Shown here: positions 1 to 64,000 of the stretch, piece after piece
Layout of the letters: each line of letters opens with the position of its first letter
Position numbering within the stretch: position 1 is the stretch's first letter
NCBI GenBank assembly: GCA_022478985.1
Contig: JAKSZP010000112.1
Location: 1 to 64,000 of the forward strand
Direction of reading: 5' to 3'
Source of the DNA: Massospora cicadina
Lineage: Eukaryota > Entomophthoromycota > Entomophthoromycetes > Entomophthorales > Entomophthoraceae
DNA: 64,000 nt
Made by a program: the position numbers and the translations under genes
Notes under the pieces: generated by a model
Told to the model about the DNA's origin: nothing
Database searches by the model: none
Seen by the model: only the letters and a program-made list of their open reading frames with translations

Positions 1-156
1 AAATTGGTGCATGACAGCATCTCGTTCTTGAAGAAGTTGAACTTGGTTTTTGAGCACTGCGTCTAAGGTAACTTTGAGATCCTCATATCCAGCTGGTGCG
101 GTGTTCTGTGGAGACTCCCTCAACAACTCAGCTTGTGTAAGGCATGGCTGGCGACT
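1..156 (-). pseudogene. Gag N-terminal fragment of gypsy element A
   Basis: An open frame on the minus strand covers the first 156 bases and runs off the window edge. The visible end contains LDAVLKNQVQLLQERDAVMH, a heptad-like, Gln- and Leu-rich stretch consistent with a coiled coil. The same position in element F (around 55980-56080, minus) reads HLDVVLKKQDVLLQ followed by MHQLD, so the two are the same family. It lies directly downstream of the primer-binding site and 5' LTR of element A, which is where Gag begins in Ty3/gypsy elements. No ATG in the conserved frame is visible. The rest of the protein lies outside the window, so its intactness cannot be judged. Confidence 0.7.
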
Positions 157-191
157 GGAGTTCCATAGTGTTAGGTGGTTGATCAATGGGC

Positions 192-209
192 CCCCTGAAG
201 TGAGCACCA
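192..209 (-). promoter_or_regulatory. Primer-binding site of element A
   Basis: On the minus strand this reads TGGTGCTCACTTCAGGGG, one base away from the LTR. TGG pairs with the CCA end of a tRNA. The rest fits an acceptor strand followed by a T-stem. The same site with few changes occurs beside the LTRs of C, D, E, F and I. Confidence 0.75.
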
Positions 210-210
210 C

Positions 211-771
211 TGTTATAAATTGGATGGTACCATTAGAATCCATCATGTTATTTGCACAGTTCAAACCCACTGAGCAACATACAGATGATGTGGGGATTGT
301 AAGTCCTTCAGACACACTTGAAATTATACTTAAAATAGGAGCAATTGCCCTAATCGATTTTTTTTATTTTTATAGATACAGCTACCTTTCGCTGTCCTGC
401 TTTTTCTACGCTATCAACAACTTACTTCTCTCAATTGCCCATCTCACATATATACAGCGGCTTCAGGCGATACTGCTCTCATGGCTTGGGCTATTATATT
501 CTTCCGATTCTCCTCAAATTTGGCTTGTTATTCTTTAATCTTCTGTCGCCCTAATCATAGGCGATTTATTTTGTATATATCAGATGTCGACATTGCCTTA
601 TTGCCTTATATAGAGGTAATCCAATAAAACCCATTATATCCAATAAAACCCCGTTATATCCCAATATCGCCACATCTTGAGGCACTAAAATAATCATAAC
701 TGATATCATTTTTGGTGGATTCCGCTCTAGCTGTCCCACGATTATCATCCAGTCATATCAGAATCACAACA
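211..771 (-). repeat. 5' LTR of element A
   Basis: A 561-bp sequence that begins TGTTATAA and ends CACAACA. It aligns along its length with both LTRs of element F (50232-50775 and 56184-56735), including the shared CATCTCAC and CCAGTCATA blocks. The primer-binding site on its low-coordinate side shows it is the 5' LTR of a minus-strand element whose body continues off the left edge. The right-hand junction (772) is inside the RNase H reading frame of chromovirus H. TGTTG at 772-776 would be one half of the target duplication. Confidence 0.85.
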
Positions 772-2510
772 TGTTGTATGGGCATTGACTCATTGAAGGT
801 ATCTGCTGCAGGGTGCCCAGCATGAGTTAACTGTGCGCATAGATCACCAAGATATGTTGTATTTCCATAAGCCTTAGAGATTGGCGCATTGGCAAGCTTG
901 CACCTATAAGACTTGTGCAGTTTCTTTTTCAGATACAAATCCATAAAAAGCATGCTTAATTTACTTACTGATTTTTTTATCTGCAACCTGGCCCACTGTT
1001 TCTCAGACCCAGATGAAGTGGATCTCGTTACTGTGATCCCTGCCACCCATATCTTTTCAATTGTTCCCTCCATTGTCTCTTCAGTCTCCCTTGCTCCCAA
1101 GGCCCCACTAGTTGCACAGGTCTTAGCAGCCCAAACGACCTGCCCCAAAGATGTTGAGTTATTTGAACAATTGTCCCTCCAAATCAAAAACACTCCCTGT
1201 ATTCCTTGGTGGAGGGCCTCATTTATTTTAGGTCGCGGTTTTTGGTTACTCCTCTCTTCAGAACGGAGTAGCTCATGTGCATCATGATCCTCCCACGATC
1301 AGCCATCCATGCAATAAGAAATGCATCAATTTGATCAAGCGGCTTTACAACCGGGTGGGTTTAACTAAGGGTGTTCTGCCCTGGATTGCCGTTTGCATTA
1401 CTTATGCTCAGGCTAAGTCAGATCGCTCAGGAAAAATGGTCTCCTACACCCCTACAATAGGTGGAGGGTCCATGGACATTGGTGTCCATAGATTTTATTG
1501 TCAAACTCCCCTGCTATAATGGGTTTATGGTGGTGATGGTGGTGGTTGATCAATTCACCAAGTTTTCCCTTTTTATCCTATGTGCTTCTGCAATTACATC
1601 TGAAGAAACCACTTGTCTCTTTGTGCGCCATGTGTTTTCAATGTTTGGTCTTCCGCAGGAGATCATCAGCAACTGTGGTTCAAAGTATACAACACATTTC
1701 TGGAGTGTCTTTTTATCTACTTTAAAAATTTCCCCCTGTCACTCCACAGCATATCATCCCCAGTCTGATAGAAAAACCAAGTTAATTAACCAATCTTAGA
1801 ACAGTACCTGCGTTGTTATGCTGCAGCCACGCAGGACTCCTAGGCTAACGATTTTCCCCTCACTCAATTCGCCTACAACAACGGGATTCACGCTTCCATG
1901 GGATTTTCTCCTTGTATTGCGACATGCAGATATAATCCCTCCTTTTTGGTTGGTCCCTGCTTGTGATCCAAGGTCTAAAATGCCGTGGATTATGATAAAC
2001 ATATTAGGTCTACAAAATTCTTAGTGTGGGAGCACTTCACTAAAGCTATCAAAGACTACAAGCAGTTTGTAGATCATAAACGGCTCCCTAGTCATGACAT
2101 AACTGTGGGCTCCTATGTTATTATCAATACACATCATTTGAGAATGCAGGTACTCTACCGTAAGTTTGCAAGTAAGCATTTGGGTCCCCATTTGGTGGAG
2201 GAAGACTTGGGCAATGGTGCGTTCTGGTTAAAATACCAATTTATTGGAAACAGCACCCCTATCCACGTTTCTAATTTGTCACCACTTAAGGGGACTGTTC
2301 CCACAGATTTGGAGCTGATTGTAATTGAGAATGTAGAGTAGGCTGAAGTGTAATATATCCTAGAATCCACAAGTCCCAAAGGTCCATTCAGTACCTCGTG
2401 GCCTGGAAAGGTTATCCAGCCTACAAGAACAGTTGAGTTAAGGCCCACAATTGCACTAACTGCATAAAAGTGGTTGAGGCGTTTCATGAAGCCCCACCCT
2501 GACGCTCCCC
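772..2510 (+). pseudogene. Chromovirus (H) pol remnant: RNase H, integrase, chromodomain
   Basis: This is the 3' part of a Ty3/gypsy chromovirus polyprotein. In order I see an RNase H end (RYLLQGAQHELTVRIDHQDM near 795-855), a connector, and the HHCC zinc-finger region around 1275-1430 (second Cys changed to Tyr). The integrase core follows at 1461-1799 with SIDF (Asp kept at 1491). The second catalytic Asp is changed (ISNCGSKYT) and the catalytic Glu has become Lys (TKLINQ). A C-terminal integrase domain (1985-2341) leads into a chromodomain (QYLVAWKGYPAYKNS from 2389, then KVVEAFHEA). Reading frames shift several times, and TGA replaces the conserved Trp both in RNase H and in the chromodomain. 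The order matches Tf/MarY-like chromoviruses. The upstream half is displaced by element A. It is certainly inactive. Confidence 0.88.
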
Positions 2511-2604
2511 CCAAAAAAGTCATGACTGTACTGGCAATCAAATTGCCCAAAGTGCACAAGAATGTGGCCCTCGTGCAGTTTCCTGGTGGTGGCGCCCTCC
2601 CTTT

Positions 2605-2620
2605 GGAAAAAGGAAAGGGT
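2605..2620 (+). promoter_or_regulatory. Polypurine tract of chromovirus H
   Basis: A purine run, GGAAAAAGGAAAGGG, lies immediately upstream of a TGTAAG start. This is the expected position of the plus-strand primer before a 3' LTR. It follows the chromodomain by about 100 bases. Confidence 0.55.
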
Positions 2621-2622
2621 AA

Positions 2623-2900
2623 TGTAAGTTACTGGGGGAACGTCTTATGTGCATGGATCAGTCAATCTTCCTGTTTCCGATTAAAAAGGGTCTGAAGAGG
2701 GTTTCTGTACCCCTCATTACCCAGGGTGACCTCGCCCACGTGGGAGACAAGCGCTGGGTAAAAGCACTCCCTCTTTGGACCCCTCCCCCAATGCCAACGC
2801 TCTCTTCAGACAAATTTGTCCACCAGATCAGAGAAATCTGCGCTTAGATCACTGAATCAAAGTCGATTGGTCCAAAAATCAATGTAAATCAAGCTTAACA
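2623..2900 (+). repeat. Probable 3' LTR of chromovirus H
   Basis: It starts TGTAAGTTACTGG right after a polypurine tract. A plausible end is CTTAACA at 2900, giving imperfect TGTAAG/CTTAACA termini and 278 bp. There is no second copy in the window, because the 5' half of H is missing, so the end is a guess. Confidence 0.4.
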
Positions 2901-5850
2901 ATTGAAAATCACATAATCATAAAGGGGTAAAGAAATTTTTTATTGGCTGGAATCTCCATCAGTTTTGATTTGACCAGCATTGCAATCGTCAATGCTAACC
3001 CCCTCTCAAAATCCTTAGGATGATCCCCGCTGTACCAGCATTATCATTTGAAAATATTAGCGGTAGTTTAAGCCCCAATTTGACAAATCATGAGTTACTG
3101 CTGATGCAACTCTTTTGACCAAACAAATGGCCCAGCGACCAGGCACAGGTGTTTTGGGCATCCTGAACCCATTCACGACCAATTGGGACCACCCCTACGT
3201 TGGCTGGCCCTGGGGAATTACTGTTTCTTGTCAGGCCAGATGACATTGCGCCAAATGCTAGAAATGCAGTGAGCCTCAGTTCAGGCGTTCAAGGTTGAAC
3301 TGACAGAGACTTATCCTGCTGCCAAATCCTTCAATGTTTGTTATTATTGAGCTTATCTGCCCCCTTCCACAAAAAATTCGCCAGTTAGGTTGAACTTGCA
3401 GGACCCAATCCCTGCTTGTTCCCACATCAATTGACCATTATTTAATCAGTGGCATCGCACCAAAAAAATGTTAGTCAATTTTCTCTTTTTTCCTCTAATA
3501 AATTTCTGCCAAAAAAACTATCATTTTTTCTTTTATTGATATCCTTCTGGTTGTAGTCCCTATGGAATTTCCCTGAAAGCCTGATGGTCCCTATACCAGA
3601 TGGGCTTTACCTGTTTTAGTGATTACTATGACATCCCACCATTGTCAACTGAATTCAGCAAGCCAGACATTTCTGGCAATTCAACCCTATTTTTTTGACT
3701 ATCTGCCATCAATATACTGGGATCTTGTGCCCTTACATCCACCATTTTCAAGAAAGGATCCGCCCTCTTTTCTCCTCAATTGTATTGAACCCGCTTAATG
3801 ATCCCTGTAGAAACTATCCAAGTGGTACAATCCCCTGCATCAAGACCTCCAGTGTCTGAGATTGTCTCCATTAGGTTTATTTTTGGGTTGCTATTTACAA
3901 TTGCCCTACATCAACAATTTTATTGCTTCCCAATTTGTGGTTCCATACAATGACTTATGTGCGACAATGCCTCTGGCATTCTGGCTTGCTTTTTGGGTGT
4001 TTTCACATCCTCACTTGCAGGCTGTTCTAAACTTCTTCTGCCAGTTTCATGACAATGCCACCTTATGAGGGTAAGGAGGGATTAATGTGCTCCAATTGTA
4101 ATAAGTGGTAGGGTTGGCAATGGGGCCAAAATGGGAGGAGTCAGGTGTGTGGGCTGTGGCTTGGGCAATGGAGGGCAGCGCTAATTCAAAATGATTTAAA
4201 TTAAGCTGCATGGTCAGATGGTATTGAAAAGTATTGGCTGCATAGGTTCACTAAAGGTCCTCTTTAATATAACAATCGCCACATGTATGAATACAGGAGG
4301 TACAATATGATATAGACATGATTCAGTAAGACTTTAAAGCAAAATATACAAATAAAAAGAATAATAGTAATGACATAGTAGATAATTTTTTAGGAATATT
4401 CTCCTTTTAATTAAAAATGACTCATGGAAATTTAATACTCATCTATTAGAAATATTGACATCAGATACCACAAAACAGCTTTACTTTAAATAATTAAATA
4501 CCACGTTATGTCAATTCCCCACAATCTCCACACAAGTTCTATTATAATGTTATCAGCAAAAGATACTGAAAAATATAAAATATTCTGCTCATTAATTAAC
4601 CATAATTAGTCCATTGATTACTCAACAAAATTGCTATTTTGATATTTCCCTATCAGAAGCCTAAAATCAACAAAACTAGTTAATTAAAAAATGGCATTTA
4701 TGTTTTTGATTAAAATAAAGTACAAATTTGGAACATATTATAAAAAATAGTCTAAATAGAAGATTTTACCACATCTCCTGCCTTAACCAGATTATCTTTT
4801 CCAACTTAATTATTCAATCATGCTCCTATGTGCCAAATAAACACCATCAAGATGGCATAGAGGTCATTTCTAGACTTTTTTTTCTCCAAAAGTCACCAAA
4901 AATAAAGAAAGTCGGGCTTGAGAGCACATTTATTGGCCAAAGCAACTAAGGCAAGATGACAGACAGTTCATTTGTACATCCCCTTTCTCCAAAAGTCGTT
5001 GAAAATTAGGAGGCATTATTTGCCAAGAGACAATGATAGTGCTAAAGAAATGTCTACATTCATCACCAAAGGACATAGAATTTATTAAAAAACATAAGAA
5101 CATCTAAAATAAGCAAGAAATAAGATATTAAAACTACTAAATAGATATAGAATATATAACAAGTTTATCTTGTGCATCAATTTTCATTTTTTACTTCTTT
5201 TTTTATTTAACTACATTCTCATAAGAGCTTATCATTAACTCTGTTTACTATTCTTAAATAGGAAAGGTTTGATTGAAAATTGGAAAATTCACAGAATTTC
5301 AGGGGTCATAAATGATAAAAACACATAATTGTTTGGGGACAGCAAGCGCAATCCAAGTCATTAATGGTCTAGGTAAAATGTGACCTTATTTTCTCCAGAA
5401 GATACTTAGGCAACTGTGACCACAACAAACTAAAATAAATACTAAAAGACTATTAAGTGAGAACAAGTTACTATATTCAATGGGATTTTAAGTATTTAAA
5501 TCATGACTGCAAATGAATGCCAACTATCAGTTATACTTGGCATCAATTGCCAGAAAACATATGTAATGCTCAAAACTATTGGCTACATAGTTCAATACAT
5601 TAAGAAAGGCGAGGCTATTATAAAAGCTAGATTAATTAACCAATTATAAGAGGAGCTAAATTGGAACTTAAGTATGAAGATACAACACATAAGAAGTAGG
5701 TAAATAAAAATGGCAACTGTACCTAACTAATCAAAAAAAATAATTTCATAAATATCAATAAAGCAATATAATCTGATTAAAATCCCAACAAGGTCCTTGA
5801 TAGTATAGGAATCTAATACTAATATATTTAACTCATAAAAGGTCCAACTC
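2901..5850. other. Mostly AT-rich, no gene; unidentified patch 3100-4150
   Basis: Most of this is AT-rich with no frame I can support. The stretch 3100-4150 is less AT-rich and has coding-like fragments on the plus strand, among them a 68-codon frame at 3862-4068 rich in aromatic residues and a CSNCNKW motif near 4090. Frames are broken throughout and I recognise no family. It may be a decayed retroelement ORF. The left LTR of element B should lie towards the right side of this interval but I could not find it. Confidence 0.35.
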
Positions 5851-6766
5851 AGAGCTTGTCCACCTTGTTTCTTCGCCTAAAGCCATGAGTGGCACAATAG
5901 TCAACTATATAGAATATTTAAAGGTCAAAAAGGTTGGACTTTTTTAAATCTTCATATTTTTTAGCATTAAATTTCCTCTTATTGGTGTTAGTTTTTGACG
6001 AATATTGTAAATTTTATCAACATTTTGTTAGGCTTTCTAAAATTGCAGTGGCTTCATCTCTGGAATTTGTTTGAGTGCATAATATAATATTGGTAACAAA
6101 CAAGTCGCCAACCATAGAGTAGTTCAAAAAGAGGACCTACATGTAGATGAATGATAGCTCAAATTGTAGGCAGATGTTGCCGCCAATAAGCATGTTACCA
6201 ATTAAAAACTCTTCCTGCTACCAGCTTTCTTCATAGGTACTGAATAGAGTAACATCTGCCCTTTTACAATTCCTTTAGTTTCTGGATGGTAAGGCATCAT
6301 CAGTACTCCCTGAATTCACATCATATTGTTTAGTCTTAGTATGACATGCGTGATGAAGCTGCTTCTGTAATCTTTTAGAATATCTTAGGAACAACCATGC
6401 AAGTGTATCAACTATTCTACTATGAACTTGGCAGTACTTCTGGAACCCACATTAGCTAATGTATGCGTCTCTACAAACAAGCCAAATGATTAATGGCCAC
6501 GGTAATGTATTTGCTCTCATCAGCACTCATAGTCAGGGGTCATACAATGTTAATGAAGATAGTGCGACAGGCAAGTTCAAACTTCACTAGTCAGAAAGAG
6601 GCTTATTATAGGGCTTGTGTGCCTGTCAAATTGCAAAAAATTTAATTGTTTCTGAAAATAAAAATTAAGAAATTCCTAATAGTTTACAAGACAAACCTAC
6701 TCTAAAGCTTTCACTGTTTAATATATCCAGTTAATTTATGGGCTGCATTGATGATTACAGTTTGTT
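5850..6766 (-). pseudogene. Integrase region of old gypsy element B
   Basis: No frame is open. Read on the minus strand, the sequence aligns with the integrase region of element G (49400-49900) and more weakly with that of F (51000-51600). Shared landmarks in order are a GATGGTAAGGC-like block (6285; GATGATAAGGC in G near 49475), a GCCACGGTAATGTAT block (6495; GCCACGATAATGTAT in G near 49690) and an ACTTCACTAGTCAGAAA block (6575; GCTTCACTAGCCAGAAA in G near 49775). The gene is cut at 6767 by LINE-1 and resumes as RT at 12061. The assignment rests on this alignment. Confidence 0.6.
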
Positions 6767-6783
6767 TAGAAAGCTTTGGGGAA
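6767..6783. repeat. Left target-site duplication of LINE-1
   Basis: TAGAAAGCTTTGGGGAA occurs here and again, identically, at 12044-12060. The pair brackets the LINE exactly. A 17-bp duplication is typical of target-primed reverse transcription. The first T may belong to the A/T-rich tail. Confidence 0.9.
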
Positions 6784-6794
6784 CTTTTCTTACT

Positions 6795-6815
6795 CGTTGC
6801 AATCACTTTTGCAAC
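6795..6815 (+). promoter_or_regulatory. Conserved hairpin in LINE 5' UTR
   Basis: GTTGCAA is followed after six bases by TTGCAAC, a perfect 7-bp stem. LINE-2 has the same stem at its 5' end, and there the loop differs. It lies about 10 bases from the 5' end of the element, where an internal promoter or RNA structure would be expected. Function is unknown. Confidence 0.45.
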
Positions 6816-6874
6816 TAATTCAATTCATGATGACTTTATTTTGATAATCTCACCGAGGAGATTAGTTTGCGCCC

Positions 6875-8072
6875 ATGTCAGGGAGCAGTTGGGCAAGTAA
6901 GGTAAAAGGCAAAGGGGGTGGCCCCGCGAGTTCCAACTTTTGCAAATGCCCCGGAGAATCTGGCAGATTAGACAAAAACAAAAAACTGGTGGTTACCATT
7001 TACCCAGAAATTCTAGCTTGGCAGGCGCGATGCAACCAGTACATCAATACGCCACACTCTTACCACTTTCATTGGTGGAATACGGAGTTTGGGTGTTCCT
7101 GTATATTCAACAAACGGCGCTGTGGGAAAAGTTTTGTGGAGATGTACACATTCATTTCATTAACGCGGTGTACATAGCACCCCACTCCATGTCATGCAGT
7201 TGGCTGGATCTTGGTTTTCAAAGTAAGGAGGCAGCGGATGAAGCTGCTGCAGTGCACATTGTAATTGACCTCCCCAAAGGGCAGCGGGTCATCAAAACTA
7301 AGTGCACCAGATGGACAAAATCCAACCAAATTTTTCTCACCTTCAACTTTCTGCCCACTATGGTCAAATGCGCCACACTAGAACAACACCTGAAGGATGG
7401 GCTCACCATATATGGCGAAATTAAATACCTCAAGATGCAACGCTTTATGCTGATGCCACACCTGTGCACTGGCAAAGCCATCGCAGTTCTGACACCAAAC
7501 TGAGAAGATAGCAAATGATCTAACCCAGTTCCTGCACTCCACTTATATCAATATCGAGGGGCATACCACCCACCCTTTATGGGTCACCATGGACAGCGCC
7601 CCCCATCTGCACCCACTGTGATGCATTCAGCCATAAGGCACACGCTTGCCCCACAAAGGAGGGCATCATATTCCAAGAACACCCCTCAGTGGCCATGAAC
7701 AACGGGGAGGCCCACTATGAACCAACTGCTGATACTAAAGAGACCTTCCCGTGGGTTGCACAAGGCTGCTACTTAATAGTAAAGCCCATATCTCCTCAAG
7801 AGTGGAAAAAGGCTAAGCCGGCCCGCAGGGCCATGGCCAAGGAGGTGGCCAAGGTCAGCTCCACTATCCCACACTCCCAACGCCAGGAGGACATTGAGAC
7901 CTTTGCGGTGGAAGCAGCTTGGGAATCTCTCAACCAATCAGATAGGGCTTCCCAAGCCAATTGGGCCACCCAATCCAAGGATCCAATGGGCGACTCAATC
8001 TCACCTGACCTTTGTGCCCAAGCCTCAATTGGAACCGATTTGATCTCCAGCCTACCTGAAAAAAAATTTTAA
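6875..8072 (+). pseudogene. LINE-1 ORF1 (Gag-like nucleic-acid-binding protein)
   Basis: The start MSGSSWASK is conserved with LINE-2. After about 60 codons a 1-base deletion (near 7057) shifts the frame. The protein continues from there to a second shift at about 7500, caused by an extra A. A zinc knuckle follows at about 7605-7650: CTHCDAFSHKAHAC, pattern CX2CX4HX4C. The last part is open from 7689 to 8072. ORF1 proteins of this kind coat the LINE RNA. The middle part has no motif that I can name. Comparison with LINE-2 identifies each lesion. Not functional. Confidence 0.85.
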
Positions 8073-8285
8073 TTCAACCAATGGTGCACCGCACTCAAGC
8101 GCACCACAAAAAATCGTTCTGCAGTGGGGAAACCAAAAGTGAAGGCTAAAGCCAATGTGAACCCAACTGCCAAACTCACCCACTCTTCTGACTATGTTGA
8201 TGCACACACCTGAGGCGCCAAGAAGTGCCGTGAGGATCAAGAGGAGGCTGAAGGGCCCAGGTGCCCTTCCCCTCACACCTAAGGT

Positions 8286-9409
8286 GTGATGGAGGGAGCC
8301 TTTACTTTAGGGATGTTGAACATCGCCAGACTCAAGGCTTTGCCATCCTGGGCTAGGAAACTGAGTTTTTTACAAAATAATTTACCTGTGGACATCCTGG
8401 CCATCCAGGAGTCCCACTGTCCGCGAGTTTCTGAGGATGCTTGGAAAACCATGCTCCTCCCATCCCAGTCCTTCTGGTCTGAGCACTGTGGGGTGCTTGT
8501 TCTAAAAAACAATTCTATCAAATTTTTATCATCAGAATCCTTCCTTAATGGCCGAGTCCTCATGGTCAAATTTTTGTGGGCTGACGTGGCGCACACTATT
8601 GTCAACATTTATGCCCCAACCTGTGCATGAGAGTGTCAGGAATTTTTTTCTCATTGGTCAAATCACTTCTGCTACCCTCTGACCCTTTTGTAGTCAGCAA
8701 TATGAACTGTTAGTTGGACCCATCCACTGACCGCTGGCCTCCCTCACCCTCCCCACCCCAGGGTCACGTAGAACTTCATGTCCTAAAGGCCACCCTAGGG
8801 TTGTTTGATGCACTGTCACGCCATGCTCCACTACTCGAGAACATGTAGCGCCCACACATCCACAACGGCCAGTTAAGGCCCATGTCCCACATCAACCTCA
8901 TCCTCACGCCAATGAAATTTCATACCCAGATTTCCCACTTCCGCATGTCAAAAATTGGTTTCTCCGATCACAGGCTGATCTCAATCACCTTCCACCTACC
9001 TGACCCAGCAGCTCAGGCTCCGCACTGGTGCAAACTTTTCCCACCCAAAATTACATCGCCAAGATTTTCCACATGGGTGGAATCTGCGACTTCGGCACAG
9101 GAGTTTATCACACCATTTTGTGCTGACCCAATTTCCACCTGGTCAGCCTTCAAAGTGGACACAATCTGCCACACTCGCCACCTCTCCTCCCACTGCTCAC
9201 ACTCTACCTCGGTTGTCATCTCTCGCGCTGTGGCGGAACTAGCCCACCTGGAGTCCAATATCCCAGCCATGGGCTACAGCTCTGCTTGGGGTTGCAAGTG
9301 GGTGGAAGTAGCCGCCCACCTTAACACTCTTGAGAGACAACACAAGCATCGGGTTTGTGTTCAGTACAGAGCTAAACACATCACAGCAGGTGACACATGC
9401 TCCACTTAA
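8286..9409 (+). pseudogene. LINE-1 ORF2 N-terminus: AP-type endonuclease
   Basis: The protein starts MMEGAFTLGMLNIARLK. The family's nicking endonuclease motifs are visible: VDILAIQESHC near residue 35, VNIYAP near 8600, and SDHRLI near 8965, the conserved Ser-Asp-His. The GDxN position is damaged (8695-8710, SNMNC). This domain cuts the target DNA to prime reverse transcription. Frames break at about 8630 and 8880. The ORF1 stop and ORF2 start are about 210 bases apart, so ORF2 would need reinitiation or a separate mechanism. Confidence 0.82.
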
Positions 9410-9429
9410 TTTTTTCAATAATTCTTTGC

Positions 9430-10470
9430 ACCATGCCAGAGCTTGGCCTGCACACAAGTGCTTAAGCCAGACAATTCTGTCATGGATAAGCTAACTGAAG
9501 TAGTGATTGAGATATAAAATTATTACTCTGAGTTATACTGATCTGAAACATTTCTGCCAGCCAAAATGGCGAAATTTCTCGATAGCGCTCACATATGCAC
9601 TGTTTCTAGATACCTGGAGTTAATGAATTTGATTACTCCAGACAAACTATGGTATGCCATCTGTGGTGCACCAAATCAGATATGCCCCGGCCTGATGGCA
9701 TTCTGCATGAGTTCTATAAGAAGTACTTCAAATATTATCTCCACTGTTGCTTGCCTCCCTTAACTAGAGCCTTCTGGAAATGCGCCTTCTACCAGGAGGG
9801 CAAGAGGCCTACACCGTTATGCTATTTATGAAAGGGGATAAGCTAGACCTAGCCAACTGGTGCCCCATTTTTCTAACTAACACGGATACTAAATATTTAA
9901 CTAAACTTATGGCTTACCGTCTAAGGATTGTAGTATCTGCCATCATCTCTCCAGAACAATTTGGTTTCATACCCAGAAGGTTGATTTGGGACAACGTACA
10001 CTCTGTGGCTAAAGCATGTCAGTCCACGGCCTCTGGGGCACTTGTATTTTTAGACCAAAAGAAGGCCTATGATAGATTAAACTGGGATTACCTCAGGGTC
10101 TTCCTACACTAATTCCGCCTACCCCCCCCACTTCATCAGCTGGGTGAAGCTGATGGAATCTGCAACAATGGCAGTGCGTGGCCCTGGCTTCCTCACGGAA
10201 GTCTTCCGCCCTCAAAGGGGCCTACGCCAAGGGGACCCCCTTAGCCCCCTCTTATATAACTTCAGCCTTGACCCACTACTTTGGAACGTGAATGCCCGCC
10301 TCACTGGGGTCCATGTGCAAGGCCAAGCCCCAGTCAAGATGATGGCATTTGCTGATGATTGTGTAATTGGGGTGTCTAATAATCATGATTCACTTGTGCT
10401 TGAGCCCTTATCCAGGCTTACTCCCGGGTAAGTAATGCTGCACTAAATGCCTCCAAAACTGAAATCATCC
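9430..10470 (+). pseudogene. LINE-1 ORF2 reverse transcriptase
   Basis: RT motifs in order: NWCPIFLTNTDTKYLTK, EQFGFIPRR, motif A FLDQKKAYDRLNW, motif B RQGDPLSPLLYN and motif C AFADDC (FADD at 10348-10359). Catalytic aspartates are kept. The frame is broken near 9690, at 10112 (TAA where LINE-2 has a Gln codon) and near 10430. TGA at 9539-9541 in the linker is shared with LINE-2 at the same place. Confidence 0.88.
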
Positions 10471-11941
10471 TCCTTGGTCAGTATCAAACCCGCTGGGCCT
10501 CAGCGGCCTGTTTCCAGCCCAGCCCATCTGCTCACAAACGTGCCTGCTTACCCTGCCCACCCCACACCGCCCCACTTGTGCTCCCCTTTGTGCAGCGCCC
10601 CACCGTTGGGCCCATCCGCCACTTAGGGGTGTGGTTGGAAGCAGGCGGGTATGACTCCTTATTAATTAAAAACCATATTCTGGATAACGTGACGAAGCGC
10701 ATAGCTTCCCTCAGAGCCCACCCTACTTCCCTTACTGGAAGGGTTGTTCTAGCCAACTCTATGCTCCTCTCCAAAGTTTGGTTTGGAGCCCACGCCATCG
10801 CCTTCTCCCCAGGTTTTTTCAAATCTCTGTATACCCTTCTACAAGGGTGGCTCTGGTTGGGCCACCCACCGCCAGTGCGTCTTGAGGTCATGTCTGGCCC
10901 TCGCCATAGTGGTGGCATGGGCCTGCTCGACTTTGAGGCCCATGCTGCAAAGATACTGGGCACTTGGATCACAGCCATCACCATCCCTACGATCCCCTCC
11001 CAACACTGGTCATGCGCGGCCCGCTCCAACTTCTCCCGCGCCCTGGGCCTTTCCAATCCATCACACCCTCACTCCTTGATGAAATATCTGGCTTCCCACC
11101 CTTCAGCCGCTGGTCCTCATGGTACTGCACCCCACTTCAAATGAATACTTCTCTCCATGCAGAGCTCTGAGTGGAGATTCCGTAATTGTGGGCACACAGC
11201 CCAGAGAGGGCGCCCCTCTCATCGGGTCACACATGAGTTACAGAAGCTACCCATTCTGGACGGAATAATACCCACACGGTCCCATGTTCTATCCAGGGTG
11301 GACTACCTGGACATGATGGACATTCTTTATTTCCTTGAAACCCAGAAGACAATATGGACTTACAACCACCACCCTCTGCTGCTGCCTAATGTCCATTCCC
11401 ATGTGTGGCAATGTCAGAGGTGGGTGTACAATACTGCTGAGCGCTCTAACACTCTACACTCATCCTGCGTCATGTGTGGCCAGTATGGAACACTGTTTCA
11501 CCGCCTGGAGAAGTGCCCTACCTCTAAAGCGATATGGCGTGAGGTGCAACGTCTGATTGGCCAGGACCAGACACATACCTTCAGTTTATCAGGGATATGT
11601 TTGCTTTATCTATGGTCTCCCCTCTCCCACCCTCCCTCCGTGCTCTGGTGATTGCAATCGCCATGTGGACCATCCACACAATTGTCTTAGATGCCATTGC
11701 AGGCTTCACCCCCACCTTCCTAGAAGCCGTCCACTGGTTCTGGTCACACTTAGTAGACCACTTTCAAGCGTGGATGTTTGGGTACCTCCCACCGCGTCGC
11801 CGTCAGTTGGTCTCCTCCTGTTTCCCAGTTTGGTTCATCAACTTGGACCCCTTCCTACACACGTGCTCAATTGTGGTTTTGGCCCCTTTACACGTTCCCC
11901 CTCCTCCCTGTAGTGGCGTTCCCGCTGGCAACAGGATATAG
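10470..11941 (+). pseudogene. LINE-1 ORF2 C-terminus with CCHC motif
   Basis: Two frames at 10578-11144 and 11157-11651 continue the RT thumb and the C-terminal domain. The motif SCVMCGQYGTLFHRLEKC (around 11466-11520) has pattern CX2CX7HX4C, the conserved cysteine-histidine motif at the end of L1-type ORF2. The last part is open in another frame to 11941. A tail AATAAATAAAAAT ends the element at 12043. Confidence 0.82.
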
Positions 11942-12043
11942 CATTGCTTCTCTGGGGTGCCTCCCCTGTTCTACGTTCCATTTTCTTTATGTCTTTTTGG
12001 AAGTGTCCATCCCCTGGTCGGCCTTCCCCACAATAAATAAAAA

Positions 12044-12060
12044 TAGAAAGCTTTGGGGAA
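12044..12060. repeat. Right target-site duplication of LINE-1
   Basis: Identical 17-base copy of 6767-6783. Confidence 0.9.
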
Positions 12061-13483
12061 TATTTGGGATTATCCCTGACATTTATAAAAAGCTGACCTT
12101 TTCCAATTTTGGTGTGCTTCATTGCTTTATTTATGCTTGCCAAATTTCTGGTGGTTAGTCCAGGATACCTCAAGAAATCATTTTTTCATATAAAGTGGCA
12201 GATTAACTTTAATTACTAGAACTGTTGGCAACACGGATAGACCATCTTTATTTAATGTATAGTCCCCACTTGGTGTGCAATATCAAAATTTTACACTTGA
12301 AATACTAAGGCTCGACAGGAAATCTATATAAAGGTTCTATTATATTATACAGACATTGCAGTGAAAAATGGTCTATCAACGACTTAAAATGTAAGCCATG
12401 AATTATATTCTAAATTGCTTAGAAGCATATAATACTACAAGGCATTCCCACTTTGTCACAGTGTAGCTTTTCTCCGGCATTCTTAGAGTTCATCTCACTT
12501 ATGCTATAGGGTATTCATCACCAATTTCATCTACATGTCCTAATCAGACACTAATTGCTATTAAGGATGCATTTGTTTGTATAATGAATGTAAATTAAAA
12601 TTTAATTATTTAATTTTAGTTAAGTCATTAAATATTCCAAATGCAATAGTTATAGCTCTGGAATTCCTCATTCCATTAAAAGCCTTTTAGGGATACTTCA
12701 GCAGTTAAAAATTGGCTCACACTGAAAAAAAAAGTTTATAAATGAAGCAATGATAATAGCTGACCAATACTAAGAATAATTGCACATAAACATTTTTTAG
12801 CTGTGACATTGCCAGAAAGCCTCAACTTTCTGGTTTTGAGGTCTCAATGCTTCAGCTTCTACAATAAAACCTATATAGTAAATCTCTTTTTTATAAATAA
12901 GTGCCATTTTTGAGGTTTTAGATTCAATTTGCTGCTGATATATTTCTGAAAACAACTTCAAGTGTTCCAGGTGATCAATAAATTGCAACTAAAAACATGA
13001 TACCATCTAGGTTGATGAGAATGCACAATAATTACAGATAACCTAACATTGTATACATTGTTCGTTGAAATGTAGCTTACACATTGAAAAGACCTTTGGG
13101 CATTTGCATTGGTTGATATAATCCCAGCTGGTAATGATTGCATGTTTTTTTACTTCTTTAGGTATATCAATTTTATAGTATCCAGATATGAGCTCGATTT
13201 CTGAAAAGAATCAAGCCCCTCCTCGGAAATCAAGAGCATCACCTATTCATGGTGGTGAGTATGAGTCTTTTTTCATTAATCTAATCAGCTGATGGTTATA
13301 ATAACAACTCATTTAGATACATTTTTATTTTTACAAATATAAGATTGGAATTGCCCAAGAACTGAAAGATGAAACCAATGATTCATGTTTGAGTAGGTTG
13401 GCAACTATGACCTCACTAACTTATCAGATCTAATTGGCCACATCCAAAAGCATTTGATCCCTGAAATCAACATTATGAATATA
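12061..13483 (-). pseudogene. RNase H/reverse transcriptase region of gypsy element B
   Basis: A minus-strand frame at 12797-12988 reads IDHLEHLKLF and later EALRPQNQKVEAFWQC, the RT thumb that follows the catalytic loop in Ty3/gypsy. Just upstream, the catalytic loop itself is at 13002-13013 and reads NLDG in place of YLDD. The expected RNase H lies at 12100-12700 but no frame is open. The gene continues from the integrase part at 5850-6766 after LINE-1, and is cut at 13484 by element C. Inactive. Confidence 0.72.
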
Positions 13484-13929
13484 TGTTAACTTCCTGATGG
13501 TATTGTTTAAAATCCGCTAAGCAGGTTGCACAGATTTAAAACCACTGAGTAATGGATATACAATATGAAAATTGCCGATCAACCCTCATTTAACCTTCTC
13601 CTCTATCTTTGTCTCGTACTTACCTCCTCTTTTACTTTAAAAATTTCCCTCTTCTAGCCTTCTCATCAAGCTTATATAGCAATAATTTTGGTCAATTCCA
13701 ACCCTTTTGGCTTAAGTTATGCTTTTACATCATTTTTCAATTGGTTTAGCTTATCTCTGAAATGCTCCACAAAGTCTAAAATTCTTATTTTTAGCATCTC
13801 CTCCTCTCCTCTATTAACTTGGTTTGAGTTGAAAAATACTACTCAAATCTTGGGGCTCACTTCAACTATTAAAATATGGTTCGCTGAACTTTATATGGCT
13901 TATGATCCAGTCAAACTAGATTCTTAATA
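13484..13929 (-). repeat. 3' LTR of element C
   Basis: 446 bp, beginning TGTTAACTTCC and ending CTTAATA (ancestral end probably CAACA). It aligns with 34588-35034 throughout, sharing for example CAACCTTCTCCTCT-like and GGTCAATTC blocks. The divergence between the two LTRs shows the insertion is old. Confidence 0.85.
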
Positions 13930-13943
13930 TTAATCCCCCTTGA
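13930..13943 (-). promoter_or_regulatory. Polypurine tract of element C
   Basis: On the minus strand this reads AAGGGGGATTAA, directly beside the 3' LTR. Element F has the matching AAAGGGGGGTAA at the same place. Confidence 0.75.
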
Positions 13944-15120
13944 TTAGATGATTAATCTCTTATTGTTTATAAGGTCGCAGGAACTTAAAATGTACTTGGT
14001 TGATAATCTGACCACACGCAGGTTCCTTAATGGTGTAGGTTTAATACCAATCTTCTCAATTATCTCAAATGGTCCATTCCATATTTTGGCGAGCTTGTTC
14101 TTTCTTCCAAATTTATGTTGGTCGTGGAACAAGACATAATCTCCTATGGGAAACTGTGGGAGCCCGCTATATCTACTTTTTTCACCTGCCTGATCACGAA
14201 TCAACTTAGCTAGGAAAGTAGAATAAACTTTATTATATAGTCTTATCAGCGTATCAATTAATTTGTCAGAGAGCACTGTGGCTCTACTCCACCGGTTTCC
14301 TCTACACAAGAATAGAGCAATGTTAGCAAAGCCGGATGTCTTCCATAAAGTAATTGGAATGGGCTATTCCTCAGGGATTTTGATAGCTAATATTATAAGC
14401 AAAAAATGGCGGTGGATAGGAGGGTACTATATTCAGAGTGGCGACCTTTGCAAACTTACAGAGAGTGTTCAGCAAGGTTTTGACATGTTCAACCATGCTA
14501 ATGGATTCAGGGTGGTATGGGGTAGTTAAGACCCCAAAATTGGCATTAATTCATTAGCTTATGTAGGACATGCGACATGACAATTTTTTGTTGTCCATGA
14601 TAATGAACTATGGACAGCATGGCGCTGTATGAACACTCCATAATGAACTTAAAGGCAGTCACAGCCCCTAGATCCCTGATCGCTCTTGCTTTCACCCACC
14701 TTGTCAAGTGATCTATTGCTACTAGTATATACTTAGAGCAATTCGCCCCAGTTAGCAGAGGCCCCATCACATCAATGCAAACATTGTGCCACACAAAATG
14801 GGGCTAAACCTGCTAATAGGTAGTATTCTTATTGAAAGGGTTTTCCACTTGAAACAGGTGAAAACAAGAAGTTTTTTCAAGCACTCAAAATTCATGCTCT
14901 CTCAATAGTTACGTGGATGCAAAAACTCCAATGTTTTCTGCAAACCTCCAAGAAATACCGCCTTGTGAGAATCCAAAAATATTGCTGACCTGGTGGAAGG
15001 TTTTGCGGAACTCAGTGTCAATTTTCCTGATTTATTATATAGTTCCTCATTGCACAAAAATGTTTTACATCTAAGCTTGTCTAGAAATTTGATCACATGT
15101 AGCGACTCATTGTGATACTA
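13944..15120 (-). pseudogene. Integrase of element C
   Basis: The C-terminal part is open at 13944-14309 with GDYVLFHDQHKFGRKNKLAK followed by IWNGPFEIIEKIG, the GPY/F-type module. The core is at 14546-14794: WHNVCIDVMGPL holds the first catalytic Asp, followed by YILVAIDHLTRWVKA. The second Asp and the Glu fall in broken sequence between 14310 and 14545, and I cannot find them. The zinc-finger region should lie at 14800-15100. The enzyme inserted the cDNA into the chromosome; this copy cannot. Confidence 0.85.
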
Positions 15121-15790
15121 CATTAATCATCTTCTCATACATTATTTTCGCCAAATCTGCCATAATGGTGACTGTAGGTAATTGCAAGAGATAGTCCATG
15201 TTCTGATGTTTTGCCCCCAGCTGGTGTACTATCTTGAAGGCATAAGCTTGGAGCTTCAGTGCCCATCACGCAAGCTGCACTTCAGGCTACTGAAGGTTCT
15301 GCAATCAACGCAAGGATCCATACTCCATTACCACATTAAATATTTACTCCATGGAGGTATACCCAAAACTGTTTATACACATATATAACTGCTAAACACT
15401 CATGCTCAGTCACTGTATAATTCCGTTCATGGTTATTTAGGCAACAGCTACAAAATGCAACCGGGTTTACACTTTATCTCATCATTCTGGGATACTACTG
15501 CTCCTACAGCGGAAAGAGAGACTCATTTTGTACAATAAATTCCTTCTCATAATCAAGGTATTGCAGAACCAACGCACTAACCAGCCCATTTCATAAGACA
15601 TCAAAAGCGTTTTGACAACGTTCCGTCCTGTCAAAGGTAACGTTTTTCTTTAGTACCCTAAAGATTGGGCCCCAATACAGTAGAAGTTAGAAAGGAACCG
15701 CCAGTTATAACTGATCAACCCAAAAAACACCTGAATATCCCGCTTATTACCTGACCAAGTCATCTTATGTATAGCTTCCAACTTCACTGG
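15120..15790 (-). pseudogene. RNase H region of element C
   Basis: The interval lies between RT and integrase, where Ty3/gypsy elements place RNase H. No frame is open. Short stretches match the corresponding part of F at 52090-52450 (for example an ACTCATG(C/G)T-type block followed by repeated CACTCC/CACTCA). The call rests on position. Confidence 0.5.
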
Positions 15791-15797
15791 CTGAGGT

Positions 15798-16640
15798 CTA
15801 AGCTCTTTTGAGTTTATCACAAACCCGTGGTTTCTGATTGCTCCTTAAAATATGGCACTTTTGAGGTTTAATTTTTATGTTAGCCTTGGAAAGCAAGTGG
15901 AACACTTGTTCTGAGAGGTATAGATGCTCTTTGCATGTCTGCGAGAATACATTGGTATCATTGAGGTAGACAAGAATGCAGGAAAGCTTTAGTTCACCCA
16001 AGATGATGTCCATAACTCGCTGGAACGTAGCTGAGGCTTTGCACAACCCTTGGAGCATACACTTAGGGTGTAACAACCCCTCAAGGTAACTATGGCGCAT
16101 TTTTCCAATTTGGCTGCAGGCAACTCAATTTGCCAGTACTTCAATATCAAATTAATTTCTAAGAAACAGTTGGCACCTCCTAACTGATCTAAAGCCTCAT
16201 CAATTTGCGAAAGTGGATATGAATTTTTTTGTAATACTATTAAGCTTCTGGTAGTCAGTTAAGAACTCAAGTTAATGCCATCCTTCTTTTTGAGCAATTA
16301 GCATCAGCAACGCCAAGAGACTCTTTGACGGCTCTGACTTCCCCTGTTTGAACAATGTATCTATCTCTTCTTTGAAAACTTCTTCCGCAGCTTTTGAGTG
16401 GCAGATAGGATATGGCCAAATGGGCAGGTGATCTCTTATGTCCACCCAATGCACAACTATGCGTGCGCATCCCAAATTGTGGTCATCAAACACAAAACTT
16501 TCTTAGTATCTTTCAAATAGGCCATTGCCAATTCTTTCTGTTCCCCTGATAGCCCAGCTAGAGCCTCATGATGAACCACTGTCATTACGCTGGATGATGT
16601 TTTACGGGTAAGCTGAGGTCTTCCTAAGAACCAAAGTTGT
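15798..16640 (-). pseudogene. Reverse transcriptase of element C
   Basis: The frame 15798-16100 contains GLCKASATFQRVMDIILGEL (motif B region), then CILVYLNDTNVFSQ. The catalytic loop at 15957-15968 is YLND, not YLDD. The N-terminal RT part is at 16272-16493 on the same strand in another frame (FKEEIDTLFKQG; motif PSKSLLALLMLIAQKEG). A 166-base broken stretch separates the parts. Inactive at the active site and by frame. Confidence 0.85.
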
Positions 16641-17046
16641 GAAAATGGTGAACCTCATCAATATGAGTCAAATGTAGATATGCCACCATATGTTGCCTTT
16701 GTACCGTCAAAGTTTCCTTCTGTAGGTTTGCTAATAACACCTTCACTTCCCCATGCCCCAATAACAATAACCTAGGAGCCACATGGGGTTCAAGCCATAA
16801 TGCTGGTGGATCCCTATAATATCACCGTTTAGCCCTTCAGGATTTTTTATTAAAGCTCCATTCCTGCTATGACCTGGTGCTCATAAGTTATACTTAGATT
16901 GTTTGCAGTCCAGAGAGAAATTCCATTATACTGTAGATCTGGTTAGGAAGAGCTATGGTCCTCCGCTTCATCCACCAATAATGGACCAGAATCGCGCCAT
17001 CTCTATAGGTGATATTAATTGACTGGGGCAGATGGGTCCTTTGGGA

Positions 17047-17290
17047 CTATGATGGAAATAAATAAATAGAGATTAGTTGTATTAAAATATAAAATGTTTC
17101 TTCCGCCATATCAACCACTGCCCCAATTCGCAGGATGAGTGTGGCCCCAATCAACATGTCATAATTATTAGGCAAAAACACAGCCTTGGAAGATGCGCGT
17201 ACTGAGCCAAACCTCAGAGACGATGTGATGTATGCAATCTCTAACACAGTGCTCTGCGCCCAGAAGTCCCATACACTACTCAATATTCTA
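17047..17290 (-). pseudogene. Protease, C-terminal half, element C
   Basis: The frame contains SSLRFGSVRASSKAVFLPN and then YDMLIGATLILRIGAVVDM, the conserved end of retroviral-type aspartic proteases (hydrophobic-LIG plus a terminal GAxxD). The matching F protein reads YDLLIGTVFLQHFGAVVDM. The active-site half is not here. It lies 14.3 kb away at 31592-31700 because element D inserted between the two halves. Confidence 0.85.
17286..17290. repeat. Left target-site duplication of element D (TTCTA)
   Basis: TTCTA precedes the LTR start TGTCAGAG. TTCTA also follows the right LTR end CAACA at 31587-31591. Confidence 0.85.
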
Positions 17291-17854
17291 TGTCAGAGTC
17301 CTACTCAAATTGGAGATTCAGATGTGTCAGCTGTAGGGATTTGAGCCTGACCTGACGAAATAACTAAGACATAATAAGGTATAATCCCTAACGAGAATCA
17401 CAGTCTTCTGACATCAGGGATCAACCCTGATTTATGAATTTGACTTTTGCTGCCTCCAAAGCTATTTAATCTTGGGGTTCAAACCTGTTCCATACGGCAA
17501 TCAAGTCCTTACTGACCAGGATGACCAGCCTGCCACAGAATTCCCAATTGGTAATGAGTAAAGGTTTTAGATTGGAACGTTTGGATATTTACCAAGAAAA
17601 TATCCCAAATCCCCATATAATAACGATTATAAGATAATAGAGATTGCTCTCTCTATGCTTTAACATTTTGCACTACCTCTAATGTCATTTTGGGATGAAC
17701 ATATATTTATTATTTACCACTCCAATCATAGTATCCTGAGTGAAGACTTTTGGGAAAAGAAAAGTAAGACTTATTATCTACCACCCATGAACTATGGGTC
17801 CTTTGGCCTCAAAAAATTAAGGGATGTGTGGTATCAACCCCCATGGTTCCAACA
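17291..17854 (+). repeat. 5' LTR of element D
   Basis: 564 bp, TGTCAGAG to CCAACA. It aligns with 31019-31586, including AACATATATTTA and GGCCTCAAAAAA blocks. An open frame of 75 codons crosses its 3' end (17682-17909) with a similar one in the other LTR, but LTRs are not expected to code and I do not count it as a gene. Confidence 0.88.
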
Positions 17855-17858
17855 AAAC

Positions 17859-17875
17859 TGGTGCTCCCTGCCAGC
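17859..17875 (+). promoter_or_regulatory. Primer-binding site of element D
   Basis: TGGTGCTCCCTGCCAG, four bases after the LTR. It is a diverged form of the TGGTGCTCACTACAGGGG site shared by the other gypsy elements here. Confidence 0.65.
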
Positions 17876-18439
17876 TTTACCTCCTTTTAACAGTGAAAAT
17901 TTAATTTAAATAAACAATGGACAATAAAGATTTGGCTTTGGAAAACGCCTCAGATCGTGAAGCCGCCTGTCTCAGTGAATGGGCAATCGATATGCACATA
18001 AGAGTATATCAGCAAACCATGACATTCTATTTCCCCCATCATTGGAAATGACTCTCCATGCTCCGTCTTCAGAGAAATATAACTTACTCTTATCAGACTT
18101 TGCCGAAGCTCTCCAGCTCCTCTTATATGGGGCCATTGTTCCTGGAGGCTGAGCTAATAGAAGATGAACTCTTGTGGTATTAGCCCCTATGATTTTATTG
18201 GCCCAAAATCTTTGTTCTATGTAGATCAGGTTTGAGCTGGACGTACAGAATACTTTTTGCGTCAATTTGCACATCCCACATTGTACCATCTACTGCAAGT
18301 AGCCAGGTTCCATAACCAGGAACTACTACGAGTTCTTCAGTTATTTGAGATGAAATATATGCAACTCCTCCTGTTCTACCAATCTGCCTCCCAGTTCAGC
18401 AGTGAAAAATGAAACGCTTTATTGAGAAATCGGCAGCTC

Positions 18440-20100
18440 ATCAATGAGATATAAGACGTGTCAACCCACTTAGATCGAAGGATCATGAGATCATTTAAAC
18501 GGAACTCATTAATTTTAGTCAACTAGAGGTCAATATTCATACACAGGTCGTAGAGTATACCTTTGAGTTACAAACTGAAGCTGGTAACTTTATGACCTAT
18601 GTGGACAAACGTCTCCGCTTGTTGCAAAAAATGATCTAGGAAGTATGTGATGGCCAGATTATCCTCTATTCTTTAGGACCACAAGGAGTGCCTGCTGAGC
18701 GCAGACCTCTAGTTGTGATGGACATGATTGTGAACGAGAACCCACTTGAAAATTTGGAACCTCTGGTAGTGACGGACATGTTGGAGGACGGACCCCTGGA
18801 CCTCCTGGTCTTAATGCTGACTTAGGCATCCCTGATGAACGCCTCCAAGCGTTAGTTCAACAAGTTTAAAATCTCAATGTCCATTAGGACGCGTCACCCA
18901 TGGAGCTCAAATCACTTGGGATGGAGTTCATCTCTCCCTGAAATTTCCCTAACCACTCATCATGAATGCCTCAGGAACTTAGAAACCCTACCTGCTATGG
19001 TATGTGGGTTGGAGAAAATAGTGCTCGCCACTGAGCAACATTAACTCAACCTCTTAGATGCCACTACTGAGTTAAAAAAAGAAATGCAGCAGTTACACCA
19101 GCTTGATGCCATAAAATAGGATTTTGTGCCGCCCATAAACAAGTATATTTTATAATCAAAGATATCAACGACCTATAAAATCAAGTGGATGCGATTCATC
19201 ATTAAGAGTATTTTTGAAATACCGCTTCTTTGTTAGGTGAAAGCGTGGTCCCAGTGTCAGTAAATTTTTTCCACCCTTAACCCCTCCAAGTGGTATATTT
19301 AAACCCTCGTTCAAATTAAAATTACGTCCCAAGAAAGGGGAGCACCTTCTTTTTTATATTGCTATGAAAGCGCTATGTAAAAAGCTACTGACAACCAACA
19401 GCTCAAACATTTGATGAACCGTCTTAGTCGCTTGTCTCAAGACATTATGGTCTCTCATCTAATACATTGCTGTATTTGGAATGAAGCCAAGATTCCATGC
19501 TTCTAGAATTTAGGAGCGATCTAATCTTATCTAACCAAAAACAAACCTTTATGAGAATTAGTCTTAATTGGGGAGAGACCATAAATGATTTTGTGCATTG
19601 TTTTACCTCAAGTCTCATATGAGTTACAGTGAATCGTTTTACATTAGATGATGCTATCACCGCTTCATTTTTGGAGCTTAAAAATATGCCTAATATTCTA
19701 CTTTATCTTAAAGCGGTATTGTCTAACTTGACGTCCCTCCTCCATATCAAAGAAGCCATTCTGAAGACTCCTGACAAACTACACAAACCCACTGGGACAC
19801 CTTGTTTTAACAATAATAATTGCAAGCCACAAATGTTTGAAGTTACGCCCTCTGATTCGCTTACATAGATTTATTCTGCACTTTATGCAAGTAACCCAAC
19901 CATACTGTACCCTTTTGTCACAATCGCCATAATGAGATCTTAAAGACAAGTCAGTATAGTGCAAGAGGCTCCCTATGCTGACAACACTCAAGTGCCTCAA
20001 GACCCTTGTTCTAGCTCTAGTATTATTCCCAGAACCTTGGATGTTTTGTGTTAGCTGCCTAAGCAGAAGTCGATGTACATCTCTTTTATCCAAGGTAATA
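18440..20100 (+). pseudogene. Gag of element D, with collagen-like stretch and CCHC knuckle
   Basis: The structural protein, heavily broken. In order: a coiled-coil-like N-terminus (FELQTEAGNFMTYVDKRLR, about 18560-18620), a Gly-rich Gly-X-Y stretch (18676-18812; GPQGVP, GSDGHVG, PGPPG) in two frames, a Gag core (NRFTLDDAITASFLELKN near 19630-19680, matching LNLDDAINAVMSALTS of E) and a zinc knuckle at 19877-19918. The knuckle reads CTLCK-stop-PNHTVPFC, so CX2CX4HX4C with one Gln-to-stop change (CAA to TAA). The same architecture occurs in E. Confidence 0.75.
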
Positions 20101-20279
20101 AAGATCTTCAGCTTTTTTTATTTTTTATTGGGCAGATATTCCAACAAATTTTGGGGGTAAGCTCCTCTATGAAGAGCTAAGCGCTGGCAGATAAAATCTT
20201 CTTTAGTATTGACATCTTCAGCTTGGCTGTGGCAATATACCTCACTTGCTTCGCTGCAAATCCCTAATGACAGTCTTCT

Positions 20280-21420
20280 AGACGTTAAAATCGTTCAAAT
20301 CTTTGGTGATTCAGGTTGAGGTACTCATTTACAAGTTTAAAGTCCTGGAGATAATCAATACCTGTTCACTGGTTAACGTCATATCATCCCAACTTATCCA
20401 AAAGATTTTTGGCTCCAGACTTGATTGTCAGACAATTGCAATTCTGATATTGTGAGAAGAGAGGTTGAAATGAAAATAACAATACTATTTGCCAAAAGAC
20501 CATGGCCAATTTGCGTTGGAACCCCTTGAATCGGGGTAATAACTTTATCAATAATTCTTGGGCAAAAAAAACGAGTTTGGGTAAGCAAATTGCACCAACT
20601 ATGCAGTGAAATCATGGGAGTCCATCAGTGGTTCCTTTCCATCCCACTTCTAATTTAATTCAAGCACTTACGCCACAAACACCCCCTTTTATAGCCTTGG
20701 AGGGGGTCCCTCAAGGTGAAACTATTTTCTGGCAAGGTAAAGGCTCAAATATATACATATTTGCCTCACGGATATGTCATACCTACATTTGCCCCTCCAT
20801 CAGCCGTTCTCTCAAAGCGAGCTGAGATTTGAGAGTGCCAATAGGTCGAATGTCCATATTTCCAATTAGGCTCAAAGCTAATAATGAAATTGATGTTTAT
20901 TGCAATTGAAGACCATAGTCACTAAAAAAAACTAAAAACCAAAATTTATAAATAGGGTTTTTTTACCCCATGTGACAACTAATAAAATATATAAAAACTC
21001 ATTATTTTAGTAACTATTAGTGTTTTGTTAATTTTTGTATAAGTGGTGAAAAAACCCATGAATTAAATTTTTGGAATATAGGTAAAAAGGCAACAGAAAG
21101 CATCTTCAACGCATAATTTCACATTGATTCATGAAGCTAAGTATGGGACGGTAAATAATCATTCTAATAAGGCAATTGGGGCGTATTTTGCCTTTCCCCT
21201 TTTATCTGGGAAACTTATGTTTACTGTCCCTGCTATTGCCTTAGAAAATGATTATTATGATTTTCTTATATGAGACGATTTGATTCAGGAGGTTAACTAT
21301 ATAATCAACAATAAAGAAAAATACCTTTTGCTATTAGGTATCAGATCCTTTTAATATTTAAACTCCCAGTCAAAAGTAAAGGAGCCCCAAAAACTAACCT
21401 GCCTCCTCAAATATCTATCA
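20280..21420 (+). pseudogene. Protease region of element D
   Basis: The C-terminal protease signature is visible at about 21190-21300: LMFTVPAIALENDYYDFLI, where element E has FTFSIPAIVLDN and SDLLL. A Gly-Asp-Ser-Gly at 20305-20316 may be what remains of the active site but is far upstream and uncertain. A GC-poor stretch (20830-21060) between has no coding sign. Confidence 0.55.
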
Positions 21421-21423
21421 TCC

Positions 21424-22640
21424 ATGTGTAAAGTTGAATATCAGGTCTTAGAAGGAAAAACTGAGTTACCCCCTGAAGGTGTGGACTCTGAAGATGGAAT
21501 CCCTCTGTATTCCCCACATCTGATTACACTACCTTCTTTCTCCCAAGTTATTGTGGATATGGGGATTAAGATCTTCACTCCTCCATATCAAGTTTTGGAG
21601 CTATTTGGACACAAACATTTCAATTAAAGAAGCGTTGACCTGTCTGGGGATTTTGGATCCTGCTTATGGAAAATCTTTTTATTAAGAAACTAACAGATCA
21701 AACCCTCTGAGTCCCACAGTATGCCCTTATTGCTTATATAAAACTATGTCCTAATGAAAATATCGCTGACATGAGTTGTTTTGGCTCTTTACAAGATTCA
21801 ATATTTGATTCCCTGACCACCATAGATATGGTTGAAAGAAGGAATTAGAGACAATCTCACCTAACAAAAGCTGGAACGTCAAAGACATCCTCAGGGACTA
21901 TTAAAATATTTTTTCCTCAGGACCAAGTGATTACAGAAAAATGGCCGAGTATTTCACCAAATTGAGACTGAGACTCACCCTCCATTCAAAACTCGAACAT
22001 ACCAAAAATCTAAAGTTGAGGAAGCTCAAGTGACCTTAAAGCTACACCAACTTTTTAAAGCCCAGGTTATTTGTGCCTTCTAAAAGCCTGTTGGCCTCCC
22101 CACTCCTATTAATTTGGAAAAAGGATGGTGGTCACCGTGTTGTCATGAATTATCGCCGCCTCAATTCAATCACAACAAAAGATAGCTATCCATTTCTAAG
22201 TACAGATGATTCCTTATGCTTGATGTCAGGTTCCCAAATTTTTTTGGCTATGGATCTCGCCACCGGTACTGGAAAGTCAATTTATCACCTGAGGATCAGG
22301 AAAGATGCGCCCTCAACTCAAGTGAAGGACTGGTTGAGCCCACTCAAATGTCGCAGGGGTTATGTAATGCCCTTGCTACCTTCCAACGCGCCATGGACGG
22401 ACTTTTAGCTTATTTAAAAAACGTTCTTGTGTGCTAGTTTATCTTGATAAAATTACCATTTTTTGATAACCTTTAACAAGCACATAGATCATCTCAGGCA
22501 AGCTTTCTAGCAGTTACGCCAAGCTTCGTTAAAACTAAAGCTGTTAAAATGCTCCTTCTTTCATAACAGAAATGAATTTTTTGGGCCATGAGTAGGTAAA
22601 GCCGGAAATCCCCAATGGACAATAAGATTATGGCTAATTC
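21424..22640 (+). pseudogene. Reverse transcriptase of element D
   Basis: The N-terminal linker (21424-21627) leads to RT: LLIWKKDGGHRVVMNYRRLN at 22106-22170, FLAMDLATG at 22243-22269, then after a frameshift MSQGLCNALATFQRAMDG (22348-22400). The catalytic loop at 22440-22451 reads YLDK, one Asp kept and one lost. A TAG precedes it in the other frame. Inactive. Confidence 0.85.
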
Positions 22641-23455
22641 TAAGTTGTCTTACCTAAATCCCTAAGAGAACTACATGTTTTTTGGAGATGTGAGATATTA
22701 TCACCAGTTTATTCCCCACTTTGCCAAAACCTCCAAGACTCTAGTATATTTATTAAAGAATGGGATACCATTCCAAAGGAACCAATAGCAACAGCATGCC
22801 TTCAACCTGCTACACATCTCCTTCCCACTAACAAGTACATATACATCCTGATTTTGATAAACCCTTTTTCCTCTTTACTAATGCTAGCAATATAGCCATT
22901 GGAGCCATACTATTGTAGAAAAATGAAAGCTTAGTAGACCATCCTATCGCCTACTATAGCAAAACCCTAGACAGAGTCAAGCACAACTATAGTAATACAG
23001 AACGTGAATGCTTGTAAATACTATTGGCTATTAGGCATTTCCGTCCTTATTTATGAAGGAAACATTTTTTATAATCACATATCAAAATTCATTGTGATGG
23101 CTACAGCTTTTTAAGAACCCTGATGGGAGGGTAGCCGCAGGGCGTTAAAACTTCATAACTACGATTTTCCATTATTTATTGACCAGGTCCTATACACCAA
23201 AGCGCGGAGTGCCTATCCCAGCTTCACATATTAGCTTTAATCACCCCTAAAGATGATCGACTCTACAACCTTCTAACTCAATTCTATTCATGGAAGGAAG
23301 AATCTCCGGCCCTTCAAAAGGAATTAACAAAGAAATCAGCTAATCATGTCAAAAATTGGTCAACTGTACAAAGTTGTTTTCCAAAAATAGTTGCCTACAT
23401 CTGGCTCTCAGCTTGAACTGATGTCAATTTGGAGGGACATCAGTAAGTTGACCGT
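22640..23455 (+). pseudogene. RNase H and zinc-finger start of element D
   Basis: RNase H signatures are clear but split by stops: TNASNIAIGAILL (22875-22915), then DHPIAYYSKTLDRVKHNYSN and ERECL, ending with AIRHFRPYL (23020-23060). The connector runs to 23455, where the integrase HHCC finger begins (LEGHQ near 23430-23447). Element E is inserted right after this point and the finger resumes at 30005. Three TAG or TAA codons lie in RNase H. Confidence 0.8.
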
Positions 23456-23803
23456 TGGTATCAGAATTTCGCCAAATTCATCTGTTCCCAAAACGTTTAC
23501 TGAAATATCCCTCTGATAATATCAGAGGGGGAACTCAATGAATCTACTTTTGTCAAGCCTAAACCAAAAGAGCATTCTTATCCTGAACAGGTAATATCAG
23601 AAGATATGATCGCTCAACGATTGGAAAGATCTGATGAAACCAGAACTACTTCAGAGCCTATAAATATTTAATCCTTTCATATTTAAAGAATAAGTCTATT
23701 TAAAACCTTATTTTTAATATTGTTCATAACTTTTCTGGTAAATCCGCCTATGTTACTTCAAGATAATGCCTGCCATTTTTGAAGCGTAATTCAAAAATTC
23801 AAA
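23456..23803 (+). repeat. 5' LTR of element E
   Basis: About 348 bp. It aligns with 29663-30004: GTATCAG start, AATAATATCA, GTCAAGCCTAA, AGAGCCTATAAATATT, CCTGCCATTTTT and AATTCAAAA near the end. The start may be a few bases off. Confidence 0.75.
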
Positions 23804-23822
23804 GCGGTATTCATTACAGGGG
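23804..23822 (+). promoter_or_regulatory. Primer-binding site of element E
   Basis: CGGTATTCATTACAGGGGC follows the LTR. It is a decayed form of TGGTGCTCACTACAGGGGC; most changes are C/T or G/A. Confidence 0.65.
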
Positions 23823-24239
23823 CACTCTGAGTTATGCACCAGTAAAAACGTCCATCACTACAATGGACTCTCGTTTTCGCCTGAAGAATCTCATGACCAT
23901 GAGCAAGGCAGTATTCTACAATGGGTCCATTCCACTAGAACTGAAATACCAAGTGTGCCATCTACGTTGGAATTTAGTTCCAACTTAGAATTTTATGATC
24001 CCAATTTAAACTTTGTTATAATTTTTAAATACAGCCCAAGGTTTTAAAAAACATCATCTATAAGATGCTTGAGGGGTTCTAATTTTTGGAATCCATTCTA
24101 CTAAATCTTGGACTAATGCTGTACCCTCTATGACGAGGGATTTATTTCTAAACTTCTCCTTTTCCAGGTATTGGTAATGAGCAATATTTATACTTAGTTT
24201 GTACACCCTACGCTATACCAATTATAACAAGTAGTAGGA

Positions 24240-26070
24240 ATGCATCATCAAGGGATGTTTAAATTCTTAGAAGGATTCCAATCATTGATTAATTATGTTT
24301 CTGAGTTTTTCAAGTCTGCCTCCAAGTTTAGCAAGGATAACCGTGATGCTATTAATAATAAGCGCAAATTATCAATGAAGTGCAACAAAAACATATTCAA
24401 CTTGATCATGGAATATTTGGATTTGTTGACTCACAATTAATGAAGCGAGCTCAGGAAATGCAGGTTGAATATATATACTTTTTACCAACTCTCTTATCAT
24501 AATTAATTGATGGAAGAGGAAATAAAAACTCGCCTCTTCCAACTGGAACAATTGTACTCTAGAATTTAATTATAAGTTGGTGAAGTAGAAAAAGCCTCAG
24601 GAACTCTGGGTCATCATGGGAAACAAGGTCCTCCTGGTGTTGAAGGACCTCGTGGGCCAACTGTGGGTGAAGAGCTACGTGGACCTCCTGGTATTGATGG
24701 ACCTTGTGGACCCCAGGTGCTGAAGAGGCCTCATGGACCGCAAGGTGCTGATGGACCTCATGGACCACCTGGTTCTGATGGGCATTCAAGATCCCTTCTG
24801 CAAGCTGAATCCCTCTAGAACATTATTGTGCGCTTGCATGAGCAAATTCCTAAAGTTGACAAGGAGTGTAATTTAACTCCTGATGTGGTAACTATTGATC
24901 CTCTGTTGTAGCTTCAATCCTTATCTCATGCATTGAATGATCTGTGTGATTGGGCTAAGAAGTGATATCTTGCTACAGGCTTATGAAGCTAAAGGCGATA
25001 TGCTTCAAACGAAGAATAAACTTTGAAATATTAACACCATGCACAGCAGGAGCAAATTTTTAGTTATCTCGCATCTTGGACAAAAATTTGGGGCATTCTG
25101 ATCTCAATCGTTGAATTAATGAGCTTTGTACTGAGAACGCTGGTTCCTATCCTCAGTATCCTTCCCAGGCTTCTGCCTCTAACTTTTATGTCTTCACTCA
25201 ACTGGAACAACCTGGTGTGCATGTTTTGAAAGTTTGTGCCCCTATGAGTTTTAAACCTGTATTCAAGAGTAAGTACTCTCCTGGTGAAGGCAGTATTATC
25301 TCATTCCTCTATTTGTATGAGAAGGCGCTGAGTGAGGCTACGGATCAGCAGAAAATGAATTATTTACTAAATTGGTTTACCCAATTAGCCAAGAGATATA
25401 TTCTTCCTCATTTGATGACTTATTATACTTAATCCCAGGTTAAGGAACCGTTGATAAAAGAATTTGGAAGTGAACAAACCTTATCCTCTCAGAAAAAAGG
25501 ATTTTATGGGCATACAGCCCCATCAAAATGAAACTACCAAAGACTTCACTCATCGATTTTATTAGGAGGATCATACTTTAGTAGCATATGGCCATTTAAA
25601 TTTGGATGATGCTATTAATGCTGTTATGTCTGCTTTAACTTCTAGGACTTATTTAAAGTCTTCCTTATTAGCGAAAAAGAACTTCAGAAGTATCATAGAA
25701 ATCAAGGAGGCTTTGTTGGAATTGCCTGCTCAATTTTCTAAAAAACCATAAACCTACAACTCTCCAAGACCCAGTCGTCCTATAGTATATGAAGTGCCTG
25801 AAACTGCTAGAGCTATTCAGTGTAACTAGTATCACCAAAACTTCCATACAGAAGCCCGTTGTTATAAATAGGTTGCTGATGCAAAGTCGAAATAAGAAAT
25901 GACCAATTCATTCACCATCTTGATAATGATATGAGTATGCAGCAGGAACATCAAAACCGTGTAGAATATAATAAAGACTAGTAGAAATCCTATTCCTTGC
26001 CCTCCTTCTTGGCTTTACCCTCTCAGTTATTAAAGAATGATCAAACGTATTGATTTTCAAGTGAATCAAA
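24240..26070 (+). pseudogene. Gag of element E
   Basis: The first open part (24240-24440) has FKSASKFSKDNRDAINNKRK. A heptad-like stretch EEEIKTRLFQLEQLYSRI follows, then the collagen-like segment. Downstream are a Gag core (25217-25432; YEKALSEATDQQKMNYLLNW), LNLDDAINAVMSALTS near 25598-25645, and a zinc motif at 25821-25861 reading CN-stop-YHQNFHTEARC, which looks like the C-YH-H-C type of Gag finger. Stops are mostly TAA/TAG where Gln or Glu is expected. No single frame spans the gene. Confidence 0.78.
24600..24781 (+). other. Collagen-like Gly-X-Y segment within Gag of E
   Basis: From 24600 the frame has Gly at nearly every third residue: GTLGHHGKQGPPGVEGPRGP, GPPGIDGPCGP, then after a short shifted piece GPQGADGPHGPPGSDG. 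Proline is common in the X and Y positions, as in collagen triple helices. The short out-of-phase piece (24713-24733) is explained by one lost and one gained base, which restore the frame. Element D has a poorer version at 18676-18812. Elements A, C and F show no such stretch. In viral and bacterial proteins such segments form trimeric stalks; here the role is unknown. Confidence 0.82.
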
Positions 26071-26234
26071 AAAATGCTAAAGCCACTATTGACATTGGAT
26101 CTCCTGTGAATGTGGTCTTATCAAAATTGATAAAATAATTATGTTAACGCCCAATATTATATATTATAAAGAAAATGGCACTGCAGGACCTCAGAGTACT
26201 CAATCAATTGGAGCTTTTTTTGTCACTCCCATTG

Positions 26235-26249
26235 AAGATTGGGAAGTTT
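26235..26249. repeat. Left target duplication of the 149-bp insert
   Basis: AAGATTGGGAAGTTT, repeated identically at 26399-26413. Confidence 0.85.
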
Positions 26250-26398
26250 TGGGGTGGTGTGAGCCACCCCACCCGCAGTTGGGCCCACATCTGTGGTACT
26301 TAGATTTGCGCAGCCCCAGTGCGGCGGAGGGCAGTACCCTGGGTTTCATCCCGCAAAGTTTCCTGAACTGGGTGCCCTAAAGGGCATACAAAAACTTA
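26250..26398 (+). mobile_element. SINE-like 149-bp GC-rich insertion
   Basis: A block much richer in GC than its surroundings, bracketed by identical 15-bp repeats. It starts with a perfect hairpin (GGGGTGG at 26251-26257, CCACCCC at 26264-26270) and has another near its end (TGCCCT/AGGGCA around 26373-26386). GGGTTTCATCCC at 26341 resembles a pol III B box (GGTTCGANTCC) but is not exact, and I see no convincing A box. The last bases are A-rich. A 15-bp duplication suggests LINE-type mobilisation. No second copy is in the window. The orientation is given from the A-rich end. Confidence 0.6.
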
Positions 26399-26413
26399 AA
26401 GATTGGGAAGTTT
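26399..26413. repeat. Right target duplication of the 149-bp insert
   Basis: Identical copy of 26235-26249. Confidence 0.85.
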
Positions 26414-27029
26414 ACTTTCTCAATACCTGCAATTGTCCTTGATAACTTGAGTTCTGACCTTCTCCTGTGTACTCAATATTTGTGGGAATTTGATGGAATC
26501 ATTTTTTACCCTAACTCTTCTCTATCCCTTTTAGGGTATAGGGTTCCATTGTTTTTATCTGAACATGCTCAACATACTAGATGTCGGGTATGTCTGTTAG
26601 AGAAATCAAGGAGGTCTTATTCCATTCAGTATTATGTTTAGGGTCCTTTTGTAAAATTACTCCCTACGCCGACTGACATATAAGAAGGGATGCCTGTTCC
26701 CCTCTAAGATTGTGATTATTCCGCCAAAATCTCAGGTTATTGTCAATATAATTTTGCATTTTTCTATTAATAAGGGATATTTACTACAAATCTAAGGCAT
26801 TTCTAATCCTTCTGCGCTTGAGATCTTGCCTTAAATTGGGGTATTATATTATGCATATTCTGGATCAGTACATGTTTTATTTTCTACCCTTAGTAATGAA
26901 CCAAAAACGGTAAATAAACAAAATCCAATAGCCCATGTCAGACTATTGCCCTTATCTTGAATTTATGACGTTACAACTTTTGGCAGTCTACAAGACTTTG
27001 GGCTGGAACCTAATCAAGAGATTCTTACT

Positions 27030-27820
27030 GTGGGACCTGCAATAGGGAAACATCTTAAAGAACAGGAGAAACAAGTGCTTCAATTATTGGAAGAGTACTC
27101 TGATATAATTGCCAAGCATACTCACGATTTTGGTAAAATGAAGGGATTAATGCATACCGTTGAAACTGGAGATCACCATCCTATTCATGCCAAACCCTAT
27201 TGTAAGTCGAAAGTGGAGGAAGCACAGGTCACCAATGACTTACATCAACTCTTGGAGGCTGGATTATTAAAACCCTTCAATATTCCTTATGCCTCACCGC
27301 TGCTATTGGTGAAGAAGGATGGCTCACATTGATTGGTTATGGATTATCACAAGTTAAATGCAATTACACATCAAAATAGATACCCTTTAACAAGAATTAT
27401 TGATTCCCTCCGGTTGGTAGCTGACTCAGCCTATTTTTTGGCAATGTACCTTACCGGTGAGTACTAGCAAATTGATTTAGCTCGAGAAGACTGAGCTAAA
27501 TGTGCCCTAATATCTAGTGAGGGTTTATTTACTCACCCATATGCCACAAGGGTTGAGCAACGCCACAGCAACATCCAAAGGGCCATGGATGGTATGTTAC
27601 AGGATTTAAAGCTGACCTATGTTTTGTATATCTGAATAATATTACTGTGTTTTCAAAAACATTTATTAAGCATTTGGATCATTTAAAAGAAGTCTTAAAC
27701 GAACTCAGAATTCGTTGCTAAATCTCAAGCATTCTAAATATTTATATCATAATGAAATGCAGTTCTTAGGTCACCAGGTTTCGGCTAAAGGAATTCAATT
27801 ACTTTCATATAAATTTAAAG
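27030..27820 (+). pseudogene. Reverse transcriptase of element E
   Basis: The N-terminal part is open at 27030-27332: LLEEYSDIIAKHTHDFGK, HTVETGDHHPIHAKPYCKSK, AGLLKPFNIPYASPLLLVKK, all in the order seen in Ty3/gypsy RT. A TGA in place of Arg (CGA) follows at 27331. Motif B is MPQGLSNATATSKGPWM-like, in two frames. The catalytic loop at 27629-27640 is YLNN, with both Asp changed to Asn (GAT to AAT). Inactive. Confidence 0.88.
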
Positions 27821-27827
27821 CTATTAA

Positions 27828-28420
27828 ATGAATGACACCTCCAACCTCCTTGTGAGATATCCAAGTTTTCATCAGTATGATTGGTATTATCATCAATTTA
27901 TACCAAAGTTTGCTGTTATGGCAGAGCCCTTATTCCATTTATTACATAAAGGTGTGCCATTTAAGTGGAGCTCAGCTCAGGAACAGTCTTTTTTCTATCC
28001 AAACTGCCTTAACTAAGGCATCTGTTTTGATCCATCCTCGATTTGATAAAGCCTTTTATTCTGCATGATGATGCAAGTAATGTAGCCATTGGGCTATTTT
28101 ATCCCTGTGGATGAAGAGCAGATCGACCATACTGTGACGTTTTATAGAAAAACAATATACAAAGCTGAGCGTAATTATAGTGTAACTGAACAGGAGTGTT
28201 AAGCTGAAATTTTAGCAATTAAGCACTTCCATCCCTTTCTATATGGTAACCATTTTATTGTTATTACCGATCATTCTTCCTTAATATGGTTACAAAATAT
28301 GAAGGATCCTGATGGAAGACTAGCTTGTTGGGATTAAAATTTTAAAAATTATGATTTTTCAATTGTACATCGCATGGGTACCAAAAATTAAAATGCTGAT
28401 GGCCTATCCCAATTACCTAA
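27828..28420 (+). pseudogene. RT thumb and RNase H of element E
   Basis: FHQYDWYYHQFIPKFAVMAE (27870-27925) and LFHLLHKGVPFKWSSAQEQS are the connection domain. RNase H follows: AERNYSVTEQEC at 28168-28200, AILAIKHFHPFLYGNHFIVI (28210-28265), TDHSSLIWLQNMKDPDGRLA (28268-28326) and NYDFSIVHRMGTKN. Several TAA codons replace Gln or Leu. The sequence is well recognisable although no frame exceeds 110 codons. Confidence 0.85.
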
Positions 28421-29662
28421 AAATGACCTTAGATTCTGGAAAAGAGGAACGGCTATATATTTTAATTGGACGTCCTGAGTTGTGGGATCAAGAATATGAA
28501 GAAGACTGTGCCTTCCTAAAAACTATTACTAAAGATATCATATTTTGGGAAGGAACTTTGTATAAGAAGGTCAAATCCAAGTGGTTACCCTTTTTGCACC
28601 CAAATTCAAGATACCATCCTATCATGGAAGGACATGAACAAGTAAGTCATAGTGTTTTAAAGAAAACCCAAGAGTAGTTGAAAACCCAATACTATTGAAA
28701 TAATATGACAGAAACCATTAGAGACACTTAACTCATGCCTCATATGTAAAAGTCATGGTGCAACCAACCCTACATATCGGCATCAAGTGATTCCACCAAT
28801 GAAGGCGTTAAAGTGGTAAGTATTGATGTTGTTTGACCTTTTCCACAAGGGCTTCATGGAGATCAGTACATTATCATTGCTGTCGACCATTTAACAAAAT
28901 GGGTTGAGGCCATATCTATTGCTACTCCCTAATCTAAAGCCACTGCTTTATTTATCTATTACCAAATCATTACTCAACATGGGTGTCCCAAGGTCCTTAT
29001 GTCAGATAATGGAACGAATTCTACTTCTCAACTTTTACAAGAGCTTTCAAATTATTCAATACCGTCTAACGGTTTGTTGTTCCTTACCATCCATTAACTA
29101 ATGGCCATTGAGCGAGTCATTGGAACTTTAGTTTCTATATTAAGGAAGATGGCTTCAACGGACCCAACTTGGTGGAACTTCTTTTTACCCAATGTTTTGT
29201 TTGCTTACCAAATAAGTTATCATTGAGTCATCAAATTGTCACCTTTCAAATGTATTTACGGGTGAGACCCCTAAGTTCCTTCAAGAATTTAAGAAATACT
29301 CAAAGAAATTTTTACCAGAAAACTCTGATTTGGTTATGAGAAATCTGGCGGATGAGATCATTCGCCTGTAAACTTAAGCCATGTAATCAATTGAAGTTAC
29401 CACCAAGAAGGAGACCCAAAAATTAATCAACATAGACTTGTTTTACCTGAATATCAAATTGGGGATTATGTTATGCATTATCACTCCCATCCTGGTTGGT
29501 GAGCTGAGAAGTTGTGATCTAATTATCCTGGTCCTTATCGTGTTTATTCCAAAAAGGACTAGAATATTCAATTGTCCATGTGGATATAATTATAGTTGAA
29601 AAATCGTATCTACTCTAGATTTTTGAGAATTCATCCTCCTCTGCAATCAAATGTTGATGAGG
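28420..29662 (+). pseudogene. Integrase of element E
   Basis: The connector (28351-28677) ends with the HHCC start MEGHEQV. The second pair is CKSHG-type near 28735-28755. Core: SIDVV-stop-PFPQG with the first Asp (28822-28840), YIIIAVDHLTKWVEAISIAT, VLMSDNGTNSTSQ with the second Asp (28993-29030) and IERVIGTLVSILRK with the Glu (29104-29145) after a frameshift. All three catalytic residues remain. The C-terminal part has EYQIGDYVMHY and SNYPGPYRVYSK, the GPY module. Broken by shifts and by TGA and TAA. Confidence 0.85.
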
Positions 29663-30004
29663 AAGTATCAGGATTTTGGTAAATATATCCATTTCCAAAA
29701 TGCCTACCCAAATAACCCCCCAATAATATCAAATGGGGAATTAATGATTCTACTCTTGTCAAGCCTAATAAGAACGATAGTTCTTATACTAAACAGATTA
29801 TATCAGAGGATTTGATTGCTCAATGATTGAAAAAATTTGATAAAATCTGAACTACTTCAAAGCCTATAAATATTCAATCTTTTTGTTAATAAAGGTTAGG
29901 TTTAATTACAACCTTATTTTTATTGTTCGTAACTTTTTAGAAAATCAACCTAAGTAACTTCGAGAGAATACCTGCCATTTTTAAGTGTAATTCAAAACTT
30001 CAAA
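29663..30004 (+). repeat. 3' LTR of element E
   Basis: About 342 bp, preceded by the purine-rich GATGAGGAAG. It aligns with the left LTR. D's integrase resumes directly after it. Confidence 0.75.
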
Positions 30005-31010
30005 AACGGGAATCTGGAAAACTTACCAGGGACTCAAGGCTCAATGCTACTGGGAAGGAATGCTTGTTACAATCCAAGTTGTATTAGAGTCCTGCCTGGT
30101 CTGTAAAAGTCAATCCAGACCTAATCCCTGATCTCAATATCACGTAGTTCCACCTTGTGAACCCTTCCATACTATTAGCATTGATGTTGTGGTACCTCTC
30201 CTTGAGCCTCTAATGGTCATTGGTTCCTCCTTCTAGCCATGTATCATTTATTTAGTGGATCAAAGATATATTGCTACCATCCACTTTAAAAAAGCTACAA
30301 CCACATTCTTATATAATCAGATTATCTCCAGAATAGGGGCCCTAGTATAATTCTCTCAGATAATGGTCAAAACTTCTAATCATTACTGGTGAATAATTTA
30401 GCCGATCTGGTGGAATCCACCAAGGTACTTTCCAATCCATACCATCCTGTAACCAATGGAATGGTAAAGTTGGCGAATGGTGCCCTAACTGCTACCCTCT
30501 AGAAAGTGGCCACAACTGACTCTCTGTAATGGTCCCAATATCTGCCTAGTGTGATTCTGGCCTACATAATATGTATTCATTGAATAATTAAGATGTCGCC
30601 TTCCAGGCTTTATATGTAAAAAATCCTTAGTTGCCTTCTAAAGTGCAGAGTAAGTTAGATCAAGCATTGTCTGATGCCCCTGAAGTTACCATGTTAAATA
30701 TTACCAATCAAATAATCTGACTTCAGGTTCCAGTCCAAGAACTTATCTGCTACAACAAGTAGAGAAAGTAATCAATTTGATCAGCATGACCCCCTGCACA
30801 CCTTACAACAAGATGATTTAGTCATTTTCTTCCATCATCAGCCTGATGTCATGACAAAAATTGGGCACCAACTGGTCGAGGCCCTATAAAGTCATTTATA
30901 AGTAGGGCAACAAACGCTCAATTGTAGAGGTCATTCAGGGTGACATAGTAAGCCATGTACATTATCACTTTCTCCATCCGTAGTCACCCCTACGCCAAGA
31001 TCTAGAGAGG
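30005..31010 (+). pseudogene. Integrase of element D, continued after E
   Basis: It starts inside the HHCC finger: KTYQGLKAQCYWEGM, then ESCLVCKSQSRP with the CX2C pair (about 30090-30115). Core: PFHTISIDVVVPL (first Asp, around 30180), CIIYLVDQRYIAT, then IILSDNGQNF (second Asp, 30347-30377), YHPVTNGMVKLANGAL, where the catalytic Glu has become Lys (GAG or GAA to AAG). Stops interrupt the frame. The C-terminus runs to the polypurine-like AGAGAGGG (31003-31010) before the LTR. Confidence 0.85.
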
Positions 31011-31018
31011 GTCATTTT

Positions 31019-31586
31019 TGGGATAATCTACCCAAATAGGAGTTTTGGATGTGTGGATAAAGGAAATCAAGCCTGATATGATGAGATAGCCTTAAAATCT
31101 ATCAGGGATAATCCCTAACAAAAAAATACAGCCTTCCAACATTGAGGATCAACCCCAACTTATGCGGTCAACTATTTCTCCCTCAAAGCTTCCTAATCTT
31201 GGGGCTAAACCTGATCCATGCAGCAATTGAGTCTTATTCAACAGAGATGACCACCCTGCCTCAGAATACCCCAATTTGTAATAGGCATAGATCTTAGCTT
31301 GGAACGCTTGGAGATTTCTCAATTAAAACTCCCTGATCTTCATACAATAATGTTTTATAGAAAGTGAAAGATTAATCTCTTTTTGCCATAACCATTTTGG
31401 ACTACCTCCAAAAGTCATTTAGGGATGAACATATATTTAGGATTTACCACTCCAGGCATAGTATCCCGAGTGAAGACTTTTTGGCAAAGAAATTTATATC
31501 TTATAATCTACTACCTAGGAACTTTGGGTCCCCTGGCCTCAAAAAAATTAAAGGGATACATGGTATCAAACCCCGTGGTCTCAACA
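31019..31586 (+). repeat. 3' LTR of element D
   Basis: 568 bp, from TGGGATAATC to TCTCAACA, aligned to 17291-17854. TTCTA follows at 31587-31591 as the second half of the duplication. Confidence 0.88.
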
Positions 31587-31591
31587 TTCTA

Positions 31592-31700
31592 CATCAGGCA
31601 TCAGCAGAAGCTTAGCCTACTAACCTAGTGGATATTATATTGATTGGGCCACCAGTATCTATAATTGCTCGGATTTTTATACCTTCTACAAAAATATTGC
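31592..31700 (-). pseudogene. Protease, active-site half, element C
   Basis: On the minus strand the sequence reads IRAIIDTGGPINII (about 31635-31675). DTG is the catalytic motif of a retroviral-type aspartic protease. F has LRAIIDTGTPVNIV at the same position (54190-54240). The remaining half of the enzyme is at 17047-17290. The active-site triad itself is intact in this remnant. Confidence 0.85.
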
Positions 31701-34530
31701 AGTAGGTGCACTCTGAATAAGACAAACTGTTGGTACCTATTACCAAACATTCAAGGGCTATTCATTATAAAAAAGTGATAATGCCAGTTTGACATGGGGA
31801 TACTCCTGGGAAATTTTCTCTACCAGAATTGCAACATTTACACCCTCTAGTACAGTGACATCCATTGAGGTTCTGACTTACCCATGACAATACGCTCAAG
31901 AATTTGACAGGTGTACAGTTTTTGTATATCTGGGTGAAACTTTGTGCCTTTAATCTTTTTTGCTTCCACTCAGGTTGGTCCTGAGACATCGTTGAGGGTT
32001 TGTTGGTATAATAAATCATTGGGGTTGATTACTGGTACTGATGCAAAACGACTCATTGGAAATTATCAGAGACAAATAAATTTGAATCAGCAGAGATATA
32101 GCGTCCTTTTTCTACTCCGCTCAAACTTTTCCCTGTTCAGTCCGGGCTGGTGGTACTGCATGAAAATGCGGTTTGCCAGGGCAGCTGGCCGCAAAGTTCA
32201 CTCTTAGCCGCACAAGAAGCAAGCATTCATGTATATGGCTCTCATCTCTGGATCACACTCAAAAGTCTGATTTGAAGGTTAACTGAGGAATTGTAATTTG
32301 ACTTAGGACAAGCCAGGTAACTATAAGGAGAACAGAAAGTACCCTCCAAAGTGTCAAATGGCTGAATATTATCCAACAGATTATATCCGAGTTAGTTGTT
32401 GTCCATTTCCTAAAGGGTAATTGGTAGCGGTCACAGAGGCTTTTTGTTCCATGTTGGGAGCACAAAAAGAGATGATAGACGGCGTAAATAATTGACAATT
32501 TGCAATAGCGCCGCTTCTTCCTGAAGAACGGGAACCATAGCATTATACATCTCAAGATATGGCTTACAGCTGCTGTCATTGCAAAGCTGCATCCTCGTTG
32601 GTCAAAATATCTGCTCTCACTAGCATGTGGACCTCAGGCGTGAATAACTATTCAAACTCCAACAAGGACTCGCTCCATTAAAATTTTATTTTTAAAAAAC
32701 TACCTTGCATTTAGCCATCTTCGCCACGCCCCCAAACAGATGGAGCACGGTTTCCTTTACCTCATGATATGGTATGGCGCAATTCTTAAGGTATCATATG
32801 TCTTGGTCAGCGCTCTTGACATCCAGAGTGGACATCTAAAGTTTAGCATTCTGCCAGTCTTTTGCTCCTTCCAAAGTAAATTCAAACTATTTAAAGTATT
32901 TATGTGTGTTTTTATATTGACAAAAAGGTGGTAGCTTCTCAACTCATACAAACTCACCCTGCTCCAGGCTTCTGGTTCTGGGTGCAGACAATTGAGGTTC
33001 ATATCGGCTAAGGAGAACATCACCTTGTGAGCCATAATAGGGTCACATGTGCAGTGAAAATTTGCCTTAGGTGACTGGGAAGAGGTTGGATCATTGGTAG
33101 GGTTGCTGCAACAGCCGGGGTGCTCACTGTCTGAACTGTGGTATTCATTGCCTGAGTCACCACTGCTCATACCACTACTTCTTTCATCAGTCCGTGCAGC
33201 AAAAGTTCAAATACAATATTCTCCACTTTAATCAAATTGCAGTGGCACTGCACATCTCTCTCCTCCTGCTGGAGCTCCTCGATTTCTTTCTGTAATTTGT
33301 GGCGGAGGTCTTAGTCTATATTAAATTTATGCTATATTTCCTAAAGCCATACAAGGACATTTTTAATTTCCCAGAATTAAAGTGTTCTTCCAACCAATCT
33401 TGCAAGCCTGTTGGTTCACTTCATCCATTTGACTGGTCAAAGCAGCTCGTTCCTACACCAGCTTCTCAATAGATTGTTGAGGTTATTCTGAGCGCACCTG
33501 CATATTTGCGTACTCCACCATCTCATCAAATGGAAGAGTAACAGCTTGACCTCAAGCTGCTTGGTTGAAATTTCAGGTTGGTTGATCTGAATTATCAATT
33601 TGCGTATTCTGGGGTTGCCAAGAAAGATCCAGCTGAGTTGTTGGCGGCCCTTTGATTACTCCACTCATCTCAAAGTTAAGAGAATTTAATTGCCACTGAG
33701 CTGGCGTGATTAATCAAACGTCGCTCTAACAAGGTGACCTGGTCCTCATCTGAGACACCATCATGTCAAAACCTTCCACCCATTCAGTCATTTCCACCAT
33801 GAAATTCTCTGTGTTACTGCCCAACATCATGACATTTCATATCCATTCACCCAAAAGACTGCGCCAATCTTATAATTCTCCTATGAAATGGGGCAACTCA
33901 TGGTTGGGCGAGGAATAATTGAACCAGGAAATTACAGACGTCCATGACATGACTTTCCACTTGAACTAGCGTCCCCTATACCTCCAAGAAAGAGTGTTTG
34001 AGGCGTTCAAGTAAGAGGTGAGTGTCAGTCTGTTGCGCTTGAATAAAATGCATGACATCGCCGATTTCAACTTTATGCTGGTCCAACACATGGAGAGGTG
34101 GAGGAATGAAGACTGAACATATGAAACCAGGTATTCATCAACCTCATGGGAGCTGAACCAGCGAGACAACTCTATGGTGGTAGTGTCAAGGTATGACATA
34201 TACATGGTGTACCATTCGACTTGGTTACCCTGTTAAAGAATAGGCCCATGGCATGATCGCCCACATCTCCTTAATAAAGGTGGTAACTCTGAAATAGTCA
34301 TTCCATTATACCCCGCTGTGGCTTGGGAGTTACGTTCATGGTCTTCCCTGTTGGGCTGAATCTAACGCGGGGCAAGCTGCTAGCTGCAAGTCCATCCTGG
34401 TCTCCTCATCCCCTGGTTCTGTCACCATAAATATTGCTAATTCCTTATTGGATATTTCCATCGCCTCACCAAAATATCTGTCATGGAACCTGATTAGGTT
34501 CCAACATAAGTAGTGGGGGCTCATCATGAT
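31700..34530 (-). pseudogene. Gag of element C
   Basis: The likely start is Met at 34527, 46 bases inside the primer-binding site; the first 63 codons are open to 34336 (SPHYLCWNLIRFHDRYFGEA). Later open pieces are at 33966-34205, 32757-33170 (MSSGDSGNEYHSSDSEHPG; acidic and Ser-rich) and 32259-32579. I could not find an intact zinc knuckle; a Cys-rich patch in the 31765-32019 frame (CTRGCKCCNSG) is in the expected place but does not fit the spacing. Heavily broken. Confidence 0.65.
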
Positions 34531-34569
34531 GCCCTAGTTGATCGTTGTGCTACAGTTGACCAATGGCCC

Positions 34570-34587
34570 CCTGTAGTGAGCTTTACT
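34570..34587 (-). promoter_or_regulatory. Primer-binding site of element C
   Basis: Minus strand: AAGCTCACTACAGGGGGCC close to the LTR. The last part is identical to the shared site and the TGGTG start is damaged. Confidence 0.6.
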
Positions 34588-35034
34588 TGTAACTACTGGC
34601 GGTATTGGTTAAACTCCGCTAAGCTTGTTGCACAGATGTAGAACCACTGAGCAACAGATAGACCATATGAAGATTGCCAATAAAACATGATTAACCTTCT
34701 CCTCTTTCTTCAACTTGAGTCCTACCTCCTCTCTTTCTACCCAAAAACCACACTTTTCTAGCCTTCTTGTCACGCTTATATATTCATGACTTTGGTCAAT
34801 TCTGATCCTTCCGTCTTAGGCTATTTTTTACTCATATATATAAATGGTTCAGCCTCATCGCTGAGAGGCTTCAGCAAAATCTATCTTTTAAACTTAGCAT
34901 CGCCTCCTCGCCTCCATGAACTTCGCTTGAGTTGACATAGATTTCTACTCAAATCTCAGAGCTCACATTGACTAATAAATACGGTTTGTTAAACTATATG
35001 TGGCTTATCTTCCAGTCATAATAATTTATTGACA
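34588..35034 (-). repeat. 5' LTR of element C
   Basis: 447 bp, from TGTAACTACTGGCGG to TTGACA, aligned to 13484-13929. CTATA follows. Confidence 0.85.
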
Positions 35035-36450
35035 CTATACTTCTGGCACATCCAAGGTCATAATAGTATTGTGCAAACACCTCAGAATGTTTTTGAATAT
35101 TTTAAAACGTTATTTTTTTGTTCATCTGAGATACCAGTGAGTATTCCTGATCATATATGGCAAAAATTGCTTTAATTTGGCTCAACTTTTAATCCCATCT
35201 CTTTCAGCTGGCAAAAATAATGAAAGGATAAAAATTCCTTAGTATTAGTTAAGTGAACATATTTCACTACTTGATACTTTTCTATCGCATTGGCCTATCA
35301 AAAGGTTGGCAACTAGTATCTGAATTTAACATGTCCAGTGTTTATAATCCCAATTACAATAGGGTATAGTTCTAGTTTTCTGCCATGGTGTAAGGAATTC
35401 AGCATACAAATATTCAGAAATTTACAAAGGACGGTTTTTAGAGTGCAATGATCCTGAGATTTAACAACAATTGGCCTTTAAGGCCTTTTTTGAATTCCCT
35501 AACAATACTCAAGTAATTTAAGCGGCTTTACATAAGGTTGAAGAGTCTGATGGTACTTTATTGGCGTTATTACATCCTCATATAATTGAATGTTATAATT
35601 GTTTCTCCTACTTTATGGTGGATCACCTTTTTTGTTATAAAAAGAAAAGTTTGCCTTGAATTTTGAGGATATTTTATCTAAAATTACAAAGAACCCAATA
35701 AGTTGCATGAAGTCAGTGACAATTAATAGCTTATAAAACTGATTTGGTAATAATATTGCCAGTGCAGCTACAATAAATTAACCAAACTTTAAAGGCAAAG
35801 TATGATATGCTCCCTAAATGTAGTAGTTTGTAGACACAAAAGTCTGTAACCTAAAATAGTCCAGATTAGGTGTTAGTCTAAAATTTTTCATTAATATATA
35901 AAAAAATTAACAATTTGAGCTCAGCTTTCAATTCTTGCTCAAACTTTTACAGATTTACCAGAATATTGTTTAAGCGCTTTTTGAAACAATGAAAAATACT
36001 TTTTAATTAAAAATAGTGGCATCATTAGCTGAATCCAGTGATTAGAGAAAAAGTCAAGATATCAGAAAAATTTTTCCTTAATGGTGGTCATCATAATTGA
36101 TATGTTGATACTTTCCAAGGCACAACTATCAGGCTCAAGGGTCTCATGCTTGTCTTTGATTTGCTTCATGTATGGCTGTCTCACCTATTCACTTCTCTCA
36201 GGTTAAATTACCTTTGATTTAAACTGAGTAATCGCATGAGCATTGCATTTATTTCTTAATATATGGAAGGTATAAAGCCATCATTCATATAAAGGTGTAT
36301 CATGATTACTTTGTTCAGCTGCTCTGCTAATTCAAGTAAAAACTTGAATAAAGGCGGAAACAGACTGTTACTTGTTTATTCTGCCTCATTTTTAACCACA
36401 TAGAACACTAAGTTATCAGTAGGTAAAACCACATTGATATTTTATTTTTC
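35035..36450 (-). pseudogene. Protease and gag region of gypsy element B, continued
   Basis: No long frame. The link to B comes from similarity to the protease and gag region of G: both share GTAGTAGTTTGTAG (35820-35833 and 58712-58725), then TCCAGAT(T/C)AGGTGT. F has the matching protease segment at 54060-54150. B therefore consists of three pieces: 5850-6766, 12061-13483 and this one, separated by LINE-1 and element C. The 5' LTR of B should lie at the right of this interval but is not recognisable. Confidence 0.55.
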
Positions 36451-37290
36451 AGTTTTGCAAGGCTTTAAGACATAGTTGTACAAAAAGGTCCCCCAAGGCC
36501 CTATTTGCCACCTTGACATATGGAATCATATTCTGGATTAGAGTTGCCTCGATCCTCCAAGCATCAGGTTGCGTTGGTATGCAATTTACCATTTGAATGG
36601 CCAATGGAAAATTCAGATTCTGCCACGTTTGGGGGTCCATATATTGCTCGCATGGTGGTAAATCATACACAAAATTCACCTCAATAGGCCAAGATGCATC
36701 AGAACTCCTACACTGGCAGCCTCTGTCACCTTTTGGCTTCACTTAAATGACAAGATCACTTAAAACCTCGTCATGACTTAGTCATGTTGTGCAACCACCC
36801 TCAACAGCACACTAGGACATTGAACTTCCTTCTAACCCTTGTTTTTGCAACCAAGGTCCCATATAATAAATTTTAAATAAATAAATTCATAAAGGCGCTA
36901 ATTGAAGTAATTAGGATTTATTTCAAAAGGGGCGACCAAAATAATGTAGAATTTCCAAGTGAGGGAAGGGAAACACATCCTCACTTAATAAATAGTACCC
37001 CAGCAAGAGCTACGCGAATTAATAATAGATTAAGCATGTCCAATGCTCTATAAATGCCAGCATTATGAAATTCATCTGCTGGTAGATTGAGGGAACCTAA
37101 ATAAATTCGAATTTTCCATGAAATATAGATATAAAAAATGATCCTAAAATACATTGACTTAGCATTTAAGTTGAGCTCAGAAATTTAGGATTACGACCAT
37201 GCTCATAGCAGATTTCCTAAGTCTTTAGCTTAAAAAACCATGTATAATCACTGATCATTATATAACCACTTGTAAACTGAAAGTCCGGCC
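36450..37290 (-). repeat. Direct repeat, left copy (unidentified)
   Basis: It aligns with 37620-38460 in the same orientation. Shared blocks include ACCTCGTCATGACTTAG, TTGTGCAACCACCCT, ACACATCCTCACTT and AGATTGAGGGAACCTAAAT. On the minus strand an open frame at 36449-36742 has VNCIPTQPDAWRIEATLIQN and MIPYVKVANRALGDLF. Upstream an exon-like frame reads SLNLPADEFHNAGIYRALDM. The unit could be a duplicated gene with introns or an unknown retroelement. I do not recognise the protein. Confidence 0.6.
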
Positions 37291-37619
37291 ACCAAGCATG
37301 CTGGGTGGGGGAATTACTCGGGGAATTTTCTAACAGGTAGCTTTGCAAAAAGGGAAGCTCAAAGGGAGTTGAATGGAATTCAAGGGTTCCCAGAAAGCGT
37401 TGACATCCCCCCTGGAGGTCCACTAATGGACGCAAGGGGCCTCAACTTCCAGAAGTCCCACCATCCACCTCCAAACTCCTTATCCCCTTTTTTGTAAAGC
37501 AAGCGCAATAGTAAGGAGGATTCAAGGGCTCAGAGCAAATGCTTGGGACAATTAACTTTGTGTCATCTTGCAAGCTGCCAGGTGCACAACTTGCAATGAG
37601 AGTATGACTTGTAGATAAT

Positions 37620-38460
37620 ATAACAAACGGGTTTCTAAAGACCCTATTTCCCACCTCAACATATGCTAGTCTATGGAAGAAGAGAGTTTTCTTAATCCTC
37701 TGAGCATCAGGGTTGCGTTGGTATACAAATACCCTTAAGAACATCCATCAGAAAATCAATTTTTTCCATGTTCAGAGGGTCCAGTATTGCTTGTTGGGAA
37801 TTATAATTTACATAATAACTCACCTCTATATACCGAGGTGTGGAAGAAATCCTAACTTCCAGCCTCTGTCACCTAAAAGCTTCACTTGGCTGCATAGGAT
37901 CACTGCAAACCTCGTCATGACTTAGTTATGTTGTGCAACCACCCTTTACGGCACACTGGGACATTGAATATTCTCTCTTAACCCTGGTTTATTGCAATTA
38001 AGGTTCCCATATAATAATAAAAATACACAAATTCATAATGGCTCTAATTAAAGCAAATAGGATTTATTTTAGAAGGAGTCACCAAAATAAAGTAGAAGCT
38101 ACAACCAAGGGAAGGAAACACATCCTCACTTGATACATAGTAGCCCAGAAAAATCTGTACAAATTTAATAGTATATTAGGCGTGTCCAAGGCTCAAAAAA
38201 TTCCAGCATTCTGACATCCATCCATTGGTGGATTGAGGGAACCTAAATTCATTAAAATCCACCATAAAATATAAATATTTATCAAAATTTGATCCCAAAT
38301 TGCATTAACTTACCAGCTAAGTTGAGTTCAAAATCGGGATTGCAATCATTGTTGTTGCATATTTCCTAGTCACAACCATAGGAAATCCATGTATAATCAC
38401 CAATTGTTACAATGACCTGCTTTGCCACACTTGAAACATGTAATTCAATTTTACATATAA
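37620..38460 (-). repeat. Direct repeat, right copy (unidentified)
   Basis: Second copy of the 36450-37290 unit. The minus-strand frame beginning at 37744 continues past the repeat to 37442 (CIPTQP becomes VYQRNPDAQRIKKTLFFHRL, YVEVGNRVFRNPFVI). It is Cys- and Pro-containing with no known domain. A donor-like GTAAGTTAAT on the minus strand near 38310 and an acceptor-like AATTTAG before GTTCCCTCAATC are both positioned between conserved frames. At the far end a decayed CFKCGKAGHC knuckle is visible (38425-38455), hinting at Gag. Confidence 0.55.
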
Positions 38461-38912
38461 GCCTTTTTTAGGTTTCACAAAAAAATTAGTTTTGGCTCTA
38501 CTATGTTATCATTAAAGTTTTCCCACATAATTTGCATCGCCTATAATGGCATTTTAATAGCTTTTGTTTGGGTATCACATAACATCCCACTAAGCTGTAG
38601 TAATCTTGGCATCTGTGCAGTTTTTGTATACAAATTTAAGGCTGATATCATAGCCCAATGAAGATATCAATAGAGCTTAAGTGCCAATTTCATTACATTA
38701 TGTGCATCCTAATCATTTAACGCTCCTTCCCCAGTGATTATCTGAGCTTCTTAGTTTTCCTATCAGCAAAGGTATTAATGGTTAATTATTTAATTGGATG
38801 CTCATGAATTCTTGTTTCTCAACTGGCAATGCATTAAGGGCTACCAAAATCACATTTATGGCATTCATTGCCTCCATATAAGTCCATTTATTCAGCAAAT
38901 AGTCTGGGTAGG
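38460..38912 (-). other. Unidentified remnant beside LINE-2
   Basis: The frame at 38782-39024 enters from the LINE; its part before the LINE reads YLLNKWTYMEAMNAINVILV and LNALPVEKQEFMS on the minus strand. This might be Gag of the same element as the adjoining knuckle. The reading continues on the other side of LINE-2 at 44226-44395. No family assigned. Confidence 0.35.
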
Positions 38913-38928
38913 ACAAGATATTGACTTT
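38913..38928. repeat. Left target duplication of LINE-2
   Basis: ACAAGATATTGACTTT, identical to 44210-44225. Confidence 0.9.
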
Positions 38929-38989
38929 TTTAAATTTTAAATTTATTGAGGGGAAGGCCAACCATGGGACGGACACTTCTGAATATGAC

Positions 38990-39939
38990 TCAGACGAGAC
39001 AAAACTCAGTACCAGGTGAGGCACCCCAGAGAAGCGATGCTATCTCTTGTTGCCAGCGGGAACGCCACTTATGGGAAGGGGAGGAAACGTGTGTAGGGGG
39101 CGTAGCCACTATTGAGCACGTGTGGAGGAAGGGGTCTGATTTGATGAACCAGACTGGGAACCAGGAGGAGACCAGCTGCCGGCGACGTGGTGGGAGATAT
39201 CCAAACATCCACGCTTGAAAGTGATCCACCAAATGAGACCAGAATCTGTGGACAGCTTCAGGGAGGGTGGGGATGGATCCGGCGATGGCATCCAAGACAA
39301 TCGTGTGGATAGTCCACATGGCGATTACAACCACCAGAGCACGAAGGGAGGGTGGGAGGGGGAGGCCATTGATGAAGCAAACATATCTCTTGACAGACTG
39401 AAGGGATGTGTTTGATCCTGGCCTAGCAGACGTTGGACTTCGCGCCATATTACTTTAGAGGTGGGACACTTCTCCAGGCGGTGAAACAGCGTTCCATACT
39501 GGCCACACACGACACAGGATGAGTGTAAAGCATTAGAGCGCTCAGCTGTACGATACACCCGCCTCAGGCAGCGCCACACATGGGAACGGACTTGAGGCTG
39601 CAACAGAGGATGGTGTGCGTATTTCCAGATAGTCTTCTGGGTCTCAGTGGAATAAGGGATGTCCATCATGTCCAGGTAGTCCACCCTGGATAGGACTTGG
39701 GGTCGAATGGGGATCACGCCATCATGGATGGGTAGCCCCTGTACCTCTTGTGTGAACTGAGGAGAGGGGCGGCCTCTTTGGGTTGTATGTCCACTAATAC
39801 GAATTCTCCACTCTGCGCTTTGCATGGAGAGTAGGATTCGTTTGTAGTGGGTTTTGGTCCCGTGAGGACCTGTGGCTGATGTGTGTGATGCGAGGTATTT
39901 CATCAGGGAGTGGGGGTTTGATGGATTGTTGAGGCCCAA
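38990..39939 (-). pseudogene. LINE-2 ORF2 C-terminus with CCHC motif
   Basis: The frame 39325-39939 continues the RT protein and contains SCVVCGQYGTLFHRLEKC (CX2CX7HX4C), then PTSKVIWREVQRLLGQDQ. The last part is in another frame (38990-39448; AMWTIHTIVLDAIAGSIPTL, then DHFQAWMFGYLPPRRRQLV). The break between the frames lies within 39325-39448. LINE-1 has the same protein at 11157-11941. Confidence 0.85.
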
Positions 39940-39942
39940 GGC

Positions 39943-41330
39943 TCAGGAGAAGTTGGAGCAGGCCGCGCGGGACCAGTGTTGGGATGGGAGTGTAGGAGCA
40001 GTGACGGCCGCAATCCAGGTGCCTAGGATCTTGGCGGCATGGGCTTTGAAGTCAAGTAGGCCCATGCCACCATGATGATGAGGGCCAAACATGACCTCTA
40101 GCCATACTGGTGGAGGGCGGCCTGACCAAAGCCAACCTTGTAGCAAAGCATACAGGGATTTGAAGAAGCTTGGGGAGAAGGGGATGGCGTGGGCTCCAAA
40201 CCAGACTTTGGATAGGAGCATAGAGTTGGCAAGAACAACCCTGCCAGTGAGGGTAGTAGGGTGGGCTCTGAGAGAGGTGATTCGCTTCGTCACGTTGTTC
40301 AGTATATGGCCCTCCATTACTGCTGACGCGTATCCTCCTTCCTCCAACCACACGCCCAGATGGCGTACCGGTCCTATGGTAGGTCGCGGCACAAAGGGGA
40401 GCACCAGTGGAGCGGTGTGTTTTGAGTTAGTAAGGCGTGGACTTGGGCGAGCAGCTGGGCTGGGTTGGGAACTACTTGCTTGGGCCCAGCAGTTCTGAAA
40501 CCGACCAAGGAGGATGATTTCAGTTTTGGAGGCGTTCAGTGCCACGTTGCTTACCCGGGAATATTCCTGGATGAGGGCTTCAAGCGCGCGTGCATCTTTA
40601 TTATTAGACACCCCCACCACGCAATCATCTGCAAATGCCATCATCTTGACTGGGGTTTGGCCTGGCACATGGACCCCAGTGAGTTGGGCATTCACATTTC
40701 GCAGTAGTGGGTCAAGGCTGAAGTTGTATAAGAGTGGGCTCAGGGGGTCCCCTTGTCGCAGGCCCCTTTGAGGATGGACTACTTCCATTAGGAAACCTGG
40801 GCCACGCACTGCCATTGTTGCAGATTCCGTGAGCAGCATCACCCAGTTAATGAAGCGGGGAGGTAGGCGGAATTGTTGGAGGCAGGCCCTAAGGTATTCC
40901 CAGTTTACTCTATCATAGGCCTTTTGTTGGTCCAAGAATACAAGTGCCCCAGAGGCTGTGGACTGACACACATTAGCCACAGAGTGCACGTTATCCCAAA
41001 TTGACCTTCTGGGGATGAAACCGAATTGTTCTGGAGAGATGGTGGCAGATGCTACAGTCCCTAAACGGTTAGCCATGATTTTTGTTAAAATTTTGGTGTC
41101 TGTGTTTGTTAGAGAATTGGGGCACCAGTTGGCTAAGTCTAGCCTATCCCCTTTCTTGAAGAGTGTGACTGTAAAAGCCTCATGTCCTCCTGGTAGGAGG
41201 CGCATTTCCAACAGGCTTTGGTTGAGTGAGGCTAGCAGCAATGGGGATATGTATTTAAAATATTTTTTGTAGAACTCATATGGAATACCATCTGGGCCTG
41301 GGCATTTTCAGTTTGGCGCACCGCAAATGG
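39943..41330 (-). pseudogene. LINE-2 ORF2 reverse transcriptase
   Basis: The longest frame in the window (432 codons, 39943-41241). Motifs with approximate residue numbers: NWCPNSLTNTDTKILTK (38-54), EQFGFIPRRSIWDNVHS (71-87), motif A FLDQQKAYDRVNW (102-114), motif B RQGDPLSPLLYN (162-173), motif C AFADDC (202-207; FADD at 40624-40635). All catalytic Asp are present. The frame continues upstream to PGPDGIPYEFYKKYFKYI, before which a TGA (near 41311) cuts it. A stop at 39943 separates it from the C-terminus. The RT core alone may have been intact until recently. Confidence 0.92.
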
Positions 41331-42697
41331 TAGTCCATAATTTGTTCGGAGTAATTAAATTCATTATTTCTGGGTATCGGAAAATGGTGCGGATATGAGC
41401 TCTGTCGAGAAATTCCGCCATTTCGGCCAGCTGAATTGGTTCGGCTCAGTATAACTTGGAGTAATATCTTTGCATTTCAATTGCCACTTCAGCCAGTGTG
41501 TCCACGATAGAATTATCCGATCTTCGCACCTGTGTGCAGGCCACGCTCTGGCGTGGTGCAAAAAATTTTTTGAAGAAGTATGCGGTGCACTTGTCGCCTT
41601 TAGTGATGCGTGTGGCTCTGTATTGGACACAAAACTGATGTTTGTGTTGCCTTTCAAGTGCGTTGAGGTGGGCTGCTGCCTCCGCCCACTTCTGGCCCCA
41701 TGCAGGGCTATATCCTGAGGCTGGAATGTTGGACTCCAAGTGGGCCAATTCCGCCAGCGCGCGCGATATAACTGCCGATGTGGCTCATGAGCGTCTGGAT
41801 GAGAGATGGCAATAGTGGCGGATGGTGTCTTTTTTGAAAGTTGCCCATGTGGAAATGGGGTCTGCGCAAAACAGTGCAACAAACAATTTTTCCAAAGTTG
41901 CCTCTTCCACCCACGTGGAAAATCCTGGCGATGCAAGCTCTGGGGGGCGGATTTTGCACCAATGTGGGGCCTTTGCAACTGTGACGGGTAAGTGGCATGT
42001 TATTAAGACCAGTCGGTGGTCGGAGAATTCCAATTTCGTTGTTTTGAAGTGGGAGATGTGGGGTTGGAATTTCGCCGGCACTAGAATAAGGTCAATGCGG
42101 GTCATGGACCTTAATTGGCCATTGTGGATGTGGGGATGCGTCATGTTTTCGAGCAGTGGGGCATGTCATGGCAGCGCATCCATTAACCCAAGGGTGGCTT
42201 TTAGAACGCATAGTTCTACGTGACCCTGTGGGGTGTGGGGTGAGGGTGGCCACCGGTCCATTGGTGAGGTTAGCCAACAGTTCATGTCACCGATTAGGAA
42301 AGAATTGGGGGGTAGCGGGAGGGATTTGACTGATGAGAAAAATTCCTGACGCTCTTGTGCACCGTTTGGGGCGTAAATGTTGACAATTGTGTGTGCAACA
42401 TTGGCCCATGAGAAGGTGACAACGAGCACTCGGTCATTTAGGAATGTTTCTGAAGATGTAAATTTGAAATAAATTGTTTTTCTGAATTAGCACCCCACAG
42501 TGCTTCACCCAAAAGGATAGGGATGGTAGGAGCATTGTTTTCCAAGCATCCTCAGAACCTCATGGACAGTGGGTTTCCTGGATGGCCAGGATATCCACGG
42601 GTAAATTATTCTGTAAAAAACTCAGTTTCCTAGCCCGGGATGGGGAGGCCTTGAGTCTGGCAATATTCAGCATCCCTAGAGTGAAGGTTTCCCCCAT
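41330..42697 (-). pseudogene. LINE-2 ORF2 N-terminus: endonuclease and linker
   Basis: The start is Met at 42697 (GETFTLGMLNIARLK). Motifs: VDILAIQETHC, VNIYAPN (near 42370), IGDMNCW (the GDxN position, near 42285), then LEFSDHRLVLITCH (Ser-Asp-His, near 42020). The linker frame 41446-41748 (AHLESNIPASGYSPAWGQKW) ends at TGA 41448-41446, the same stop as in LINE-1. Other breaks are near 42470, 42560 and 42140. Confidence 0.85.
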
Positions 42698-42864
42698 CGC
42701 ACCTTAGGTGCAAGGGGGTGGGCCCCCTGGCCCACCAGCCTCTTCCAGGTCCCCACGGGCTTTCACAGCAGTATGGGTATTAGCAGCAACGCTATCAGGG
42801 TTTTTGTTAATTTTTGTGGAAATAGTTGCGTTGGCTTTGGCCTTCGCTTTTTGTTTTCCCAACG

Positions 42865-44116
42865 TCAGACGAATTTTTTGCGGTGCGGATAAGTTCGGTG
42901 CACCATCAAGTGGGGCAAAAAAAAATTTTCGGTTGGGATAGGTCCCAAGTCAGTTTCAACTGGGGCTTGGGTACAGCGATTGGGTGAGATTAAATCTCCC
43001 ACCGGATCCTCAGATTGAGTGGCCCATTCGGCTTGGGCCTCCCAATCTGATTGGGTGATGGATTCCCAAGTTGCTTCCGCCGCAAAGGTCTCCATGTCCT
43101 CCTGGCGTTGTGAGTGTGGGATGTTGGTGGTGACCTTGGCCACTTCCTTGGCCGCAGTCCTATGGGCCTGCTTGGCCTTCTTCTGCTCCTGCGGGGAGAT
43201 GGGCTTTACCAATAGGTAGCAGCCTTGTGCTCCCCACGGGAAAGCCTCTTTGGTGCTTGCGGTTGGTTCGTAGTGCGCCTCTCTGCTGGCCATGGCCGCC
43301 GAGGGGTGCTCTTGGAATGTAACCCTCTTTAATGGGGCACGCGTGTGCCTTATGGCTGAACACGTCACAGTGGGTGCAAATGGGGGGCGCGCTGTCCACG
43401 GTTACCCAGAATGGGTGGGTGGTGTGCCCTGCGATGTCAATAAAGGTGGAGTGTGGGATCTGGGTTAGGTCCTTCACGATCTCCTCAGTTGGGGTCAGAA
43501 CTGTGATGGCTTTGCTGGTGCACAGGTGTGGCATCAGCATGAAACGTTGCATTTCAAAAGATTGTATTTCGCCATATATGGCGAGACCATTTTTCAGGTG
43601 TTGCTCCAAAATGTCACGTTTTACCGTAGTAGGCAAAAAGTCAAACGTGAGGAAAATTTGGTTTGATTTTGTCCATCTGGTGCATTTAGTTTCGATGACC
43701 CATTGCCCTTCAGGGAGGTTGACCACTACACGCACCGCTGCAGCCTCATCTGCTGCTAATTTGCTTTCAAAACCTAGGTCCAGCCAACCGCGTGACATGG
43801 AGTGAGGTGCAACGTACACCGCAGTCAGGAAAATTTTGTGTACATCTTCACAAAACTTTTCCCATAGGGCCGTTTTTTGGATGTCCAGATACACACGGAC
43901 TCCAAATTCCACCGATGAAAGTGGCTGGGAATGTGGCGTGTTGATGTAATGGTTGCATCGTGCTTGCCACGCGAGTATCTCCGGGGAAATTGTGACTGCC
44001 AGTTTTTTTAGATTTTTTTCTATTCCGCCAGATTCTCCAGGGCATTTTTGAATGTTAGAGGCCGCGGGCCTTCCACCTGCTCCTCTTGCCTTGCTTGCCC
44101 AACTGCTCCCAGACAT
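42865..44116 (-). pseudogene. LINE-2 ORF1 (Gag-like)
   Basis: Open for 318 codons from Met 44116 (MSGSSWASKARGAGG). A zinc knuckle, CTHCDVFSHKAHAC (CX2CX4HX4C, about residues 247-260), is near 43335-43378. Just after it a 2-base deletion relative to LINE-1 (around 43317) shifts the frame; the true C-terminus is in the next frame to 42865 (REAHYEPTASTKEAFPWGAQ, KPISPQEQKKAKQAHR). A single lesion separates it from an intact ORF1. It would bind the LINE RNA. Confidence 0.88.
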
Positions 44117-44169
44117 GGGCGCAGACTAATCCCCTCTATGAGATTATCAAACTAGATTTAGTCTTGAAT

Positions 44170-44197
44170 TGAATGGGTTGCAAAAGTGTTTGCAACG
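44170..44197 (-). promoter_or_regulatory. Conserved hairpin in LINE-2 5' UTR
   Basis: GTTGCAA and TTGCAAC flank a six-base loop (44177-44196), matching the stem in LINE-1 at 6795-6815. Short distance from the 5' end of the element. Confidence 0.45.
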
Positions 44198-44209
44198 AGA
44201 AAGAAAAGT

Positions 44210-44225
44210 ACAAGATATTGACTTT
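44210..44225. repeat. Right target duplication of LINE-2
   Basis: Identical to 38913-38928. Confidence 0.9.
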
Positions 44226-44499
44226 ATGTATACAGAAAGTTGATATTGGTAATAGCCTTTTGGCGGTCTCCACATCCTACCATGGATGTTTTGAAAAGAC
44301 AAATAAATAAAAAAACGATATTTTTTGGAATTCTGACATCTTTTAGTTAAGTAAAATTTTACATTATCAAAGTGATTGTTGCCAGTATTTTCCATCTGAC
44401 TAGAATCATTGTTTGATTATGGGCGGCACCACTGTGGGTAGGCTGCCAATATCTCTGGCACTTTTGTTTTGCTTTTATATTTAGATTCAATATGGCCAT

Positions 44500-44924
44500 T
44501 GTTGGTTATCGTTGACTTGAACCCTGGTTCAAAAATCATAGTTGTAATACATCATAATTTTATTTTAAACTTTACCTTAAATTGGTTTGTATAGTATCTA
44601 CCCCATGAAAACCATTTGAATGCTTTTTTGATAAATCAACTTCCTACTATAATTGTTTTTTACAATACTTAAAGATCCGCATCATGAGATCTGATGAATC
44701 TTTAATAAAGTGATCAGCTAAAAAGTTGTTTTCTTATTCTAAAAAAAGGATCCTTCTTAATGTCAAAGTTACTGTTTATCTGTTTAGATCTTTGATGTAG
44801 TTTATTATAATAAAGGATAGTATTTTTACTGCATAGTCTTACTATATATAGCAAGACAAGAGTTGGATTGAGCCAACTATAACCTGTGCACATAGCGCGT
44901 GCAAGGGATCTCACTCTACACAAG
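44500..44924 (+). repeat. Probable 5' LTR of gypsy element I
   Basis: The sequence directly before a well-preserved primer-binding site must be the end of a 5' LTR in plus orientation (ends about CTCTACA, 44920). No second copy was found, so the start is only estimated; TGTTGGTTATC near 44500 is a candidate. Confidence 0.4.
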
Positions 44925-44942
44925 TGGTGCTCACTACAGAGG
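44925..44942 (+). promoter_or_regulatory. Primer-binding site of element I
   Basis: TGGTGCTCACTACAGAGG, identical over 15 bases to the sites of F (minus strand, 56165-56182) and close to those of A and C. Confidence 0.75.
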
Positions 44943-44949
44943 AGCTGTA

Positions 44950-46680
44950 GCAGCAAAAATGAAGCAATGGTAAACCTTATGGTGGACCTGGCTTGGAAAG
45001 GAGGAAATTGGAAGAATAGTTAACTAGTGATTTTATATTGTAACTTATCCTACTTCTAATCAAATTATCACTAGAGAATGTGGAATTCAAATATCCCCAT
45101 TATTATAAAAGCTTTGAGAATTTTACATTCACTGCAGAGCAGCTAAGAAAGATTGGACAGAAATTACTTCATAGATTCTAGCACTTTGGCAATAAACAAT
45201 ATGATCTAGTATTGACCTTGTTTTAATGTCAGCATAATCAGGACCAGTAATTTAACAATAAATCTTTTTAGTCTTTTATTTATAGTCAAGACCTGAAACA
45301 AGCTATTAGCCTAGCCCAGATGTAACATCTCTTGCTGGATACCTCCAATTAACTGTACAAAATCCCAAGTAACCATGATCCGTTATCACGCCCTAATTAT
45401 GGAAGTGCTTAACAGAAAGTAACAAAATGTGGAAGCGCTGTGAGACATGAATAGACAGCTAGAAACCAGTTTTCAGGGTGTCCACTAAGCACTTAATGAC
45501 AACCATAAACTTAGTGTGCAGATTTCTCAACAACTGGACAATCTATAGATCAATTGAACTGAAACGTGTTGGCCATAGGATATCTAGCCATGTACAACTG
45601 CGGAATCACCAGTGACTGTATATAATGGATGACCTGAATACAGTGAGGAAGTTGATCATAACTGTTTCACTATGGTGATACTTGACAGGCTGTGGCAGTA
45701 AAAGAAATTTATCAATACACCCAACACGAAATAGAGTGGCTGCACAGCATGCAGGAAGCAATTTCAAGACCACCAACCACCTCCTGTCTAATTTAATACA
45801 GAGAAAAGCCTAGTAGCCACTCATCAAAATATTAAAGGGTTTGGAGGATTAGTTTAGGCATTCCAACAAGATAATAGTTTTTCTCCAGTCAAAAAATGAA
45901 GTAAACCATCAAGCCCATGAAACACATAGCTTAGAGACTGCTCACGAGAATTAAAAAGATGATTTGCATGCTAATGTGAGTGTTGTGCGGAAGCATCTCA
46001 TGGAATTATAAAAAATTTAAGCAACATTGTCTTAAAGATCAGGATAATAAAACCCTTTGAACTATAAATTAAAGCGATTTACAGGATGGTAGATGCCTGT
46101 GCCCTTGTCAAACAAGACTCCCTTCTCGATCAGTGCTTTTTTGAAGACTCTTTGGAAGAGGAAGCTATATAAGAGAATGCTTCAACCTAATCCAGTACAA
46201 ACTTGTTTGTTTGCGTTTCCACCTTAAAAGGGGACGCCAAACCCCAAACAAATATAGCCCCATGTTAGTAACCCAGGGTCAGAAGTTAATGCTGCTCCAG
46301 TTACATCTGGATCAGAAGTTTTTATCCTGAATTGCAATGATAATTAGTTTTTTCATAAATTTGACAAGCATGGGATGTGCAACCATTCTTAAAATTCACA
46401 AGATGATCATATAAGGACTAATGATTTCTATGCCACAGCCATAATTACCTGTTTAAATGATCAGATTCAAGATCTGATCATGCCCTACTTACATAAAAGA
46501 ATTTAGACCTTTACTGATGTAGAAAGCGTGGTTCTACGATTGTTTGGATGTCCCAAATGCATGGTCATTTGAAAGACTGAATTCATGAACATTCATTTTT
46601 TGATCTCTCACTTGATAAAAATTAATTAAAAAAGTTACTTTAGCTGCCTTTTCGCCCATAACTCTTTGAGCCTATGTCAA
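44950..46680 (+). pseudogene. Gag remnant of element I
   Basis: The interval lies downstream of the primer-binding site, where Gag is expected. No frame is open for long. Fragments such as FGNKQYDLVLTLF (45180-45225), SKRNLSIHPTRNRVAAQHAG (45690-45760) and NDQIQDLIMPYLHKRI (46460-46505) look coding. The order of a Gag cannot be confirmed and no zinc knuckle is visible. Confidence 0.4.
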
Positions 46681-46689
46681 CTTGATTGA

Positions 46690-48370
46690 CGCCTACTTCC
46701 CCCATGTGGGACGGCGGTGCAACGCCTCCTGGTGCTTATCAATTGCTGCTGAAATGCCTTTGGGCCTGCTCAGCTAGCCCCACAAACACTTCCAGTCACT
46801 ACATCCCATCTTGGGACCTAGTCCTTTACCTTGCATGGTCCCAGGTGGTGCTCAGAAGCCCCTGGTGCTCCCTCAGATCAACCTGCATTTCAGCCTTTGG
46901 GTCAATTATGGGAACCTCTTAACCTACATGAGCGTGGCCATCATTTAGATGGCCACAGAAGTTTAGAAAACCAGCTGTATTTATAGATTTCCGCCCCTTT
47001 AGAGGGTATATTGATCTTGGTTTCTTTTTAAGCCCACACCATGGCGGCAGCACAGATGGCTTTAAATTATAAAAATATCCCCATTTTAACCATCCAAACT
47101 GCTTGTCAGATAGGCCACACTGATGGTCCAGTTTGTTGGATTGACCTCCCACTTTCCTCTGAATGCCTTCGCCACAAGCTTATGAAGTGCTTGGTTGCTT
47201 ACTTTACCAACACCGTGCTGCAGTTCATAGTTCCCAATGGTGCTGATCATCTCATTTCGCCTCAAGCATATGCGATGATCTTCCCCTTCTGTTGCAACAC
47301 CCATTTTGCAATACCCCCACACCATGATCAAAACTGTCCCTGATCATCCCTTTTAGGCACTCTTTAAAAATGGTCCCACCATTTGTTACATGTGCTTTTA
47401 TCTTGACCACTTAAAAAGCAAGTCTTCAACAATGACTGAAGCTGCTTCCGCTGCTGATTACTCATGCGTTGGCCATATTACTGATTAAAATAAAATATTC
47501 TTTATGGGATTGATTCCCCCCACCCTCATCAGCGAAGAGTGCTGCTCCCACCGCTTCACCCAACCAAGGCTTGACTGCCTGAACCATTTCAGAGAAGATC
47601 TTGGCTCATGCACCAGTAGATTTGCCATGGATTACTGTGCGCGGCCAATCAGCATCTGTCACCCAACCTGCTGATGTCACTAGTTCATGCTATCAGTAAT
47701 AAATTCTTATTACGCCCTCAAATGGATTGACTGTGATTAAAGTGCCTATGGAATTAAACCTGACTTTGACTAGTCAGAATTTATCACACAACTCCCAATT
47801 TGACTCTCTGCTGCCATTTCTGTCCTCGCAACATTTTTCCAGTTTACAAAAAGTTTTATCAAAAGGCTGTCAAAGCAGCCGCTGACCCCACCAACTACCA
47901 CATTTTCCAAGCCCTCCATATGACAATTGAGCCACTTTGCGAGGGTATTCTCATCTCTTACTATCCTAGAGATTTTCCTGATGAAGCAAAATTTGATATT
48001 GAAGAACTTGCATTTGCAGCAGCCTGCATGTGTGTCAAAGCAGCAAGTTCATCACTGTTTGACTCAAACTACACTCAAATCTGACAACGCATCAAGTCAT
48101 TCACCTATGTGTCTGAACTTATTATCTTTGCAAAAACCAAATCGCCCAATACGTTGAAGCAATGCAAACCACTGGCCCCATTAAAAAGGAGAACCCTCTC
48201 CTCTTTTTCCTTCTGCACCACACCTCTGGCTCTCCAACCTCCCTTTTGTCTATCTTTGCCCACCAACCAAAGAAACTGGAGCCAAATGAAAATCCCCCTT
48301 ACCCCACTTTTACTTCTAATATAAATGCTTAGACCAACGCTGCGGCACCATGCCAGGGGTTTATATCTTA
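46690..48370 (+). pseudogene. Unidentified GC-richer coding remnant
   Basis: Three open parts: 46686-46922 (Pro- and Ser-rich), 47041-47343 (MAAAQMALNYKNIPILTIQT, TDGPVCWIDLPLSSECLRHK, LQFIVPNGADHLISPQAYAM) and 47800-48084 (KFYQKAVKAAADPTNYHIFQ, FDIEELAFAAACMCVKAASS). Between them is TICYMCFYLDHLKSKS near 47385-47430, a CX2CX4HX4C knuckle with the last Cys lost. A Pro-rich start, a folded middle and a knuckle would suit ORF1 of a LINE, but it is unlike ORF1 of LINE-1/2. Base composition differs sharply from both flanks. Family not recognised. Confidence 0.45.
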
Positions 48371-48950
48371 TCATCATTTTTTAGTACACAGTAAATAAAG
48401 ATGCGTAGTGGACCCCCTCTTTGGTCAGGCACTACTAGTACTAAAGAATGAAGTCTAAAAATATCAGAATTAGCTAAATTTTCAGCAACCATACTCAACT
48501 AAACAGTAACCATTACAGAACAGTTTGATGAACCATATTCTGATTAAGAATCCTAACTCATTCCCCATCTAACTAGATTTTTCTATTTCAAAATGTTTTT
48601 AACGCGGGCTCCTCTCCAAGATAAGATAGGATTTAACATTTTCAGCCCAGTCACATTGACAATATGGAAGGGAAGGATTTTTACGGCCTCCCTCCTCCAA
48701 GAGATGTCAGATTTATTTGGGCTGTATGCTTCATCAAGAAATTTGAGTCAAAATGCAAGATTAATTTGTTAGCATTTTTTGCCAAAATATATCTGACTGC
48801 AAAATTTTAAAGTGAACAATTGGCATTCATCAGCAAATTAATTTGTTGGCAATAAACCAAGCCTAAAAACTGACATATTGCTATTAGTACAGATATATAA
48901 ATACATAGAAAAAATTAGAACCATCATTTTGCTAATTATCTACATCCTCC
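48371..48950. other. AT-rich, no gene seen
   Basis: No supported frame or repeat. The 3' LTR of element G may be here but no partner copy allows it to be recognised. Confidence 0.4.
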
Positions 48951-50226
48951 TAGAAACTTAACATGCACCCAATACACTAAAATCCATTAGAAAGACCCTT
49001 ATTTGTATAAGCATCTAATGTCAACTTATTGATGACCTAAAATGGACTACCTAATGCTTTTCCAACTTAAGCCATCATCCAAAGCCATGTTTTCAAAAAT
49101 AACTAGCCTTTTTGCCTGCTTTAGAGGTTGCAAGAGTAGACTTTTTTCATAATCCTTAATCTTAACATCCCGTTTGATAGTATTGCATAGGTAGAGAACT
49201 AAATCTTATTAAATTTTTTCAGGCTCATATATACTGTAAGGGCGTCATTTCAAAGCTTGGTTCAATAGCGGAATATATAATTGGTGGCAAACTAGCTCAA
49301 GTTCATAAAGTAGTTCTGAGGGAAATTTACTAGTTGGCATATGGAAGTTTAATTGCAGGCAAATGTGGCTGACTTTATGTAAGTTACTCAAATGGATTGT
49401 TTACCAGCTGCATGCTACTTTAAGGCAATGGTTAGATTAACATTTACCCTCTTTGACCATTTTATCTGTACCAGATGATAAGGCGTCATAGGTACTCCTC
49501 ATATTCCCATTAACCTTTTTACTTTTGGGATAACATGCACGCTGAATTTGCTTCCATTTTCTGTTAAAATAACTAGTGGGAAAAATGATAAAATACTAAC
49601 TGCCTGTTATAAATTTTTGAAGTACTACTATAATATACTTTATCTAAAGCACGTGTCTCTACTCATCAAAACAAATCAAGTGATCAATAGCCACGATAAT
49701 GTATCATCTTTTCTTGGTATTTATAGTCAAAGGCCCTACTACATCAGCGAATATAGTAAGCTAAGCAGACCCAGGCTTCACTAGCCAGAAAATGGTGCTT
49801 CCTTATATGTTTTTGTGCCTGAAACATCACATAACAAGCAAGATCTTCCACAACATCAAAACTAGACAAATCTCAATAGTACCACTGACAAAACATTCTC
49901 TAAGATCTTCTATAGGATTATGTCTAGTTTTATTTTATGATTTCATTGATGATTGCAGAATATTTAGAATGCTTTGGTAACACTAGAAATCTTTTATGGC
50001 TTTTTTGAATTATTGATTTTTAATAAATCTTTACTTTAACAAAACTTTGCTCAATTCTGGATGAATTCTCAATGGCTTATCTTTAATAATAATATGCATC
50101 TTATCATATAAATTATCTGATTTACTCTGTAGATCCAGAACAGTTGACAACCGCAATAAACCATCTGCATTCTGATAAACTGTACTAGTGTTTTTTCAAT
50201 CTCAAAATTTCAAGCTTGCAGTTTTT
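48950..50226 (-). pseudogene. Integrase region of old gypsy element G
   Basis: Aligned with B (5850-6766) and the integrase part of F. Shared landmarks in G: GATGATAAGGCGTCATAGGT (49475), AAGTGATCAATAGCCACGAT (49678), GCTTCACTAGCCAGAAA (49776). No frame is open. The element continues on the other side of F at 56741. Confidence 0.55.
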
Positions 50227-50231
50227 AGGCC
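50227..50231. repeat. Left target duplication of element F (AGGCC)
   Basis: AGGCC directly precedes the LTR start TGTTATGA and recurs right after the other LTR at 56736-56740. Confidence 0.88.
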
Positions 50232-50775
50232 TGTTATGATTTTGGGTAATATTGTTGGGATCTGCCATAAGGGTGTACAGGTTGAACCCACTGAACAACA
50301 AACAGACAATATGGGGATGTAAGACCTCTGAACACTTTGGAAAATATATAAATAGGAGCAATTTCCGCAAGGCTTTTATTTAATTTAATAATTACAGCAA
50401 CCATTTGCTGTTCTGCTCTCTCTCAACTATTATCAACCTCCTTCTTTCAATCACCCATCTCACGATATATATCAGCAACTTTGAACACCCTTCTCATAGC
50501 TTAGACTATTCTATTACACAGAAAATCATTGGTTTCAGCCGGTATTCTTCAATTCTCTATCACCCTAATTTGAGGCGATCTATATTATATTTGTCAAATG
50601 TCAACATCGCCTTATCACCTTATTTGTAAGCAATCCAATAATAATTATTATATCACAATATCGCCTCATCTCAAGGCGCTCGAATACTCATAAATTTTTA
50701 TCCTAGATGGGGGATTCTCACCATTACGCTGTAGCTCTTCAGGATTTATTATCCAGTCATAACAGAATCTCAACA
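50232..50775 (-). repeat. 3' LTR of element F
   Basis: 544 bp, TGTTATGATTTTGGG to TCTCAACA. Homologous to 56184-56735 and to the LTR of A at 211-771. Confidence 0.92.
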
Positions 50776-50790
50776 TTACCCCCCTTTGAC
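50776..50790 (-). promoter_or_regulatory. Polypurine tract of element F
   Basis: Minus strand AGTCAAAGGGGGGTAA, directly beside the 3' LTR. Confidence 0.85.
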
Positions 50791-50799
50791 TGGACAATA

Positions 50800-52060
50800 A
50801 GTATCCTATTGTTTATACACACAGAGAAACTTTGCGTGATCTTAATTGATGATTTGACCACTTGCTAGGTTTTCATGGTGTATGCATCAACGCCAGTTTT
50901 CTAGATTATTTCAAATGGACCAATCCAGATGTTGGCCAGCTTGTGTTTCCACCCAGACCCATGGTGGTCGTGTAACAAAACCATCTCATTTTCTAGATAC
51001 TGAGAAACTCACTATGGCATACTGATCGGTGATCTGGTTCTTAAAATTCTTGGCCAAGCTGGCTTAGTATGCTTCCTTTTGCAACTTGATCAATATGTTG
51101 GTTAAATTAGTCAAGTAACGTTGGGGATTCTTCTGGTATCTTCTAAGCACAAATAAAGCAATGTCAGAAGAGTGGGGTGTCATCCATATAACAGTTGAAA
51201 GGGGCTCTTCCCCATGTTGGTATGATAGCTGATATTTTAAGTAAAGATTGCGGTAGGCAGGAGGGAACTCAAATTAGAGGGTCTATTGGTTACCAACTTC
51301 TGAAGGATGTTCGCCAGAGTTCCATTAACCTGTTTGATCATTTCGTTGGACTCTGGGTGATATGGAGTCATCAGAACCCCACAAATGCCCATGAGCTCAT
51401 TAAACTTGGGAAGGATGTGTGAGGTGAAGTTGGTTCTGTTATTAGTAAGAATGAACTGAGATCAGCCATATCAGTGGTATACATTTCATTTATAAACTTA
51501 GCCACTGTGACCGCCCCAAAAGCCAAATCGCCAATGCTTCAACCCACCTGGTCAAGTGGTCAATAGCCTTTAGAATGTACTTACACCAGTTGGCTCACAT
51601 TGGTAAGGCCCAATGACATCAAGGGAAACCTTATGCCAAGCAAAATGTGGTTTCACTAACTGGTACAAGGTCTTCTGGTTGAACGGCTTTTCCACTTGGC
51701 ACTGGTGGCAACATGAAATGGTTTCAAGAAATTCAAAGTTCATGCTTTCTGAATAGTAAAAAGGGCGCAACAGCTCCATTGTCTTGCGCACACCACCATG
51801 TCTGACTGCCTTGTGGGCGCTCATAATTGCCCAGGCCATGCTGAGGGTCACAAAAATTCACCGTAGAAGTGCCAAACCGCTTATACAGTTCCCCATTCCG
51901 TTGGAAGGTATTCACTTGAATCTCGTTTAATGCTTTGATCCCTTGGGGAGGTTCATCGTCATATTTTCTGCTGAGCATCTTATCATACATCACACCGCTG
52001 AGATCCACCATCACATCAATGGTCAGCAATTTGAGATAAAGAGTTGGCGTTCTGATGCTT
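50800..52060 (-). pseudogene. Integrase of element F
   Basis: The frame 51570-51851 holds an HHCC-type zinc finger (SAHKAVRHGGVRKTMELLRP, then CCHQCQVEKP) and the first catalytic Asp in HKVSLDVIGPYQ. The rest of the core (51190-51560) has no long frame; DHLTRW-type residues are recognisable near 51560. The C-terminal module is at 50820-51150, broken. An upstream piece is at 51733-52029 (IKALNEIQVNTFQRNGELYK). Confidence 0.82.
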
Positions 52061-52740
52061 TATTCCCGGGTGGTGAAGGATCTTTAAGTCATAAGCCTGC
52101 AGCTTAAGAGCCATTGAGCTAAACGCCTCTCAGGCTCCTTATGGTTCTTTAACCAACATAATGAGACGTGATCCGTTACAACCTTAAACTTTACCCCATG
52201 CAAGTAGACCCTAAATTGCTTATAAATTGTAGATCACCGCTAAGCACTCCCACTTGGTTACAGTATATTTGCACTCATGGTAGTTTAGACTTTAACTGCA
52301 GTATGCAACAGGATGCTCCTCTCCCTCATCGTCTTTCTGAGAAAGGATCGCCTCAACAGTGGAAAGGGATGCATCCATTTAAACAATAAACACCCTATCA
52401 AATCTTGGATAGCGTAGCACTGGAGCGCTGATCAGTGATCTGATGTGTATCAAAGGTGATTGTTGACATTCCATACATTTGAACATGGCATCTTTTTTAA
52501 CAATTCAAATAGCGGCCCCCAATACATCATAAGTTAGGGATGAAGCACTGGTAGTACTGACCATTCCCAAAAATTCCTGTATGTCGCATTTACTAGGTGT
52601 AGTCATTTTTTGGATGGCCTCCACATTTTCTGGCTGTTATTTCAGCCCCTTAAAGTCTACCACGAACCCCAGGTATTCCAACTGATTTTTAAAGAAGTTA
52701 CATTTTGAGGCTTAATTTTGATGTTTGCCTCAGTGAGCCA
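52060..52740 (-). pseudogene. RNase H region of element F
   Basis: Positioned between RT and integrase. Minus-strand codons around 52240-52290 encode a Tyr- and His-rich stretch (YHECKYTVTKWECL-like, with RNase H type E-CL). The frame is broken repeatedly. Confidence 0.6.
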
Positions 52741-52754
52741 GCGTTATAGTATTT

Positions 52755-53460
52755 CTAGATGATTGGGGTGCTCAAAAAGGTTCGATGGAAAGAATTGATA
52801 TTGCCAAGGTATATGAGGACACATGACAGCTTCAGGTCACCAAGGTTAGTGTCCATGGCTCGTTGGAACATAGCCAGGGCGTTACACAGCCCTTGGGACA
52901 TATGAGTCAGTTGTAAAAGGCCTTTGGATGTGATTATGGCGCATTTCTCTTGTTCCGCTGCAGGCAACTCAATTTGCCAGTGTTCTGATATCAAGTCCAT
53001 TTTTGAAAAGTAAAAGGCCCCCTAGCCAATCCAAAACATCATCAATCTGTGGCAAGGGGTATGAGTCCTTTTTTGTAATAATAAGCTTCCAGTAGTTTAT
53101 TACTACATGGTTGGTGCCATCCTTCTTTTTTACAATCAGAACAGGAAAAGCCCACCGACTTTTGTATGTAGCAAACATCTCTTGCTCCACCAACTTATCA
53201 ATTTCCTCAGTAATAACGTCTTCCGCTGCCCTCAATTGGCAGATTGGCTGAGACCTTAAGGGGGATTTCCTGTGTCCAATCGATGGACCACCCCATGAGC
53301 ACACCCTAAATTGTGGTCATCAACGGCAAAAATCTCCTTATACTTGTGAAATAAAGCTACCACTGGGTCTCCTTGTTTTTAAGATAGCCCTATTAAGTTC
53401 TTCCGCAGTACCACTGTCATAATGCCAGGTGTCTACTCACGGTTAGACTAAATACATATA
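52755..53460 (-). pseudogene. Reverse transcriptase of element F
   Basis: Two overlapping frames. 52969-53304: AEDVITEEIDKLVEQEMFAT, WAFPVLIVKKKDGTNHVVIN, KDSYPLPQIDDVLDWLGG. 52755-53000: MDLISEHWQIELPAAEQEKC, GLCNALAMFQRAMDTNLGDL, CVLIYLGNINSF. The catalytic loop at 52800-52811 is YLGN instead of YLDD. The fingers and palm are otherwise the best preserved gypsy RT in the window. Confidence 0.9.
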
Positions 53461-53639
53461 AAAAACTGAACACAAGAACCTTAAGGACCTCCTCAATTGG
53501 GTCAATTGTAAATATGACACTATTTGGTTCATCAGATTTGCATTGGTTCGCTCTGGAGATTAGCTAACAAAATCTTGATCTCTCTGTGCCCTGGGAGTAT
53601 AATCCCTGGAGCCTCATGAGGATCAAGCCACGTTTGCTT

Positions 53640-54290
53640 ATAGGGACTAATGACCTCCCTGTAAAGCCTGGCAGGCACTTCCACCTCTAACTCGGTGTTC
53701 ACTAGGACTTGGTGCCTGGAAGGAATAGATATAGGTCCTACAGCTTGTAGTTAACCCTTGATATTTATATATCTGCTGGGGAAGGGGCCAAGTCTCACTT
53801 TTTAGTTGATGATAGAGGACTGGAATCACTCCGTCACTATATGCAAGATTAAATGCCCATGTGCACTGGATCCTTTGACACTCTTCTAAAGGTAAGATAA
53901 TTGGGATCCGCTGCCCCTAAATTATGAATACTTCCTCCTATGTCATATCAACGACAGCCCCAAAATGTTGCAGGAAAACAGTTCCAATTAGCAAGTCGTA
54001 ATTATTGTTTGGTAGCACTATTGCTAGAGCTACAATGACAATGGACCCAAACTGCAACGGTAGCGCACTATACGCTCCCTCAGAGAAGGTGCTTTCCACT
54101 CCAGCAGTCCTGTACACCTTTTGATGGTCCACATCAGGTTTTTATCTCAACAGCGCCATCAACTTAGTGGAAACTATGTTAACCGGAGTTCCTGTATCTA
54201 TTATAGCGCGAAGTATATTTTTTGCTACAAGAATATCACAGTATGTACAGTCAGAATAGGAACATTGACTGTTTATTATGGATAATTATG
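53640..54290 (-). pseudogene. Protease of element F
   Basis: Active site: LRAIIDTGTPVNIVS (about 54190-54235), intact DTG. A TAA cuts the frame, and a second frame (53938-54132) carries VYRTAGVESTFSEGAYSALP and YDLLIGTVFLQHFGAVVDM. The linker to RT (53647-53829) follows. It cleaves the Gag-Pol precursor. Confidence 0.85.
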
Positions 54291-54299
54291 AAATCTTTT

Positions 54300-56110
54300 T
54301 TTGAGAAAACTAATTATCTCCTCACCAACTTTGGGGTATTCTTTAACAATGACGTCTGCTGGAATGGCAAAGTTTAATTTTTTCAGAGTGGCGCATCTGT
54401 GGTGGAATCCAGTTTTCCTGAGGAAGCTTGATTGAGCATTTGGCAGGTGTACGAATTTTGGTTTCTCCTGAGGTCCTTCATCCGCTGCGGGCTTGGCTTG
54501 TGCTCATGTCACTACATTTACTCCACCAACTGGTTGCTGGTATAAGATCCCATCATTGTATTGAGAGACTTTCGCAGGATATACTAATATTAATTCAGGG
54601 ACGTTTGGGATTGGGATCATGAAGGTAGAGAGTCCCGTCTCTACTCAACTCCATCTTTTCCGTGGTAGTATTTATCATGTTGCACGTAGTGAACACAACG
54701 GTTAGGGCTGCTTTGTGCCAAGTGGCCATGATGACTGCATTCATAGCGACTAACCCCATAAGAGCCGCGTCCTTGGTTTTCATAAGAGGGTCTGGGTGGA
54801 AATTTTGGGGGACGTTTGGTGTAACCAGGGCCTGGTTGGTAAGATAATTGCTGATGTTTGGCATAATTAGATCTGGGTCATTAGTTAGGTTGCTAACGAT
54901 TTTCGTAAAATGGCCCCAGGGCAGTAGTCAAACTGTTGAGAATAATTTGGCCAAGAATGAGCTGTTGAATTATCGTAGGGTTGGGGGGTTGATAGGTGGA
55001 GTGTGGGACAGACGAGCGTATTCCCCCAAATAAGAGGGTCCAGCAGAGGTTGTATTCTTCCATTCCTTATTTGGCGGTGGGAAGTTAGGGGATATGTGCA
55101 CAAGAACTGCACAATTTTGAGCAGGGTAATGCTGTCATCCAGAATTGGCAAAATGACATTGTGAAGCTCATGGTATGGCTTCACCATGGAGGTCATTGCA
55201 ATGCACATGTCAGCTTACACTAGTTATTCTGCCCCAATCAGCACATGAGCTTCCACCATAAATTGATCAGTGAGCTCCGTGAGGGTTTCATTATGGCAGA
55301 ACCCAATAGTCAGGAGTTTCGCCTTTTTCTGCAACATCTTTGAGGTACCACAAACAGTCAAAGCACAGTATCCTTTACATCTTGGTAGGTAATGGAGCTT
55401 CTTGGGAGGTAGCAGGTTACTTAATTAGCACTCCCAATATCCAAGGAGATATCAACAGGTTTGCTTTACATTAATCAGATGCACCTTCCGGTGCAAACTC
55501 AAACCATTTTTAGAAGCCATGGGTATCCAATTTCTATTGAATGGAGACAGCTTATCAATATTGAGCTCCTTACCCCATTCATAGACGCGACTTTTTAGGG
55601 AATTACAAAGAATGGGTTGGGATCCAAAAGCAGTCTCTCGATGAGGATCTGGTCCAGTGGGGATTGGGACATCCGCTGCTTTGGAGTTAACATGGCCTTC
55701 TGCCATGGGGTAGTACAGCCATTACTTGAGGGAATTGGTGCTCCGATTTATACCCATATACAAAGCTACCCTCCTTAGTGTAGTAGCTCCAACAGCATCA
55801 TATTCCTCGTTGTGTTGTTCCCCTTTATGTCATTCTTCCCCTTACCAATGAGGGGTCTGGGAGGTACTGGTCAATTTCCGCTCTGCACAATGCAGTTGTT
55901 TTGGTAGTGTTGTCTAAGCAATCATCGAGTTGCTTGTTTCATTGTCCCAGAATTTGCATTTTGCTGAACGTGCTGTCAAGCTGGTGCATAATGGAGGTTT
56001 GTATTTGTAGAAGTACATCCTGTTTTTTGAGCACCACATCTAAGTGAGTTTGAGTTCCTCCTATTTGACTGGTACAGTGATTTGTGAAGATTTTCTGGCA
56101 AAGCAGGCCT
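54300..56110 (-). pseudogene. Gag of element F
   Basis: N-terminal coiled coil near 55960-56080: HLDVVLKKQDVLLQIQTSIM, then HQLDSTFSKMQILGQ and a stop. Open pieces: 55452-55706 (MAEGHVNSKAADVPIPTGPD; SRVYEWGKELNIDKLSPFNR), 54885-55208 and 54595-54864. A possible decayed zinc knuckle (ECSHHGHLAQ) is near 54720 in another frame. There is no Gly-X-Y stretch, unlike D and E. Confidence 0.72.
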
Positions 56111-56164
56111 AATGAGACATGGCTGGCGACTGGAGATTTTTATTTTTAGTGGTTGATCAATGGG

Positions 56165-56182
56165 CCCCTGTAGTGAGCACCA
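56165..56182 (-). promoter_or_regulatory. Primer-binding site of element F
   Basis: Minus strand TGGTGCTCACTACAGGGG, one base from the LTR. It fits a tRNA 3' end of CCA, discriminator A, acceptor strand AGTGAGC and T-stem CCTGT. Confidence 0.85.
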
Positions 56183-56183
56183 C

Positions 56184-56735
56184 CGGTATAATTTTGGCTG
56201 GTATTGTTGGGATTCACCATAAGGGTTGCAGAAGGTCTAACCCACTGAACAACAGACAGATGATATGGGGATTTTCAGTCCTCCAAACACTTTGAAAAAA
56301 ATATAGAATAGGAGCAATTGCCCAACAACACTTTTATTCAATTTAATAAATACAGCAACCTTTTGCTGTTCCGCTCTCTCTCAACTAATGCCAACCTCCT
56401 TCTTTCGATCACCCATCTCACTTATATATCAGCGACATCGGACAATACCATTCTCATAGCTTAAACTATTCTCTTCCGCCAATTCTCATTGGTTTCATCT
56501 GGTATTCTTTAATTCTCTATCGCCCTAATTTGAGGCAATCTAGATTGTATTCATCAAATTGAGGCATTGCCCTATCACTTTATTTGTAGGGCGATTTAAT
56601 AATAATTGTTATATCCCAATATTGCCTCATCTCAAGGCACACACATACTCGTAAATATCATCCTAGCCAGAAGATTCTCGCCATTCCGCCGGTGCTCTTC
56701 AGGGCTTATCATCCAATCATATCAGAATCTCGACA
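56184..56735 (-). repeat. 5' LTR of element F
   Basis: 552 bp; the start is CGGTATAA where its partner has TGTTATGA, and the end is TCTCGACA. AGGCC follows at 56736-56740. Confidence 0.92.
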
Positions 56736-56740
56736 AGGCC

Positions 56741-57840
56741 CATCAGGTTAAATTCCCTTCAAGTTTCCTTAGTTTTTACAGCTATCTATGTGAATTTTGG
56801 TATGCTACCATCTTGAAATGTACCCCATGTATGTAATTTCTGAATTTGTTTAAAGATGATTATCACTGTGAGACATTCATTCTCTGTCACTTTATAAATT
56901 TTATTGCATGTTTGCTCTTTTTTGGCAAACACAAGTTATGTGCATTCGTCGCCTAGTTCATCCAACAAAAATATGACTTTGTTTGCCATTAAAGGTGCAT
57001 CCATTTGTATAATGAGAGGCTGATCAAAATTTGAGTATTTTAATATTAGCTCAGTCATTAATATATCCTAAGAATTTTAAAAGAATTATTTGCTTTCTAA
57101 TTCCATTTGAAGCCTTTCTTGAGATCTTTTAAAAGAAAAAATGGTCTGAGATGGACGCAAAGTTGTTTATAAAAATGCAGTGAACCCAAACATTCACAAG
57201 AATAATTTAATGTCCTACCCATTTCTAGGGCTAATTCTGAACCTTCTTACCTCAACTTTGGGTTAATAGAGCCGTAATCCCTCAGAGTCTACAATAAACC
57301 ATAAATATTTTTTTCTTTAAGAAGAGACATTTTTAAGGCTTGGTATTAAAATTAGAGGTTGATAATCTCTTGTAGACCTCCTCCAAAATCTTAATTTGAT
57401 ACGTAAAGGTGTGAGTAAACATTTATTTTATTTAGGTAGACGATAATACATATCAGTTTCAATTCACTAAATATGTCATCCTTGCCTGTTCAAACATAGC
57501 TGGTGCATTGCAAAAACCTTGTGGCATTGTTAACTGATATAGTCCCTGGTATGAAATGGTTACACATCTTTATTGATCCCTCATTGACAGAACAATTTGC
57601 TAATACCCTGATATATATCCATGGCTGAAAAGAATTATGCCCCCTATATGATCCAGAGCATTATCAATGTGCAGAAGTGGATGAGTCCTTCTTATTTACT
57701 TTATTTGGCCAATGCTAATCTATAATTACTTGTTTGGAGCCATATATCTCTTAAACTCTTAGCTTGGGCTTGCCCAAAAACTAGAATATGTAACCAGTAA
57801 TTATGTTTGGTAATTTACAAAAAATGTAAGCAACCATGGC
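56741..57840 (-). pseudogene. RNase H and reverse transcriptase of element G
   Basis: On the minus strand the catalytic loop at 57427-57438 reads YLNK within VYLNKINVYSH. Upstream, codons for a CNAPAMFEQA-type motif lie near 57495-57520, and the thumb near 57290-57360 (KPxKCLFLK). RNase H should cover 56760-57000. No frame is open for long. Confidence 0.68.
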
Positions 57841-59850
57841 TTCACTTATTTGCAACCGTCAAAATTGATCTCATTTAAAATTGCATTTAATCTTTGACTT
57901 TGAACGTATGAATGATTCTTTTATCACATCTGAAGTCATATTATTCTTCAGAAAAACCTTAGAATATTTCACAAATGATTAATAGGGCTTTATGCTTCTT
58001 CTCATATAAAAATTCTGCAAGTTTAGATTGATCAGAAATGGCAAGATTTGTCTCAATCTTCTAGTTATCTGGTTTTCCCATAATCTTAATTAGCCAAAGC
58101 CACAAAGGACCAAAATATCTTAGTCAAACAAGAGAGCATATGCTACTACCTTAGTCTTCCCAATCTTAAATTGGCCTATTCCACAATTTGGTAATCAATA
58201 CCGGAATTTTACCTGACCAGGGATTAAAATTCCAGGCGCAACATATGGTTAAGTTTTAGCTTTCTGCCATAGTTCATTTACTTTGCGTAAAGATATTTTG
58301 GAATATCCAATATAAGGCCAGTTTCCACCATATGCATCTCTTTGTAATAAACAATTATCAGCCTTGTTCCCCAAAGCAATCTCCTGAATCTTTTTATTTG
58401 ATTAGGAAAAGTTCTTGGAAGGTCAACAAATATGACAAACCTTTAATGAGATCATTCCATTCCCATTTATACTAGAAATATATTATTGTTTCTCCTACTT
58501 TGTAGTTGAGCCAACTTTTCCACTTATAAAGCAGCAGAAAAGTTTAATTTAGAATTTCAATAAATTTTCTTAAAAAGCACACCAAAACCATACTCTTAAT
58601 TAAAAAATCTGTTAATTAATTTTATAATTTTGGCATAATAAAGCTTTTACTGGTGCTGTGACAATACATGATTTAAACTATAAAGGTAAAGCATTGTATG
58701 CTCCCTTAGAAGTAGTAGTTTGTAGGCCGCCGTTTTTAAAACTCTAAATATGTCCAGATCAGGTGTGAGTCTTAATTCTTTTTATCATTTTGTATAGATA
58801 ATGCTTTTTAAAATTCCACTGTCAATGATTGTTCAAACCTTTACTTGTTTGACCAAAATATCTGCATGGTTATAATCAGAATTCTGTGAAATACAGTCAC
58901 TTGTAAAATAGCAGCACTTCTTTTTGAATTAAGTGCTTGCAAAAGTTGGTCAGAGACATCAGAAAAATTTACTTAGCGTTAACATTGAATTTGAAGTATC
59001 AACTGGTACAATGTAAAACTATTCTTTTTCAGAATCATCTAATTTCTGCAGCTGGGTCACATATGGCTGCGTCACTTCTTCAATTATAAACTCAGATACT
59101 TTTTAGGATCAATGGAAGTTAAACATAGTCTGAAATATGCTGTCACTTGTATATTCCACCTAATATTTTACCTTAGGAGTCCCTGAATGATTCTTATCTG
59201 TAGTTATAACCAAGTTGACATTGTATTATGATTTTTCTGCTCTGAAGAACTTAGCAATGTGGCCATCCTTACCACACTGATTATTGTTAGATTTAACTTT
59301 TGATTTGGCAACTTTCCCCATGTAATTTTTCATTTTATGTTTGGATTCAATGTTTCAAAAATTGTTCCACTTATTCAAAAAAATTTACCATCTGTGAAGT
59401 TGTCTTGTTAAAATTTAAGGTGAAAATCACGTTCCAAATTATATCTTTATAGGGAAAGAGCGCTAATTTCATTTTTATAAGTTCTTTAAAATCAGTTAAT
59501 GCTCCTGATTCAGTGAGAATATGCTACTTATAAAACTGATCAGTTAAGGCATCTAATATTGCATCACTCTTGAACTATTTACTGTTGTAAATTTTCAATA
59601 TTATGTTTTGATTGATCAATGCCAAAATTTGTAGATTATTTTATCAAGCATGGTTACCAATTAATTTACCTGTTTCAATGAGTTTAATATACTAAGTTCT
59701 AAATTAGTATTTCTGTCAGCAAAGTTAGCTAAATTGAAGCCTTTCTTAGAGTATTGGGTCAACTTTCTGATAGCTTCTTGGTATTCTAATTTACCAGCAA
59801 TTGATGCTGAGAAAATTGATGTTTTATATATCATATTTATCATGGTTTAT
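57840..59850 (-). pseudogene. Protease and gag region of element G
   Basis: The protease C-terminal half is at about 58650-58770 by similarity to B (35780-35870) and F (54060-54150). Gag should follow to the right. The last open piece, 59661-59843, is Asn- and Lys-rich (YQEAIRKLTQYSKKGFNLAN) and helical in type, which would suit the Gag N-terminus. The 5' LTR was not recognised. Confidence 0.45.
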
Positions 59851-61380
59851 CAGTGATTGATGCCAAGGTTAATCAACATATTTTTGGCAGAGATTGAAGC
59901 CAAGGAACATTAATAACATTGCATTTTATAACCTATTAGGATTGCTAATGATTGTTGCTGAGAACAATTAATTTATGTTTTCTGGCAATTGATGCAGATG
60001 ATAATTGATAGGTGTCATCCCATTGTTATTTCTTTCCTAATTAAAAGTACCCAATTATTTTTTAAATCAGACCTTTCTTTTGCTTATATTTATTAGTTCA
60101 AGTTGACTTATATCCTTAGCTTAATGGTAGGATTATTATTCCCCAGAGTGGTCAGCGACACCACTCAATCAGCTGAATCTACAAGGAACCCCATTAGAAA
60201 TTAAATGACTGGTTATCTAACAATGAGGAACTAGGGGAGATTAAAACTGACGTATTGGTTCTTTTGAGAAAAGAGCTGGGCCTCTCAGGTGGGTTTATGG
60301 TTCTGGGCCTGCCACTATAGCTAAATGACTAAGGATAAATTCTTTGGATATGCTAGTTGATTGCTGCTGCAAACTTTTATAAATGGTAGCCAGTAGAGGC
60401 AAAAGAGTAATGGCCAGCAGTCTTTTTACTGTTGGCCTGGCATTCTAGGAGAGTACTGAATGTTCAAGACTGCAAAAAATAGTATCAAATACCAATAAAT
60501 TTTTGCTTTTTGGTTTGCAAGGCGCTGTGGGCTGCAAAGTTTGTAGTTAACGGCATCCTTTGCCTCACTGTAAGTATATTTTTCGCTGTCAACCTAGGTA
60601 GGACCAGGTTTTGTCTTTCCATATCTATAATTGATTAGAGTTATGACCTTTTAGTGATTACCATAGCCCACCATCATCATTTCAAAAAAATTAATAAATG
60701 AATGTCATTATACTTTCTTTATTCAGATAGTTTTATAGTTGGTCTAAAGTTTGTTAATTATATGAGAATTATTGCTGATAGACTCTTTCATTGTAGAATA
60801 TCAGAAAATACAGTTAGGCTTTTTGGTGTGCCTTAATGACTCATTTAATTTTAATGTTTTTCAGATGGGGAGCTGGCAGATATTTTTAACCCTAAATCTT
60901 ATTCTGAGGAGTGGTTTTGTACTATTTACAAGATGGACACTCGTGCTGAAATTTTTCCAACCTATTTCTTTACATTCAACTCCAGGTTCTAACCTTCCAC
61001 TTTGAAATCGCTTCTCTTACAACGCCTTGGTCAGTTGAAAAATTCATTATCATTTTTTCACAAAAAGTCTACTAATTCTGTGATCTGCTCTCTCATCAAA
61101 TTTTTTATGCACCCATATCTCAATGTGGGCATGCTTTCCTCCCTAATTGACTCAGTGTCCATTATGTGGACAAATTGTTACATGACAATTTTATCTCAGA
61201 TTACCCCTTTTGTGAGCGCTACTTCTTGTAAATGACTTTTGCACATGTTTATGGGGGTTAAGTAAAGAGATAAATAGACTTTATAATTGAAGAAAGTAGG
61301 TGTGATCTGAGCTAAAAATGGTTCAGGAAGAAAAGCGCAAGGCCTTGTTTATGAGACACTTAGTCAACCAGCTCCTTCAA
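59850..61380. other. AT-rich, no identifiable gene
   Basis: Two plus-strand frames of 77 codons (60772-61005 and 61002-61235) overlap by 4 bases but show no domain. A strong hairpin lies at 60154-60174. No repeat unit was recognised. Confidence 0.3.
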
Positions 61381-62060
61381 TAAAATATAATAAACTACTA
61401 AAATATGTATATCTAAAACTAAGGAGTTTATTGAAGGGGTATTAGATTATATATATAACCTAGGTGATATATGGCAATCAAATGCCCACCTATCAATTAT
61501 TTTCTACAACAATTGTCAAAAAAGTGATATAAATTATAGACATTGACCAAAAGCATTTGTTCTTCTACAGGGCCAGAACTTACTTTAGAATGTCTTAAGT
61601 CTGCGTCAATTGCGCCTGAAAATTAAGTAGCATTTAAACAATTGGAAATTAAGCCTAATACTTTCAGCAAGTCTACTAGTTAAAATAACTATAATCAATC
61701 AATTGATTAGAATTTTAGATTTTTCAAAACTCTTCATATGGAAGACTAAAAACATCCAAACCAGCTAAATCAGTTGGCAACCATGCTCAACTAGATGGAA
61801 TACTAGTTATAGAATATTATGGAAGAACCACAATCTATTTAAAATCTCAACAAATGGTACAACATATTATGTCAGTCACAACGTTTGGCCTAAAATCTGC
61901 ATCACTAACAACAATATTGCCAAATTTACTATCACCCCCAGAGTTTATCTTGAGGTCAAGAAAGCCCTTTAAAGATATAAAACCATCCTCCTTATAGCAA
62001 ATATTGAGTTAAAAGCCCCATTTTGCTACCTAGACCTTAGTTCAATGATGTACCCACATA
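61380..62060 (+). pseudogene. Possible copia-type Gag remnant
   Basis: Fragments in order resemble Ty1/copia Gag: SKTKEFIEGVLDYIYNLGDI (61418-61477), GPELTLECLKSASIAPEN (61572-61625), then VAFKQLEIKPNTFSKSTS and a stretch RFFKTLHMED-stop-KHPNQLNQ (about 61715-61775), which could derive from a CX2CX4HX4C knuckle with Cys lost. No frame is long. The call is tentative. Confidence 0.35.
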
Positions 62061-64000
62061 AATGCTCTTAACTTCATGCCAAACCCTATCCAACCAAGAT
62101 GAGGTCAATAAGCTTACTAACGTCTTCCCTTGGCCATGGAGGAATGAGGTTTACCACTTTCTAACTTGGTTGAATTTTACTTTTTAAGCTGCTTTTCTTT
62201 ATCCTGTCTCTTTAAAAAAGTTTTTGTTTAAGTTTAGTTTAGTTTGGTTTGCTCTTCTGAGATTTATTTGTCTGTCTCTTAATTGTTGTCAGGATTCTTG
62301 ATAGTTTAAGTTAAGCCTTTACTTGGGGCTTCCAAGTTGTTATTTACTTTGGGCAATCTTAACTAATTTTTACTATAATCAATTTAGCGTTTGATGCTTT
62401 GGTGGGCCAAAGGCTCAATGAATAATTTTTAAATTATTTAGCATCTGTCAAATCCATTTAACATTGCTAAATTCACCAACTGTAAACTGGGATAAATCAA
62501 TATTGAAGTGCTATACTAATCGATACTCCAGGCTTTTAAACTCTATCTCAACTATTATTCTACCCTGGAATAAACAAATATCTTATTTCAGCTTTATATA
62601 ACCTTATCTCCAACTTTACCTTATCTTATGAGTCCTTTATCTTTTTATATACTTCCATTTATCCTCTAAAAGATTTAGGATAATATTTCCTAATCCTCTC
62701 CCAGTTCCAACAAGGCTTGTGTTGATTGTTTCTTATATCCCTTATTTTATCCCTTACTTTATTAGCACTATTTAGGGCGCAAATATTTACTCAGTAAAAT
62801 AACTTTAGATTCTGCTTTTTTAGGCTCTTTGTGAAGTTCATTTTATCTCTCTTGGACCTCTGATCCTGGTTAGATTAAGTCCTAACTTAAATTAGCTACC
62901 AGAAATCCCTAATTTTTTTTTGGCTCTCCACAATATGCTCTGGCTATTGGGACAAAAAAATAAATACTTTCTCTTAGTATCCTCTGGCCTCTATATAGAT
63001 AATTTCCCTCCTATTATTTACTCTCTCCTTCCAACTCAGCAAGCTTTGAAGGACCAGCTTTCAGAACCCGTGATTCTAATAGTTGGAATACTCCAGATAG
63101 ATAAAAGTAAATATACAAAATTAAGTAAGCTTTATATACTTAAGGCTTCCAGCTATAGCATTGTAATCAACAATTGCTAATCTAGTTATTCTAAATCTTA
63201 AAATTATCTTACTACCTTACAAGAACACATACTAAATAAAACGCCTTATAAATTAATCCTTACTAATTTGGTGATATTATAATTATAAATGTTTGTTATT
63301 AGAAACTAATTTTACATTTTTATATCTTATTTGAGTCAATTGAACAATGATTATATTCACTCATAAGCCAGATTATTGAGAGTTCTCTATAGTCTTATAC
63401 TAATTTATTAAAGTTTGAATATTTGCAACAATGTGTTTTTTGGTATCAATACCACTAAAACTTAAACATTAATGCATAAAGTATCTTAAAACCCTTGGGG
63501 CTTACAGATGCAGAAAATTGCCTAACTGATAATGGATTTGTTAAAGGGTCTGATAAGTGTATGAGAAAACTAGCGTTTTAGTTCTTAAACTTAGTGACTT
63601 TGACTTAATCATGTAATTCAAGATAAGAAAGTGCTTATGACCTCACTTTAGATAAAACACTTATAAAGATAAGCAACTTCAAACTGAATTAAACTCAAAA
63701 ATGATTGACAAGTCTAAGTTAAGGCTTATGATTAAAATTAGGGATATATATATAGGGCGAGAGTATTAGATGACATTTAGAAATTATTAAGTGTGACTAT
63801 CATGATTATTTCAGAACACCTAGAAGACAAAGATAAGCTGTTGATTTGAATTATGTAATGATCCCAGCTGATATTTGTAGAAAAGAGCGTTCTAAAACGC
63901 CACTCTGTTTAGCTATCAAATTGGCCATTACAACCAATCAATTCACAATATGTAAGTGACCATTCATGACCCAACTTACAAAATACTACGTTGTCAGCAA
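62061..64000. other. AT-rich, no gene seen
   Basis: One 86-codon frame (62920-63180) has no recognisable domain. No repeat, RNA gene or element end was identified. Confidence 0.4.

Follow-up and report, generated by a model that had tools for sequence, protein, structure and literature searches.

Our results indicate that, in Massospora cicadina, the Gag of a Ty3/gypsy element now in decay, here called element E, contains a collagen-like Gly-X-Y tract. As judged from sequence comparison, this tract is a genuine, selected part of Gag in a large Ty3/gypsy retrotransposon family whose members carry a dUTPase, a conclusion based on its coding sense, its presence in all 40 copies collected by a search blind to it, selection that is strongest at Gly, length change by whole triplets and its occurrence in distant relatives. 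We also consider it probable, with appreciable reserve, that the tract forms a trimeric collagen stalk at the N-terminal side of Gag on a capsid of putatively retroviral type, a proposal in which we infer both the triple helix and its place on the particle.

In the window, i.e. the whole stretch of 64 kb that was analysed, the tract (Table 1) is contained in a forward-strand frame that is open for 80 codons (24576-24818). Its best 12 triplets hold 10 Gly, compared with at most seven anywhere else in the window and five as the best value in five shuffles of the whole 64 kb; chance as an origin of the tract is ruled out by these shuffles and, likewise, by those of the blind copies described below. 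The initial annotation had placed the Gly-X-Y stretch correctly, with one out-of-phase piece explained by a compensating base loss and gain. Such a piece, in which the phase slips and then returns, is found at 24717-24734, but it is not the only interruption: a second one, at 24663-24680, resembles two Gly lost to substitution when set against sister copies. The Pfam Collagen profile (PF01391) gave 27.1 bits (E 3.5e-6) on the window copy, 0.1 under its gathering score of 27.2, and Rfam gave no match at gathering score in the window. Translated in antisense (24617-24793, minus strand), the tract gives another Gly/Pro-rich repeat (GGPxGPSxP), as it does in many of the copies shown; this repeat is a by-product of the GGN/CCN codons and could deceive gene callers.

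Table 1. Layout of element E in the window and the comparisons by which each feature was placed.
Feature	Position	Strand	Evidence
5' LTR remnant	23655-23794	+	blastn of L039 LTRs, 70-71% identity
N-terminal domain of Gag with helical segment, interrupted by stops and small indels	24201-24599	+	tblastn of L039 open frame, 56% identity over 24201-24959
Collagen-like Gly-X-Y tract, two interruptions	24600-24788	+	Gly in 17 of 21 triplets (third positions)
Post-tract Gag segment (GVPxDP motif region, long predicted helix), frames broken	24789-25135 (end set by the authors)	+	tblastn of L040 Gag; helices in P0022 and L040 models
Gag capsid (CA) core	25136-25562 (start set by the authors)	+	tblastn of L040 Gag, 61% identity over 25058-25504
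CA end, decayed CCHC-type zinc-knuckle region (presumed), protease-motif region (presumed)	25527-26120	+	tblastn of L039:5399-5995, 50% identity
dUTPase-like domain, in the protease/RT interval	26489-27224	+	tblastn, 46-70% identity
Reverse transcriptase (RT), decayed	27129-27795	+	tblastn of L041 and L039 RT pieces
RNase H, decayed	27802-28283	+	tblastn
Integrase, decayed	28739-29541	+	tblastn
3' LTR remnant	29860-30001	+	blastn of L039 LTRs, 75-76% identity

The assignment of the element to Ty3/gypsy is based on its layout. Two LTRs flank the coding region, as direct repeats in the sister copy L039 (3353-3691 and 9398-9737, 88.9% identical) and as remnants in the window. The order of Pol is protease, RT, RNase H and, in last place unlike in copia, integrase, as seen from the domain order in the window and from Pfam matches on sister pieces: RVT_1 on the RT piece of L039 (E 4.4e-21), RT_RNaseH_2 on an L039 piece (E 3.1e-39) and rve on L040:240-590:- (E 4.6e-10). 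The dUTPase match of L039 falls just below the Pfam cut-off (E 3.6e-4; 20.8 bits against 22), and the putative protease is assigned from motif and position. The Gag core that had been noted downstream of the tract was recovered there with the Gag of the sister copy L040; a low-confidence monomer model of the relative P0022 gave CA-CTD fold matches, and the retroviral type of this capsid domain is accordingly tentative. Between the protease and dUTPase regions, where likeness to the sister elements ends, the stretch 26240-26380 (+) is GC-rich by eye and looks like a nested insertion. Just upstream, at 18248-23068 (+), lies a second, related gypsy element with Gag pieces (29-49% identical), dUTPase, RT and RNase H; between its Gag N domain and capsid, at about 18670-18815, there are scraps that may resemble a decayed Gly-X-Y tract. 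Two GC-rich LINE-type elements, similar in translation, occupy 6901-12155 (+) and 38993-44125 (-) of the window; the copy at 38993-44125 matches RVT_1 (E 1.8e-33), with zf-RVT below its cut-off. We take a LINE in the window to be Tad-like, and a fungal host is suggested by it and by the dUTPase-bearing type of element E.

The tract is widespread in the window's own genome (1.47 Gb). When it was used as the query, every scored candidate matched, both in the DNA search (best 40 of 1640 candidates) and in the protein search (best 150 of 6997 candidates), and the distinct copies fetched, counted after removal of the duplicates L009, L010, L016, L031 and L036, align with the tract in 96 of 96 cases. 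Since these copies were found with the tract itself, they are biased toward intact tracts, and this bias is answered by a blind set of 40. Its query was the 117-residue CA core of L040, from which the tract is excluded; the best 150 of 55,768 candidates were scored, and rows 2-21 and the last 20 of the 150 were taken. Their CA cores are 75-85% identical to the query, so that the sample represents near families of this genome, and two of the 40 (L106 and L127) are also in the 96-copy set, as L082 and L065. An in-phase tract lies upstream, on the sense strand, in 40/40 of them, with its frame broken by decay in several; their best 15 triplets hold 7-15 Gly, compared with six at most in 200 shuffled sequences. 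The possibility, raised in the initial annotation, that related elements lack the stretch is thus not borne out in this blind sample. The collagen profile that it had proposed to run scores above 27.2 in all three of the longer open sister frames scanned (L039, 30.8; L040, 30.0; L041, 31.0) and in P0022 (33.5); besides the window copy, P0034 misses the cut-off (24.8), and P0021 has no match.

Across the family the tract is in phase and under purifying selection, two points that the initial annotation had proposed to check. In three random pairings of the 96 copies, divergence was 0.159-0.167 at positions 1+2 and 0.270-0.282 at position 3 (p <1e-28). Five random pairings of the blind 40 gave 0.103-0.110 against 0.203-0.253 for the whole tract (p 6e-11 to 5e-22), a positional contrast much like that in the following Gag segment. 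Separated by codon class, divergence in the blind 40 at positions 1/2/3 was 0.053/0.043/0.265 for Gly codons, 0.096/0.115/0.267 for X codons and 0.185/0.152/0.185 for Y codons. The feature that is preserved is the Gly spacing of the protein and, because third positions are free, an RNA or DNA signal is disfavoured as the main constraint.

The keeping of the Gly register by selection is seen in the random pairings of the 96 and the 40 copies, and not in the 48 nearest pairs of the 96. There, the third-position excess is absent from the tract (0.131 at positions 1+2 versus 0.129 at position 3, p 0.78), and the segment before the tract shows no difference either (0.144 versus 0.133). The Gag segment after the tract is still under selection in these pairs (0.125 versus 0.173, p 2.4e-8), so they are not a clean neutral control. 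The nearest pairs are dominated by post-insertion decay, though decay does not account for everything, and since selection is seen there only after the tract, recent selection may be weaker on the tract than on the segment that follows it.

According to Tandem Repeats Finder, the window copy has periods of 27 and 54, as would be found if the tract were a tandem repeat at the DNA level (27 and 54 bp), drifting by slippage and reading as Gly-X-Y by chance. We regard this as highly improbable, given that Gly codons show about five to six times as much variation at position 3 as at either of the other two, and that relatives carry different repeats at the same protein position; a noncoding repeat is ruled out by the codon positions, at which equal divergence would be expected and the opposite is found. 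Slippage may nonetheless be the source of the length changes, with the coding sense under selection. Relative to the reference, the tract is longer or shorter by a multiple of 9 nt in 33/96 and 20/40 copies, the latter being 20 of the 34 blind copies that differ in length at all, and such a change occurs in the flanks in 0/96 and 0/40, where small indels predominate. A length change not divisible by 3 affects the tract in 8/96 and 13/40 copies, and the two flanks in 23 and 30 of the 96 and in 10 and 12 of the 40. In the blind set, frame-breaking changes are therefore no rarer in the tract than in the flanks, and the low figure of 8/96 may be a result of searching with the tract.

A profile of the post-tract Gag was run against sequence databases and returned at least 19 proteins among the matches listed (7994 candidates scored), of which 16 were aligned, P0036 and P0037 were inspected besides, and P0033 was left out. 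Three of the 16 that were aligned (P0022, P0034 and P0021) extend far enough to cover what precedes the capsid coil. P0022 and P0034, distant relatives with roughly 30-40% identity, both have a Gly-X-Y tract at the position that it occupies in the window family, but with a different sequence; it amounts to about 15 triplets in P0022, of the GPP/GPS/GPT type, and to about 13 in P0034. P0021 has a degenerate Gly/Pro stretch that is short and interrupted, and the tract thus appears to be dispensable in some relatives. Homology of the flanking domains was found on both sides: the N domain of P0034 is 29% identical to that of L039 (E 7e-18) and that of P0021 is homologous to the window family (E 1e-14), while the capsid of P0001 is 38% identical to that of L040 and the remaining matches resemble P0001. 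On these comparisons, the tract lies between the same two homologous domains in lineages in which the X and Y residues have largely been replaced.

P0001 was considered as a relative devoid of the tract, and rejected: the MSDLP start of P0001 is shared by P0034, in which the protein goes on upstream of it into a Gly-X-Y tract, and P0001 is therefore probably a short call. In the search that gave P0001, the other 18 of the 19 matches carry PF01391; among these matches, P0002, P0003 and P0008 look like unrelated collagen-like proteins. Nothing was found in a plasmid search, in viral contigs searched with three Gag queries, in prokaryote genome contigs or in a protein search with a short piece.

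The homologous place of the tract in distant relatives also bears on the suggestion that a fragment of a host collagen-like gene was captured, either by this copy alone or by a subfamily of recent origin. A capture at the root of the clade is conceivable, and any such event must predate the split of the lineages, because they share the tract at a homologous place. A capture unique to this copy, which the initial annotation had named as a possible outcome, and any other recent capture are ruled out by the same observation together with the presence of the tract in 40/40 blind copies, and to the capture explanation as a whole we give very little credence.

Monomer models of P0022 and L040 show a helix, the extended tract, a helix and a long helix, at low confidence (mean pLDDT 59 and 54, with the tract mostly <50). 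A heptad test was significant (at most 4 of 150 shuffles) in 3 of 11 segments, namely the pre-tract segments of L039, L040 and P0021; the heptad-like N-terminus of the initial annotation can accordingly be retained in the narrower form of a helix before the tract in the sister copies L039 and L040. The low confidence of the tract in the models would also suit a flexible spacer, rich in Pro and Gly, that joins the N domain to the capsid, is selected for length and openness and forms no triple helix, as would the wide length variation among copies and the Pro-rich, interrupted version retained by P0021. We consider such a spacer unlikely: constraint is strongest on the Gly of each triplet, above X and Y, the triplet register is kept through many length changes, and the distant relatives swapped X and Y yet kept the spacing, whereas a linker needs no register.

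A trimeric stalk remains our preferred reading. GPP and GPR, the most stabilising triplet types without hydroxyproline, make up 70 and 39, respectively, of the 225 triplets in the 15 blind copies that have 15/15 Gly, and a Gly-X-Y tract rich in these triplets and framed by helices is the usual signature of a trimeric rod. The Gag extension runs from the conserved N domain through a predicted helix, about 12-20 (rarely fewer) Gly-X-Y triplets and two further predicted helices, the second of them long, into CA and the zinc knuckle. Three Gag chains would form a collagen triple helix in the cytosol, with coiled coils on either side; at the collagen rise of 0.286 nm per residue, this would be a rigid rod measuring roughly 10-17 nm. 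The rod would trimerise Gag, nucleate or space the capsid lattice and project from the particle surface, sitting on the threefold capsomers, from which the CA N terminus of Ty3 points outward. The stalk may have its role in assembly or on the surface as a spike, or it may be like a matrix and be cut off later. As hydroxylation is not expected in a cytosolic protein, the stability of the triple helix is uncertain.

Ty3 of Saccharomyces cerevisiae shares with the family of element E the LTRs, a Gag with CA and zinc knuckle, and the PR-RT-RH-INT order, features that for Ty3 are in part common knowledge. To our knowledge, Ty3 has no collagen-like or long helical extension, no dUTPase and no separate matrix. 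In the Ty3 model described, the first 36 residues of CA have no defined secondary structure (PMC6525542). The sixfold-coordinated capsomers of Ty3 are true trimers, built of CA dimers, and CA extends outward with its N-terminal part for about 60 Å along the threefold (and fivefold) axes (PMC6525542). By analogy, a trimeric stalk at the N terminus fits the threefold geometry and would point outward. The Ty3 capsid also has fivefold capsomers (PMC6525542), which would mismatch a trimeric rod and count against the stalk model.

The position of the tract, N-terminal to CA, is that of the matrix in retroviruses, which is itself trimeric, and a protease-motif region comes after Gag in element E. The trimeric rod could therefore be a matrix-like extension that acts in the immature Gag precursor and is then removed by the protease of the element. 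We rate this as somewhat unlikely, in overlap with the preferred reading since both include the trimer; against it are the lack, as far as we know, of a separate matrix in Ty3 and the outward direction of the Ty3 N terminus on the particle noted above (PMC6525542).

Among other known systems, the capsid domains of PNMA2, PEG10 and Arc derive from domesticated Ty3/gypsy Gag, and we know of no collagen-like stalk on any of them. The matches listed in a literature search, with subscription papers and preprints mostly outside its coverage, include no earlier report of a collagen-like Gag. PosPlaTy3-5 of Postia placenta, a dUTPase-bearing fungal Ty3/gypsy element, carries the dUTPase between protease and RT as element E does, and the word collagen is absent from the main text of its description (PMC2864245). 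In the tectiviruses PRD1 and PR772, the P5 vertex spike stands on the capsid with a short, trimeric stalk formed by its collagen-like motif (PMC6750898). By analogy only, P5 is a precedent for a capsid protein able to carry a collagen-like stalk; it differs in having a 17-residue motif in a phage vertex protein with a C-terminal host-recognition knob (PMC6750898), and homology is not claimed.

These results carry a warning for annotation, given that PF01391 matches in transposon-rich genomes can be Gag. In the 1.03-Gb genome of Entomophthora muscae, PF01391 is described as enriched, under fungus-specific features, and dUTPase and protease domains as enriched and transposon-related (PMC11105155). 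The PF01391 enrichment seems to concern the secreted proteins (PMC11105155). Some of these matches might be Gag of the present kind. If the rod-studded capsids proposed below are real, then among the collagen domains for which expansion or secretion has been described in genomes rich in transposons, some would be Gag.

The Gag of LTR elements is generally described as a matrix or short tail, a capsid and a nucleocapsid. A selected collagen stalk on Gag, if true, would add a trimerisation rod that matches the threefold capsomers of Ty3, and we know of no counterpart to a rod-studded capsid among retroviruses or retrotransposons. It would also be a natural instance of cytosolic collagen folding without hydroxyproline. 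We hold it as a tentative proposal, falling a little short of an even chance, that there is a clade of Ty3/gypsy elements that assembles its capsids from Gag trimers, through an intracellular, unhydroxylated collagen triple helix set between coiled coils, and whose particles would be studded with rods.
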